Positions 1-49,343 of a DNA stretch of 49,343 nucleotides are shown in pieces (position 1 is the first letter of the stretch; every line of letters begins with the position of its first letter). Origin of the DNA: Planctomycetota bacterium (GTDB lineage: Bacteria; Planctomycetota; Phycisphaerae; Phycisphaerales; Phycisphaeraceae); the NCBI GenBank assembly GCA_021413865.1, contig JAIOPN010000025.1:1-49343 (forward strand), given 5' to 3'. The notes beneath the pieces are model-generated. The model had not been told where the DNA came from and did no database searches. It was given only the letters and a program-made list of their open reading frames with translations. A program made the position numbers and the translations under genes.

Positions 1-72
1 TTGCTTGGTCACCATCTCCACCGCGCCGCGCTTGAACTCGTCGCTGTGCTTGCGTCGTGGTCTGCGTTCCAT
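1..72 (-). mobile_element. IS3-type transposase OrfA, N-terminal fragment cut by window edge
   Basis: Reading the minus strand from an ATG at 72-70 gives 24 codons, beginning MERRPRRKHSDEFKRGAVEM, that run off the window. The basic start followed by 'SDEFKRGAVEMV' is the pattern of the N-terminal helix-turn-helix of IS3-family OrfA transposases, which binds the element's terminal repeats. Only the first residues are visible, so whether the element is intact and where its inverted repeats lie cannot be judged. It would be transcribed away from the methylamine genes that start 244 bp to the right. Family assignment is by recognition of this short motif only. Confidence 0.6.
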
Positions 73-75
73 CGA

Positions 76-119
76 TTGGCGCCTGGGTGGCGGCTATTAT
101 GCCGCCGAGGTAGCGCCAA
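76..119. repeat. Nested inverted repeat (stem-loop) upstream of the transposase start
   Basis: TTGGCGC (76-82) pairs with GCGCCAA (113-119), and inside it GGCGGC (89-94) pairs with GCCGCC (101-106) around a TATTAT loop. The two six-base internal loops are symmetric. It sits four bases before the transposase ATG on the minus strand, so it may lie in its leader or promoter, or near the element's end. The function is inferred from position only. Confidence 0.45.
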
Positions 120-277
120 CCGTTCGTGGGGAAGACCAACCCCATTCTTAGGGAGGAGCATAAGTAAAGCTGCGCGTGTTACCGTGCATTCGAGAAAAAC
201 TATTGATCATTCGCGACCTCGATTCGGCGAATCCCGGGGCTATGCGAACGCGCACGCCTGCCGCCCCCGCGTTGCCG

Positions 278-283
278 TATAAT
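278..283 (+). promoter_or_regulatory. Candidate -10 box for the purU/NMG operon
   Basis: A perfect TATAAT lies 32 bases before the purU ATG, in otherwise very GC-rich DNA. The position about 17 bases further upstream (255-260) has no good -35 hexamer, and there is no extended TGn. If real, it would need an activator or a weak -35. No operator-like inverted repeat was identified next to it. Confidence 0.4.
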
Positions 284-315
284 CCCGCCCTTCGCTTCCC
301 GTTGGAAACGCGGCG

Positions 316-1173
316 ATGCAAGGGCGACGCTACATCCTGACGATCTCGTGCCCGGACCGCGTGGGCATCGTGGCGGCGGTCTCGACGTTCATCGCCTCGC
401 AGAAGGGGTGGATCACCGAGGCGAGCCACCACGCCGACCCGCAATCGGGGTGGTTTTTCATGCGTCACGAGGTGCTCGCCGAGTCGCTGCCGTTTGACAT
501 CGAGGAGTTCCGCCGGCGGTTCAGGGTGATCGCCGACGAGTTCGGCATGGTGTGGCAGATCGCCGACTCGCTGGCAAAGAAGAAGGTGGCGATCCTGGTG
601 AGCAAGCAGGACCACTGCCTGTCGGACCTGCTGCACCGGTGGCGGACGGGGGAGCTGGATTTCGACCTGCGCTGCGTGGTGTCGAACCACGAGGACCTGC
701 GCTCGTTCGTGGAGTGGCACCAGGTGCCGTTCCACTGCGTGGCGATCGAGCAGACGGATCGCGACGCGGGGTTCAAACAGGTTGACGCGATCCTGGAGAA
801 GCACGGGGCGAAGACCGTCGTGCTGGCGCGGTACATGCAGATATTGCCGGGCTGGATGTGCGACAAGAGGCCGGGGGGGATCATCAACATCCACCACAGC
901 TTTCTGCCCTCGTTCGCGGGCGCCAAGCCGTATCACCAGGCGTATGAGCGCGGGGTGAAGCTGATCGGCGCGTCCTGCCACTACGTGACGCCGGAGCTCG
1001 ACGCGGGCCCGATCATCGAGCAGGACGTGATCCGCGTGGACCACGGGGACACGATCGAGGACTTGATCCGCCTGGGGCGTGACGTCGAGAAGACGGTGCT
1101 GTCGCGCGGCCTGCGGCTGCACATCCAGGACCGGGTGTTGATCCACGAGAACAAGACGGTGGTTTTCCAGTGA
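316..1173 (+). CDS. purU: Formyltetrahydrofolate deformylase PurU
   Basis: This enzyme hydrolyses 10-formyl-THF to formate and THF in the cytoplasm. The 285 residues match the usual PurU length. An N-terminal ACT domain (about residues 5-85, starting 'YILTISCPDRVGIVAAV') is followed by a formyltransferase-type hydrolase domain (about 90-280). The conserved N191, H193 ('NIHHSFLPSF') and D229 ('TPELDAGPI') form the expected catalytic set. It is the first gene of a same-strand run with the N-methylglutamate pathway, 30 bp before mgdA. In that setting it probably drains one-carbon units from THF after N-methylglutamate oxidation, releasing formate and regenerating THF, rather than serving purine synthesis; that role is inference. 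A weak GGAAA ribosome site precedes the ATG. Confidence 0.93.
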   Translation: MQGRRYILTISCPDRVGIVAAVSTFIASQKGWITEASHHADPQSGWFFMRHEVLAESLPFDIEEFRRRFRVIADEFGMVWQIADSLAKKKVAILVSKQDHCLSDLLHRWRTGELDFDLRCVVSNHEDLRSFVEWHQVPFHCVAIEQTDRDAGFKQVDAILEKHGAKTVVLARYMQILPGWMCDKRPGGIINIHHSFLPSFAGAKPYHQAYERGVKLIGASCHYVTPELDAGPIIEQDVIRVDHGDTIEDLIRLGRDVEKTVLSRGLRLHIQDRVLIHENKTVVFQ

Positions 1174-1203
1174 TGATTGTGACTCGCCGCTGAAAGGAAC
1201 GCC

Positions 1204-2445
1204 TTGCCGCTGAAGCTGCTCAAGTTCGGGTTGTCGGGCAAATACGCCGAGCCGCGGATGTTCCGCACGCCCGAGAAGATGCGGGACACCTACGACCTGG
1301 TCATCATCGGGGCGGGCGGGCACGGGCTGGCGGCGGCGTACCACCTGGCCAAAGACTACGGCATGACCAACATCGCCGTGCTCGACAAGGGGTACATCGG
1401 CGGCGGCAACACGGGGCGGAACACCGCGATCGTCCGCTCCAACTACCTCACGCCCGAGGGTGTCGAGTTCTACAAGGAATCGGTCCGGCTCTTCTCGCAG
1501 CTCTCGACGGAGCTGGACCTCAACCTTTTCTACACCGAGCGCGGGCACTTCACGCTCGCGCACTCCGACGCCTCGCTGCGGACCATGCGCTGGCGGGCCG
1601 AGGTGAACAAACACCTGGACGTGAACAGCGAGGTGATCGGGCCGCGCGAGATCTCGAAGCTGTGTCCCTATATGGACCTCTCCTGCGGCGGGCACGCGCC
1701 GGTCGTCGGGGCGCTCTGGCACCCGCCGGGGTCGATCATCCGGCACGACGCGGTGGCGTGGGGCTACGCGCGGGAGGCCTGCCGGCGCGGGGTGGAGATC
1801 TTCCAGAAGACCGCGGTGACGGGCATCGACATTGTGGACGGGCAGGTGACCGGTGTGCAGACCTCGCGCGGGCCGATCAAGGCGCGGCGGGTGCTCTCGG
1901 CCGTCGCGGGGTACACGCCCCGCATCACGAAGATGGTCGGCATCCGCACGCCGATCGTCATCCAACCGCTGCAGGCGTGTGTGACCGAGCCGCTCAAGCC
2001 GTGGCTCGACCAGATCGTCGTCTCGGCGAGCCTGCATATCTACGTGTCGCAATCCTCGCGCGGCGAGCTGGTCATGGGGGCGTCGCTCGATCCTTATGAG
2101 CTGCACTCGGAGCGCTCGACGCTGGACTTCGTGGAGGGGCTCGTCGATCACCTGCTGGACCTCTTCCCGTTCCTCGGAAACGTGAAGGTCAATCGGCAGT
2201 GGGCGGGGATGAGTGACATGACGCCGGACTACTCGCCGATCATGGGCACCACGCCGATCAAGGGCTTCTACCTCGACACCGGTTGGGGCACGTGGGGCTT
2301 TAAGGCCACGGCGGTGTGCGGGACGACGATGGCATACACCGTTGCGCAGGACGACGACCACCACCTGATCCGGCCGTTCAACCTCTCGCGCTTCGGCGAT
2401 TACACGCTGGTGGGCGAAAAGGGCGCGGCGTCGGTGGGCCACTGA
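1204..2445 (+). CDS. mgdA: N-methylglutamate dehydrogenase subunit A (sarcosine oxidase beta-like)
   Basis: An FAD-dependent DAO-family oxidoreductase of 413 residues, the size of heterotetrameric sarcosine oxidase beta (SoxB). The FAD motif is IIGAGGHG (residues 34-41), and the GNTGRNTAIVRSNY segment follows soon after, as in this family. By sequence alone it is SoxB-like. The gene order with soxD/A/G-type genes, gmaS and mgsABC makes N-methylglutamate the likelier substrate, oxidised to glutamate with transfer of the methyl carbon to THF on the large subunit. The start chosen is TTG at 1204, because GAAAGGAA lies just upstream; an in-frame ATG at 1258 would remove residues before the nucleotide fold. 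The gap to mgdB is only 24 bp. Confidence 0.85.
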   Translation: MPLKLLKFGLSGKYAEPRMFRTPEKMRDTYDLVIIGAGGHGLAAAYHLAKDYGMTNIAVLDKGYIGGGNTGRNTAIVRSNYLTPEGVEFYKESVRLFSQLSTELDLNLFYTERGHFTLAHSDASLRTMRWRAEVNKHLDVNSEVIGPREISKLCPYMDLSCGGHAPVVGALWHPPGSIIRHDAVAWGYAREACRRGVEIFQKTAVTGIDIVDGQVTGVQTSRGPIKARRVLSAVAGYTPRITKMVGIRTPIVIQPLQACVTEPLKPWLDQIVVSASLHIYVSQSSRGELVMGASLDPYELHSERSTLDFVEGLVDHLLDLFPFLGNVKVNRQWAGMSDMTPDYSPIMGTTPIKGFYLDTGWGTWGFKATAVCGTTMAYTVAQDDDHHLIRPFNLSRFGDYTLVGEKGAASVGH

Positions 2446-2469
2446 GTTGCATTGCTGAAGGTTCGCACG

Positions 2470-2757
2470 ATGAAGATCATGACCTGTCCCATCAACGGCC
2501 CGCGGCCCGTGCAGGAGTTCGTGTACGGCGGGGAATACCGGCCGATGCCCGACGAGCCGGCGGCGAGTGACGCCCAGTGGGCGGACTACATTTTCAACCG
2601 CAGCGGCGAGCCGGGGCTGAGCCGTGAGTGGTGGTACCACGCGCCCAGCGGCACGTGGTTCATCGCGGAGCGGGACAACGTGAAGGACGTGGTGTTGAAG
2701 ACCTACCTGTTCGACCGCGCCAATCCGCCCCGCGCCGGGAAGGGGGCGACGCCGTGA
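2470..2757 (+). CDS. mgdB: N-methylglutamate dehydrogenase subunit B (sarcosine oxidase delta-like)
   Basis: The small 95-residue subunit of the heterotetramer. It begins MKIMTCPINGPRP and has the family's 'EFVYGGE' and 'EWWYHAPSGTWF' blocks. In tetrameric sarcosine oxidase the delta subunit binds zinc through three Cys and one His. Here only C6 and H57 remain, the second Cys of CPxC being Asn9 and the last Cys absent, so zinc is probably not bound. The start at ATG 2470 is preferred because AAGG lies 8 bases upstream and homologues begin here; a TTG at 2452 is in frame. The stop overlaps the mgdC start (GTGA at 2754), indicating translational coupling. Confidence 0.87.
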   Translation: MKIMTCPINGPRPVQEFVYGGEYRPMPDEPAASDAQWADYIFNRSGEPGLSREWWYHAPSGTWFIAERDNVKDVVLKTYLFDRANPPRAGKGATP

Positions 2758-5663
2758 GCGAGAGCAAGCGACTGCCGCCGCAATTCGGGGAGTGGATCGA
2801 TCGCGGATCGCCGGTGCGGTTCACGTTCGAGGGGGCGGCGTGCGAGGGGTTCGCGGGGGACACGGTCTCCAGCGCACTGCACGCGGGCGGCGCGCTGATG
2901 CTCGGCCGGAGCTTCAAGTACCACCGGCCTCGTGGGGTCCACTCGCTGGCGAACCACGATGTGAACGCCATGTTCGAGGACGGCACGGACACGAATATCC
3001 GCGCCGACGTGACGGCCGTGCGCGACGGGGCGGAGTACCGCGCGGTCAACACCGTCGGCGGGCTGGCGAACGACCGGCTGCGCATCATGGACGCCTTCTC
3101 GCGCTTCCTCCCCGTGGGCTTCTACTACAAGACCTTCCACCGGCCGATGAGTTTGTTCCCGTTCTGGGAGCGGCAGCTCCGCAGCGCGGCGGGGCTCGGC
3201 AAGATCGACGGCAACCACAAGCGCAACCGCACCCCCAAGCGCTACGACTGGTGCGACGTGCTGGTGATCGGCGCGGGGCCCTCCGGCTTGTCCGCGGCGA
3301 TCGCGGCGGCGCGCGCCGGGGCGAGCGTGGTGTGCGTCGATGAAAATGCCCGACCGGGCGGCACGCTCTCTTACGCGTACGGCTCGGAACCCGCGGCGCA
3401 GGGACGGCTCGATGAGCTTCTGAAAGCCGCAGCCTCACTGCCGAACCTCTCCATCCGCTGCAACACGCTGGCGGCCGGGTATTACGCCGACCACTGGGTC
3501 GCGCTGGTGGACGGCGGCAAGATGACCAAGATGCGCACCCGCGCAGTGGTCTTCGCGCAGGGCGCGGCGGAGCAGCCCTCGGTCTTCCGCCACAACGACC
3601 TGCCCGGCGTGATGCTCGCCTCCGGGGCGCAGCGGCTGCTGCGGCGCTACTCGGTCAGGCCGTTCGAGTCCCCGCTGGTTGTGACCGCCAACGCGGACGG
3701 CTACCGCGCGGCGCTGGACTTCGCCTCCATCGGCATCCACGTCGCGGGAATCGTGGACCTGCGACCCGACGGCGAGCCCTCCGACCTCGACGAGCGCGTG
3801 AAAGCGGCGCACATCACGATCCACCACGGCCAAGCGGTGTACGAGGCCGTCCCGCGTGACGGGCTGGTCGGCATTAAGGCGGCGGTGGTCTGCCCGCTGG
3901 ATAAGCAGGGCGAACTGGACACAGACGATGGGCTCACCATCGCTTGTGACGGAATCGCGATGAGCGTCGGCTGGGCCGGGGCGGACGGGCTGCTCTACCA
4001 GGCGGGCGGGCGGATGAAATATTCGGACGAGTTCGAGCAGTTCGTCCCCGAGACAATGCCCGCGGGAGTCTTCGCGGCAGGCCGGGTGAACGGTGTCTTC
4101 GCGCTGGACCAAAAACTGATCGACGGCGAGCGGGCCGGTCTCTCGGCGGCGAAATATCTGGGCCTGTCGTCACCCTCCACGCTCCCCGAGGCGCGACGCG
4201 GCCCGCGCTCCACGCACCCCTATCCGATCTTCTATCACCCCAAGGGCAAGGCGTTCATCGACCTGGATGAGGACGTGCAGTTGAAGGACCTGGTCAACGC
4301 CGAGACCGAGGGCTTCGACAACATCGAGTTGCTCAAGCGCTACACGACGTTCGGCATGGGCCCGTCCCAAGGCAAGATCGCCAACGCCAACACGGTGCGC
4401 GTGCTGGCGAGGCTGCGCAAGCAATCCGTTGGCGAAACGGGCGTGCCGACCTCACGCCCCTTCTGGCACCCGGTGCGGATGGACGCGCTGGCCGGCCGCG
4501 GCTTCCACCCCCACCGCCACACGCCGATGCACAGCTTCCATGAATCCCACGGCGCGGTCTTCATGCTCGCGGGGGATTGGCAGCGGCCCGCCTACTACGC
4601 ACGGCCGGGGCGGTCGCGCGAGGAGTGCATCACCACCGAGGTCGAGGCCGTGCGCCACCAGGTCGGCATGATCGACGTCGGCACGCTGGGCAAGATTGAA
4701 ATCTCCGGCCCCGACGCGGGCGCGTTCCTCGAACGCATCTACACCGGCAGGTTCACGAACCTCAAGGTCGGCTCGACGCGCTACGCGCTGATGTGCGACG
4801 AATCGGGCGTGGTGATCGACGACGGCGTCGTCGCGCGGCTGGGCGAAGACCGTTTCTATGCCACGACGACGACCAGCGCCGCCGCCAGCGTTTACCGCGA
4901 GATGCAGCGCTACGCCATCGTGTGGGGCATGAACCTCACGCTGGTGAATGCGACGGGCTTGTACGGCGGGATGAACCTGGCCGGGCCGTTTGCACGACGG
5001 GTGCTCCAGCCGCTGACGGACATCGACGCCTCCGAGACGGCCTTCCCCTACATGGGTATGCGCGAAGGGACATTGGCGGACGTTCCGGCACGGTTCTTGC
5101 GTGTGGGGTTCGTCGGCGAGCTCGGTTACGAGGTGCATGTGCCCGCAAATTGTGCAAAGCACGCCTGGGATGCGCTGGTGTCGGCCGGCGGCGCGTTCGG
5201 CATCCGGCCGTTCGGCGTCGAGGCGCAGCGCGTCCTGCGGCTGGAGAAGGGGCACGCCATCGTCTCGCAGGACACGGACGGCCTGACCAACCCGTTCGAG
5301 GCGGGGATGGAGTGGGCGATCAAGGACGATAAACCGTTTTTCATCGGGCAGCGCAGCCTGCGGATCATTAAGAAGCGGCCGATCGCGCGGCGGCTCGTCG
5401 CCTTCTCGCTCGGTGCCGGTTATCACGGCAACATGCCCAAGGAATGCCACCTCGTCATCGACCACGGCAAGATCATCGGGCGCGTCACGTCGATCGCGAT
5501 AAGCCCGACGCTGCACGAACCGATCGGTTTGGCGTTCATGCCCGCGGAGAAGGCGGCGGTGGGCACGCCGTTCTCGATCCGCATCGATGATGGCGAGATG
5601 GTGGCCGCGCGTGTGGTGAAGGCGCCGTTCTACGACCCGCACGCGGCACGGCAGAAGATGTGA
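2754..5663 (+). CDS. mgdC: N-methylglutamate dehydrogenase subunit C (sarcosine oxidase alpha-like)
   Basis: The large subunit, 969 residues, typical of SoxA-type alpha subunits. Domains in order are an N-terminal ferredoxin-like (Fer2_4) fold (about 15-105), a nucleotide-binding oxidoreductase domain with GAGPSG at 173-178, and a long C-terminal aminomethyltransferase (GcvT-like) region (about 590-965) that binds tetrahydrofolate and receives the one-carbon unit. The start is GTG at 2754, overlapping the mgdB stop; the reading frame is open further upstream, but that part overlaps mgdB and does not resemble the family. Its stop overlaps the region before mgdD. In this operon it should couple oxidation of N-methylglutamate to formation of 5,10-methylene-THF. 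Assignment to Mgd rather than Sox rests on the neighbouring gmaS and mgsABC. Confidence 0.88.
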   Translation: MSESKRLPPQFGEWIDRGSPVRFTFEGAACEGFAGDTVSSALHAGGALMLGRSFKYHRPRGVHSLANHDVNAMFEDGTDTNIRADVTAVRDGAEYRAVNTVGGLANDRLRIMDAFSRFLPVGFYYKTFHRPMSLFPFWERQLRSAAGLGKIDGNHKRNRTPKRYDWCDVLVIGAGPSGLSAAIAAARAGASVVCVDENARPGGTLSYAYGSEPAAQGRLDELLKAAASLPNLSIRCNTLAAGYYADHWVALVDGGKMTKMRTRAVVFAQGAAEQPSVFRHNDLPGVMLASGAQRLLRRYSVRPFESPLVVTANADGYRAALDFASIGIHVAGIVDLRPDGEPSDLDERVKAAHITIHHGQAVYEAVPRDGLVGIKAAVVCPLDKQGELDTDDGLTIACDGIAMSVGWAGADGLLYQAGGRMKYSDEFEQFVPETMPAGVFAAGRVNGVFALDQKLIDGERAGLSAAKYLGLSSPSTLPEARRGPRSTHPYPIFYHPKGKAFIDLDEDVQLKDLVNAETEGFDNIELLKRYTTFGMGPSQGKIANANTVRVLARLRKQSVGETGVPTSRPFWHPVRMDALAGRGFHPHRHTPMHSFHESHGAVFMLAGDWQRPAYYARPGRSREECITTEVEAVRHQVGMIDVGTLGKIEISGPDAGAFLERIYTGRFTNLKVGSTRYALMCDESGVVIDDGVVARLGEDRFYATTTTSAAASVYREMQRYAIVWGMNLTLVNATGLYGGMNLAGPFARRVLQPLTDIDASETAFPYMGMREGTLADVPARFLRVGFVGELGYEVHVPANCAKHAWDALVSAGGAFGIRPFGVEAQRVLRLEKGHAIVSQDTDGLTNPFEAGMEWAIKDDKPFFIGQRSLRIIKKRPIARRLVAFSLGAGYHGNMPKECHLVIDHGKIIGRVTSIAISPTLHEPIGLAFMPAEKAAVGTPFSIRIDDGEMVAARVVKAPFYDPHAARQKM

Positions 5664-5692
5664 CGGTTTGGCGGACGTATGGAGACGCGTAT

Positions 5693-6379
5693 ATGACGAT
5701 GCTGCACCTGCCCCACCGCCGCGGCCCCATCCATGGGTTGCTGGAGTCGCACCACCACCCGGCGTGGCGCGACTTGGCGGGCATGCCGATCGCGCTGCAC
5801 CTGGGCGATCCGGCCGTCGAATCGCAGACGGCGAAAAAAGGGGCGTTGTGCGACGTGTCGGCGCTGCCCCGCGTCACCCTGAAAGGCCCGGGGGCGCTGT
5901 GGTTGCTGGGGGAACAGGGCATCGCCATGCCCGACACCATTTACGGAGCGACGCCGCTCGGCTCCGCGGGTGTTGCGGCACGCACGGGGTCGGCGGAGTT
6001 CTTCCTCGAGGACGGGCCGGCGGGCAACGACGTGGCACGCCTCCGCGCGATCACCGGTGCGTTCGGCCACGCGCGGCCGGGCGTCCACCCCGTCAACCGC
6101 GCCGACGCGTCGTTCCTGCTCTCGGGAACGGGGGCGATTGACGTGCTCGAACAGACCTGCGGGTATAGCTTCCGCGAGCGCGATCCGGGCACGATGGTCT
6201 TCACGCGCATCGCGGGCGTCTCCTGCTCCATCCTGCCGCGCACGCTCAACAGCATCGACCTGTTCCAACTCTGGCTGGACGGGACGTACGGCGAATACCT
6301 GTGGGAGACGCTGCTGGATGTTCTGAGCGCGTCCGAAGGCGGCGCGGTGGGGGCGGCGTGTTATTTCCCCGATCTCTAA
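5693..6379 (+). CDS. mgdD: N-methylglutamate dehydrogenase subunit D (sarcosine oxidase gamma-like)
   Basis: A 228-residue SoxG-like subunit with a weak resemblance to the GcvT fold ('RADASFLLSGTGAIDVLEQTC', 'GVSCSILPRTLNSIDLF...GTYGEYLWETLLD'). SoxG subunits close the tetramer but carry no known cofactor. The frame is open from a GTG at 5660 that overlaps the mgdC stop. I prefer ATG 5693 because a GGAG lies about 10 bases upstream and the protein then begins MTMLHLPHRRGPIHGLLE, like relatives. After the stop, 93 bp containing a short CCGCT/AGCGG palindrome separate it from gmaS. Confidence 0.82.
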   Translation: MTMLHLPHRRGPIHGLLESHHHPAWRDLAGMPIALHLGDPAVESQTAKKGALCDVSALPRVTLKGPGALWLLGEQGIAMPDTIYGATPLGSAGVAARTGSAEFFLEDGPAGNDVARLRAITGAFGHARPGVHPVNRADASFLLSGTGAIDVLEQTCGYSFRERDPGTMVFTRIAGVSCSILPRTLNSIDLFQLWLDGTYGEYLWETLLDVLSASEGGAVGAACYFPDL

Positions 6380-6403
6380 GTAAAGAGGGCCCCTCCGAGG
6401 CGC

Positions 6404-6414
6404 CCGCTAAGCGG
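6404..6414. repeat. Short palindrome between mgdD and gmaS
   Basis: CCGCT-A-AGCGG, with a run of six T residues about 11 bases downstream. It shares the core CGCTAAGC with repeats near 11085, 32915 and 48490. It could be a weak attenuator, but the stem is short and the T-run is not adjacent. Confidence 0.35.
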
Positions 6415-6472
6415 TGGGAAAGAGTCTTTTTTCGGTCATTTTGATTTGTTCCGAAAACCCAGGAGATGAGAC

Positions 6473-7834
6473 ATGGCCCGCACCCGGACGGCACAGGAGG
6501 TCGAGGTCCAGAACGCCAAGGCGTTCCTGGAGAAGAACAACGTGAAGTTCGTGCTGGCGCAGATCGTGGACATCCACGGCGTCGCCAAAGCCAAGGCGGT
6601 GCCCGCCAGCCACTTCGAGGACATCCTCAATGACGGCGCGGGCTTCGCCGGCTTCGCGCTCTGGGGCATCGGGCAGGAGCCGCACGATCCGGACTACATG
6701 GCCGTGGGCGACATCGGCACGCTGCACCTCGTGCCTTACCAGCCGGGCTTCGCACGCATCGTCTGCAACGGGACGGTCAAGCGCAAGCCTTGGCACTTCG
6801 ACACGCGGTACATCCTCAAGAAGCAGCTCGACCGGCTGGCGGAAAAGGGCTGGACGTTCAACACCGGCCTGGAGCCCGAGTTCATGCTCCTGGCGCGCAC
6901 GGCCGAGGGGAAGATCGCGCCGGCGGATTCATCCGACGTGCTCGACAAACCCTGCTACGACTACAAGGGGCTCTCCCGCTCCAGCGCATTCATCGAGAAG
7001 CTCGTCGATTCACTGCTCGCGGTCGGCATCGACGTTTATCAGGTCGATCACGAGGATGCTAACGGCCAGTTCGAGATCAACTTCACCTATTCCGACGGCC
7101 TGACCACCGCGGACCGCCTGGTCTTCTTCCGCATGGCCGCCGGCGAGATCGCCCGCTCCCTCGGGCTGGTCTGCACCTTCATGCCCAAGCCCATGTCCAA
7201 CCGCACCGGCTCGGGCATGCACATGCACATCTCCATCACGGACAAGAAGGGGAAGAACCTCTTCAACGACGATTCGGACAAGAACGGCCTGGGCCTGTCG
7301 AAGATGGCGTACCACTTCCTCGGCGGTCTCTTGAAACACGCCCGGGCGCTGGCGGCGCTCTGCGCCCCGTGCGTGAACTCCTACAAGCGGCTGGTCGTCG
7401 GCCGATCTCTCTCGGGTGCGACCTGGGCGCCGGCGTTCATCAGCTACGGCGACAACAACCGCACCAGCATGGTCCGCGTCCCCTACGGCCGGCTGGAGCT
7501 ACGCCTCTGCGACTCGGCGGCGAATCCCTACCTCGCCACCGCCGCCGCCATCGCCGCGGGGCTCGACGGCATCGAACACAAGCTCGACCCGGGCGACCCG
7601 CACAATTTCAACCACTACACGACCCCCGAGGAAGACCTGCGGAAAATGGGCATCGGCGTGCTGCCGCAGAGCCTGCACGAGGCCCTCGCCGCGCTGGAGG
7701 CCGATCCGCTCTTCGCCAAGACGCTCGGCGAGCCGTTCATCAAGGAGTTCATCAGGCTCAAGCAGATGGAGTGGGTGGAGTACCACCGGCACGTGAGCGA
7801 TTGGGAGGTCGAACGGTACCTGGAGTTTTATTGA
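6473..7834 (+). CDS. gmaS: Gamma-glutamylmethylamide synthetase (glutamine synthetase III/GlnT-like)
   Basis: ATP-dependent ligation of methylamine to glutamate, the entry step of the N-methylglutamate pathway. The 453-residue protein has the glutamine synthetase fold: an N-terminal beta-grasp region (about 15-110, '[21 protein letters not shown]') and a catalytic domain with the metal-binding 'GLEPEFML', '[10 protein letters not shown]', 'GSGMHMHIS' and C-terminal '[26 protein letters not shown]' segments. It is of the GlnT/GlnA-III type that includes GmaS rather than housekeeping GlnA. An AGGAGA lies 7 bases before the ATG. Specificity for methylamine over ammonium is inferred from the flanking mgd and mgs genes; a plain glutamine synthetase cannot be excluded by sequence alone. 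Confidence 0.85.
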
Positions 7835-7840
7835 TCTGAT

Positions 7841-7979
7841 TCCCTCTCACCCCGGGAGAGGGTGGCGGCGTCTTCGCCGACGGGTGAGGGGACTAACGGC
7901 CGGATGGGTTTTCCGGATTGTCGCGACCCCACCAGCCGGTGATCCCCTCACCCCGCCCTCTCCCGGAGGGAGAGGGGGC
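7841..7979. repeat. Pair of inverted palindromic repeats between gmaS and mgsA
   Basis: The left unit (7841-7892) contains CCCTCTC/GAGAGGG (7842-7848 with 7856-7862) and ends GGGTGAGGGGA. The right unit (7943-7979) begins with its inverse TCCCCTCACCC and carries a perfect 9-bp stem CCCTCTCCC/GGGAGAGGG (7956-7964 with 7968-7976, GGA loop). Such 'CCCTCACCC...CCTCTCCC' elements are dispersed repeats in several GC-rich genomes. The same-strand frame reading through it gives 'SPRPLPEGEGAR', a known translation of this repeat and not part of MgsA. It may attenuate transcription between the two halves of the operon. Confidence 0.75.
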
Positions 7980-8049
7980 AAGAAAGCACCGCCCGCCCCG
8001 CTATCATGACCGTCCACGCCGTGTGAAATCGTTCTCGGGAGAATCGCCC

Positions 8050-8946
8050 ATGTGCGGCATCGTCGGACTGCTGATCAAGAAACCCGCGCAGCGCAAGGAA
8101 CTGGGCCGATTGCTGCTGCCCATGTTCACCTGCATGGCCGACCGCGGACCGGACTCCGCCGGACTTGCGGTTTATGGCACACCGGTGGCGCAGGGGTTAC
8201 GCAGGTTCAACCTCTTCGTCCCCGATCGCCAGTTCAACTGGAAAAAGCTCGCGGACCGCTTCCGCGACCAGACCGGCGCGACGGTCGAATTGACCGCGGT
8301 CGAGAACCACGCGGTGTTCGTTTCCGATGTTGCCCCGGGGGCAATGCGTGCGTGGCTGGCGGAGTGCGACCCGACGCCGCACCTGCTCTCGGTCGGCCGG
8401 TCGATCGACATCTATAAAGATGAGGGCCACCCGACCGAGATCGCCAAACGGTACGGCTTCGCGGAGCTGAGCGGCAGCCACTCGATCGCCCACACGCGGA
8501 TGGCGACGGAGTCGGCGGTGTCGCCCGCGCATGCGCACCCGTTCACGGCTGGCGAGGACTTCTGCCTCGTCCATAACGGATCGCTCTCAAACCCGTATCA
8601 ATTACGGCGGATGCTCGAGCGGCGCGGGATGCGTTTCGAGACCGACAACGACACCGAGGCGGCGTGCCGGTTCATCGAGTGGCGTCTGGCGCAGGGCGAG
8701 CCGCTCAACGCGGCCCTGCACACCGCCTTCGCCGAGTTGGATGGGTTCTACACGCTCCTGATCGCCACCGGCGACTCGATGACGCTGGTGCGCGACGCGT
8801 TTGCCTGCAAGCCTGCTGTGGTCGCGGAGACGGATGAATACGTCGCCATCGCCAGCGAGTTCCGCAGCCTGGCGCACCTGCCGGGGGTGAAGTCGGCGAA
8901 CATCTTCGAGCCGCTCCCCGAGGAGATCTACTCGTGGCAAGCCTGA
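8050..8946 (+). CDS. mgsA: N-methylglutamate synthase subunit A (class II glutamine amidotransferase domain)
   Basis: 298 residues with an N-terminal nucleophile Cys2 immediately after the initiator Met (MCGIVGLLI), 'MADRGPDSAGLA', 'HTRMATESAVSPAHAHPF' and 'VHNGSLSNP', all marks of a Ntn-type glutaminase domain like GlxB and the N-terminal part of glutamate synthase. In N-methylglutamate synthase this subunit hydrolyses gamma-glutamylmethylamide and channels methylamine to the synthase subunit. The start at ATG 8050 is fixed by the need for Cys2 and by GGGAGA just upstream; the open frame extends left only through repeat DNA. The gene end overlaps mgsB by 13 bases. Confidence 0.87.
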   Translation: MCGIVGLLIKKPAQRKELGRLLLPMFTCMADRGPDSAGLAVYGTPVAQGLRRFNLFVPDRQFNWKKLADRFRDQTGATVELTAVENHAVFVSDVAPGAMRAWLAECDPTPHLLSVGRSIDIYKDEGHPTEIAKRYGFAELSGSHSIAHTRMATESAVSPAHAHPFTAGEDFCLVHNGSLSNPYQLRRMLERRGMRFETDNDTEAACRFIEWRLAQGEPLNAALHTAFAELDGFYTLLIATGDSMTLVRDAFACKPAVVAETDEYVAIASEFRSLAHLPGVKSANIFEPLPEEIYSWQA

Positions 8947-9650
8947 CACGCTCTCGTGAGAAACAACAGCAGGTCGTCCGGCTCGACCAGGAGAAGCTCT
9001 CGGTCCGCGAGATCAATGAGTATCTCCATCACCGGGTCCGGGACGGGGCGCGCGTCGAGATCGCCAATCCCGACGGGCAGCACAACCTGGCCGTTGGGCT
9101 GGACGCGGACATCGACGTGGACATCCTGGGCCACGCGGGCTACTACATCGCCGGCATGAACAAACGCGCCCGCGTCACCATCCACGGCTCGGTCGGCTGG
9201 TCCGTCGGCGAGAACATCATGTCCGGCTCCGTCCGCGTGAAGGGCAACGCCTCCGAGTGCGCGGCCGCCAGCGGGCACGGCGGTCTCGTCGTCGTCGAGG
9301 GTGACGCCTCCTCGCGCTGCGGCATCTCGATGAAGGGGGTCGATATCGTCGTGGGCGGGTCGGTCGGGCACGTCTCGGCGTTCATGGCGCAGGCGGGCAC
9401 GCTGGTCGTCTGCGGCGACGCGGGGCCGGCGCTGGGTGATTCGCTCTACGAGGCGGTGATCTACGTACGCGGGAAGGTGCACTCGCTCGGGGCCGACGCG
9501 CGTGAGGAGGCGCTGGGCAAAACCGACCACGCGAAGTTGACGGACCTGCTGGGCAAGGCGGGGATCGATCTCAACCCCAAAGATTTCAAGCGCATCGCCT
9601 CGGCGCGGAAGCTGTACCACTGGAACTCGGACCACCAGGACGATTATTGA
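8934..9650 (+). CDS. mgsB: N-methylglutamate synthase subunit B (GltB C-terminal/GXGXG domain)
   Basis: 238 residues forming the right-handed beta-helix GXGXG domain found at the C-terminus of glutamate synthase and in GlxC. The repeats can be seen as 'ILGHAGYYIAGMN', 'IHGSVGWSVGENIMSGSVRVKGNASECAAASGHGG' and 'GGSVGHVSAFMAQAGTLVVCGDAG'. It is a structural partner of the MgsA glutaminase and MgsC synthase subunits. The start is GTG 8934, inside the end of mgsA, with GGAG about 10 bases upstream, so translation is coupled. 34 bp separate it from mgsC. Confidence 0.86.
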   Translation: MASLTRSREKQQQVVRLDQEKLSVREINEYLHHRVRDGARVEIANPDGQHNLAVGLDADIDVDILGHAGYYIAGMNKRARVTIHGSVGWSVGENIMSGSVRVKGNASECAAASGHGGLVVVEGDASSRCGISMKGVDIVVGGSVGHVSAFMAQAGTLVVCGDAGPALGDSLYEAVIYVRGKVHSLGADAREEALGKTDHAKLTDLLGKAGIDLNPKDFKRIASARKLYHWNSDHQDDY

Positions 9651-9684
9651 TCCCGGCCGAAGCGACTCACGCAGGTTTTTCGAC

Positions 9685-11055
9685 ATGGCAAAACAAAAGC
9701 CCAGGACCGTTCCGTTGCAGGTCTCCACGGAGGAGAGCTACTCGTACAACCGGCACGTGCTGGAGTACATCCACCAGGCCGCCGAGCGCGGGCTGTACGA
9801 CATCCGCGGGCTGGGCGCCAAGCGGAAGATGCCGACGTTCGACGACCTTGTGTTCCTCACCGCCTCGCTCTCGCGTTACCCGCTGGAGGGCTACCGCGAG
9901 AAGTGTGTCACGAAAACGGTGCTGGGCACGCGGTTCGCCAAGAAGCCGATCGAGCTGAAGATCCCGATCATGGTGGCGGGGATGAGCTTCGGCGCGCTCT
10001 CGGGCCGGGCGAAAGAGGCGATCGGCCGGGCGGCGACGGCGCTGGGCACCTCGACGACGACCGGCGACGGTGGGATGACGGCCGAAGAGCGCGAGTCCTC
10101 CAAGACGCTCATCTACCAGTGCCTGCCCTCTCGCTACGGCTTCAACCCCGACGACCTGCGCAAGGCGGACGCCATCGAGGTCGTGATCGGCCAGGGCGCG
10201 AAACCCGGCGGCGGCGGCATGTTGCTGGGGCAGAAAATCTCCGCCCGAGTCGCCAGGATGCGCACGCTCCCCGAGGGCATCGACCAGCGCTCGGCGTGCC
10301 GGCATCCGGACTGGACCGGGCCCGACGACCTGACCATCAAGATCAACGAGCTGCGCGAGATCACCGGCTGGCGCGTGCCGATCTTCATCAAGTTCGGTGC
10401 GACGCGGGTGAAGAACGACGTGAAACTCGCGGTCAAGGCCGGCGCCGACGTGATCGTGATCGACGGCATGCAGGGGGGCACGGCGGCGACGCAGCAGGTC
10501 TTCATCGAGCACGCCGGCATCCCCACAATCGCGGCCGTGCGCCAGGCGGTGGACGCCCTGGAAGAGATGGACATGGTCGGCAAGGTGCAGCTCATCATTT
10601 CGGGCGGCATCCGCACCGGCGCGGACGTCGCCAAGGCGATCGCCCTGGGCGCCGACGCGGTCGCCATCGGCCAGGGCGTGCTCATGGCCCTGGGCTGCAA
10701 CGGCAGCTACGCCCTTGATGGCAAAAAACACAGGGATGTCACGAAGGACTACCTCGCCCTGGGCGTCCGGCCCGGCACGTGCCACCACTGCCACACCGGC
10801 AAGTGCCCCGTTGGCGTCACCACGCAGAACGACGACCTGGCGCTCCGCCTCGACCCGGCCGAGGGGGCGCACCGGCTGAAAAACTACTTCAACGTCCTCT
10901 CCATGGAGCTGGCCACGCTCGCTCGCGCCTGTGGCAAGTCGAACGTGCACCACATGGAGCCCGAGGACCTGGTCGCGCTGACCGTCGAGGCGGCGGCCAT
11001 GGCGCGCGTGCCGCTGGCGGGGACGAATTGGATACCGGGGTTGGGCGGCAAGTAG
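9685..11055 (+). CDS. mgsC: N-methylglutamate synthase subunit C (FMN, Fe-S glutamate synthase domain)
   Basis: 456 residues matching the FMN-binding TIM-barrel of glutamate synthase (GlxD-like). It shows 'GMSFGALSGRAKEAIGRA' (99-116), 'GQGAKPGGGGMLLGQKI', 'VIVIDGMQGGTAATQ' and 'ISGGIRTGADVAKAIALGADAVAIG', then the Fe-S cysteines C366, C369 and C374 in CHHCHTGKCPVGVTTQ. It adds methylamine, released by MgsA, to 2-oxoglutarate and reduces the product to N-methylglutamate. The enzyme family usually takes electrons from ferredoxin or NAD(P)H; the donor here is not visible. This is the last gene of the NMG set; a small hairpin-like repeat follows the stop. Confidence 0.87.
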   Translation: MAKQKPRTVPLQVSTEESYSYNRHVLEYIHQAAERGLYDIRGLGAKRKMPTFDDLVFLTASLSRYPLEGYREKCVTKTVLGTRFAKKPIELKIPIMVAGMSFGALSGRAKEAIGRAATALGTSTTTGDGGMTAEERESSKTLIYQCLPSRYGFNPDDLRKADAIEVVIGQGAKPGGGGMLLGQKISARVARMRTLPEGIDQRSACRHPDWTGPDDLTIKINELREITGWRVPIFIKFGATRVKNDVKLAVKAGADVIVIDGMQGGTAATQQVFIEHAGIPTIAAVRQAVDALEEMDMVGKVQLIISGGIRTGADVAKAIALGADAVAIGQGVLMALGCNGSYALDGKKHRDVTKDYLALGVRPGTCHHCHTGKCPVGVTTQNDDLALRLDPAEGAHRLKNYFNVLSMELATLARACGKSNVHHMEPEDLVALTVEAAAMARVPLAGTNWIPGLGGK

Positions 11056-11069
11056 GCGAAGCAAACGCG

Positions 11070-11088
11070 TCGCTGCGCGACAGCCGCT
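11070..11088. repeat. Direct repeat copy 1 (TCGCTGCGCGACAGCCGCT)
   Basis: This 19-base sequence lies just after mgsC and recurs identically at 11427-11445. It contains a GCTG/CAGC mini-stem with a CGCGA loop. The position after a stop codon suggests a dispersed 3'-end repeat, possibly affecting termination. Confidence 0.65.
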
Positions 11089-11132
11089 AAGCAGGGAAAC
11101 GTCTGCGCCACGCCCCGTGTTATCCTGCACGC

Positions 11133-11447
11133 ATGCATTTCAGTGACGGCCGGGCGCTGCCCCGGCTACTCATTTTCATCGTGCACCTGGGCGTCACGCT
11201 GTCGCTGGGAGCCGCGATGATGCTGCACGAATCGCCCGAACCGCCGCTCTGGATCGAGCTGTCGTGGGAGGCGTTGACGTTCCCGCTGGGGACGCTGATC
11301 GAACCGGCTCGCAACGCGCTGGCGGACGTTCGGTTCGCGGGGCTGCTGGCGGCGATCCTGCTCCTGGTGGGGAACAGTTTGATATGGGCGTCGGTGATCG
11401 TGTGGGCGGTTGGGCGCGCAAGAGCATCGCTGCGCGACAGCCGCTGA
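11133..11447 (+). CDS. Small two-helix membrane protein, unknown function
   Basis: 104 residues. Two hydrophobic segments are visible, about 9-31 ('LPRLLIFIVHLGVTLSLGAAMML') and 69-92 ('GLLAAILLLVGNSLIWASVIVWAVG'), with an acidic loop between them ('HESPEPPLWIELSWEALTFPL'). No family recognised. There is no clear ribosome site before the ATG, though TATCCT about 10 bases upstream could be a -10 for a nearly leaderless transcript. The last residues, 'ASLRDSR', are encoded by the second copy of the 19-base repeat, so the natural end may have been shorter. It faces the beta-helix gene tail to tail, 8 bp away. Confidence 0.55.
   Translation: MHFSDGRALPRLLIFIVHLGVTLSLGAAMMLHESPEPPLWIELSWEALTFPLGTLIEPARNALADVRFAGLLAAILLLVGNSLIWASVIVWAVGRARASLRDSR
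11427..11445. repeat. Direct repeat copy 2, overlapping a gene 3' end
   Basis: Identical over 19 bases to 11070-11088, with similar flanks (GCTAAGCAGGG versus GCTGAGCGGGG). It supplies the final codons of the small membrane protein gene. Confidence 0.65.
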
Positions 11448-11455
11448 GCGGGGCA

Positions 11456-13462
11456 TCAATCCACCGTCGTGCGGTATTCGTCGCGGTACAGGCCGATCTT
11501 CTCGAACGGGATCGGTTGAAAACCGGTCCTGAGTGCCGGGGCGTCGGGGCGGAGGGCGAAGCCCGCCTTCTCCGGGTGTTTCTCGTCAACAAATCCCGGC
11601 TGGCCGGTCCAGTTATCGCGGTCGGCGACCGCTGTGCCGTCAGAGGTCCACCCGTGCTTGATGCCCACGCCGCTCACGAACAGGTTGCGTTCGACCGGGT
11701 TGTTCTCCGGCGGCACGCCCTTGCCGGCGGCGAGGTACTTGTCGAGGGTCTTCAACTGCGGGAAGCGTACGGAATAGGGCGGTTCGTGGTGCTTCACGTC
11801 CATCAACCGATCCTTCATGAAGCCGTTCACCATGTTCTGCCAGACCGGTGCGGGCGAGACGCCGCGGTTGTCCACGTGGACGGCGAAGCCGGCGTTGATG
11901 TAGATGTTGTTGTCGATGACGCAGTCGCGCCCGCCGCCCAGCAGCGTGCCGATCTGCGTGTTGACGATAATGTTGCCGATCACGCTGATGCCGCTCACGC
12001 AGTCGTCGAGATAGACGGCCATGGCGCCCAGGTGGCCCGGGCCGTTGATGTCGTGCATGTAGTTGTGGCGGATGACGTTGCCCTGGAAGCTCCAGTCGCG
12101 GCCGGTGTAGATCGCCCCGACGTCGCCGGTCTCGTGGCATGTGTGGTGGATGTGGTTGAACTCCATCAGGTGGTCGTTGCCCGAGAAGAGGATGGCGCAG
12201 TGCGGGTGGTCGTGGATGAGATTGTGGGTCACGCGCGTGCCCACGCCGGTCATGATGACGGCCGGGTAGTAGCAGCGCGACCAGCGTGCCTGGTGGTGGA
12301 AGCGGCAGTTGTCCACGAAGTGGTGGCACGGGATAAGGGTCTTGTGGTCGCCGCCGGTGAGGCTGACGCCGCCATCCCCGGTGTTGTAGATGTCGCAGGA
12401 CTGCACGCCGTGGTGCGTGCCGCCCTCGACCCAGACGCCGTAGTTACCGGTGTTGCGGATGGTGCAGCCGGCGATGAGTCCGTGTGAGCCCTCCTTGATG
12501 GTGACGGCGTGGCCGCGCGTGCATTCGAGCGTGACCCCCTGCAATATGACGTGCGACACGCCATCCATCGAGACCATCGGCGTGTCGAGCAGCGAGAGCG
12601 TCACCTCCGCCTTTGAGGGATCGGAGGGGGGCCAGAAGTAGAGCAGGCCGCGCTGACGGTCCACGTAGTATTCACCGGGAGAATCGAGCTCTTCGAGAAC
12701 ATTGAGGAAGTAGATGCGCTGGCCGGTGTGGATGCCGTAGAGCGCGTGCGGTGGGTCGGTCTTGACGAAGCCGGCCTCCTTGTCGATGGAGGCGATGCGC
12801 TCGTAGCTGTTGGCCCAGTCGTAGGCCCAGTAGCCGTGGACCCAGATGTCGTCGTCTTCTTTCCAGCGGCGCGGGCGGAGGCTGTCGTAGAAGAAGCCGC
12901 CCTCAATGGGGCCCATCTTCGTGCCGTGGCCGTCATCCTTGCCGGTGCCGCGCGGGAAGTCGGTGATGCGGATGAACTCGCCGGTGTTGGGCCAGCGGGC
13001 GAGGGTCATGGGCTCGGCATTGAAAAACAATTCGATATGCGAGGGCACGATCTTCCGGCTGAAGCCACGCGACTGCATCGCGCCCAGTTCCCCGACGCCG
13101 ACGGATTTGAGGTCTGCCTGCACGACGTTGTCGCGCGCGGCGGGCTGAAGGCGGGCAAGCACGTCGGCGTCGGTGACCCTCGTGAATTGCGGGATCACGC
13201 GGCCACCGATGAAGCGGGGCTGCTCCCCCACCGCCGCGCGATAGACGATCGGGCTCCCCGCCGTGCCGGAGTCCTCGGCGGTCAGTTCGAAGGTGTGGTC
13301 GCGGTGGTAAACCCCGCCGTGGATCACCACGACCCCCCCGCCGCTTGTTTTGCGGCGGCGCAGCTCGTCGCGCGCACGCTCGGGGGTGGCGAAGGGTTTG
13401 TCGGCGGTGCCGGGGTTGGCGTCGCTGCCGCGTGAGGAGACGTGGAGTTCGGTCGTGGTCAT
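11456..13462 (-). CDS. Right-handed parallel beta-helix protein, polysaccharide-lyase/epimerase-like
   Basis: 668 residues. The N-terminus 'ELHVSSRGSDANPGTADKPFATPERARDEL' is the typical entry of DUF1565/pectate-lyase-like beta-helix proteins. From about residue 290 to 520 there are stacked coils such as 'GVSHVILQGVTLECTRGHAVTIKEGSHGLIAGCTIRNTGNYGVWVEGG' and 'NLIHDHPHCAILFSGNDHLMEFNHIHHT'. Proteins of this fold bind or cleave polyuronides and other glycans; no specific catalytic residues can be assigned. No signal peptide is visible at ATG 13462, and the short upstream extension of the frame does not add one. It is last in a minus-strand run with PhyH, glycosidase-like, sulfatase and rhamnose isomerase genes, which suggests glycan processing. 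Confidence 0.8.
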   Translation of the reverse strand: MTTTELHVSSRGSDANPGTADKPFATPERARDELRRRKTSGGGVVVIHGGVYHRDHTFELTAEDSGTAGSPIVYRAAVGEQPRFIGGRVIPQFTRVTDADVLARLQPAARDNVVQADLKSVGVGELGAMQSRGFSRKIVPSHIELFFNAEPMTLARWPNTGEFIRITDFPRGTGKDDGHGTKMGPIEGGFFYDSLRPRRWKEDDDIWVHGYWAYDWANSYERIASIDKEAGFVKTDPPHALYGIHTGQRIYFLNVLEELDSPGEYYVDRQRGLLYFWPPSDPSKAEVTLSLLDTPMVSMDGVSHVILQGVTLECTRGHAVTIKEGSHGLIAGCTIRNTGNYGVWVEGGTHHGVQSCDIYNTGDGGVSLTGGDHKTLIPCHHFVDNCRFHHQARWSRCYYPAVIMTGVGTRVTHNLIHDHPHCAILFSGNDHLMEFNHIHHTCHETGDVGAIYTGRDWSFQGNVIRHNYMHDINGPGHLGAMAVYLDDCVSGISVIGNIIVNTQIGTLLGGGRDCVIDNNIYINAGFAVHVDNRGVSPAPVWQNMVNGFMKDRLMDVKHHEPPYSVRFPQLKTLDKYLAAGKGVPPENNPVERNLFVSGVGIKHGWTSDGTAVADRDNWTGQPGFVDEKHPEKAGFALRPDAPALRTGFQPIPFEKIGLYRDEYRTTVD

Positions 13463-13514
13463 GAAATTACTCGCGGGGGGATTTCGATGTGATGGGGAAC
13501 GGTCACGTCTCCGT

Positions 13515-13546
13515 CCCATAGCCCCCGGCGGAGCCGGGGCTATGGG
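13515..13546. repeat. Strong palindrome between PhyH and beta-helix genes
   Basis: The left arm CCCATAGCCCC (13515-13525) pairs perfectly with GGGGCTATGGG (13536-13546), and GGC/GCC extends the stem inside after one bulged C. It lies 10 bases after the PhyH stop and 53 before the beta-helix start. The shape resembles the dispersed 'ATAGCCCC...GGGGCTAT' elements of planctomycetes; an mRNA-stabilising or attenuating role is possible. Confidence 0.7.
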
Positions 13547-13556
13547 AAGAAATGCT

Positions 13557-14369
13557 TCATTTCGCCGCGACGGCTTCCTTCTCCGCGTCGCGTTTCTTTT
13601 GCGCGGCCTCGCGGCTCTTGCCCCAGCGGTCGTACCAGTCGATCAATTCGGGCGTGGGGGCGAAATCATGGATCGTGACGCGCTTTCGATCCGGGAGGTA
13701 GTTTCCGATGTGCCAGCCGTTGGGGTGGTAGAGCATGAAATCGCCCGCGTCCATCGAGGCGCGGATGCAGTGCGGCATGGCCTGCGTGTACTCGAGGCAG
13801 CTCCGCTCGCGTTGGAGGTAGCCGTCCTTCTCGTCGCAGGTCTTGGCGGTAGAGGCCTTCGTCTCGCCATCCAGGTCGAACTGCCGCAGGTAGCTGCCGG
13901 GGACGTACCACGTGCAGTTGTCCTCGTAGAGCGGGCAGTTGATCTGGTTGAACCAGAGCGGGTCGGTGGTGATGCGGCGGAACTCCTCGACGTCGGGCAC
14001 CTCGTGCGTCTCGCGGATGTCGCGGTGCCAGGCGGTGCACCAGGGCAACTCGGCGGGTTCGAGGAGCAGGCCGCACTGATACGAGTCGCCCTTCCCGAGT
14101 TTGTGCCGCGGCGTGAGGATTTTGGAGATGGCATCGACGAGCGGCGCGAGGTTGGCGTAATCCGCAAAGGGCTTGGGGTCGATGTCGTAGCTGCTCAACG
14201 GTTGGAGCCGCTGCGCCTGCTGGCCGCTTTTCTTGCGGGCCTGCTCCTGCGCCGTGGCGGTAGCGTGACGGAGGTCGCGGACCAGCGAGACGGGCAGGAC
14301 CTGCCGGAAGATCACGTACCCCTCGGTGCGGTAGCGGTGGATCATCGAGTCGCAGAACTTGAAGGCCAT
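13557..14369 (-). CDS. Phytanoyl-CoA dioxygenase (PhyH) family protein 1
   Basis: A 270-residue Fe(II)/2-oxoglutarate oxygenase of the PhyH type. The expected iron ligands are seen: H115 and D117 in 'AWHRDIRE', and a distal His near 220 in 'YHPNGWHIGN', with Arg for 2-oxoglutarate binding in the following 'LPDRKRVT'. The fold start 'IHRYRTEGYVIFRQVLP' is typical. The substrate is unknown; in planctomycetes these proteins are many and often lie beside sulfatases and sugar enzymes. The C-terminus is a charged helix ('REAAQKKRDAEKEAVAAK'). A GGAGA sits 9 bases before the ATG. It follows the glycosidase-like gene by 42 bp in the same operon. Confidence 0.87.
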   Translation of the reverse strand: MAFKFCDSMIHRYRTEGYVIFRQVLPVSLVRDLRHATATAQEQARKKSGQQAQRLQPLSSYDIDPKPFADYANLAPLVDAISKILTPRHKLGKGDSYQCGLLLEPAELPWCTAWHRDIRETHEVPDVEEFRRITTDPLWFNQINCPLYEDNCTWYVPGSYLRQFDLDGETKASTAKTCDEKDGYLQRERSCLEYTQAMPHCIRASMDAGDFMLYHPNGWHIGNYLPDRKRVTIHDFAPTPELIDWYDRWGKSREAAQKKRDAEKEAVAAK

Positions 14370-14411
14370 GGCGGTGTCTCCGGGGGAGTGAAAGCCGGGC
14401 TAATAGCCTAC

Positions 14412-15398
14412 TCAATCCGGCGCGGCAACGGCGTAGCCCATGCCGGTGTCGCCGAAGCTGTTCCCGGTGTACCAGCAGCGCAGCTCGCGGCCATGGCGGA
14501 GCATCGTGGGGTAGGAGCGTTGGTGGTCGTCGAATGAGCCGGGTGCGCCGACGCCCAACTCGCCCTCGGGGCCGACGCGCGGTGACCAGTTCCAGTCGGT
14601 GCCGTTGTCGCTGGTGAGGCGGTGGACGCGGTAGGCGGTGCCGAAGGTGTTGAGCCAGAGGGTGTAGCGCGGCGTGCCGGGCGCGTCGCAGACGATGATT
14701 GCCGGTTTGGAGGTGATGTACTCGTAAGGCTCGACGCCGAAGGCACGCGGGGCGACGACCCATTGATCGAAGGGCTTGGTCCAATGCAGGCCGTCGCCGG
14801 ACTCCGCGTAAGCGAGGCCGATGCGCGGGATGCTCTCGCCGTGGCCGGAGGCGACGCCGACGGGCCTGTTGAAGCATTCGGCGATGGCGGTGTACCACAT
14901 GCGGAACGTGCCGTTCTCGCGGATCACCCAGAGGCTGCCGGTGCCCTGTGCGTCGTAGGGCCGGTCGAGGGGGATCATCGGGTTGGCGTCGTGGTAGCGC
15001 CAGGTTTTGCCCGCATCGTCCGAGATCGCCGCGCCCGAGGTGTTGGGCAGACGCTTACCGGGCTGATGACCCCATGCACAGAAGTAGAGCATCCAGCGTC
15101 GCTCGTCCACGGGCAGGAGGAATGGGAAGCTCGGGCCGACGGAGTTGTGGACCGTCTCGGGCTGCGGGCCGATGACAACGCCCAGCGGGGACCAGTCGTT
15201 GGGGCGGTCCAACGGGGACTCGGCGGCGAGGATGCGGTTCTTGCCGTCCTTGCCTCCGCCCCAATAGACCATGCGGAATCGGTCGCCGAGTTGAATGACG
15301 TGGGCGGCGCTCGCGCGGCGGGCGTCGAGGTCGCCGTGCAATTGGCCGGGGGCGATGACGGGGGCGGCGTGCGGGATGTTCCAGCGTGGCGGGGTCAT
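14412..15398 (-). CDS. Five-bladed beta-propeller glycosidase-like protein (GH43/GH32 fold)
   Basis: 328 residues with repeated propeller blades: 'FRMVYWGGGKDGKNRILAAES', 'RWMLYFCAWGH...SDDAGKTWRYHD', 'GTFRMWYTAIAECFNRPVG...YAESGDGLHWTKP' and 'RELRCWYTGNSF'. The Trp-Tyr-Thr and 'S-D-G-hW' motifs recur in glycosyl hydrolases of the GH43/GH32/GH130 class and their non-catalytic relatives. The catalytic acids are not certain, so the precise family is left open. The ATG at 15398 overlaps the sulfatase stop (ATGA), so the two are translationally coupled and probably act on the same sulfated sugar. No signal peptide is seen. Confidence 0.75.
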   Translation of the reverse strand: MTPPRWNIPHAAPVIAPGQLHGDLDARRASAAHVIQLGDRFRMVYWGGGKDGKNRILAAESPLDRPNDWSPLGVVIGPQPETVHNSVGPSFPFLLPVDERRWMLYFCAWGHQPGKRLPNTSGAAISDDAGKTWRYHDANPMIPLDRPYDAQGTGSLWVIRENGTFRMWYTAIAECFNRPVGVASGHGESIPRIGLAYAESGDGLHWTKPFDQWVVAPRAFGVEPYEYITSKPAIIVCDAPGTPRYTLWLNTFGTAYRVHRLTSDNGTDWNWSPRVGPEGELGVGAPGSFDDHQRSYPTMLRHGRELRCWYTGNSFGDTGMGYAVAAPD

Positions 15399-16867
15399 GG
15401 GTTGGGCGAGCCGCCGCGGGCGTGCGGGAGGCAGGCGTCGTAGGGCCGGGCTGAGATGAGCCTGGAGCCGTCGGTGAACCCCTCGGGGCGGTTGCGGAGC
15501 TGTTCGATGAGCCGGCCACGCCACGCAGCCGTCCGCTGGGCGTGTGCCGGCTGCGCGGCGAGGTTACGCAGCTCCCCGGGGTCGTTCTTCAGGTCGAACA
15601 GCAGTTCCGTGCCCAACTCGGTCATCCAGACATATTTTTCGCGGCCGTCGGTGAGGTAGTGATTGGCCTGCTCTTTGTGATAGCAGGTCGCGTGCTCGCC
15701 GTGGAGGTATTCGCGCCAATCACCGGGCCGATCGCCGCGCAGCCAGGGGACGAGGCTCCTGCCCTCGACCGAGGGGGGCGTCTCATGACCGGCAAGTTCC
15801 AGGAACGTGGGCATGAGGTCTTCGAGGCAGACGGGCCGGTCGCACAGTTGCTCGGGCCTGAAGCCCAGATCGCGCGGACCGGACATCATCAGGGGAATCC
15901 GCGCCGAGCCCTCGAAGGGGAAGCATTTACGGAAGAGGTAGTGGTCGCCGAGCATCTCGCCGTGGTCGCTGGTGAGGGCGGTGACGGTGTTGGCCAGATC
16001 CCGCGCGGCGTTCATCTCCATGAAGAGGCGGCAGAGCTGGTCATCGACGTGGTTGATGAGGCCGTAGTACCCCGCCTGCGCCGAGCGCAGCGCCTCGCCC
16101 CTGAGGTTCACCCTGTGCGAGTCCACGGCCAGGCCCAGACCGCCGTTGGGCGGCGGGACGGCCCAGTCGCCGATGGCCGGCGCGGGCAGGTCCATCCTGA
16201 GGTAGCGCTCCATGTAGAACCCCGGCGGGACCAGCGGCGGGTGCGGGGCGATGAAGGAGACCACGAGGAAGAAGGGCCTGGTAGTGTCGCGCCGGCGCAG
16301 GAACTTGAGGGCCTCGGTGACGGTCCACGTGGTGGGGTGGAGCGACTCGTCCAGGTGCCAGGGGCGGGCTGTCCAGCCGTTGGCGGTGATGCCGTGGCTG
16401 CGCGTCATGCCAAAGACGTGGTAGTCCTGGTCGCCGCCGTAGGGGTTGCGGCCGCGCAACGCCTGCTGATAGGCATCGACGTGACCGCCGCGGCCCTCCT
16501 GCATTGTCCGTGTCTGGAATCCGAAACCCTTCTCGATCGGGTAGAGGTGCATGGTCCGGCCGACGATCGCGGTCTGGTAGCCGGCCTTCTCCAACTCGCC
16601 CGGCAGGGTCGCGGCGGGGTTCCAGTCGATGCCCTCGCGGTAGCCCACCATGCCGTTGGTCGCCGGGTGCTGCCCGCTCATGAGCGCCCGCCGCGCGGGG
16701 ATGCACGAAGGGCAGGTCGAGTAAGCGCGCGAGAAGCGGGTGCCTGACCAGGCCAGGTGGTCCATGTTCGGCGTGAGCAGCGCGGGGTGGCCGTCGATCG
16801 AGAGGCAATCACCGCGCTGCTGATCGGTCATGATGAGCAGGATGTTGGGGCGTTTGTCGGTGGGCAT
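15395..16867 (-). CDS. Type I (Cys) sulfatase
   Basis: 490 residues. 'NILLIMTDQQRGDCLSIDGHP' supplies the metal-binding Asp15, and 'C55-I-P-A-R59' followed by 'RALMSGQHP' is the sulfatase signature in which Cys55 is converted to formylglycine. 'TSDHGEMLGDHYLFRK' provides the distal metal residues. Formylglycine sulfatases cleave sulfate esters, often from polysaccharides. There is no N-terminal signal, so the enzyme may act in the cytoplasm on imported oligosaccharides, or export is not recognisable. No maturase gene is present in the window. It lies 33 bp after PhyH 2 and overlaps the glycosidase-like gene by 4 bases. Confidence 0.92.
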   Translation of the reverse strand: MPTDKRPNILLIMTDQQRGDCLSIDGHPALLTPNMDHLAWSGTRFSRAYSTCPSCIPARRALMSGQHPATNGMVGYREGIDWNPAATLPGELEKAGYQTAIVGRTMHLYPIEKGFGFQTRTMQEGRGGHVDAYQQALRGRNPYGGDQDYHVFGMTRSHGITANGWTARPWHLDESLHPTTWTVTEALKFLRRRDTTRPFFLVVSFIAPHPPLVPPGFYMERYLRMDLPAPAIGDWAVPPPNGGLGLAVDSHRVNLRGEALRSAQAGYYGLINHVDDQLCRLFMEMNAARDLANTVTALTSDHGEMLGDHYLFRKCFPFEGSARIPLMMSGPRDLGFRPEQLCDRPVCLEDLMPTFLELAGHETPPSVEGRSLVPWLRGDRPGDWREYLHGEHATCYHKEQANHYLTDGREKYVWMTELGTELLFDLKNDPGELRNLAAQPAHAQRTAAWRGRLIEQLRNRPEGFTDGSRLISARPYDACLPHARGGSPNP

Positions 16868-16900
16868 GTTCGCGCTTGGTCCCGCGGGTCCCCTGCCGGC

Positions 16901-17788
16901 TCAGCCGCCCAATCCGGTGGTCGCCTTGCCCGCGCCCTCGTCGGCGTGGACGCCGGTGAAACCCGGCATCAGGTTGGGCTCGCGCTTGAAGGGCTCGTGG
17001 GGCCAGACGATGGCGCGGCGCTGGGGGGTGAGCCGTTGGAGGAGCTCGGGCGTGGGCCTGTAGCCGTGGCGGAAGAAGCCCCACGACGGGCCGTAGCGAT
17101 AAACGCAGACGCGCCGCTGGCCGGGGTTGATGCGCTTGGCCGAGCCGTGGCACATGGCGTCGGAGAAGATCAGGGCGTCGCCCGCCATCATGAAGACCTC
17201 GATCGCCCCCTCACAATCATCGCCCGAGGCGCCGCCGGCCTTCATGGAGTAGTTGGCGATGTCGGGGTGGCGAAAGTTCTGTTTGTGGCTGCCGGGGATG
17301 ATCATGGTGCCGCCGTCGCCCGGGCCTATGTCGGTCAGGGCGGTGATGACGTTGACCTGACAGCACATGAACTCGCCGTTGAGGACGCGGTATTGGTTGC
17401 GCTTGATGCGCTCGTTGCCGCCCGAGTGCAGGCCGATCGCCTCGCCGGGGCCTCGGAAATTGACGAAGTTTTCGTCGATGAACATCGGGCCGTGCTTGGC
17501 GTCGAAACCGGTCTCGCCGCCGAGGAACTTGCGGACCTTGTCGTACCAGGAGGGGTGGTCGATCAGGCGCTCGAAGGGCTCGCCGGCCTCGTATATCTGC
17601 TGGTAGCTCGTGCCGTCACGCGTGCCGTAGGTGTGCCCGTGCAACGCGCCGTACCACTCGCCGGGCTTGAAGGGCGGGATGGCGTCGAGCGTGTCGTTGC
17701 ACGCCCTGACCTCGTCGGCGCTCAGAGCGCCGCGCACGATGATGTAGCCGCGCAGATCAAAGAAGTATATGTCGCGTTCCGTGACCAT
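16901..17788 (-). CDS. PhyH family protein 2 with HSG in place of the HxD iron motif
   Basis: 295 residues with a clear PhyH fold: 'YFFDLRGYIIVRGALSADEV', then 'VNVITALTDIGPGDGGTMIIPGSHKQNF' and 'DALIFSDAMCHGSAKRINPGQRR', with distal His near 214 and Arg near 225. The first ligand motif reads H121-S122-G123 ('GLHSGGNER'), so the carboxylate ligand of the 2-His-1-Asp triad is missing at its usual place. In Fe/2OG halogenases the same residue is Gly or Ala; many uncultured-lineage PhyH proteins also carry 'HxGG', so the meaning is open. It is the gene before the sulfatase in the operon, with GGAG 11 bases before the ATG. Confidence 0.85.
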   Translation of the reverse strand: MVTERDIYFFDLRGYIIVRGALSADEVRACNDTLDAIPPFKPGEWYGALHGHTYGTRDGTSYQQIYEAGEPFERLIDHPSWYDKVRKFLGGETGFDAKHGPMFIDENFVNFRGPGEAIGLHSGGNERIKRNQYRVLNGEFMCCQVNVITALTDIGPGDGGTMIIPGSHKQNFRHPDIANYSMKAGGASGDDCEGAIEVFMMAGDALIFSDAMCHGSAKRINPGQRRVCVYRYGPSWGFFRHGYRPTPELLQRLTPQRRAIVWPHEPFKREPNLMPGFTGVHADEGAGKATTGLGG

Positions 17789-17811
17789 GGCTTGTTCTTC
17801 TCCAAGTCAGG

Positions 17812-17899
17812 TGGGGCAGGCGTCCCGCCTGTCTCTTTCTTCTCTGGAATTCGACCGGCCTGGGAAGGCCGGTGGCAGGCGAGACGCCTGCCCCACCAG
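17812..17899. repeat. Inverted 'GTGGGGCAGGCGTCCCGCC' repeat pair
   Basis: GTGGGGCAGGCGTCCCGCCT starts at 17812, and its near-perfect inverse, ending GCCTGCCCCAC, lies at about 17875-17898. Between them is a further 7-bp palindrome ACCGGCC/GGCCGGT (17855-17874). A second pair of the same family lies at 31571-31641. It separates the rhamnose isomerase from PhyH 2 and could fold into a long hairpin in the operon mRNA. Confidence 0.8.
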
Positions 17900-17918
17900 A
17901 GCCCCCCCGCTATGAAAT

Positions 17919-19118
17919 TTATGCAAAGCTCCCGCCGCGGCTGATGCCCAGCGCCTTGCGTTTGGCGTTGCGCTCCTTGCCGAGCTGCTCGATGATGCCG
18001 CTGTCGCGCAGCTCCTTGAGCGGGTTGCGGGGGATGCCGTTCTTCTTGCGCCACTGCTCGACGATCGGCCGCACGTCCGTCTCGTACGCGTCACGCAGCA
18101 CGCGCTCCGCCTTGGTCACGTCCGCCTGCTTCTGCGCCTCGGCGAGCTTCTTGCGGTCCACGATCGCCGCCTTCGCGTAAAGGTCCTGCGCCATCATCAC
18201 CGTCTGCACCATCGCCTCGAGCTTGGGCTTGAGATTGTGGCACTGGTCCACCATGTACGCCAGCTTCGGGTCCTTGCCCGTATCGAACATGAACTGCTCG
18301 ATCTGGTCGAAGATGCGGAAGACGGCGTAAGGATCGATCGACGAGATGGTGAGATCGTCGTCGGCGTATTTACGGTCGTTGAAGTGGAACCCGCCGAGCA
18401 TGTCCTCGTGCAGGAGAAGCGTCACGATCTGCTCGATGTTGCACCCCTGCAGGTGGTGGCCCGTATCAACGAGCACCTTGGCATTCTTGCCCGAGTGCTT
18501 GGCGAGGATGTAGGACGCGCCCCAGTCGGGGATGTCGGTGTGATAAAACGCCGGCTCGAAGGGCTTGTACTCCACGAGCAGTTGCATGCCCCGCGGCATG
18601 GCGTCGTGCAGCTTGCGGTAGGCGGCCTTGAGCATCGCCCAGCGGTTGGCGATCGAGTCCTGCCCCGGGTAATTCGTGCCATCGGCGAGCCACATGGAGA
18701 GCAGCGTCGAGCCGACCTCCTTGCCGATCTTGATGCTGTCGAGGCAGTGCGACATCGCCTGCTCGCGGGCCTTCTTCCACGGCGAGCAGAACGAGCCGAA
18801 CTTATAGCACTGGTCCTGGAAGACGTTGGGGTTGATCGCGCCGATCTTGATGCCGTGCTTCTTGGCGAGCTTGGCGGTCTCCTTCGGGCTCACGCCGGCC
18901 TTGAAGTCCCAGAGCACGTGGACGGCCACGGTCGGGCAGCTTGCCGTGAGCTTGTGCACGAGGCCCGCGTCGTGCAGCTTGTCGCCCAGGTCCACCGCCG
19001 AGGCGTCCTGGAAGAACTTGCCGAACCGCGTCCCCGTGTCGGCGAAGCCCCAACTCGGCAGCTCGATCTTGAACTTGTCGAGCGCGGCATAAACTTGTTT
19101 CTCGGCGTTGCCCTTCAT
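17919..19118 (-). CDS. rhaI: L-rhamnose isomerase, RhaI (Pseudomonas stutzeri-type) family
   Basis: A 399-residue xylose-isomerase-like TIM barrel that interconverts L-rhamnose and L-rhamnulose (or related aldoses and ketoses). It follows the RhaI pattern closely: 'LPSWGFADTGTRFGKF', 'VAVHVLWD', 'YKFGS', 'LADGTNYPGQDS', 'EYKPFEPAFYHTDIPDWG', 'VLVDTGHHLQGCNIEQIV' and 'GGFHFNDRKYADDDLT'. The Glu, Asp and His of the last three blocks are the usual metal ligands. The start at ATG 19118 has AAGGAG six bases upstream; the frame is open a little further left. No rhamnulose kinase or aldolase is present in the window. Neighbouring sulfatase and PhyH genes suggest a deoxyhexose from a sulfated glycan; RhaI enzymes are also promiscuous. 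Confidence 0.88.
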   Translation of the reverse strand: MKGNAEKQVYAALDKFKIELPSWGFADTGTRFGKFFQDASAVDLGDKLHDAGLVHKLTASCPTVAVHVLWDFKAGVSPKETAKLAKKHGIKIGAINPNVFQDQCYKFGSFCSPWKKAREQAMSHCLDSIKIGKEVGSTLLSMWLADGTNYPGQDSIANRWAMLKAAYRKLHDAMPRGMQLLVEYKPFEPAFYHTDIPDWGASYILAKHSGKNAKVLVDTGHHLQGCNIEQIVTLLLHEDMLGGFHFNDRKYADDDLTISSIDPYAVFRIFDQIEQFMFDTGKDPKLAYMVDQCHNLKPKLEAMVQTVMMAQDLYAKAAIVDRKKLAEAQKQADVTKAERVLRDAYETDVRPIVEQWRKKNGIPRNPLKELRDSGIIEQLGKERNAKRKALGISRGGSFA

Positions 19119-19184
19119 GGCTCTTCTCCTTGTTGACCTTTTATTGTGATGCAATGCGTTGCGTGACGAAAGTCGCCGCCCGGC

Positions 19185-20183
19185 TCACGGCAGGGCGGCG
19201 GTCAGGGAATCGTAACTGATATTCACCTGCGTGCCTCGGGGGTTGTCGATCACCTCGACCACAGGACGGGGACCGTCCAGCCGGTATCGCACCCGCGCCA
19301 TCCCCTCGGTCCCGTCGCCCAGAAACACACTGAACCGCCTGGTGACCACATAACCCGGGACCACCAGTTCTCCACGCACCGGCAGCGAGAGCACCCCGGA
19401 CTCCGGCCGGGTGAAAACATCCGGTAAAAACAGCGGATCAGCGGCCGTGAGATCGCGGTTGTTGGATCGGTAGTTATGCACCCAGCGTTTGGCGTCCCCC
19501 GGACGGGTGACGTGGGCACGCACGAACGCCCCGCCCGCGCGGCCGCAAACCGCCATCCATTTGTCAACGAAATGAGCCGGGCAATCCTTCTCCTGGATGT
19601 CCCAGAAGAGCCACCACTTCGTGCGCGTCGCGTTCCCCGCCGCCGGGATCATGTTGCGGGCCTCGAACCTCGCGGGGAACCGCGTGGGCGTGCCGATCGC
19701 CGCCTCCATCCACTCATTGCAGTCGGGCCTTCCCCTGCTCTCGTACCACCCGCCGTAATCCGGGATGCCGAAAAAACTCACGCTTGTGTTGAACAAGTCG
19801 GGGAACCGGCAGCCGGCGGCGATGGCGTTCCCCCCGCCGCCCGAGTAGCCGACGATGTTGATGTTGGCGGCGTCGATCTGGTCGGGAAATTGTTTCACCG
19901 CCGCCAAAAGCGCGTCGACGATGTCGTGTATGTCCAGCCCGCCGGAATCCCATTCGCCCCCGCTCCCCCCACGGCCGCGCATGTCCGGTGCGACAGCGAC
20001 AACGCCCTGCGCGGCCAGTTCGTCCACATCGAGCGACACCGCCCCGCGGCTGCCGCCGTAGCCGTGCATCACGGCCAGCAGCGGGCGACGCACGCCGTCA
20101 TCGATGAACGCGACATCCGCGTACAGCGGCCCGGTGCCGTCGGCGCTGCTCCTGTATTCAATGGTTTCACGCCGCACCGCCAT
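19185..20183 (-). CDS. Alpha/beta hydrolase, esterase/acyl-peptidase-like
   Basis: 332 residues. 'LLAVMHGYGGSRG' gives the oxyanion region, 'GVVAVAPDMRGRGGSGGEWDSGG' follows, and the nucleophile elbow is 'VGYSGGGG' with Ser114. The C-terminal third ('PVRGELVVPGYVVTRRFSVFLGDGTEGMARVRYRLDGPRPVVEVIDNP') looks like a small beta-sandwich. The fold and 'GYSGGG' suggest an esterase or deacetylase; deacylation of a sugar is plausible from context but not shown. The start at ATG 20183 has GAGGAG 11 bases upstream. It is the first gene of the minus-strand carbohydrate operon, 66 bp before rhaI, and diverges from PhyH 3 across about 106 bp. Confidence 0.78.
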   Translation of the reverse strand: MAVRRETIEYRSSADGTGPLYADVAFIDDGVRRPLLAVMHGYGGSRGAVSLDVDELAAQGVVAVAPDMRGRGGSGGEWDSGGLDIHDIVDALLAAVKQFPDQIDAANINIVGYSGGGGNAIAAGCRFPDLFNTSVSFFGIPDYGGWYESRGRPDCNEWMEAAIGTPTRFPARFEARNMIPAAGNATRTKWWLFWDIQEKDCPAHFVDKWMAVCGRAGGAFVRAHVTRPGDAKRWVHNYRSNNRDLTAADPLFLPDVFTRPESGVLSLPVRGELVVPGYVVTRRFSVFLGDGTEGMARVRYRLDGPRPVVEVIDNPRGTQVNISYDSLTAALP

Positions 20184-20248
20184 CGGCACACCCGCTCCTC
20201 GAAATCCGAGCGGGAAAGTGTACCAAACCCCGCCACACGCCCCGACCT

Positions 20249-20254
20249 TATACT
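20249..20254 (+). promoter_or_regulatory. Candidate -10 box for PhyH 3
   Basis: TATACT, 35 bases before the PhyH 3 ATG, within the 106-bp divergent gap. No convincing -35 is seen at the expected distance, so this is a weak call. Confidence 0.3.
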
Positions 20255-20289
20255 GATGGACCCACCGCATTGCTGACGCGAGAACCCCC

Positions 20290-21120
20290 ATGCGTACAGA
20301 CCTCACCCCCCAGCAGATCACCCACTACCGCGAGAACGGCTTCGTCACCCACGAGAACTTCCTCTCGCCGGCCGAGATCGAGGAATGGCGGGCCGCGCTC
20401 GACGAATCGCTCAAGTTGCGGGGCGAGCAGCGCATCCTCGGCCACGCCAGCGCGGCCGGCGCCGATAGAGGCGAAGACTACTACAGCCGCGTCTTCATCC
20501 AGCGTGTCAACCTCTGGCAGGACAACCCACGCTGGAAAAACCTCATCCTCAACCCCGCCATCGGAAAGATGTGCTGCGATCTGGAGGGCATCGACGGCAT
20601 CCGCGTCTGGCACGACCAGACCCTCATCAAGGCCCCTTGGGCCAACCCCACCGCGTGGCACCTGGACAATCCCTATTGGTCCTTCTCCTCGCGCCACTCC
20701 ATCAGCATCTGGGTCGCCCTCGACGATGCCACCTACGACAACGGCTGCCTCTACTTCCTCCCCGGCACGCACAAGACCGCGACGTACCAGAACTCGGGCA
20801 TCGGCCAGAACATGAACGAGCTGTTCAAGATCTACCCCCAGTGGGCCACGATCAAATCCGTTGCCGCCCCGATGAAGGCGGGCTCCTGCTCGTTCCATAA
20901 CGGCCTGACCGCCCACGGTGCCCACGCCAACATGACCCCCGGCTGGCGGCGAGCCATGACCTGCGCCTTCATGCCCGACGGCGCCACCTTCAACGGCGTG
21001 CAGAACATCCTCACCCGCGAACATTTCGGCCGCCTGAAGCTCGGCGACCTGATGAACGACGAGAAACAAAACCCACTCGTCTATTCCCGCACCCGCGCCC
21101 CCGAAGTCGTCCCCGTGTAA
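20290..21120 (+). CDS. Phytanoyl-CoA dioxygenase (PhyH) family protein 3
   Basis: A 276-residue Fe(II)/2-oxoglutarate oxygenase. It begins 'LTPQQITHYRENGFVTHENFLSPAEI', the usual PhyH opening. It has the full iron triad: H124 and D126 ('AWHLDNPYW') and distal H209 ('HNGLTAHGAHANMT'), with Arg220/221 for the co-substrate. 'DNGCLYFLPGTHKT' is the conserved turn before the distal His. The substrate is unknown. It is transcribed away from the hydrolase/rhaI operon and is followed 18 bp later by the PfpI-type gene, probably as a two-gene unit. Confidence 0.9.
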   Translation: MRTDLTPQQITHYRENGFVTHENFLSPAEIEEWRAALDESLKLRGEQRILGHASAAGADRGEDYYSRVFIQRVNLWQDNPRWKNLILNPAIGKMCCDLEGIDGIRVWHDQTLIKAPWANPTAWHLDNPYWSFSSRHSISIWVALDDATYDNGCLYFLPGTHKTATYQNSGIGQNMNELFKIYPQWATIKSVAAPMKAGSCSFHNGLTAHGAHANMTPGWRRAMTCAFMPDGATFNGVQNILTREHFGRLKLGDLMNDEKQNPLVYSRTRAPEVVPV

Positions 21121-21138
21121 CACCCAAGGAACCCCGTC

Positions 21139-21663
21139 ATGGCCAAGTCGAAGGAAAAACGCGTCCTGATCCTCTGCGGCGACGACTTCGAGGATTTGGA
21201 GTTGTGGTACCCGAAGCTGCGGCTGATCGAGGCGGGCATCCACGTCACCGTTGCCGGTCCCGCGGCCGGCGTGAAATACTCGGGCAAAAACGGCTACCCC
21301 TGCGTCAGCGACATCGACATCGCCGAGATGGAGGCGACGGATTTTCACGGCATCGTCATCCCCGGTGGGTGGATGCCCGACAAGCTCCGCCGTGACAAGA
21401 AGGTCCTCGACCTCGTCCGCGACTTCCACAAGGCGAAGAAACTCGTCGCCGCCATCTGCCACGGCGGGTGGATTCCCATTTCCGCCGGTGTGTACAAGGG
21501 CGTGAAGGTCACCGGCTCCCCGGGCATCAAGGACGACCTGATCAACGCCGGCGCGATCTACTCGGACAAATCCGTGGTCATCGACGGCCACCACGTCACC
21601 AGCCGAAAACCCGACGATCTCCCCGACTTCATGCGCGGCGTGTTGCAGGTGCTGGGCGCGTAA
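21139..21663 (+). CDS. DJ-1/PfpI family protein
   Basis: 174 residues of the class I glutamine-amidotransferase-like fold. 'GDDFEDLELWYPKLRLIEAG' holds the conserved Glu18, and the nucleophile elbow is 'AAICHGGWIPIS' with Cys107-His108. Family members include PfpI peptidases, general stress proteins and deglycases; the sequence does not decide between them. The length is that of the PfpI/YhbO branch. AAGGAA lies 8 bases before the ATG. It follows PhyH 3 closely and converges on ruvC, 20 bp away. Confidence 0.87.
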   Translation: MAKSKEKRVLILCGDDFEDLELWYPKLRLIEAGIHVTVAGPAAGVKYSGKNGYPCVSDIDIAEMEATDFHGIVIPGGWMPDKLRRDKKVLDLVRDFHKAKKLVAAICHGGWIPISAGVYKGVKVTGSPGIKDDLINAGAIYSDKSVVIDGHHVTSRKPDDLPDFMRGVLQVLGA

Positions 21664-21683
21664 CACTCATCCGCGTGTAGCCG

Positions 21684-22175
21684 TCACAACCGATCCACCG
21701 CGATGCGGCGCGCGCACGTCAGCGCGATCGCGATCGCGTCCGCCACGTCCGGCGGGCTGGGCGGTTCTTTCAACCGACACTGCGCCTGCACGGCGCGCTG
21801 CATCTGCTCCTTCGATGCGTGGCCGTGGCCTGTGACCGCCTTTTTCACCGCCGTTGAGGGCAGGTGGTCCACGGCGATGTCGCGCTGGCGGGCGCACAAC
21901 AGGATCACCCCGCGTGCGTGGGCCATCAGGATCGCGGTACGCGGGTGGTTGTAGTGGGAGTAGAGTTTCTCGACCGCCATGCGCCCGGGCTTGACCTCTT
22001 GGATGAGTGCGTCGAGCTCGCGGTGGAGCTGGTCCAGCCGGTCTTCGAGCGACGCCTTGGCGGAGAGCTTGAAGTAGCCGCCGTCGATGAGCGTCGGCTC
22101 GATCGAGCCTTTGCGCAGCTCGACGACGCCGTAGCCGGTGATGCGCAGGCCGGGGTCGATTCCGAGGACCTTCAT
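21684..22175 (-). CDS. ruvC: Crossover junction endodeoxyribonuclease RuvC
   Basis: Resolves Holliday junctions during recombination, working with RuvAB. 163 residues, a normal length. It starts 'MKVLGIDPGLRITGYGVVE' with catalytic Asp7. 'MAVEKLYSHYNHPRTAILMAHARGVILL' holds the second acidic residue, and the C-terminal 'PPDVADAIAIALTCA' holds the last two. The start at ATG 22175 has GGAGAA just upstream and matches the family; the frame remains open upstream but is not RuvC-like. It diverges from the topoisomerase A gene across 82 bp. ruvA and ruvB are not in the window. Confidence 0.95.
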   Translation of the reverse strand: MKVLGIDPGLRITGYGVVELRKGSIEPTLIDGGYFKLSAKASLEDRLDQLHRELDALIQEVKPGRMAVEKLYSHYNHPRTAILMAHARGVILLCARQRDIAVDHLPSTAVKKAVTGHGHASKEQMQRAVQAQCRLKEPPSPPDVADAIAIALTCARRIAVDRL

Positions 22176-22257
22176 TTCTCCAGTGTATCGCCGCGACACG
22201 CCGATCGTTGGAGCGGCTTGTTTCACGGCGGTTTTCGGCATATGTTGATCCCGTGCC

Positions 22258-24711
22258 ATGGAGGGCACCGCTTTGTCCAAACGTAAAAAGTCCGACGACA
22301 CCAATCTCTTCGACGCCGGCTCGCCCCCCCCCGCCGACGGGTCCGCGGTCGCGTTGGCGCCCGAGCCCGGCGATCCAACCGTCGTCCGCCTGCACGAGGC
22401 GGCGCAGTCGCGGTACCTCAACTACGCCCTCTCCGTCATCACCAGCCGCGCCCTGCCCGACGTCCGCGACGGCCTCAAGCCCGTGCAGCGCCGCATCCTC
22501 TACACCATGTGGCAGCAGGGCCTCACCTTCGACGCCAAGCACCGCAAGTGCGCCAAGATCGTCGGCGACGTGATGGGCAACTACCACCCGCACGGCGACA
22601 CGGCGATCTACGACACGCTCGTTCGCATGGCCCAGCCGTTCTCGCTGCGCGTCCCGCTCGTGGACGGCTCGGGCAACTTCGGCTCGCTCGACGGCGACAA
22701 CGCCGCCGCCATGCGCTACACCGAGTGCCGCCTCACCCGCATCGCCGACGAGGTGCTCGCCGAGCTCGAGCAGGAGACCGTCCACCTCCGGCCCAACTAC
22801 GACGGCACGCGCACCGAGCCCGTCGTCCTGCCCGCACGCATCCCGAACCTCCTGCTCAACGGCGCGACGGGCATCGCCGTGGGCATGGCGACCAACATCC
22901 CCCCGCACAACCTGGGCGAGCTCTGCACCGCGCTGCTCAAACTGCTCGACGACCCGGAGCTGACCACGCACCAGTTGTGCACCTACGTCAAGGGCCCGGA
23001 TTTCCCCACCGGGGCCCACATCCTCAACCCCAAGAGCGAGATCAAGCAGATCTACAAGGAGGGCACGGGCTCGATCCGGGTCCGCGCCACGTGGAAGCCC
23101 GGGCCGACCTCACGCGGGGGCAAGACGATCATCATCACGAGCATTCCCTACGCCATCAATAAATCGACGCTCGTCGAGGAGATCGCGCAGGTCGTGATCG
23201 CGCGCAAGCTGCCGCCGCTGGTTGACGTGCGCGACCAGTCCACCGACGACGTGCGGATCGAGCTTGAATTGAAGAAGGACGCCGACGACCAGATGGTGAT
23301 GGCGTACCTCTTCAAGCACACCGCGCTACAGACGAACTTCGCCGTCAACATGACCTGCCTGGTGCCGACGGAGAACCCGGAGGTCGGCCGACCCGAGCGG
23401 TTGGGCCTGCGTGAAATCCTCTGGCACTTCTTGCAGTTCCGACTCGAAGTCGTGACCAAGCGGCTCGAGCACGAGCTGGGCCAGCTCCAGAAGCGCATCC
23501 ACATCCTCGAAGGCTTCGAGAAGGTCTTCGACGCGCTGGACGAGATCATCAAGATCATCCGCAAGTCCGACGGCAAGGCCGACGCGGCGGACAAGATCAT
23601 CAAACGGTTCGAGCTGGACGCCGAGCAGACCGACGCGATCCTCGAATTGAAGCTCTACCGGCTGGCGCGCCTGGAGATCCTCATCATCCAGAAAGAACTG
23701 GAGGAGAAGCGTAAGCGCGCCCGCGAGATCAAGCGGCTGCTGGGCGACGAGGAGGGCCGCTGGAAAATGGTGCGAGGCGAGATCGAGGAGATCCAGTCCA
23801 ATTACGCGAAGGAGGAGGCCTACAAGCGGCGCACCGTCATCGAGGACGTGGGCGACGAGAAGGAATACACCGCCGAGGACTTCATCGTCGAGGAGGACAA
23901 CGTCGTCATCGTCTCGCGCGACGGCTGGGTGAAGCGGCAGAAAGAGGTGAAGGACCTTACCTCCACGCGGCTGCGCGAGGGCGACTCCGTGCTGGCGGTG
24001 CTGCCGGGGAGCACGAGGGCGACGGCATGCTTCTTCACGAACTTCGGCACGGCGTACACGTGCCGGATCATCGACGTGCCCGCCACCACGGGCTACGGCG
24101 AGCCGATCCAGAGCCTGTTCAAGTTCAAGGACGGCGAGAAGGTCGTCGCCGCGATGAGCATGGACCCGCGCGGCACGACGGACATCAAATCGCCCGGCAC
24201 CGACAAGGATGGCGGCCCCCTGCCGCCGCCGACGCACGCCGTCGCGGTGACGAGCGACGGCTACGCCCTGCGGTTCTCCGTCGAGCCGTTCGTCGAGATC
24301 AGCACACGCGCGGGCCGGCGCTTCGCGCGGCCCTCCGACCCGGCGCAGGTGGTCGGCGTCGAGATCACGCACGGCAACGAGGTCATCATCGCCGCCACCC
24401 GGCAGGCGCACGCGATGCTCTGCAAGGTCGATGAGATCAACTTCCTTGCCGGCCCGGGCAAGGGGGTGATCCTCATCAAGCTGCAGAAGGAGGAGGACGC
24501 CGTGCTGGGCTTCACCCTGGCGACCGGCGACCGCGACATCCTCAAGCTCGAGACGACGCGCGGCGCCGAACAGACGGTAAGCCTCGGGAAATACGATACG
24601 GTCGGCCGCGGCGGCAAGGGCCGTGAGGTGATGAAGACCGGGCAGTTCGTGCGCGTGATCACGGGCGACGCGGGGCTGCCCGTCTTGCTGGACGACGGCG
24701 ATGAGTCATAA
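22258..24711 (+). CDS. parC: Type IIA topoisomerase subunit A (ParC/GyrA)
   Basis: 817 residues. The breakage-reunion domain includes '[24 protein letters not shown]', the quinolone-region '[19 protein letters not shown]' (Thr115 where E. coli GyrA has Ser83; Asp119 at the Asp87 position) and the catalytic Tyr154 in '[10 protein letters not shown]'. A coiled-coil arm spans about 400-520, and a beta-pinwheel C-terminal domain follows from about 545. The first blade lacks the gyrase 'QRRGGKG' box, which favours a ParC role, but 'GRGGKGREV' occurs near residue 790. The partner ParE-like gene lies one gene downstream. An internal TTG at 22273, with GGAGGG 7 bases upstream, may be the true start. 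Confidence 0.85.
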
Positions 24712-24749
24712 CCCGCCAAGCCAGTCGGCTCGTGGAGGACCTCGCAACC

Positions 24750-25394
24750 ATGACGACCAAGGGTGCACCAGACACCACCCGGAAACTGCACCTGGCGCTG
24801 CTGCTCAGCGCGGCCGCGGTGTTGGTCTGGTCGGCCGTCGCGCCGCACGGGCGGTTCAATTGGCTCATGGAAACCCTGCCGGCGATGATCGGCGGAGCCG
24901 TCTTCGTCGCCATCTATCCACGATTCCGGTTTACGACGGTCAGTTACACGCTTGTCTGGCTCTTCGCGCTGATCCTGATGGTCGGCGGGCATTACACCTA
25001 TGCGGAAGTGCCGATCGGGAATTGGGCGAGGGACACGTTCAACCTGTCGCGCAACGACTTCGACCGAGTCGGTCACTTTTTCCAGGGTGTGGTGCCCGCG
25101 ATGCTGGCGCGGGAGTTGCTCATCCGCACCTCGCCGCTCCGCGCGGGGAAATGGCTCTTCACGCTCTGCGCGAGCGTGGCCCTGGCGATCAGCGCGCTGT
25201 ACGAACTATTCGAGTGGCGTTACGCGGTGACCTTCGGGGGCCAGGCGGCGGCGGACTTTCTGGGCAGCCAGGGCGACATATGGGACGCACAGCAGGACAT
25301 GTCGCTGGCATTGATCGGCTCCATCGCGGCACAGCTCGTTTTCTCGCGGTTGCAGGACCGGCAGCTTCATGCCGTCAGGACAGAACCTAAATGA
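24750..25394 (+). CDS. DUF2238/YjdF-like membrane protein
   Basis: 214 residues with about six hydrophobic segments: 'LHLALLLSAAAVLVWSAV', 'TLPAMIGGAVFVAIY', 'VSYTLVWLFALILMVGGHYTY', 'GVVPAMLARELLIR', 'WLFTLCASVALAISALYELFEW' and 'SLALIGSIAAQLVF'. The motifs 'GGHYTYAEVP', 'DRVGHFFQG', 'ALYELFEW' and 'QGDIWDAQQDM' are those of the YjdF/DUF2238 family, whose function is unknown. The chosen start is ATG 24750, with GGAGG upstream; GTG 24732 is also in frame. Its stop overlaps the ParE-like start by four bases (ATGA), so it is translationally coupled to a topoisomerase subunit, an unusual neighbour for this family. Confidence 0.8.
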   Translation: MTTKGAPDTTRKLHLALLLSAAAVLVWSAVAPHGRFNWLMETLPAMIGGAVFVAIYPRFRFTTVSYTLVWLFALILMVGGHYTYAEVPIGNWARDTFNLSRNDFDRVGHFFQGVVPAMLARELLIRTSPLRAGKWLFTLCASVALAISALYELFEWRYAVTFGGQAAADFLGSQGDIWDAQQDMSLALIGSIAAQLVFSRLQDRQLHAVRTEPK

Positions 25395-27295
25395 CCACCA
25401 CCTACACCGCCAAAGACATCACCGTTCTCGAGGGCCTCGACCCCGTGCGCAAGCGGCCGGGGATGTACATCGGAGGCGTTGGCTCCGCGGGGTTGCACCA
25501 CCTGGTCTGGGAGATCCTCGACAACTCCGTTGACGAGGCGATGAACGGCCACGCCACGTCCATCGAGGTCACGCTCCACGAGGACGGCAAGTCGATCACC
25601 GTCTCCGACAACGGCCGCGGCATCCCCGTCGATATCCACCCCAAGACCAAGAAGTCCGCGCTCGAGGTCATCCTCTGCACGCTCCACGCGGGCGGAAAAT
25701 TCGAGGCGGGAAACTACAAGACCGCCGGCGGGCTGCACGGCGTGGGCGCCTCGGTCGTCAACGCCCTCTCCAAGGACCTCATCGCCACCATCAAGCGCGA
25801 CGGCTACGTCTGGGAGCAGCGTTTCAAGCAGGGCAAGCCACAGGGCCCGGTAAAAAAACTCGATGCGGCACGCGGCTCGGGCACCACCATCTACTTCCAC
25901 CCCGACCCGACGATCTTCCCCAAGACCGAGTACGACCCCAATCTCATCCGTGAACGGCTCGAGGTCGCCAGCTACATCCACAAGGGGCTGAAGGTCTCCT
26001 TCGACGACCGGGTCAACAAGCAGAAGTTCAGTTACCACCACGAAGAGGGGCTGATCGAGTACCTGCGAAAAATCCTCACCGAGCGCGCCGCCAAGCCGAT
26101 CCACGAGGCGCCGTTCACCTTCTCGCGTGAGAACGGCGAGAGGATCGAGCTGGCCCTGCACTGGACCGAGGCGACCGAGGAGCACCTGCGCAGCTACGTC
26201 AACGGCATCCCCACAAGCTCCGGCGGCACGCACGAAAACGGCCTGCGCGCCGGCGTGGGCAAGGCGATCCGCAACTTCATCGAGACTCACAACCTCACGC
26301 CCAAAGGCGTCACCCTCACCGCCGACGACATCCGCGAGGGCATGATCGGCGTGCTGAGCATCTTCATCGCCGAGCCGCAGTTCCAAGGCCAAACGAAAGA
26401 CCGGCTCAACAACCCGGAGGCGCAGAACCTGATCGATTCCGCGGTGCGGCCGGGGCTGGAACACTGGCTCAATCACAACAAGAGCACGGCCGAGGGGATC
26501 GTGGGGCGGATCATCCTCTCGGCGCGGGCGCGAGAGGCGTCGCGCGCGGCGAGCCAGGCCGTCATCCGCAAGAGCGCCACCTCGGGCCGCGCCACGCTCC
26601 CGGGCAAGCTCAGCGACTGCACCTCCAACCGCACGTTGGAGACGGAGCTCTTCATCGTCGAGGGCGACTCCGCCGGCGGCAGCGCCAAGCAGGGCCGTGA
26701 CCGCAACACGCAGGCGATCCTCCCCCTGCGCGGCAAGGTGCTCAACACCGAGGGCATGGGCACCGCCAAGGTGCTGGAAAACAAGGAGCTCTCCGACCTG
26801 CTCATCGCCTTCGGCTGCGGGATCGGCAAGGAACTGGACGTGGCGCGGCTGCGTTACGGTCGGATCATCCTGCTCGCCGACGCCGACTCCGACGGCAACC
26901 ACATCACGACCCTGCTGCTCACGTTCATCTTTCGCCACATGCGAGGGCTGATCGAGGCCGGGAGGGTCTTTCTCGCCCAGCCGCCGCTCTACCGCATCGA
27001 TATCGGCAAGGAATCCCACTGGGCGCTGGATGAGGCGCACAAGGCCCGCGTCCTGCAGAAGGCGGACGGCCGGTCCAAGCCCGAGATCACCCGCTTCAAG
27101 GGGCTGGGCGAGATGATGCCCAAGGTGCTCTGGGAGACGACGCTCAACCCCAAGACGCGCCGCCTGCTCCGCGTCGAGATCGCCGACGTGCTGGAGACCG
27201 ACCGCGTGTTCGCCGGCTTGATGGGCAAGGACCCGGCGGCACGGTTCCACTTCATCATGGAGCGGGCGGACGAGGCGGACGAGTTGGATGTGTAA
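25391..27295 (+). CDS. parE: Type IIA topoisomerase subunit B (ParE-like)
   Basis: 634 residues, close to ParE and shorter than many GyrB proteins. The GHKL ATPase domain shows 'EILDNSVDEA' (catalytic Glu near 41), 'SDNGRGIPV' (72-80) and 'GGLHGVGASVVNAL' (113-126). The TOPRIM domain has 'VEGDSAGGSAKQGRDR' near 424 and 'LADADSDGNHITTLL' near 497. 'DADSDG' and 'TSGRATLPGKLSDC' match proteobacterial ParE better than GyrB ('DADVDG'), so topoisomerase IV is preferred, though automated naming as GyrB is likely. It begins within the stop of the DUF2238 gene and pairs with the ParC-like subunit upstream. Confidence 0.85.
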   Translation: MTTTYTAKDITVLEGLDPVRKRPGMYIGGVGSAGLHHLVWEILDNSVDEAMNGHATSIEVTLHEDGKSITVSDNGRGIPVDIHPKTKKSALEVILCTLHAGGKFEAGNYKTAGGLHGVGASVVNALSKDLIATIKRDGYVWEQRFKQGKPQGPVKKLDAARGSGTTIYFHPDPTIFPKTEYDPNLIRERLEVASYIHKGLKVSFDDRVNKQKFSYHHEEGLIEYLRKILTERAAKPIHEAPFTFSRENGERIELALHWTEATEEHLRSYVNGIPTSSGGTHENGLRAGVGKAIRNFIETHNLTPKGVTLTADDIREGMIGVLSIFIAEPQFQGQTKDRLNNPEAQNLIDSAVRPGLEHWLNHNKSTAEGIVGRIILSARAREASRAASQAVIRKSATSGRATLPGKLSDCTSNRTLETELFIVEGDSAGGSAKQGRDRNTQAILPLRGKVLNTEGMGTAKVLENKELSDLLIAFGCGIGKELDVARLRYGRIILLADADSDGNHITTLLLTFIFRHMRGLIEAGRVFLAQPPLYRIDIGKESHWALDEAHKARVLQKADGRSKPEITRFKGLGEMMPKVLWETTLNPKTRRLLRVEIADVLETDRVFAGLMGKDPAARFHFIMERADEADELDV

Positions 27296-27321
27296 CCCAT
27301 CGTTACGATGCAGAGTTTGCC

Positions 27322-28557
27322 ATGCACCTGACCAGCAAAACAGTCCTCTGTGAGACCCCGGGCAGCGGCTCATCCGTTTACGCCGAGACTTTCTACAACA
27401 CCCACGCCGGCGTGGCCAAAACCCTCCGCCGCTCCATCGAGACGCGCAGCGACCTCTTCGACTCCACCGAAGAGGCGTTCTCCGCCGACAACGGCAAGAC
27501 GTGGTCCCCGTTTGAGCAGCGACGGATCGTGGACCGTACCGACAAGGGCATGTACCGCCTGACCATCATGCCCGGCTGGGTCGATCCCGTGAACGGCCGA
27601 TTCCTCAACATGCTCGTCGAGGGCATCCTGCCCGCGGACGACGCGCTCGCCGACGGTATGCGGAACTACTACCTGCGTTACCGCGTCTCGCTCGACGGCG
27701 GGCGCACCTTCTCTGTCGACAATCCCTGCATCCAGCACGGCCCGCCGGAGAAATTCGACGCCGCTCATCCCTTTGAGGGCGTCACCGTCGGCAAAAACAG
27801 CATGATGCTCGGCGACAGGGGGAGCGAGACGATCCGCACCAGGGGCGGCCGGGTGCTCGTGCCGGCGCAGGTCTGCCCCGTCGGACCGGACGGGGAATAC
27901 ATCAACCCCGGCGGTGGATACACCTACCACGACGCGGCCGTGCTCATCGGCAAATGGAACGATGAATCCGCCGGTGCGAAGGACCTGCGCATCACCTGGG
28001 GCCTGTCGTCTTACATCAAAGGCGACCCGACGCGCTCGACGCGCGGCTGCGTCGAGCCGACGCTCGCCCAGTTCCCCGACGGGCGCATCCTCATGATCCT
28101 GCGCGGCAGCAACGGCGGCTCGAAGGACCCCGACCACGCCATCCCCTCCTACCGCTGGTGCACAGTCTCGCGCGACGAGGGCTCCACGTGGGCGCCGGTC
28201 GAACCCTGGACCTTCGACGACGGCACCCCCTTTTACTCCCCCAGCAGCATGTCGATGCTGCTGCGCCACTCCAATGGAAATGTTTACTGGATCGGCAACA
28301 TCTCCCCGATCAACTGCCGCGCCAACTCTCCGCGGTACCCGATCGTGATCGGCCGCGTGGAGCCGACGGGCCTGCGCCTGATCCGCGATTCGATCTTCGT
28401 GATCGACGACAAAAAGCCCGACGAGTCGCCGAGCATGATGCTCTCCAACTTCTACGCCCACGAGGACCGCATCACCGGCGAGATCATCGTGAACATGAGC
28501 CGCTTCATGCTGCCCGATTGGATCGCCAACGCCTACGAGTACCGGGTGCAACCATAA
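27322..28557 (+). CDS. Asp-box (BNR) sialidase-like protein 1
   Basis: 411 residues of a six-bladed propeller with at least three Asp-boxes (S-x-D-x-G-x-T-W): 'SADNGKTWSP', 'SLDGGRTFSV' and 'SRDEGSTWAP'. Exo-alpha-sialidases and related glycosidases use this fold; the Arg triad and Tyr/Glu pair of true sialidases cannot be assigned with confidence. No signal peptide is visible, so it may be intracellular. No strong ribosome site precedes the ATG. It follows parE by 26 bp but is functionally unrelated, and it starts a run with ThuA, Gfo/Idh/MocA and a second Asp-box gene on the same strand. Confidence 0.82.
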   Translation: MHLTSKTVLCETPGSGSSVYAETFYNTHAGVAKTLRRSIETRSDLFDSTEEAFSADNGKTWSPFEQRRIVDRTDKGMYRLTIMPGWVDPVNGRFLNMLVEGILPADDALADGMRNYYLRYRVSLDGGRTFSVDNPCIQHGPPEKFDAAHPFEGVTVGKNSMMLGDRGSETIRTRGGRVLVPAQVCPVGPDGEYINPGGGYTYHDAAVLIGKWNDESAGAKDLRITWGLSSYIKGDPTRSTRGCVEPTLAQFPDGRILMILRGSNGGSKDPDHAIPSYRWCTVSRDEGSTWAPVEPWTFDDGTPFYSPSSMSMLLRHSNGNVYWIGNISPINCRANSPRYPIVIGRVEPTGLRLIRDSIFVIDDKKPDESPSMMLSNFYAHEDRITGEIIVNMSRFMLPDWIANAYEYRVQP

Positions 28558-28622
28558 CCCGGGTCCACGGTGACATCCCCCGCCATATCTGTAACAATCC
28601 CCGCTCCCCTGGGAGCCCTCGC

Positions 28623-29339
28623 ATGGACCGCATCCCCACCCTCCTGCTCACCGGCGTCAACAACCACGACTGGGAGCGATCCGCCCCCTTCGTCCGCGAC
28701 CTGCTGGAACGCTCCGGTCGTTTCGCCGTCACGCTGACCGAGAGCCCGTCGGCGGCGCTGGAGAACGCGGCCGAACTCTCCAAATACCGCCTGCTGTTCA
28801 TGGACTACAACGGCCCGGCGTGGTCCGACGCCGCCCGCGCCAACTTCGAGAAGGCCGTCGCCGGGGGCACGGGGCTGGTCGTGCTGCACGCCGCGGACAA
28901 CGCCTTCCCGGGCTGGACCGAGTTCGAGAAAATGGCGGCCCTGCTCTGGCGCGACGGCACCGGCCACGGCGAGTTCCACGAGTTCAACGTCGCCATCAAG
29001 GACAAGAACCACCCGATCACGCGAGGCCTGAATGATTACGCGCAGTGGGACGAGTTGTACCACCGGCTCGTCCACATGCACCACGCCCCGGTCCACGTCC
29101 TGGCCACCGCGCACTCCTCCGCCGACAAGGGCGGCACCGGCGCCGCCGAGCCCGTCGCCGTTGTCATCCCCTACGGCAAGGGCCGCGTCTATCACCACAT
29201 CCTCGGCCACGTCTGGAAGGGCGACCCCCTTGGCGCCTACAAGGGGGCGAGCATGATCGCCTTTGAAAATCCCACTTTTCAACGCCTGCTCCTGCGCGGC
29301 AGTGAATGGGCGGCGACCGGGGCCGTCACGCTTTCCTGA
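28623..29339 (+). CDS. ThuA domain protein
   Basis: 238 residues with the ThuA (trehalose-utilisation) flavodoxin/GATase-like fold: 'LLLTGVNNHDWERSAPFVRDLLE', 'YRLLFMDYNGPAWSDAARANFEKAVAGGTGLVVLHAADNAFPGW', 'NHPITRGL' and 'GKGRVYHHILGHVWKG'. ThuA-type proteins are linked to sugar oxidation in rhizobia, and in planctomycetes often accompany Gfo/Idh/MocA oxidoreductases, as here; their reaction is not settled. The start at ATG 28623 has GGGAG seven bases upstream; the open frame to the left runs antiphase through the previous gene and is not part of it. The next gene follows after 21 bp. Confidence 0.87.
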   Translation: MDRIPTLLLTGVNNHDWERSAPFVRDLLERSGRFAVTLTESPSAALENAAELSKYRLLFMDYNGPAWSDAARANFEKAVAGGTGLVVLHAADNAFPGWTEFEKMAALLWRDGTGHGEFHEFNVAIKDKNHPITRGLNDYAQWDELYHRLVHMHHAPVHVLATAHSSADKGGTGAAEPVAVVIPYGKGRVYHHILGHVWKGDPLGAYKGASMIAFENPTFQRLLLRGSEWAATGAVTLS

Positions 29340-29360
29340 TTTCCAAAATAGGAATACCCC

Positions 29361-30389
29361 ATGCACACCGTTGGAGTCATCGGCCTGGGCAACATCGCGG
29401 CGATGTACAGTACGCCCGACAACGCCGCCCCCTACTGCCACGTCGGCGGTGTGCGGCACAGCAAGCATGTCCGGCTCGACTGCGTCTGCGACCTGTCCAA
29501 GGAGGTCACGCAGAAGTTCCGTGACCGCTGGGGGTCGTCGTTCCCCGAGCTGCACTACGCCGAGAGCGTGGACGCGATGCTCGCCGCGCGCCGGCCGGAT
29601 ATCGTGGCCGTCTGCGTCCGCGGGCCGCACCACTTTGCCGTGACCACACAGGTCCTCAACCACGCCAACCCGCCGCGTGCGATCTTCCTGGAAAAACCGC
29701 CGACCTGTTCGCTCCAGGAAATGGACCAATTGCTCGCCCTCTCCAAGAGCAAGCGCATTCCGATCGTCGTGTCGTACTCACGCCACTGGTCGCCCAAGGT
29801 GATGCGGATGAAGGAGTTGATCGACCAGGGGTTGATCGGCAAGGTCCAGCGCGTGGTGGGATACGTCCACAACACGTTCCTCTCCTTCGCCAGCCACACG
29901 ACGGACCAGGTCTGCCAGTTCGCCGGCTACTGCCCCACCGCCGTCTTCGCCCGCGGGGTGGTGCCCAAGGCCGAGGTGCCGCCGGGCTTCGAGCCCGAGC
30001 CGGAGATGCGGAGCATGGTCATCGAGATGGCCAACGGCGTCACCGCCATCCAGAGCGGCGACGGCGAGTACGGCGGGTTCTACGTCGATGTCTTCGGCGA
30101 CAAGGGCTACGCCCGCGCCGGCATCTACCTGCCCCCCTATGCCCGGGACAAAGAGGGCAAGGCCATCGACCTCAACGCCCTGGGCTTTCCCCCGGAGATC
30201 AGCGTCTTCACCGTCGCCTACGACCAGATCGCCCGCCACCTCGACGGCGGGCCACCGCCCGACTGCTGCGACGACCAGTGGGCAATCGTGCACGAGATCG
30301 GCTGCGCGGGCATCGAGAGCGTCCACACCGGCAACCGCATCACGCTCCCCAACCGCGCCCGCACCCGCAAGGTTTTCGCCAATGGCTGA
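29361..30389 (+). CDS. Gfo/Idh/MocA family oxidoreductase
   Basis: 342 residues. The Rossmann fold begins 'TVGVIGLGNIAAMYSTP', 'FLEKPPTCSLQEM' is the family's EKP motif with the conserved Lys, and 'YSRHWSPKVMRMKELIDQGLIGKVQRV' leads into the alpha/beta C-terminal domain (about 125-330). Members oxidise or isomerise sugars and inositols with NAD(P). AGGAA lies 7 bases before the ATG. The stop overlaps the start of the next Asp-box gene by 8 bases, so the pair is translationally coupled. With ThuA upstream, this looks like a sugar-oxidation module; the substrate is unknown. Confidence 0.9.
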   Translation: MHTVGVIGLGNIAAMYSTPDNAAPYCHVGGVRHSKHVRLDCVCDLSKEVTQKFRDRWGSSFPELHYAESVDAMLAARRPDIVAVCVRGPHHFAVTTQVLNHANPPRAIFLEKPPTCSLQEMDQLLALSKSKRIPIVVSYSRHWSPKVMRMKELIDQGLIGKVQRVVGYVHNTFLSFASHTTDQVCQFAGYCPTAVFARGVVPKAEVPPGFEPEPEMRSMVIEMANGVTAIQSGDGEYGGFYVDVFGDKGYARAGIYLPPYARDKEGKAIDLNALGFPPEISVFTVAYDQIARHLDGGPPPDCCDDQWAIVHEIGCAGIESVHTGNRITLPNRARTRKVFANG

Positions 30390-31557
30390 GACTCCCCCGC
30401 GTCAATCCATCGTCACCGTCAGCAACTACCGCGTGCTCTTCGACCGCCAGCGACAGAAGGGCTACCGCGCCAGCTACGGCTCGGCGGCGTACCGTGACGG
30501 CCGGCTCACACTGCTTTTCATCCGCGCCAGCGACGCCGTCAAGGGCGAGTCGATGCGGCTGACCACCAGCGACGACCTCGGTCGGACGTGGTCCGCCCCC
30601 GTTGGTTTCGGCCCGCCGCTACCGCCGGGGTTCCCCGACGCGCACCAGACCGTCAACCTCACGGGCGTCACGCCGCGCGGCACGCTTCTGGGTTGCGGCC
30701 ATTACCTGCCCAGGGGCATCCGCGAGGACGGCAACCACGAGCACTACATCGAAGACGTCGCCTGGCGGCCCTGCGACGCCCTCATCGGCCGGCAGGAATC
30801 CAGCCGGAGCGAGATGACCTGGACGCGCTTCCCCACCGGCACGTTCATGGGCGAGCAGTTCCTCGAACCCGGGATCGTCACCCGTACGGGCCGCGTCGTG
30901 CTCGCCCTGTGGGGGGCGCAGAGCAAGGGGGACAACTGGGGCTGCGGCGTCATCCTCAGCGACGACGACGGCGTAACCTGGCGCTTCCGCCACATCGGCT
31001 GCGTGCGCGACCACCTCATCCGCAACAACCCGGCGGTCCCCGCGGGCTTCAACGAGCAGACGCTCTTCGAGGCCCCCGACGGCACGCTCGTGAGCCTCAT
31101 CCGCGGCCGAGAAAAGCTCGGCGCCGCGGACGCAGAGGGCAGGGAGACGTATTACTTCCGCTCCGTCTCCCGCGACGGCGGTGAAACGTGGTCCACCCCC
31201 GCGCTCACCAATCTCCCCGGCACCGGCGCATCGCACGGCGGCATCGCGCTGCCCGACGGGTCGCTCCTCTTTTGCGTCCGCATCCCTCACCACCCCGAGA
31301 CCACCGCGTGGATCAGGCCCGAGGACCCGGCGCTGAACGGCTTGCACATCGTCCGCAGCACCGACCACGGCGACACGTGGCAGACCGTGCGCTTCCTCCA
31401 GCAGACGCCAGAGGGCGAGGGGTTCGACAACTACTACAACGCGATGAACGGCTGCTTTGTCCCGCTTTCCCCCAACCGCTGGATGTACGCGTTCGGCCAC
31501 TTCGACCACAAACGCGATCGGCACCGCATGCTCTGCTTCGACCTCGCCGCCGGGTGA
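30382..31557 (+). CDS. Asp-box (BNR) sialidase-like protein 2
   Basis: 391 residues with four Asp-boxes: 'TSDDLGRTWSAP', 'LSDDDGVTWRFR', 'SRDGGETWSTP' and 'STDHGDTWQTV', placed at regular propeller spacing. An Arg early in the chain ('YRVLFDRQRQKGYRASYGSAAYRDGRLTLLFIR') may correspond to the first sialidase Arg, but this is not certain. No signal peptide. The start at ATG 30382 overlaps the end of the oxidoreductase gene. It is only distantly similar to the Asp-box protein at 27322-28557. An inverted repeat begins 14 bases after its stop. Confidence 0.83.
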   Translation: MAETPPRQSIVTVSNYRVLFDRQRQKGYRASYGSAAYRDGRLTLLFIRASDAVKGESMRLTTSDDLGRTWSAPVGFGPPLPPGFPDAHQTVNLTGVTPRGTLLGCGHYLPRGIREDGNHEHYIEDVAWRPCDALIGRQESSRSEMTWTRFPTGTFMGEQFLEPGIVTRTGRVVLALWGAQSKGDNWGCGVILSDDDGVTWRFRHIGCVRDHLIRNNPAVPAGFNEQTLFEAPDGTLVSLIRGREKLGAADAEGRETYYFRSVSRDGGETWSTPALTNLPGTGASHGGIALPDGSLLFCVRIPHHPETTAWIRPEDPALNGLHIVRSTDHGDTWQTVRFLQQTPEGEGFDNYYNAMNGCFVPLSPNRWMYAFGHFDHKRDRHRMLCFDLAAG

Positions 31558-31570
31558 ACGGCTTATTCGG

Positions 31571-31641
31571 GTGGGGCAGGCGTCCCGCCTGCCTTCTGCT
31601 TTTGGTCATTTTTCAAGAGGCAGGCGGGACGCCTGCCCCAC
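31571..31641. repeat. Perfect 23-bp inverted repeat between convergent genes
   Basis: GTGGGGCAGGCGTCCCGCCT (with TGCC following) at 31571-31593 is matched by its exact inverse at 31619-31641, with a 25-base spacer. It is the same family as 17812-17899. It lies between the tail-to-tail Asp-box and glycosyltransferase genes and probably acts as a two-way terminator-like hairpin. Its right arm is translated as the last residues of the glycosyltransferase. Confidence 0.88.
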
Positions 31642-32877
31642 CACTTTTTCGATCAAATCACACGTCATCCCCAGCGCGTCCATCGCGCGCAACCGATCCG
31701 CTACGCCGCGGCAGGCGGCTGCGACCCCGGCATCCGTGAGCAGCGGCGTCAATCGATCCGCGACGCGCCGAGCGGTGAACTGTTTGGGCGACAGCGAATC
31801 ACCGATGCCCAATCGCCTGATTCGCGCGGCGTTGTCAGGCTGGTCGTGGGAGAGCGGCATGATGAGTTGGGGGACGCCCGCGGCCATCGCCTGCGACATG
31901 GTGCCAACCCCACCGTGGTGGACGAGCGCCGCCGAGCGCGGGAGCAACTGGCTCAGCGGGACGAAATCGAAATGGCGCACCGTCGCGGGCAGATTGTGGG
32001 GAATCTGTTCGGGGAAGCGTGTGAGCAGCAGGCCCGGGCGGTTCATCACCTTGCACGCGCCGACGGCGGCGGCGAAGAAATCACCGGCGTGGACGTTCGC
32101 CGAGCCGGGCGTGAAAACAATCGGCGGGCCGTGCTGTTGCAGGAACTCTTCCAATCCCGGCAGCGGATCGGACGCGCCGCGCTCGTCGTAGAGTGGGAAG
32201 CCCGTGAGCCGGACCGAGGCGGGCCAATCGGGCTGAATGGGGGCGAACCAGTCGGGGAACATGCCGAGCGTGAGCTGCGGGGAGTGCCAGTAATCTCGCG
32301 CCGGGTGACGGATCGGCGGCAGGCCGAGTTCGCAGCGGAAGTCGTTCACCGGCCGTTCGAGAAGCGGGTCGAGCATGACGGCGTCGGCGACCCAGTAGAT
32401 GAACCGCTTGAGGAAGGCCGGTGCCCGGCGTGGCAGGTTGCCCGCGGGGAGCACGGGGGTCTCGTTGACGCTGCGGAAGATGGCGGGCTGGAGGTGCAGG
32501 GTCGCGAGGGGAATGGCGAGCTTGTCGTGCGCGATGCGGGCGCCGAACCCCAGCGCGGAGTTGATGAGGATGGTCTCCCCCGGGCGGTGCAGGCGTTGGA
32601 TCGCCTCGTACTGTCGCCGCATCCCCTTGACGACCCATGCGAGCACGGTGGAAGGCCCCTTGCTGGCGTGCCAGAGCATGGGGTCGCGGATGGCCTCCCG
32701 GAACTCCTCGCCCGTGCCCAGCGGCTCGTAGGCCAGCCCGACGCGGCGGATGAGCGGCTCGAACTGGCCGTTCACGATGACGACAACCTCGTGGCCGCGC
32801 GACTTGAGCGCCAGACCTATCCCGACGAAGGGGTGGACGTCGCCGCTGCTGCCGATGGGGCAAAGCAAGACCCGCAT
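31606..32877 (-). CDS. GT1-family glycosyltransferase (UGT/MGT-like)
   Basis: 423 residues of GT-B fold. The N-terminal 'MRVLLCPIGSSGDVHPFVGIGLALKSRGHEVVVI' is the acceptor-domain start of sterol- and macrolide-type glycosyltransferases. The C-terminal donor site 'ALVHHGGVGTMSQAMAAGVPQLIMPLSHDQPDNAARI' is the GT1 sugar-nucleotide motif. It transfers a sugar to a lipid or small molecule; the acceptor is unknown. GGAGG lies 9 bases before the ATG. The final dozen residues (VGQASRLPLEK) come from the inverted repeat, so the ancestral end was probably near 'DLIEKV'. It lies downstream of the secretion operon on the same strand, about 57 bp after gspF, and may be read through from it. Confidence 0.9.
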   Translation of the reverse strand: MRVLLCPIGSSGDVHPFVGIGLALKSRGHEVVVIVNGQFEPLIRRVGLAYEPLGTGEEFREAIRDPMLWHASKGPSTVLAWVVKGMRRQYEAIQRLHRPGETILINSALGFGARIAHDKLAIPLATLHLQPAIFRSVNETPVLPAGNLPRRAPAFLKRFIYWVADAVMLDPLLERPVNDFRCELGLPPIRHPARDYWHSPQLTLGMFPDWFAPIQPDWPASVRLTGFPLYDERGASDPLPGLEEFLQQHGPPIVFTPGSANVHAGDFFAAAVGACKVMNRPGLLLTRFPEQIPHNLPATVRHFDFVPLSQLLPRSAALVHHGGVGTMSQAMAAGVPQLIMPLSHDQPDNAARIRRLGIGDSLSPKQFTARRVADRLTPLLTDAGVAAACRGVADRLRAMDALGMTCDLIEKVVGQASRLPLEK

Positions 32878-32910
32878 GAAGGCGATCCTCCGGGGGAGGA
32901 GCCATCATAG

Positions 32911-32930
32911 GGCGCTAAGCCGTGAGCGGC
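32911..32930. repeat. GCTAAGC-type repeat copy between gspF and glycosyltransferase
   Basis: GGCGCTAAGCCGTGAGCGGC matches the inverse of 48481-48500 at 18 of 20 bases. It can form a CGCT/AGCG hairpin. The placement between genes suggests another dispersed intergenic element. Confidence 0.6.
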
Positions 32931-32934
32931 GGCA

Positions 32935-34212
32935 TCACTTGCCCGCGACGACCTTGCCGACGCTGAAGATCGGGAGCAGGAGCGAGATCGCAACGAAGCC
33001 GATCACCAGGCCCATGGTCGCCACCATCAACGGCTCGATGAACTGCGTCGCACCCTTGACGGTGCGGTCGAACTCGACCTCGGTGTACTCGGCGACCTTG
33101 GAGAGCACCACGCCCAGCCGGCCGGACTTCTCGCCGCTGAACACCATCTGCGACACCGAGCGCGGTATCAACGCCGACTGATAGAGCGGGTCGGAGAGTT
33201 GCGAGCCCTGGCGGAGGCGGTGATCCACTTTGTCCCACAACTCCTCGAAGAAGACGTTGTTGGTGACCTGCTTGACGATGGCCACCATGTCGAGCATGGA
33301 GACGCCGGCGCTGATCATGGTGCCCATGGTGCGGCAGGCGCGGCTGATGTAGAGCTGGGTGAAAACACCGCGTAGAACGGGCATGTTGAGCTTGAGATAG
33401 TCGAGGAACCGGCGGCCGGCGGTGGCGCGGAAAAAGAGGAAACCGCTCACGCCCAGGGCGACGGCAAGGATGACCCACGCGTACCAGTAGTCAACCAGGC
33501 CGTTGCTGGTCGCCAGCAGGAGGCGCGTCGGCGCGGGCAGCGCGGCGCCGCGGCTCTCGTAGATCTTCGCGAACTTGGGGAGCACGAAGGCGAGCAGGAA
33601 GATGGTGACGCCGATCGCCATGGTCATCATGAAGAGCGGGTACATCATCGCGCCGCGGACCTGCTTGACGGTCTGCTGCTCCTTGGAGAGATAGACGGCC
33701 ACGCGGTCGAGCATGCCGCCCATGGTGCCACTGACCTCGCTGGCGCGGATGAGGCTGGTCATGATGGGCGGGAAGATGGAGGGGAATTTGCGCATCGCGG
33801 CAGAGAACTCGCCGCCGGCCTGTACCTGCTTGGTGACCTCGTTGAGGACGAACTTGAAGCCGTCGTTGGGCGCCTGCTGCATGCAGCACTGCAGCGCGTC
33901 GCTCAGGGGCACGCCGGTCTGCACCATGACGGAGAGCTGGTTGGCGAACTCGATCACCGAATCGCGCTTGACGCGGCCCTGGATGAGACGCTCGGTCCCA
34001 CCAGCACCACCGGATGAAGCGGAGACCCCGATGGTGGTCGAAGGGGCGTTCCCCCCCCCGCCGCCGCTGCCCGCCGACTCGGCCTTGAGGCGCACAATGA
34101 ACTTGCCCTCCGCGCGCAGCATCTGGCTGGCTTCCTGGAGGTTGGCCGCGTTGACCACGCCCGTGGCGAGTTCGCCGCGTCCGTCCCTGGCCTGGTATGC
34201 AAATCGTGCCAT
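32935..34212 (-). CDS. Type II secretion/type IV pilus inner-membrane platform protein (GspF/PilC)
   Basis: 425 residues. The N-terminal 'FAYQARDGRGELATGVVNAANLQEASQMLRAEG' is the GspF opening. Two GspF domains follow (about 85-205 and 290-410), each ending in hydrophobic helices ('MMYPLFMMTMAIGVTIFLLAFVLP', 'YAWVILAVALGVSGFLFF' and 'PLMVATMGLVIGFVAISLLLPIF'). It anchors the assembly ATPase and pushes pilin subunits. A Gly/Ser-rich insertion at about 46-72 separates the N-terminus from the first domain. It is the last gene of the operon, 82 bp after the ATPase gene. The ribosome site is weak. Confidence 0.92.
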   Translation of the reverse strand: MARFAYQARDGRGELATGVVNAANLQEASQMLRAEGKFIVRLKAESAGSGGGGGNAPSTTIGVSASSGGAGGTERLIQGRVKRDSVIEFANQLSVMVQTGVPLSDALQCCMQQAPNDGFKFVLNEVTKQVQAGGEFSAAMRKFPSIFPPIMTSLIRASEVSGTMGGMLDRVAVYLSKEQQTVKQVRGAMMYPLFMMTMAIGVTIFLLAFVLPKFAKIYESRGAALPAPTRLLLATSNGLVDYWYAWVILAVALGVSGFLFFRATAGRRFLDYLKLNMPVLRGVFTQLYISRACRTMGTMISAGVSMLDMVAIVKQVTNNVFFEELWDKVDHRLRQGSQLSDPLYQSALIPRSVSQMVFSGEKSGRLGVVLSKVAEYTEVEFDRTVKGATQFIEPLMVATMGLVIGFVAISLLLPIFSVGKVVAGK

Positions 34213-34294
34213 GTCTCGCTAATCCCTGGATCGTCGCCCCACGGACGGCCGGTGCCTCCACCGATCGCCCGTGCGTCTCTTGTTCCCGTCTCCG

Positions 34295-36055
34295 TTATCC
34301 CGTCGCCGTCGCGCTGAACAATTCCTCTAGCGTGGTGATGCCCGCCTTGAGTTTCTCCAGGCCGTCCTGCTGCAGCGTGACAAAGCCGTTGGCCTTGGCG
34401 AGCCGGCGGATCTCCTGCAGGCTCCCGCCGCGGCTGATCACGTCCAGCGTCTCGTCGTCGGGCACGAACAGCTCGAAAATACCGACGCGGCCCGCGTAGC
34501 CGGTGTTGCGGCACTTGGCGCAGCCGGCACCCTTGTAGAGCGTTTCGATCGGCGCGGCGCCGTTGCTCAGCTTCTCGAGCGTCCGCTTGATCGGGGCGGT
34601 CATCTCGACCTGCTCCTTGCAGTTGGAGCAGACCTTGCGGAGCAGACGCTGCGCCAGCACGCCGCGGATGGAGGCGGCGACGAGGTAGGGCTCGACGCCG
34701 ATGTTGTAGAGCCGCGTCACGGCGCTGGTCGAGTCGTTGGTGTGCAGGGTGGAGAGCAGGAGGTGGCCCGTGAGGGCGGCCTGCGTGGCGATCTTTGCGG
34801 TCTCCTGGTCGCGGACCTCGCCGAGCATGATGATGTCCGGGTCCTGGCGCAGGAGGGATCGCAGAGCACCGGCGAAGGTGAAGCCCGCCTTTTCGTTGAC
34901 CTGGAACTGGTTGATACCCGGCAGGTTGTACTCGACCGGGTCCTCGACGGTGCAGATGTTGACGGTGTCGTCCGCCAGCTCGCTGAGCATGCCGTAGAGC
35001 GTCGTGGACTTACCGCTGCCGGTGGGACCGGTGACGAGCACGATGCCGTTGGGCTGGCGGATCGTCTGGCGGAGGCGTTCGAGCATGGCGAAGTTGAAGC
35101 CCATCTTCTCCAAGCCGGTCATCGAGTTGCGGTTGTCGATGATGCGCATGACGACCTTCTCGCCGAACTTGCCGGGCATGGTCGAGACGCGCAGGTCGAT
35201 GGGCCGCTTGTTGACCATGACGGTGAAGCCGCCGTCCTGGGGGACGCGGCGCTCGGAGATGTCCAGCCCGGCCATGATCTTGATGCGGCTGACGACGGCC
35301 GCGTGCATCTGGTAAGGCGGCCGCATCTTCTCGTAGAGCGAGCCGTCCACGCGGTAGCGGACGCGCAGGTAGCCGTCGCCGCACTCGATGTGGATGTCGC
35401 TGGCGCCGTCCTGGACCGAGCCGTGGATAAGGTAGTTGACGAGCTTGATGACGGGCGACTGGTTGGCGCTCTCCTCGGCGTTGCTCAGGTCGGTGATCTG
35501 CTTCTCGACCAACGTGAGGTCTTCACCCTTCATCTCCTCGACCATCTCATCGATGACGAAGACATTGGCGTTGGGCAGGTGCGCCTGCAGGGTGGCGCGG
35601 ATGTCTTTGGCGGTAGCGGCGACAACCTGCACCGGGCAGTTGGCGGCCTTCTCGATCTCCTCGATGAGGAAGACGTTGGAGGGCTCGTGCACGGCGACCG
35701 TGAGCTTCCCGTTGACAAGGAAGAGCGGTAGCACACAGTTCTTCTCGAGGAACTCGCGGGTGAGAACCTCGATGATCTTGGCGTCGGCGATCTTGGGGCT
35801 GACGCGCGCGAAGGGCACGCCGTAGGCGCCGGCGATGACCTCCAGGACCTGCTCCTCCGAGGCGAACTTAAGCTCGACGATGATCTCGCCCAGCAGCTTC
35901 TTGTGGCCGCGTTCCTTTTGATCCGCCAGCGCCTGAGTGAGCTGTTCCTGGGTGATGACCCCCTTCTCGAGCAGCAGATCGCCCACGCGGATCGGCTTAT
36001 CCGTTCGGGGCGCGGCGTCGGCCCTGGGGGTGTTTGTCTCGGTTCGAGTGCTCAT
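34295..36055 (-). CDS. Pilus/secretion assembly ATPase (GspE/PilB)
   Basis: 586 residues. A MshEN (GspE N-terminal) domain (about 20-165) of the type that can bind c-di-GMP in some homologues precedes the hexameric ATPase. The nucleotide site is clear: Walker A GPTGSGKST (343-351), the Asp box 'TVEDPVEYNL', Walker B 'DPDIIMLGEVRD' (405-416) and the His box 'HLLLSTLHTND'. A zinc-binding tetracysteine is at 476, 479, 512 and 515. It powers pseudopilus or pilus extension at the inner membrane. It starts 3 bases after the STAS gene stop, and c-di-GMP control is suggested by the adjacent HD-GYP gene. Confidence 0.93.
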   Translation of the reverse strand: MSTRTETNTPRADAAPRTDKPIRVGDLLLEKGVITQEQLTQALADQKERGHKKLLGEIIVELKFASEEQVLEVIAGAYGVPFARVSPKIADAKIIEVLTREFLEKNCVLPLFLVNGKLTVAVHEPSNVFLIEEIEKAANCPVQVVAATAKDIRATLQAHLPNANVFVIDEMVEEMKGEDLTLVEKQITDLSNAEESANQSPVIKLVNYLIHGSVQDGASDIHIECGDGYLRVRYRVDGSLYEKMRPPYQMHAAVVSRIKIMAGLDISERRVPQDGGFTVMVNKRPIDLRVSTMPGKFGEKVVMRIIDNRNSMTGLEKMGFNFAMLERLRQTIRQPNGIVLVTGPTGSGKSTTLYGMLSELADDTVNICTVEDPVEYNLPGINQFQVNEKAGFTFAGALRSLLRQDPDIIMLGEVRDQETAKIATQAALTGHLLLSTLHTNDSTSAVTRLYNIGVEPYLVAASIRGVLAQRLLRKVCSNCKEQVEMTAPIKRTLEKLSNGAAPIETLYKGAGCAKCRNTGYAGRVGIFELFVPDDETLDVISRGGSLQEIRRLAKANGFVTLQQDGLEKLKAGITTLEELFSATATG

Positions 36056-36058
36056 GGC

Positions 36059-36394
36059 TTACCTCAGGCTCTTAATCGCCGAATCCACGTCGGCGTGGGT
36101 GTCGAAACGCGGGGAGAGCCGCGTGATCTCGAGGATCTTGCGGACGTTGTCGGCCGGCGCCGCCAGGCGGACCTGGCCCAGCCGCTCACCGCACTGCTCC
36201 TGGAGCCACAGCAGGGTCTCAAGCCCCTTGGAATCCACGAACTCCACCCCGGACAGGTCGATCACAAAGTCGTGCACGTTCTCCCCGAAGCGCGCCTGCG
36301 CCGAGCGGCGGACCTCTTCGGTCGCCTCGGCGGTCATGTCGCCGCGCAGGGTCAGAACGCTGAGCTGGTCGTAGTTTTCGTGGGTGAGTTTCAC
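36059..36394 (-). CDS. STAS-domain anti-sigma-factor antagonist-like protein
   Basis: 111 residues forming a single STAS domain: 'LTLRGDMTAEATEEVRR', 'HDFVIDLSGVEFVDSKGLETLLWL' and 'VRLAAPADNVRKILEITRLSPRF'. Ser55 in 'VDSKGLE' occupies the place that is phosphorylated in SpoIIAA-type proteins. It could receive or pass a phosphorylation signal; no anti-sigma kinase gene lies in the window. The start codon is GTG, overlapping the HD-GYP stop (GTGA). Its place between a c-di-GMP phosphodiesterase and the assembly ATPase suggests control of pilus or secretion activity. Confidence 0.87.
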   Translation of the reverse strand: MKLTHENYDQLSVLTLRGDMTAEATEEVRRSAQARFGENVHDFVIDLSGVEFVDSKGLETLLWLQEQCGERLGQVRLAAPADNVRKILEITRLSPRFDTHADVDSAIKSLR

Positions 36395-38055
36395 GGCGTG
36401 TTACCCCTCTGTTGTGCGTGGCCGGCCGCGATGCTCTGGTGGTGCTCGATCATCTTGAAAAACTCGGTGAAATCGAGCTTCACGAAGAGCTCGGCGAGGA
36501 CGGGGTCGAACTGCGTGCCGGCGCAACGGCGGATCTCGTGCAGGACCTGCTCGAGCGTGAGCGCCTGGCGGTAGGTGCGGTTGGAGCTCATGGCGTCGAA
36601 CGAGTCCGCCAGGCAGATGAGCCTGCCGAAGAGCGGGATCTGCTCGCCGGCGACGCCTGTCGGGTAACCGCCGCCGGACCAGCGCTCGTGGTGGTAGAGC
36701 ACGCCGGGGATGAGGTCCTGCATCTGGCGGATGTCGCGCAGGATGTGGGCCCCGATCTCCGGGTGCATCTTGATGAGGGCGAACTCCTCGCTGGTAAGGT
36801 GGCCGGGTTTGGTGAGGACGGCCTCGGGCACGCCGATCTTGCCAACGTCGTGGACGAGTGCGGAGATATAGACGCGTTCGCAGGTCTCCTCGGGCAGGCC
36901 GGCGGCGCGGGCGAGCTGGCGCGAGACCAGCGCGACGCGCTCGGAGTGACCGTGGGTGTAGCTGTCCTTGGCGTCGATGGAGTTGGTCAGGGCGTGCAGG
37001 GTGCCCATGAACATGGCCTGCATGTCCTCGTACAGCATCGCGTTCTCGAGGAAGATGGTCAGGCCGATGGCCAGGGAATTGCAGAGCTTGGCGTCCACGG
37101 AGCTGATGTGGGTGTCGTCGAGCTTGTCGCCGCCGATGAGCACGCCGAAGAACTTGTGCTCGCGGACGAGCGGAACGACCAGGAGCTGGCGCGAGAGCGC
37201 GGGCAGCTCGGGGATGCCGACGGTGGTGGTGTCGTCGATGATACGCGGGCCGGTGTTGTCGCCGACCTGGGTCATGAGCTGACGACCGATCTGGCGCAGC
37301 GCGTCGCCCTCACAGCCGACCGGGCCGGAGGCGAAGACGCTGCCGGTGAGCTTGTGCAGCCGGTCGGGGTCGTCCACCAGTTGCAGCGCCATCCAGCGGA
37401 AGCCGCCGACCTCCTGCAGTTCACGGCAGGCCTCGGTGAGGTACTGCGCGGGCGGCTGGTTGACGGTCATGCCGGTGGAGAGCTTGTAGAGGAGGCTGAG
37501 TTCCTCGTAGGAATCGCCGAGCTGGCGGCTCATGGACTGCAGCTCGCCGTTGCGGCGGGCGATCTCCATTGAGTCCTGCTGCATCCAAACCAGGGTGTGT
37601 GCCAGACGGCGGACCTCGGCGTCGGTGTAGAGCGCGGCGGGGTCCACGCGGGAGCGGGCGGCTTGCGCGTCGAGCTGCTGGGCGGAGCAGACGAGGCGGA
37701 ACTGATCGGAATCCAGGAACTCGGGCGCGGTGAGCAGCGCGGCCATAAGCCGGCTCTGGAAGCGGTCGCTGGAGGCGCGGCGGCGGCGCTCGGTGGGCAT
37801 GGGGACGAGCCAGAGGCCGGGCCAAATAGGGACGGCCTCGCTGGAGCCGGCCGACAGCGCGGGCCAGGCCTGACGCACCGCGGCCGCGAACGGCTGTGAC
37901 GCGATCACAACCCGCTCAAGCCAGCGGCACTCGCCCAACGGTGCAACCGCACCTTCGGGCTCGACCCACACCAGCGGGACGCCAAGGGACTCCACGCGCT
38001 CGTGGAGCCGGCCCGCCGGCTTCGGTCGTTCGAGTTGGCCCGTTTGCGTGCTCAC
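36391..38055 (-). CDS. GAF plus HD-GYP domain protein, putative c-di-GMP phosphodiesterase
   Basis: 554 residues. An N-terminal region of unknown type (1-165) is followed by a short coiled coil and a GAF domain (about 185-345, 'LSLLYKLSTGMTVNQPPAQYLTEACRELQEVGGF'). The HD-GYP domain then spans about 350-540, with 'THGHSERVALVSRQLA', 'ALVHDVGKIGVPE', 'HPEIGAHIL' and 'HHERWSGGGYPTG'. These are the metal and signature residues of active c-di-GMP phosphodiesterases. The GTG start overlaps the response-regulator stop. The GAF domain probably senses a small ligand or acts in dimerisation. Confidence 0.9.
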   Translation of the reverse strand: MSTQTGQLERPKPAGRLHERVESLGVPLVWVEPEGAVAPLGECRWLERVVIASQPFAAAVRQAWPALSAGSSEAVPIWPGLWLVPMPTERRRRASSDRFQSRLMAALLTAPEFLDSDQFRLVCSAQQLDAQAARSRVDPAALYTDAEVRRLAHTLVWMQQDSMEIARRNGELQSMSRQLGDSYEELSLLYKLSTGMTVNQPPAQYLTEACRELQEVGGFRWMALQLVDDPDRLHKLTGSVFASGPVGCEGDALRQIGRQLMTQVGDNTGPRIIDDTTTVGIPELPALSRQLLVVPLVREHKFFGVLIGGDKLDDTHISSVDAKLCNSLAIGLTIFLENAMLYEDMQAMFMGTLHALTNSIDAKDSYTHGHSERVALVSRQLARAAGLPEETCERVYISALVHDVGKIGVPEAVLTKPGHLTSEEFALIKMHPEIGAHILRDIRQMQDLIPGVLYHHERWSGGGYPTGVAGEQIPLFGRLICLADSFDAMSSNRTYRQALTLEQVLHEIRRCAGTQFDPVLAELFVKLDFTEFFKMIEHHQSIAAGHAQQRGNTP

Positions 38056-38459
38056 GTTCCTGTCTTGCTCTCCGTGACGGTGTGCCCGCCGATCAGCTCG
38101 ACGACGCGGGAGAGGATCTCACGCGGGCTGAAGGGCTTGGTGAGGACACCGGCGATGTTGGTCTGGTTCAGGTGATCGGGCGCGAGGCTGAAGCCGCGTG
38201 CTGTGAGCATGAGCGCCGGCGTGGCGCGGGTGGACTCGTGCTCCTTGAGCTTCTTACAGAGCTCCAGGCCCGTCATGTAGGGCATCTGGAAGTCGGTGAT
38301 GATCAGGTCGGGGTGGTGCTCGAGCGCCATCTCGAGGCCCTGCTCGCCATCCTCGGCGGTGATGATCTCGTAGCCGGCGTTCTGCAGCTTGAGGCTCACG
38401 ACGTGGAGGATGTGCGTCTCGTCATCGACGACCAGGATTCGCGGTTTTTGCGGGCTCAT
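38052..38459 (-). CDS. Single-domain response regulator
   Basis: 135 residues of a CheY-like receiver with no output domain. The acidic pocket is D12-D13, the phospho-acceptor is Asp56 ('DLIITDFQMPYMTG') and the conserved Lys108 lies in 'VLTKPFSP'. GGAG lies 7 bases before ATG 38459. It follows the histidine kinase by 17 bp and overlaps the HD-GYP gene, so the three form a signalling cassette in which the receiver may relay phosphate from the kinase to a partner protein such as the HD-GYP enzyme. Confidence 0.92.
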   Translation of the reverse strand: MSPQKPRILVVDDETHILHVVSLKLQNAGYEIITAEDGEQGLEMALEHHPDLIITDFQMPYMTGLELCKKLKEHESTRATPALMLTARGFSLAPDHLNQTNIAGVLTKPFSPREILSRVVELIGGHTVTESKTGT

Positions 38460-38476
38460 GGTGGACTCCGTTGTGT

Positions 38477-39937
38477 TCAGGCCTCGCTCTCGGCGATGGG
38501 GAGCGTGAAGCTGAAGGTGCTCCCCCTGCCGATCTCGCTGGTGACGCTTACTTTCCCGCCGTGGACCATCTCGATGATGTGCTTCACAAGGTTCAGCCCC
38601 AGGCCGGTGCCCTTGGCGAGCTTCTTGTGGTCCGCGACGCGGTAGAACTTCTCGAACAGGTGCGGGACGTCGGCGGGAGGTATGCCCACGCCGGTGTCGC
38701 TGATGGAGACGCTGACCATCCGCGCCGAGCCGTCCACGTCCATCGCGACGGTGACCTTGCCGCCCGGGAGCGTGTATTTCACGGCGTTGCCCACGAGGTT
38801 GAGCAGCGCCTGGCAGATCATGTCCTTGTCGGCGAAGACCTGGAACACCGCCGGGCACGGGGCCTCGACCAGCTCGATCTGCTTGGCGCGGGCCTGGGGC
38901 TGCATGACGTCGAGCACGTCCTTGACCAGGGCGGAGAGCGAGACCTGCTCGCGCTGCACCTTGACCACGCCGGACTCGATGCGGCTGATGTTGAGGATGT
39001 TGTCGATGAGGCGCGACAGGCGGTTCGCCTCGCCCTGGATGATGTTATAGAACTCCAGGCGGGTCTCCTCGTCCTGCGCCTCGCCGTCCACGAGCATCTC
39101 CATGTACGCCTTGATGCTCGACAGCGGCGTGCGGAGCTCGTGCGAGACGTTGGCGACGAAGTCGCTCTTCATCTCGCTGATCTCTTTTTCACGGGTGATG
39201 TCGCGGAGGATCGTGACCACACCGACGCGCTCGGGCGCGGCGTCCTGGCGCTTGTCGTCCATGACGCAAGCGAGGGTCACGTCGAAGGTCGCCGCCTGGC
39301 CGTTGCCGCCCAGCCGGTGCTCGACGTGCCGCCGCAGCGTCGGGTCGCCGCCCTCGCGGGTGTCCTTGATGAGCTTGATCAACGTGGCGTCGTGCATCAC
39401 ACGGTCCACGGGCTTGCGGAGCGAGTGGCGCAGGTCAAACGACAGCACGCGCGCGGCCGCGTCGTTGGCCAGGGCGACCTCGTTAAACGCGTCCGTGACG
39501 ACGACGGCGTCGTTGATCGAATTGAGGATGGCCTCGGCGTGGCGTCGCTCGGCCTCGGCCAGGCGGGCCTCCACCTCCAGCTCACGCCGTTGCGTCACGA
39601 GCTGTTCGACGCGTTTCCGCAGTGAACCGACCGCGTTCTCGATGCCGCGCGTCAGTTCGTCCAGCTCGGTTTTGCTCTTGAACGACCCGGGGCGTGCGTC
39701 GGTGCGCGAGAGCGTCTCGGCGTAGCCCGCCAGCGCCCGCGCGTCGTCGCGCCACACCCCGACGAAGGCGCGGTGGATGCACGCGGCGCCCAGGCCGGCG
39801 GCCGCTGCGGCGGCGACCTCAGCGGCGAGCGTACCCGAACCCCCGACGCCGAGCGTCGGCAGGATCATCAACACCGCCCCCACAAGGGCAGCGCAGAGGG
39901 CTCCCATCGCGAGACTGGTCCATTTCCCGAAGCTCAA
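38477..39937 (-). CDS. PAS-domain sensor histidine kinase
   Basis: 486 residues. Two membrane helices at the start (about 8-30 and 35-55) are followed by a HAMP-like/coiled-coil stretch (about 60-130), a PAS domain (about 135-245, '[29 protein letters not shown]') and the kinase core. The phospho-acceptor is His266 in '[14 protein letters not shown]'; N-, G1- and G2-boxes are visible ('[13 protein letters not shown]', '[10 protein letters not shown]', '[12 protein letters not shown]'). It starts at TTG, with GGAGG five bases upstream. It probably phosphorylates the response regulator immediately downstream. The signal is unknown, and almost nothing of the sensor is exposed outside the membrane. 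Confidence 0.93.
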
Positions 39938-40013
39938 TTCCGCCTCCGTTCAATCCTCTCCTCGTGATCCGGCCGGGGCCCTGGTTCCCCGAACCGTCAC
40001 GGTGCTACCTCAT

Positions 40014-41237
40014 TCAACGACTCTCGGAAGAATCCGAAACGGCGGCCAGCAGCTGCTGGGCGCGTGTATCCTTTGGCTCGCGACGCAGGGCCTCGGTGTA
40101 GGCCTGGACCGCGTCCTTGTTCCGCCCCGCGTGCTGCAGCGCCATGCCGCGCAGCAGCACCGGCTCGGCGCTGTTCGGGGCGACCTCGGCGGCACGGTCG
40201 AACATCCGCAGCGCCTCGTCGAGGCGGTCGCGCTTCTGAAGCGCCAGACCCGCCAGGACATAGCCCTCGGGCCGCTTGGGCGCCAGGGCGATGGAGCGGT
40301 TGGCCGCAAGCAACGCGCCGGCCAGGTCGCCCTGCGACCACGCCAACTCGCCAAGCTTGATCCATGATTCAGAATCCGACGGGTCGGTCTGCGTCAGACG
40401 GACGTAGGTCCTGCGCGCATCGGCGGCCCGGCCGTCGTGCTGATAGGCGTTGGCGAGCGTTCGGAGCAGGTCACGCCGGTCGGCGTTCTTGGGGTCCGCG
40501 CAAAGCTTCTCGAGGACCGCGATCGCCTTGCTGGTCTGACCCGCGGCGATCTGCGCCAGCGCCAGGTTCTCAATAATCTGCTTGTCGTCGGGCTGGAGCA
40601 GGCTTGCCTGCTGCAGGTAATCCACCGCCTCGGCGGGCTTCTTGTGCATCATCGCCAGCTGCGCCAGCGCCACGCGGATGCCGGCGTTCTGATCGAAGTA
40701 AGTTACCTTGGATTTGAGCAGGTCCGTCGCCTCGTCCGTGCGGTTGAGCGCCACGAACATCTCGCAGGTGGCGAGCACGAAGGAGGCGTTGTCGGGCTGG
40801 AGCTCGCTGGCCTTCTGGTAGCCGGCCAGCGCGTCCCCGTACCGCTGCCACCGCTGAAGCACGATGGCCTGGAAATAGGGGGCATCGGGGAGCTTGGGGT
40901 CGAACTCGCTGGCCAGCTGGAGCCGCTGGTAGGCGCGCTCGAGTTGGCCGCGTTCCAGCGCGATCCGACCCGCCAGCACATAGAGCTTGGCGTTCTTGGA
41001 GTCGATGCCGATCGCGTCGGCGGTGGTCTTCTCGGCCTCGTCGAGGTCGCCGGTGTCGAACTGCTGCTGCCCGAGCTTGAGCATCATGTTCGAGCGGAGG
41101 GAGTGCCACTTTGTGTTGGCGGCATTGACCGCCTTGTCGTGGTTCTTACGCCCGCCGCCCTCACAACCCGCCAAGCCCATCACCAGCAGACCCGCTGCCA
41201 GCACCGGTTTCCAAGCCGAAGTCATTTGCAATCGCAT
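40014..41237 (-). CDS. TPR-repeat lipoprotein (PilW/PilF-like role possible)
   Basis: 407 residues. The signal peptide ends in the lipobox LAGC ('AAGLLVMGLAGC'), so it is predicted to be lipid-anchored, probably in the outer membrane. The rest is a string of about ten TPR motifs (for example 'GRIALERGQLERAYQRLQLASEFDP' and 'GLALQKRDRLDEALRMFDRAAEVAP'). TPR lipoproteins such as PilF/PilW assemble secretins in other bacteria; the position directly after the secretin gene (48 bp) supports that role by inference. GGGAG lies 9 bases before ATG 41237. Confidence 0.88.
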   Translation of the reverse strand: MRLQMTSAWKPVLAAGLLVMGLAGCEGGGRKNHDKAVNAANTKWHSLRSNMMLKLGQQQFDTGDLDEAEKTTADAIGIDSKNAKLYVLAGRIALERGQLERAYQRLQLASEFDPKLPDAPYFQAIVLQRWQRYGDALAGYQKASELQPDNASFVLATCEMFVALNRTDEATDLLKSKVTYFDQNAGIRVALAQLAMMHKKPAEAVDYLQQASLLQPDDKQIIENLALAQIAAGQTSKAIAVLEKLCADPKNADRRDLLRTLANAYQHDGRAADARRTYVRLTQTDPSDSESWIKLGELAWSQGDLAGALLAANRSIALAPKRPEGYVLAGLALQKRDRLDEALRMFDRAAEVAPNSAEPVLLRGMALQHAGRNKDAVQAYTEALRREPKDTRAQQLLAAVSDSSESR

Positions 41238-41285
41238 GTGCGTCCGCTCCCTTCATTCCTCCCCACCGACTGGTCCGCCCCGGTC

Positions 41286-43610
41286 TCATTGACCGGGGGT
41301 TTGCTGCTCCTCGGTGTTCACCACCGCGGAGGCGTTGTCGTTCTGTGCTTCGCTCTGGGCCTTCGACTGCTCCTGGCCGGCCTGATTGGAGGCCGACTGG
41401 GCGGCATCGCCGGTCGTCTGCGTGGCGGTCTGGTCCTGGGCCTGCTGCTGAGCGGCGGGCTCGGGCTTGGCCGCGTTGGCGGCGGGCTGGGTCGCCGGCT
41501 GCTCGGCCGGTGCGGCCGCGGCCGTCGTCTCACTCTTGGTCTCGGTTGCGGCGGCCTGTTCAGCCTGGGCCGTCACCTGAGCCGGCTGTGCCTGCTGAGC
41601 CTGGACCGCTTGAGCCTGAGCCTTGGCGGCCTGCCCCTCAGTCTGCGTGGCCTGAGAAGTCTGGGCCTTGGCGGCGTCGTTCTGCGACTGAGCGGCGGCC
41701 GGCTTGGCCTGCTCGGCCGGGGCCGCGTCGCCCGCATCGGTCTTCTTGTGCTTGACGTTTTCCTTGACCATGTTCTCGATGGTCGTGTCCATGATCCCGC
41801 GGTCGGGCCAGTATGTGTGCTCGCCGGTGATCTTCTCACGCAGTTCCATCGCCTCGACGGTGGTGGGGTCGAGCGTGAGGACCATGTTGGTGGCCCAGAG
41901 AGCCTTGTCGCGGTCGCCGGCCTCGTAGTACTTGATCGCGTCACGCATGTGGGCGGCGCTCAGCTTGGAGCGGGACCAGGGCAGCAGCGCCTCGCGGGCG
42001 CCGACGCGGGCCAGTTCCACGCCGTTCTTGACCGTGTCGCTCGCGGCGTACAGGGCCTCGTCCTTCATGATGGTCGGGGTGACCAGGAAGATGACCTCGT
42101 TGCGTTCGACGGTGTCGTCATGGCCCTTGAAGGCGGCGCCGAGCACAGGAACGTCACCCAGGTACGGGACCTGCCGACGGGAAACCGTGGTGTCTTCCTT
42201 GAAGAGGCCGCCGAGCACGACGGTCTGGCCGCTGCGGACCATGACGTTGGTCGTGAGCTCCTGCGTGGTCTCGTCGGGGATGATGACCGGGGAGCTGCCG
42301 CCCGAGCCGCCGACGGTGCGGGTGCTGCCGTCGGAGATCGAGGGGCGGAGTTCCATGCGGATGTAGCCGTCGTCGCTGATGAAGGGACGCAGGCTGAGCT
42401 GCGTACCGACCTCGAGGAACTCGACGGTCTGGGTGGTCGAGGTCGAGTTGGCGGTCGAACTGAGGTAGCCGAGCTTTTCACCGATCAGGAGGTTGGCCTT
42501 CTGACGGTTGAGGACCAGGAGCTTGGGGTTGGCAAGCACCGTGGTGTCGGTGACCGAGTCGAGCGCCTTGATGAAGGCGGAGATGTGGTCGGAGATGATG
42601 CCGACACGGAGGCCACTGCCGCCGTCGCCGGTCTGGCCGACGTTGCTGACACCACCGCCGCCGTTGCCGCTGGGGCCGGTGCCGGCGAGCAGGCCGTCGA
42701 TGAGGCTCAGCGGGCCGCCCGCGAAGCCGTCGAAGGCGAAGTCGGCGAGGATGGTCATGTCAACACCCCAGGCGTTATCCTCGGTGAGCTTGGCCTTGAG
42801 GATGGAGGCCTCGACCATGACCTGCTTGGGCCGGGTGTCGAGCTCCTTGACCGTGGCCATGATCTGATCCAGGTTTTCCTGGTAGTCACGGATGATCAGC
42901 GTGTCCACGTGCGCCGAGGTGTTGGCGCCGCCGTCGGAGATGCTGGCCTCGAAGCCCGCGGTGGTCTCGGCCGAGACGGCGATGGAGCCGGCGGGCGAGA
43001 GCAGCGGCGCGAGGAACTTGGAGGCGTCGGCCGCGCTGATGTAGTTCAGGCGGGTGACGTGGTGGACGAGCTTACGCTCGGCGTCCTGGATGGCCTTCAT
43101 CTCGGCGGCGGTATAGACGTAGATGAAGTTGCCCTTCTCCTTGTAGCCAAAACCGTTGGGGTGAAGGATGGCGTCCAGGGCCTCGTAGAAATCCACACCG
43201 TAGAGGTCGGCGGAGACGGCGCCCGAGACGTTGCGCGTGGCAACGATGTTGCGCTGCGACTGGATGGAGAGGAGCTGGAGGACTTGGGTCAGGTCGAGCT
43301 CTTTGACGTGGAGGTCGATCTGGCCGAAGGAGCCGACCGAGACGCTCTGGCCGTCGGGGAGCTTGTCGTTCTTGACGACGGTGACGGCCGGCTTCTCGAA
43401 GATGCCCCCGGCCTTATCGGCGGCGGGCTTCTCGGTGGCTGCGTCGGCCGCCGGCTGGGTGGCGGGCTGCTCGGCGTGCATGTCCGGCGCGGGGTGCGCC
43501 GGGCTGGTGTTGTCATTGTCCGCCCCAACTACCGGGCCGGCATAAACCAACCCTGTTGAGCAAAAAAAAACGGCCGAGATCAGACGCTGTTTGTGAGTCA
43601 TGAAACGCAT
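41286..43610 (-). CDS. Secretin (GspD/PilQ type) with TPR-like and low-complexity C-terminus
   Basis: 774 residues. A signal peptide (1-29) is followed by an Ala/Pro-rich linker, N-domains (about 70-270; 'DLHVKELDLTQVLQLLSIQSQRNIVATRNVSG' and 'TLIIRDYQENLDQIMATVKELDTRPKQVMVEA'), and a secretin domain to about 540 ending 'VPYLGDVPVLGAAFKGHDDTVERNEVIFLVTPTIM'. This forms the outer-membrane channel. Unusually, a TPR-like helix pair ('MRDAIKYYEAGDRDKALWATNMVLTLDP') and then about 150 residues rich in Ala, Gln, Thr and Glu follow the channel domain. GGAG lies 6 bases before ATG 43610; a second ATG at 43601 is possible. Confidence 0.92.
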   Translation of the reverse strand: MRFMTHKQRLISAVFFCSTGLVYAGPVVGADNDNTSPAHPAPDMHAEQPATQPAADAATEKPAADKAGGIFEKPAVTVVKNDKLPDGQSVSVGSFGQIDLHVKELDLTQVLQLLSIQSQRNIVATRNVSGAVSADLYGVDFYEALDAILHPNGFGYKEKGNFIYVYTAAEMKAIQDAERKLVHHVTRLNYISAADASKFLAPLLSPAGSIAVSAETTAGFEASISDGGANTSAHVDTLIIRDYQENLDQIMATVKELDTRPKQVMVEASILKAKLTEDNAWGVDMTILADFAFDGFAGGPLSLIDGLLAGTGPSGNGGGGVSNVGQTGDGGSGLRVGIISDHISAFIKALDSVTDTTVLANPKLLVLNRQKANLLIGEKLGYLSSTANSTSTTQTVEFLEVGTQLSLRPFISDDGYIRMELRPSISDGSTRTVGGSGGSSPVIIPDETTQELTTNVMVRSGQTVVLGGLFKEDTTVSRRQVPYLGDVPVLGAAFKGHDDTVERNEVIFLVTPTIMKDEALYAASDTVKNGVELARVGAREALLPWSRSKLSAAHMRDAIKYYEAGDRDKALWATNMVLTLDPTTVEAMELREKITGEHTYWPDRGIMDTTIENMVKENVKHKKTDAGDAAPAEQAKPAAAQSQNDAAKAQTSQATQTEGQAAKAQAQAVQAQQAQPAQVTAQAEQAAATETKSETTAAAAPAEQPATQPAANAAKPEPAAQQQAQDQTATQTTGDAAQSASNQAGQEQSKAQSEAQNDNASAVVNTEEQQTPGQ

Positions 43611-43652
43611 GCCTTGCTCCTTGGGCCCGTGGCCCGTCCTCCGAGGTTTCCC

Positions 43653-44204
43653 TTACATTTCCAGTTGCACCTGCACGCCGTCTCTTTCCAGGATGACGTG
43701 CCGTGCATGCACCGAACTCAGTACGAAGCCCCGGAACTTGTCGCCGGGGTACAAAACCTGTCCGTTAATGACCGCCCGGGGACGATCCCCGAGCATCGTT
43801 GTTTGAAGCGTGAGGGCACGAGCTGCTTCGCGTATGACCCTTGCATGCTCGTTTTCATCGACCGGTTTAGGTCCCGACTTTTCTGTAACTTGCGTCTCGG
43901 ACTCGGGCCGGGGCGCCAAGGCGTACCCCCGCGTGTCCAGGTCGAACACGTTGCGGTCCAGGGTCCGATACAAATCCACCTGCACGGCCCGTCGCGGGGC
44001 CAGCGAGGCGTCCGCCTCCGACGGGGCGGGCAGCACCGCTGCGGCGGCAACCACGGAGGGCTCCGCGACAGCCGTACGCGGGACCTTGTTCAGCAGGAAC
44101 CGCCCCCACAGCAGCAGCCCCAGCGCCAGCATGCACACCAGCAGCGACAGCTTTTTCTTGTCCGCCGTCAACTGCTGAACCATGTTGTTCCATTTCTCAC
44201 TCAT
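43653..44204 (-). CDS. PilP/GspC-like inner-membrane protein
   Basis: 183 residues: a short cytoplasmic start, one membrane helix (about 18-38, 'KLSLLVCMLALGLLLWGRFLL'), a variable periplasmic linker, and a C-terminal beta domain 'LTLQTTMLGDRPRAVINGQVLYPGDKFRGFVLSSVHARHVILERDGVQVQLEM' that resembles the homology region of GspC and PilP. Such proteins join the inner-membrane PilNO complex to the secretin. The ATG overlaps the PilO stop. The gene lies immediately before the secretin gene, as pilP does before pilQ. Sequence similarity is weak, so the name rests on domain shape and order. Confidence 0.75.
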   Translation of the reverse strand: MSEKWNNMVQQLTADKKKLSLLVCMLALGLLLWGRFLLNKVPRTAVAEPSVVAAAAVLPAPSEADASLAPRRAVQVDLYRTLDRNVFDLDTRGYALAPRPESETQVTEKSGPKPVDENEHARVIREAARALTLQTTMLGDRPRAVINGQVLYPGDKFRGFVLSSVHARHVILERDGVQVQLEM

Positions 44205-44749
44205 CGCGTCTGAGCCTCCGCCGGCGCGTAGAACGCACTGAGTTCCACCCGCGCCGTCAACAGCGTCGAGGCCGGCTCCGCGTCGTGCGTCAATTCAAAC
44301 CTGGAGACGCGCAACACCTGCCGCATCGACTCGATCTTGTTCAGGAACCCCATCACCGATTCGATCGACCCCTTGAACCGTAGGGAGACGGGCAGGACGC
44401 GGAAGTCCGCGCACTCGACCACGGCCTGCGTCTGGATCTCCTGCTCGGTGACCTTGCGGGCTTCCAGCTCCCGGCTCAGGTCCCGCAGCATCGAGGGGAC
44501 CTCGCTCTCCGCGGCGACGTACCGCTTGGAAGCATCGACTTCGTGTTTCAGGCCCGCCACGCGTGCCGACAGGTCGGAGATCACGGTGGTCTTGGCGCGG
44601 TCCTGCTCGATCGCCTGCCGCGATTTCTCGATGCGTGCCCTGAGGTCGCGTTCCTTCATCGCGTGGGGCAGCCACATGGCGACGACGAAGGCCGCGCAGA
44701 GGATGCCCGTGGCGGCGAGGGTGCGTACCTGGTCGCGTTCAATCTGCAT
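44201..44749 (-). CDS. PilO-like alignment protein
   Basis: 182 residues: one membrane helix near the start (about 8-27, 'VRTLAATGILCAAFVVAMWLP'), a coiled coil (about 30-95, 'RDLRARIEKSRQAIEQDRAK...SARVAGLKHEVDASKRYVAAES') and a ferredoxin-like C-terminal domain ('VLPVSLRFKGSIESVMGFLNKIESMRQVLRVSRFELTHD'). This layout is that of PilO, which dimerises with PilN on the periplasmic side of the inner membrane. It overlaps PilN by 11 bases and the next gene by 4, so it is tightly coupled. Confidence 0.82.
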   Translation of the reverse strand: MQIERDQVRTLAATGILCAAFVVAMWLPHAMKERDLRARIEKSRQAIEQDRAKTTVISDLSARVAGLKHEVDASKRYVAAESEVPSMLRDLSRELEARKVTEQEIQTQAVVECADFRVLPVSLRFKGSIESVMGFLNKIESMRQVLRVSRFELTHDAEPASTLLTARVELSAFYAPAEAQTR

Positions 44750-45422
44750 TGGCCACCCCCTGGGTCTGTGCGTTGGGCGTGTACTGGCGGTCGAAGGGAA
44801 CCTCCATCTCGATGCGGAACTCGCGGGCGATCACGTCGCCGACGCGCAGCGAACGGCTGTAGAGCAGCTTGACGCGCTCGAACAGGCCGTGAGACGAGAG
44901 GCGGCCCACAAAACCGGTCACGGCGCTGTCGGTCGGCGCCAGGCCGATCAGGACGATGCTGAGTGTTTCGGGCGGAGTGGGCGCGGCCTGCGCGGGGCGA
45001 TCTTCCTGCGCACCGCCGCGGCCGGCGGAGCGGGAAGCCGGGGCGCCGGGCGTGGGGCGCTGGCCCTCGAGGCTCAGGCTGCGCAGCGCGATCGACTGGG
45101 GCATCAGCCGGCCGACCGTCGAGACGATCGTTGTCGTCTCCAGCGGCGCCTCGAGCTGACGCCTGAGCTCGACCTTGGATTCGAGTGATTTACGCTCGCC
45201 GTCCAGTTTGATCACCTGCGTGACCTGCTCGCGCAGGACACTGGCCTGGTTGTCGAGAGTGCCGGCGTATGCCTCGACCTCGCTGAGGCTGCCGCGCGAA
45301 CTGGCGTACCACCCGCCGATGCTGACCATGGTCAGGGCGACGAGGATGGCCTCGCGGTACACCCGGCGGTGGCGCGTCTGGACCCGTACATACGTCAGAG
45401 GCAGGAAATTGATGTCGTTCAT
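44739..45422 (-). CDS. PilN-like assembly protein
   Basis: 227 residues. 'MNDINFLPLTYVRVQTRHRRVYREAIL' is the PilN cytoplasmic start that binds PilM (the conserved INFLP motif). A membrane helix (about 25-43) and a coiled coil (about 48-85) follow, then a C-terminal ferredoxin-like domain ('TLSIVLIGLAPTDSAVTGFVGRLSSHGLFERVKLLYSRSLR') after a Pro/Gly-rich linker near 120-145. ATG 45422 overlaps the PilM stop (ATGA), which fixes the start; the upstream open frame lies inside pilM. It partners PilO. Confidence 0.85.
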   Translation of the reverse strand: MNDINFLPLTYVRVQTRHRRVYREAILVALTMVSIGGWYASSRGSLSEVEAYAGTLDNQASVLREQVTQVIKLDGERKSLESKVELRRQLEAPLETTTIVSTVGRLMPQSIALRSLSLEGQRPTPGAPASRSAGRGGAQEDRPAQAAPTPPETLSIVLIGLAPTDSAVTGFVGRLSSHGLFERVKLLYSRSLRVGDVIAREFRIEMEVPFDRQYTPNAQTQGVANAD

Positions 45423-46564
45423 GCCGCACCCCTCCGGGCGGCCTTCTCGTCCCGCCGCATGGCGAGACCGAGGGCGACGGCCCACTCGCTGTGCACGCCG
45501 TTCCGGCTGGACAACTCGCCGTCCGCCGGGACCTCGATGCCTTCGAGCGGCTTGGCGGGGATCATCTCCACGCCCGCGCCCTCGGTGAGGATCTTGGCCA
45601 GTTGCGTCTCGTACGCCTCGCCGCCGACCAGCAGCGCCGACTCGGGCCGGCGGCCGCGGAATGTCACGCTGTAGTAGCGGAGGCAAAGGCCGATTTCTTT
45701 CGCCAGTTCGCCGGCGGTGGCGCGGAGGGCCTCGAAGACGGCCCGTTCGAGCGTCTCACGCCGGGTCGAACCAAACAGTGGGGTTTCCTGCGCAGTCCCC
45801 GCGGCCTCGTCGTGCACCGCCTGCTGCAGCCGGCGACGCAGGTCGGAGGCGTCGGCGATGGGGATGTGCAGGTGCTCGGCCACGGTCGCGTCGAGCTTCT
45901 TGCCGCCGATGTCGATCAACTTGAAGAACAGCACGCGGCCCTGACGCAGCACGAGCACCTTGCTTGACGCGTAGCCCACGTCCACGATCACGGTCGCGGC
46001 GGCGTCCTCGTCTTCAACGATCTTCGACCCCAGGCTTCGCGCCAGGGCCGAGGGAACCGCATCGATCGCCACCGGGCTTAGCTCACACTTACGCAGCAAC
46101 TCCAGGTGTTCGTCGATGTCGGCGTGCGTCGCGGCCAGGACGATGATCTCCTGGCGGAGTTCCTCGCCCTGACGCACCTCGCCGGCGTTGTAGAACTGGA
46201 TGCTCACGGTTTCGGGCGACATCTTCAGGCGGTCGGTGGCCTCCCACTCGATCGCGGCGCGGAGTTCGTCGGGCGGCATCTTGGGGAGCCGCAGGTTCTT
46301 GTATTGGAGGGTGGTGGCGGGCATGCAGCTCACGACGTTCTTGCCGTGAAACCCGCCTGTTTTGAGGGTCTGGCTGATGAGGGCCGCCAGGGCGTCGGTC
46401 CGCTCGGGGCCCGAGGCGGGCGCGTCGGCGGGGATGGCGCGGCAGGCGGCCGCCGTCAACCGGTATCCGGCGCCGGCGTACTCAAACTGCACGAGCTTGA
46501 TGCTCTGGGCGCCCAGGTCGAGCCCGATGGGTGATCGCGGTTTGTTGAACCACAGTGACGACAA
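45419..46564 (-). CDS. pilM: PilM actin-like pilus assembly protein
   Basis: 381 residues with the FtsA/actin-like ATPase fold: 'PIGLDLGAQSIKLVQFEYAG' near the N-terminus, 'AIEWEATDRLKMSPETVSIQFYNAG', 'TVIVDVGYASSKVLVLRQGRVLFFKLIDIGG' and 'ALLVGGEAYETQLAKILTE'. It binds the PilN N-terminus on the cytoplasmic face. The start is TTG 46564 because GGAGG lies 7 bases upstream and the protein then starts MSSLWFNKPRSPIGLDLGAQ; the longer open frame runs through the pseudopilin gene. It is the first of the coupled pilMNOP set. Confidence 0.9.
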   Translation of the reverse strand: MSSLWFNKPRSPIGLDLGAQSIKLVQFEYAGAGYRLTAAACRAIPADAPASGPERTDALAALISQTLKTGGFHGKNVVSCMPATTLQYKNLRLPKMPPDELRAAIEWEATDRLKMSPETVSIQFYNAGEVRQGEELRQEIIVLAATHADIDEHLELLRKCELSPVAIDAVPSALARSLGSKIVEDEDAAATVIVDVGYASSKVLVLRQGRVLFFKLIDIGGKKLDATVAEHLHIPIADASDLRRRLQQAVHDEAAGTAQETPLFGSTRRETLERAVFEALRATAGELAKEIGLCLRYYSVTFRGRRPESALLVGGEAYETQLAKILTEGAGVEMIPAKPLEGIEVPADGELSSRNGVHSEWAVALGLAMRRDEKAARRGAA

Positions 46565-46578
46565 GAGACTGCCTCCGT

Positions 46579-47082
46579 TTAGAAGGGCACGATGGTCACA
46601 CGCCCGGTGAAGGGCGCGACGGTGATCCGGTAATGCGTGTTGCCCGAGGTCAGCTCGACGGTGCCGCCGTTGTCGGGGCCGCCCAGGGCGTCGAACTGGA
46701 TGGACGCGGTGTTGTTGAAGCTGGCCTTGGAGAGCCGCACGCCGTTGAACCGGCCGTCCTGGGTCAGATCGACGGCGTAGTTGGCGGAGTTGTCGCCGCC
46801 GGTGCGCCACAGCGCGGGGATGGCGTTGCCGTTCCCGTCCGTGATGGAGTAGCGGTTGGCGTTGACGTCAAAGACAACGCGGCGCGGCGCCTGCTTGGCG
46901 ACTGCCTCGTTCTGGGCGATGAGCAGGTCGGAGATGATCATCCGCCCGGCGGCCTGGATCTGCAGGGTGCCGGCCTTGAGCATCTGCGGCACGATGACCG
47001 CGCCGGCGATCCCGATGATCGCCACCACGATCAACACTTCGATCAGCGTGAACCCGCGCCGTGATGTAGGCGAACCGTGCAT
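46579..47082 (-). CDS. GspH/FimT-type pseudopilin
   Basis: 167 residues with a prepilin leader cut site: 'SRRGFTLIEVLIVVAIIGIAGAVIVPQM', with Phe+1, Glu+5 and the hydrophobic N-helix. The globular part has GspH-like beta strands ('RRVVFDVNANRYSITDGNGN', 'GTVELTSGNTHYRITVAPFTGRVTIVPF'). Minor pseudopilins of this kind cap the pseudopilus of type II secretion or prime type IV pili. GGGAG precedes ATG 47082. The stop lies 14 bases before the PilM start. Confidence 0.9.
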   Translation of the reverse strand: MHGSPTSRRGFTLIEVLIVVAIIGIAGAVIVPQMLKAGTLQIQAAGRMIISDLLIAQNEAVAKQAPRRVVFDVNANRYSITDGNGNAIPALWRTGGDNSANYAVDLTQDGRFNGVRLSKASFNNTASIQFDALGGPDNGGTVELTSGNTHYRITVAPFTGRVTIVPF

Positions 47083-47121
47083 GATTGCTCCCGATCCCTC
47101 CCAGGACCGTTGACCGACCGG

Positions 47122-47394
47122 TTACTTACCTGGGGCGTTCTCCAGCTTGACGCGGACCTCGCCCGACGTGAGCGTGCCCTTGAGCTCGTCCATCTGCTGC
47201 GTGAGGCGTTTGAGCAGGTCGATCATTTCCTTGCGCTGGGCGCCCTCGTCGGGGATGCCTCCGCCACGCGCCTCGGCGTGCGCTACGGACACGGAATCCG
47301 CGGCGGGGGTTCCGGTCCAGGTGGTCCAGAGCTGGAGCGCCAGCAGCACAGCCAGGATGGTCAGCATCGTGTTGAGATATCGCAGTGATCGCAT
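47122..47394 (-). CDS. Small membrane-anchored protein of the pilin operon, unknown function
   Basis: 90 residues: a hydrophobic signal-anchor helix (about 10-29, 'MLTILAVLLALQLWTTW'), a short linker, and an amphipathic helix 'RKEMIDLLKRLTQQMDELKGTLTSGEVRVKLENAP' likely to form a coiled coil. No family recognised. GAGGAG sits 8 bases before ATG 47394, so translation is well supported. It lies between the two pseudopilin genes, on the far side of a terminator from the GspG-like gene, which suggests a role in pilus or secretion assembly. Confidence 0.75.
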   Translation of the reverse strand: MRSLRYLNTMLTILAVLLALQLWTTWTGTPAADSVSVAHAEARGGGIPDEGAQRKEMIDLLKRLTQQMDELKGTLTSGEVRVKLENAPGK

Positions 47395-47532
47395 GGTTCG
47401 AGCTCCTCTGATGCACGCCCGTGGTTATCAACGGCGCGTGGGCAACTGTTGTCACATCGGTGATCCCGGGGCCTGACTGAAGCGCCGCGTGAGATATCCG
47501 GCCCTTCCCAGCCCACTGGGAGAAGGCCCCCC

Positions 47533-47571
47533 AAAAAAACAAGCCACCCCGTGGATGTCCGGGGTGGCTTG
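47533..47571 (-). terminator. Intrinsic terminator after the GspG-like pseudopilin gene
   Basis: CAAGCCACCCC (47540-47550) and GGGGTGGCTTG (47561-47571) form a perfect 11-bp stem with a 10-base loop. On the minus strand the stem is followed by seven T residues (A-run 47533-47539). It lies 29 bases after the pseudopilin stop. It should end most pilin transcripts while allowing some read-through into the assembly genes, giving excess pilin. Confidence 0.9.
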
Positions 47572-47600
47572 AGTTGGGCCGTCGATGCTCGTGACTGGAT

Positions 47601-48095
47601 TTAGTAGGTCACGACGTCGTTGGTGTTCGTCAGGTTCAGGTCCGTGGCCTTGGCAGCGGGCAGGCAGGCGCGGAACTGACCGGTGGTGGGGCTGTAAACC
47701 CAACCCACACCCGCCGCGGCGGCGGCCGCGACCGAAGTGGCCGTGGTGTTAGCCGTGAACGGATTCGCCGGAGACTGCTGCAGGTAGGGACCAACCTCGT
47801 TGCCGCTGGAGTCGCCGGCGGTGTAGGAGGAAGACTGCTCGGTCTCGGTGGTCAGCAGGCCCCAACCGCGGGAGTCAGCGATCAGCGGGGGGTACGTGCC
47901 CTGGTGCTGGATCTGAGCCAGTTCGAGCTGGCTGCGGATCGTCTGCAGCTGAGACTGCAGGCTGCTGGCCTTGGCGGTCTCGCTGGCGTTCGTGAACTGC
48001 GGGATCACGATCGCGGCAAGGATGCCAAGGATGACCACGACGATCAGGATTTCGACAAGCGTAAAACCTTGAGACTTACGGATACGAGCCTTCAT
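47601..48095 (-). CDS. GspG-like major pseudopilin
   Basis: 164 residues. The prepilin motif is 'KSQGFTLVEILIVVVILGILAAIVIPQFTNASETAKASSLQSQLQTIRSQLELAQIQHQGTYPP': the cut follows Gly10, Phe is +1 and Glu +5. The helix and the 'LQTIRSQLELAQIQHQGTYPP' block are typical of GspG-type pilins. The C-terminal part ('PYLQQSPANPFT...WVYSPTTGQFRACLP') has the loop and strand pattern of the family but an Ala-rich insertion (five to six Ala). GAGGAG precedes ATG 48095. It is followed by a strong terminator, consistent with high expression as the main subunit. Confidence 0.93.
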   Translation of the reverse strand: MKARIRKSQGFTLVEILIVVVILGILAAIVIPQFTNASETAKASSLQSQLQTIRSQLELAQIQHQGTYPPLIADSRGWGLLTTETEQSSSYTAGDSSGNEVGPYLQQSPANPFTANTTATSVAAAAAAGVGWVYSPTTGQFRACLPAAKATDLNLTNTNDVVTY

Positions 48096-48395
48096 GGAAA
48101 TTCTCCTCGTTTGACAGACCCTTCAACCCTTCTGTGCTCGGGTTCCACACGAACCCGAATAACCTTTACAGAAATCGACTTCAATACATCGTCCCGTCTC
48201 TTCCCGCGTGGCTCGCTCCGCCGATCCCCCTCCTTGGGCCCAAATCGAGGAATCTGCGTCGGACTCGCCACCGGCTCTTCTCATCGTCAACACGGCGGCC
48301 CGACTTAACGAACCTCGATCAACTTTGATCACCGCGGGAAACGTCTTCCTTTGTTTGTTCCAGCAGGCATGGGGTGAAGCAAACGATATGACCGC

Positions 48396-48415
48396 CCCGC
48401 CGGCTACCCGGCGGG
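48396..48415. repeat. Perfect 8-bp hairpin in the pilin upstream region
   Basis: CCCGCCGG and CCGGCGGG flank a four-base loop. There is no T-run on either side, so it is not a classical terminator. It may be a leader structure or a protein site. Confidence 0.5.
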
Positions 48416-48480
48416 ACAACATTTCTTCCGCTCCCTCAAATCACGTGATTACCGGATCGTCACAGATGGCCCGATATCCT

Positions 48481-48500
48481 GCCGCTTACGGCTTAGCGTC
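48481..48500. repeat. GCTAAGC-type repeat, inverse copy
   Basis: On the minus strand this reads GACGCTAAGCCGTAAGCGGC, matching 32911-32930 at 18 of 20 bases. Intergenic, about 100 bases after the end of lepA. Confidence 0.6.
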
Positions 48501-48566
48501 CGGAATTACGTCAATACAAGGCCCCAACCCTTCGCGGATTCGGGATTCGGGATTGGCGTGAAATGT

Positions 48567-48592
48567 AAAAAATCGAGGAGGGCTTACTCCCC
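48567..48592 (-). terminator. Weak candidate terminator of lepA
   Basis: On the minus strand GGGGAG and CTCCTC can pair with one G-T pair around a loop that includes the lepA stop codon, followed two bases later by six T residues. The stem is short, so the call is tentative. Confidence 0.35.
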
Positions 48593-49343
48593 GGTATCCA
48601 GCACCGCCAGGAACGCCCCCTGCGGGATATCCACCGTGCCCACGCGCTTCATACGCCGCTTGCCCTCTTTCTGCTTCTCCAGCAGCTTGCGCTTACGGGT
48701 GATGTCGCCACCGTAGCACTTCGCGAGGACGTCCTTGCGCTTCGCCTTCACCGTCTCGCGAGCGATGATGCGACCACCGACCGATGCCTGGATCGGCACA
48801 TCGAACAGTTGGCGCGGGATGAGCTCGCGCAGCTTCTGCGTCATCTTGCGGCCGTACTCGAACGACTTGTCCTTGTGCACGATGCTCGAGAACGCGTCGA
48901 CCGGCGTCGCGTTCAACAACACGTCGACCTTCACGAGCGCGCTCGGGCGGTAACCCGACGTCTCGTAATCGAGCGACGCGTAGCCCTTCGTGCGCGACTT
49001 CATCGCGTCGAAGAAGTCCATGACGATCTCCGCGAGCGGGATCTGGTACACGATCTCGACGCGATCCTCGCTCATGTAGTCCATCCGGACCAGCTCGCCG
49101 CGCCGGTTCTGCGACAGCTCCATGAGCGTGCCGATGTAGTCGGTCGGCGTGAGGATCGTGATCTTGACGAACGGTTCCTCGATGCGCTCGATGCGCTGCG
49201 GCATCGGCATCGCGCTCGGGTTGTCGATGACCTCGTTGCTGCCGTCGGTGAGGTGCACCACGTACTCGACGTTCGGCGCGGTCGCGACGAGCGTGAGGCC
49301 GTACTCGCGCTCCAGACGTTCGCGGATGATCTCCATGTGCAGC
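48584..49343 (-). CDS. lepA: Elongation factor 4 (LepA), C-terminal part, cut by window edge
   Basis: About 253 residues are visible up to the right edge, where the frame is still open ('[18 protein letters not shown]'), so the N-terminal GTPase domain is outside. LepA is a ribosomal GTPase that back-translocates or remodels ribosomes. Seen here are domain IV, '[72 protein letters not shown]', and the LepA-specific C-terminal domain, '[93 protein letters not shown]'. No damage is visible in this part. Confidence 0.97.

Follow-up and report, generated by a model that had tools for sequence, protein, structure and literature searches.

A purU-led operon in a planctomycete genome very probably encodes a complete N-methylglutamate pathway

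An operon led by purU in a genome of the Planctomycetota very probably encodes the complete N-methylglutamate (NMG, indirect methylamine) pathway. Methylamine occurs widely as a nitrogen and C1 compound. The window, which is the whole stretch of 49,343 nucleotides that was analysed, is one entire contig (C20) of a 4.37-Mb genome in 67 contigs, with a completeness of 95.2% and a contamination of 3.0%; upstream of the operon the view ends at base 1 of this contig. As the initial annotation had claimed, purU, mgdABCD, gmaS and mgsABC form a complete set on one strand, and all nine frames are intact and free of internal stops between 316 and 11055 on the plus strand. The genes are spaced by -13 to +93 bp, apart from a gap of 215 bp between gmaS and mgsA, and their third-position GC of 0.84-0.94 marks the frames as real genes. 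We base the pathway assignment on the tight linkage of the full set, on the pocket residues of GmaS and on the position of Mgd in a clade of linked NMG clusters. It is further supported because the only PurU above cut-off falls into a clade of operon-leading PurU proteins, and FolD and the formate dehydrogenase alpha subunit are encoded as well. Other bacteria are already known to have this gene set in this order, and what stands out here is chiefly the host, along with the mixed ancestry of one gene.

From general knowledge of the families and from PMC5023235 and PMC7948447, the reactions would run as follows. GmaS would join methylamine to glutamate at the expense of ATP to give gamma-glutamylmethylamide. 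MgsABC would free the methylamine from this compound, using the glutaminase-type Cys2 of MgsA, and the FMN/Fe-S subunit MgsC is the predicted site where N-methylglutamate is built. MgdABCD would then oxidise N-methylglutamate to glutamate again, the carbon of the methyl group ending up on tetrahydrofolate as 5,10-methylene-H4F, while the methylamine nitrogen would enter the glutamate/ammonium pool. FolD would take methylene-H4F to 10-formyl-H4F, from which PurU would release formate, to be oxidised by formate dehydrogenase or excreted. Flux in this direction, and a use of methylamine for nitrogen rather than carbon, are what we infer. According to PMC5023235, Methyloversatilis universalis FAM5 can no longer grow on methylamine once mgsC or mgdD is deleted.

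The gmaS product (6473-7834) scores 665 bits against TIGR03105 (cut-off 470) and 671 bits against the solved structure 9qur, a 'Glutamate--methylamine ligase'. It carries Lys, Ala, Tyr, Gln, Asp, Glu, Glu, Asn and Trp at the equivalents of RhGmaS K30, A48, Y147, Q175, D177, E179, E186, N188 and W300, the numbering being mapped by shifting chain 7cql by 20 residues, an offset inferred from four landmark residues. Thus, the published methylamine-pocket residues are kept, and the ammonia-binding Asp and the flap Glu of glutamine synthetase are absent. The match to 9qur, the pocket residues and the missing ammonia-binding Asp rule out a plain glutamine synthetase, and the reading of this GlnT-type synthetase as GmaS stands. 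The synthase genes come next. MgsA (8050-8946; GATase_6, 63 bits) begins with Met-Cys-Gly-Ile and matches glutamine amidotransferases; of 87 aligned rows, 86 share its catalytic Cys2 and one has a gap there. MgsB (8934-9650, GTG start) is the GXGXG subunit (PF01493, 43 bits), and MgsC (9685-11055) matches PF01645 (Glu_synthase) with 324 bits, its Cys 366, 369 and 374 being kept in 84, 84 and 88 of 94 rows, respectively. All features of a three-subunit N-methylglutamate synthase (Cys2, GXGXG, FMN/Fe-S subunit) are therefore present. Sequence comparison rejected a plain glutamate synthase (GltB), in keeping with the earlier assignment of MgsC.

The initial annotation had suggested that the gene order might be undescribed, and this we can rule out. 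Among the named loci that are the best 80 of at least 593 matches, the order mgdABCD-gmaS-mgsABC occurs in at least 23, and with purU leading in at least 10, nearly all of them proteobacterial; both counts are lower bounds because contig ends often cut the loci. The annotated plasmid mpAca1.1 of Acidithiobacillus caldus ATCC 51756 (NZ_CP005987.1) has the same purU-mgdABCD-gmaS-mgsABC order as the window, with GmaS 66% and MgsC 74% identical and transposases nearby as here; its mgdD, unannotated in the record, was assigned by our alignment. The A. caldus operon is plasmid-borne, with folD after it and an XRE regulator upstream, whereas folD is not adjacent in the window. M. universalis FAM5 has the same eight pathway genes and likewise a divergent MgdD, but in the accessible part of PMC5023235 its locus numbers run gmaS-mgsABC-mgdABCD, with no purU seen there. 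A distribution mainly in Proteobacteria also proved too narrow, since NMG genes are present in Mycobacterium (PMC5023230) and Binatota (PMC8262859), and the matches listed here include Cyanobacteria, Actinomycetota, one Acidobacteriota and one Spirochaetota record.

Public planctomycete MAGs and one single-contig genome of the host's phylum carry NMG genes, and no report of a planctomycete setting was found in the open-access literature. These loci (L041-L044, L073 and L090 from MAGs; G031, G011 and G612 from the host's phylum) encode the same pathway, and some of them hold near relatives of the window's MgsABC and MgdA/C. Unlike the window, they are ordered mgsABC-gmaS-mgd, and their GmaS proteins are only 45-51% identical to the window's and form a separate clade. 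Close MgsC copies (at least 660 bits) occur in 4 of 51 genomes of the host's family, with distant copies in two more. An even draw across the phylum gave close copies (at least 770 bits) in 4 of 392 genomes and more distant ones in another four, and in the class-wide draw the host genome alone matched (1 of 397); both of these draws scored four candidates per genome and may miss distant copies. According to PMC7948447, gmaS serves as a marker gene for methylamine users. Marker surveys or assignments in which NMG genes count as proteobacterial would overlook or wrongly place those of planctomycete-like genomes, and with two GmaS types in one family, gmaS is by itself no guide to the host.

The four mgd genes share the subunit architecture of heterotetrameric sarcosine oxidase (1vrq, 2gag), and it could be argued that they encode that enzyme, that gmaS and mgs serve another amide or glutamate role and that their adjacency is chance. 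We regard this as highly improbable. MgdA (1204-2445, TTG start) is a beta-like FAD subunit (DAO, 223 bits), MgdB (2452-2757, TTG start, with an ATG possible at 2470) is delta-like (SoxD Pfam model, 92 bits) and MgdC (2754-5663, GTG start) is an alpha-like subunit with 2Fe-2S, FAD/NAD and folate-binding parts (Fer2_4; SO_alpha_A3; GCV_T, 254 bits). These family matches, together with a distant homology of MgdC to the solved sarcosine oxidase alpha subunit, are what speaks for such an enzyme. Judged by the curated cut-offs of TIGR01372, TIGR01373 and TIGR01374, however, all three matches fall short: MgdA reaches 462 bits against the beta family (TIGR01373; cut-off 529), MgdB 57 bits against the delta family (116.5) and MgdC 828 bits against the alpha family (1164). 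Against 1vrq, MgdC scores 397 bits, whereas a SoxA-type protein of Tistrella scores 795. In the trees, MgdA and MgdC lie within a 30-row clade of linked NMG clusters (support 100), including a Methyloversatilis MAG, apart from true sarcosine oxidase (separation support 100), and the same neighbours recur in the at least 23 named loci given above. The gamma-like MgdD (5660-6379, GTG start) matched no NCBIfam or Pfam model, and it is assigned by alignment alone: of the 98 loci with any match, 32 have a gene in the corresponding place to which it is 29-41% identical. Linkage to gmaS is in itself no proof of NMG function: four MgdC rows from Alphaproteobacteria are linked to gmaS, yet in the trees they fall among sarcosine-oxidase-like proteins. 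The tetramer of the window is kin to NMG-linked proteins, and its earlier reading as Mgd is borne out by the MgdA and MgdC trees.

PurU (316-1173) exceeds the cut-off of TIGR00655 (350 against 286 bits) and is the sole protein of the host genome to do so; Formyl_trans_N matches with 136 bits and ACT with 22.4 bits, below Pfam's 27. It lies in a 13-row clade (100/99), of which 12, the window's included, lead an NMG cluster, and folD and purU recur next to NMG genes in annotated records. Outside the operon the genome encodes FolD and a formate dehydrogenase, whose alpha subunit scores 841 bits (cut-off 666). The suggestion that the C1 unit is vented as formate through PurU is thus plausible, but since a formate dehydrogenase is present, oxidation to CO2 appears at least as likely. 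With two Fae genes in the genome, the C1 unit could alternatively enter a tetrahydromethanopterin route, provided that free formaldehyde is produced. These genes would also fit a host that uses methylamine for both nitrogen and carbon, assimilating the C1 unit by a serine or H4MPT-linked route with PurU as a side valve. We consider this unlikely, as the PurU reaction is irreversible and its gene stands first in the operon.

The synthase and the dehydrogenase stand near planctomycete copies, and GmaS does not. MgsABC groups with the planctomycete rows G031 and L044 (support 95) in a tree built from 'quick' searches, and MgdA+C with planctomycetes, Terriglobia and Spirochaetia (97); after some rows were dropped, the MgsABC, GmaS and MgdA+C trees comprised 45, 46 and 42 rows, respectively. 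All groups for AU tests were named after the trees had been seen. Planctomycete monophyly of MgsABC was not rejected (p 0.558), and neither was a group of the window, G017, Terriglobia and Spirochaetia (p 0.198). In the GmaS tree, genomes of the host's family and phylum fall into one clade together with planctomycete records that carry names (12 of 12 rows), and joining the window's GmaS to it was rejected (p 0.003, leaving out L161 and L163, both outside that clade); a 16-row grouping including these two gave p 8e-65 and was set aside as badly posed. As to signs of the phylum, SBP_bac_10 gave a single match of 24.4 bits, confined to its N-terminal motif, and the two Fae genes mentioned above were seen.

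A recent acquisition of the operon from a beta- or gammaproteobacterium would account for the gene order with its leading purU, seen almost only in proteobacterial loci, for the placement of GmaS, for the weakly supported sister position of PurU to Halochromatium (80/73) and for the adjoining insertion sequence. It is nevertheless doubtful, given the company of MgsABC and MgdA+C. Moving MgsABC to proteobacterial and cyanobacterial rows costs 42 log units, albeit with borderline p values (0.049; 0.058 with G017), and composition gives no sign of transfer, with a GC of 0.65-0.68 in the operon against 0.64-0.68 in the remaining contig. A more far-reaching but rather unlikely history is that of a cassette that passed among phyla and was reassembled, with mgs and mgd of planctomycete/Terriglobia/Spirochaetia stock and gmaS and purU brought in from elsewhere beside a multi-copy insertion sequence. 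If a reassembled cassette is the true history, such planctomycetes would convert methylamine to ammonium and formate and supply both to their neighbours.

Between this element, which lies at four contig ends, and the start of the operon there are 177 bp. In the window it spans 1-138 on the minus strand, cut by the contig end and identical to the three other contig ends through 138. Its terminal inverted repeat of 19 bp occupies 120-138, and its transposase, reading leftwards from 72, is present with the first 24 codons; this 24-residue start alone matched no Pfam model. A weak repeat match at C10 (L146) came without an IS3-type transposase. The window has a single occurrence of the 19-bp repeat; a second, flanking copy on the right is therefore absent, and a composite transposon is rejected. 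The copy on C18 has HTH_Tnp_1 and rve domains, from which we take the element to be of the IS3 family, and its two 19-bp repeats lie at 1-19 and, in inverted form, at 885-903; an IS3-type transposase and both terminal inverted repeats are thus found there, where the window has the end only.

The nine genes purU-mgdABCD-gmaS-mgsABC stand consecutively on the + strand at 316-11055 with all frames intact, and by gene content they are predicted to form a complete N-methylglutamate (NMG) pathway, as the initial annotation had correctly called. Library matches identify PurU, a SoxB/SoxD/SoxA-like trio (mgdA, mgdB, mgdC), a type III glutamine-synthetase-like protein (gmaS), a glutamine amidotransferase with Cys2 (mgsA), a GXGXG protein (mgsB) and a free-standing glutamate-synthase FMN domain (mgsC). 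The gene following the purU-led Sox-like trio, mgdD, has no library match and aligns to genes in the same position in 32/98 loci. The missing family match is expected, because a passage of PMC5023235 calls MgdD surprisingly divergent. The operon has four overlapping junctions or gaps of <100 bp, the exception being the 215-bp gap preceding mgsA (7835-8049). A spurious reading in this gap, 'VIPSPRPLPEGEGA', resembles a common intergenic repeat.

GmaS reaches 671 bits with 9qur, whose deposit names it a glutamate--methylamine ligase, and 331 bits against Rhodovulum GmaS (RhGmaS, 7cql), versus about 250 bits against true glutamine synthetases. The RhGmaS residues K30, A48, Y147, Q175, D177, E179, E186, N188 and W300, taken from a list in PMC7948447, align with K41, A59, Y162, Q190, D192, E194, E201, N203 and W318 of the window's GmaS, respectively. 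This protein is thus not a plain glutamine synthetase and keeps the methylamine-pocket residues; the A48 position is Asp in the archaeal and bacterial glutamine synthetases aligned. Across 83 GmaS rows, the window's included and a Pelagibacteraceae row (L119_1412) excluded, these residues are near invariant (K 82 with one gap, Q 77, and A, Y, D, E, E, N and W 83 each). The Pelagibacteraceae record carries two adjoining gmaS-mgsABC-like sets (L119:1412-6010 and 8421-12652), one of them distant (GmaS 29%, MgsC 52%) and with Val at the A48 position. MgsC is parted by starred branches from three GltB pieces and hence does not branch with glutamate synthase. MgdC reaches 397 bits against a solved sarcosine oxidase alpha subunit, versus 795 bits for a Tistrella plasmid protein encoded among sarcosine-oxidase genes and 659 bits for a Phaeobacter protein. 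In the MgdA+MgdC tree (42 rows) the window falls in a 30-row clade (support 100) of mostly linked NMG clusters, a Methyloversatilis MAG included, and there in an inner group of eight (97) with Rubrobacteraceae, Terriglobia, Spirochaetia and four genomes of the host phylum. MgdA and MgdC do not group with sarcosine oxidases: seven sarcosine-oxidase-like rows lie across starred branches. Three of these seven (L126, L127, L130) adjoin gmaS/mgs genes, as does a fourth, L128, in a separate comparison, so some alphaproteobacterial NMG dehydrogenases appear to be sarcosine-oxidase-like. For the Paracoccus versutus locus L122, on the NMG side, no gmaS was found within 9 kb. Both observations speak against a simple rule.

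The gene order, suggested earlier to be possibly undescribed, turned out to be common. Of 80 named loci, the best of at least 593 matches, at least 23 have mgdA, mgdC, gmaS, mgsA and mgsC in this order on one strand, at least ten of them with purU ahead of mgdA (one cut by a contig edge). The Acidithiobacillus caldus plasmid mpAca1.1 shares the window's order, followed there by folD with transposases close by. Plasmids of Rhizobium lentis and Paracoccus sp. MA carry purU and folD beside their gmaS/mgs/sarcosine-oxidase-like genes, with dimethylamine-monooxygenase genes adjoining. In six of the seven loci titled planctomycete gmaS lies downstream of mgsC; the seventh, L069, is arranged like the window but lacks purU, and its proteins group with proteobacterial rows.

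The genes may not tell one simple history. In the GmaS tree (46 rows), 12 rows taken from planctomycete records and from genomes of the host phylum group together as a clade (100). The window and G017, a genome of the same family, belong to another clade, of 25 rows (99), whose other members are Terriglobia, Spirochaetia, gamma- and betaproteobacteria and cyanobacteria. Forcing these two together with the 12 rows was rejected (AU p 0.003), as was a single clade of the window, G017 and the family members G031 and G011 (p 0.0001). From these rejections gmaS seems to differ in history from its neighbour genes, here or in other planctomycetes; the window's gmaS is apparently mosaic relative to the operon, and the change may lie on either side. 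In the concatenated MgsABC tree (45 rows) the window joins G031 and locus L044 (95), then G017 (82), within a group of 12 (99) made up of planctomycete rows, Terriglobia and Spirochaetia. Placing the window with 20 proteobacterial/cyanobacterial rows was 42 log units worse (AU p 0.049), and 39 units worse with G017 added (p 0.058), a borderline exclusion. Since grouping MgsABC with Terriglobia and Spirochaetia, as for GmaS, was not rejected (p 0.198), a single history shared with these lineages is possible for the window's operon. Exchange does occur within the host family, since MgsABC of G011 stands amid alpha/gammaproteobacterial rows; its cluster (L035) is another mosaic, with GmaS and MgdA/C of planctomycete type.

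Positions 1-138 recur unchanged at three other contig ends; two of these contigs diverge at once past position 138, and the third, C18, begins there. C18 holds an element with a 19-bp repeat at 1-19, an inverted copy at 885-903 and HTH_Tnp_1 and rve domains in two frames. This insertion sequence ends 177 bp before purU; a mobile element thus adjoins the operon, and adjacency does not show that it moved the operon. Elsewhere on the window's contig are gyrA, gyrB, genes of a type II secretion/pilus cluster and the end of lepA. The contig is chromosomal, because GyrA is 77% and 74% identical to those of G017 and G007 of the same family. Between operon and gyrA (13557-21117) lie three phytanoyl-CoA dioxygenase-type genes, a sulfatase and a sugar-isomerase-like gene.

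Planctomycetes are a seldom noted host group for this pathway. That the host phylum is Planctomycetota is suggested by the GmaS clade its genomes share with named planctomycete records, by two Fae genes and by gene content; SBP_bac_10 gave one hit, at 24.4 bits and on the N-terminal motif. Close MgsC copies occur in four of 51 family genomes (its own, G017, G031, G011); a further two carry an MgsC of a distant tandem type. Draws from the class and the phylum gave 1/397 and 8/392 genomes, four of the eight at 770 bits or above. A complete mgsABC-gmaS-mgdABCD set lies on the single 7.83-Mb contig of G612. Searches of open-access literature joining planctomycetes with NMG genes turned up PMC7065363 and PMC8262859 alone, and the passages found there describe no planctomycete NMG genes; such silence is weak evidence of absence.

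The window's purU is the only match above the family cut-off in its genome, and its product belongs to a PurU clade of 13 (100/99) comprising 12 operon-leading proteins (the window's and 11 others) and that of L071, encoded 4 kb downstream of mgsC. A FolD on C33 scores 200 bits with PF02882, above cut-off, and 404 bits with the best NCBIfam FolD model, below that model's own cut-off; a formate dehydrogenase alpha subunit on C27 reaches 841 bits (cut-off 666). As all three are present, the genome encodes a predicted route taking the C1 unit from methylene-tetrahydrofolate through FolD and PurU to formate and through formate dehydrogenase to CO2. The same PurU argument appears in PMC5023230 for Gram-positive methylamine users. 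The genome also has two Fae genes. A second alpha-subunit match on C55 is closer to the assimilatory nitrate reductase model; this molybdoenzyme (17210-19309, L139; NasC model 765 bits, below cut-off) would give the host a second nitrogen route.

A different NMG-synthase-like arrangement occurs at L036:7749-12134 (G078) and at L037, L038, L164 and L165, where a second, MgsC-like protein comes after MgsC. Of the two in L036, the first is 44% identical to the window's MgsC and retains the Cys cluster; the second (26%) lacks the cluster and part of the FMN region. Such sets suggest a synthase paired with a degenerate second subunit, and gmaS adjoins them in L036 and L164.
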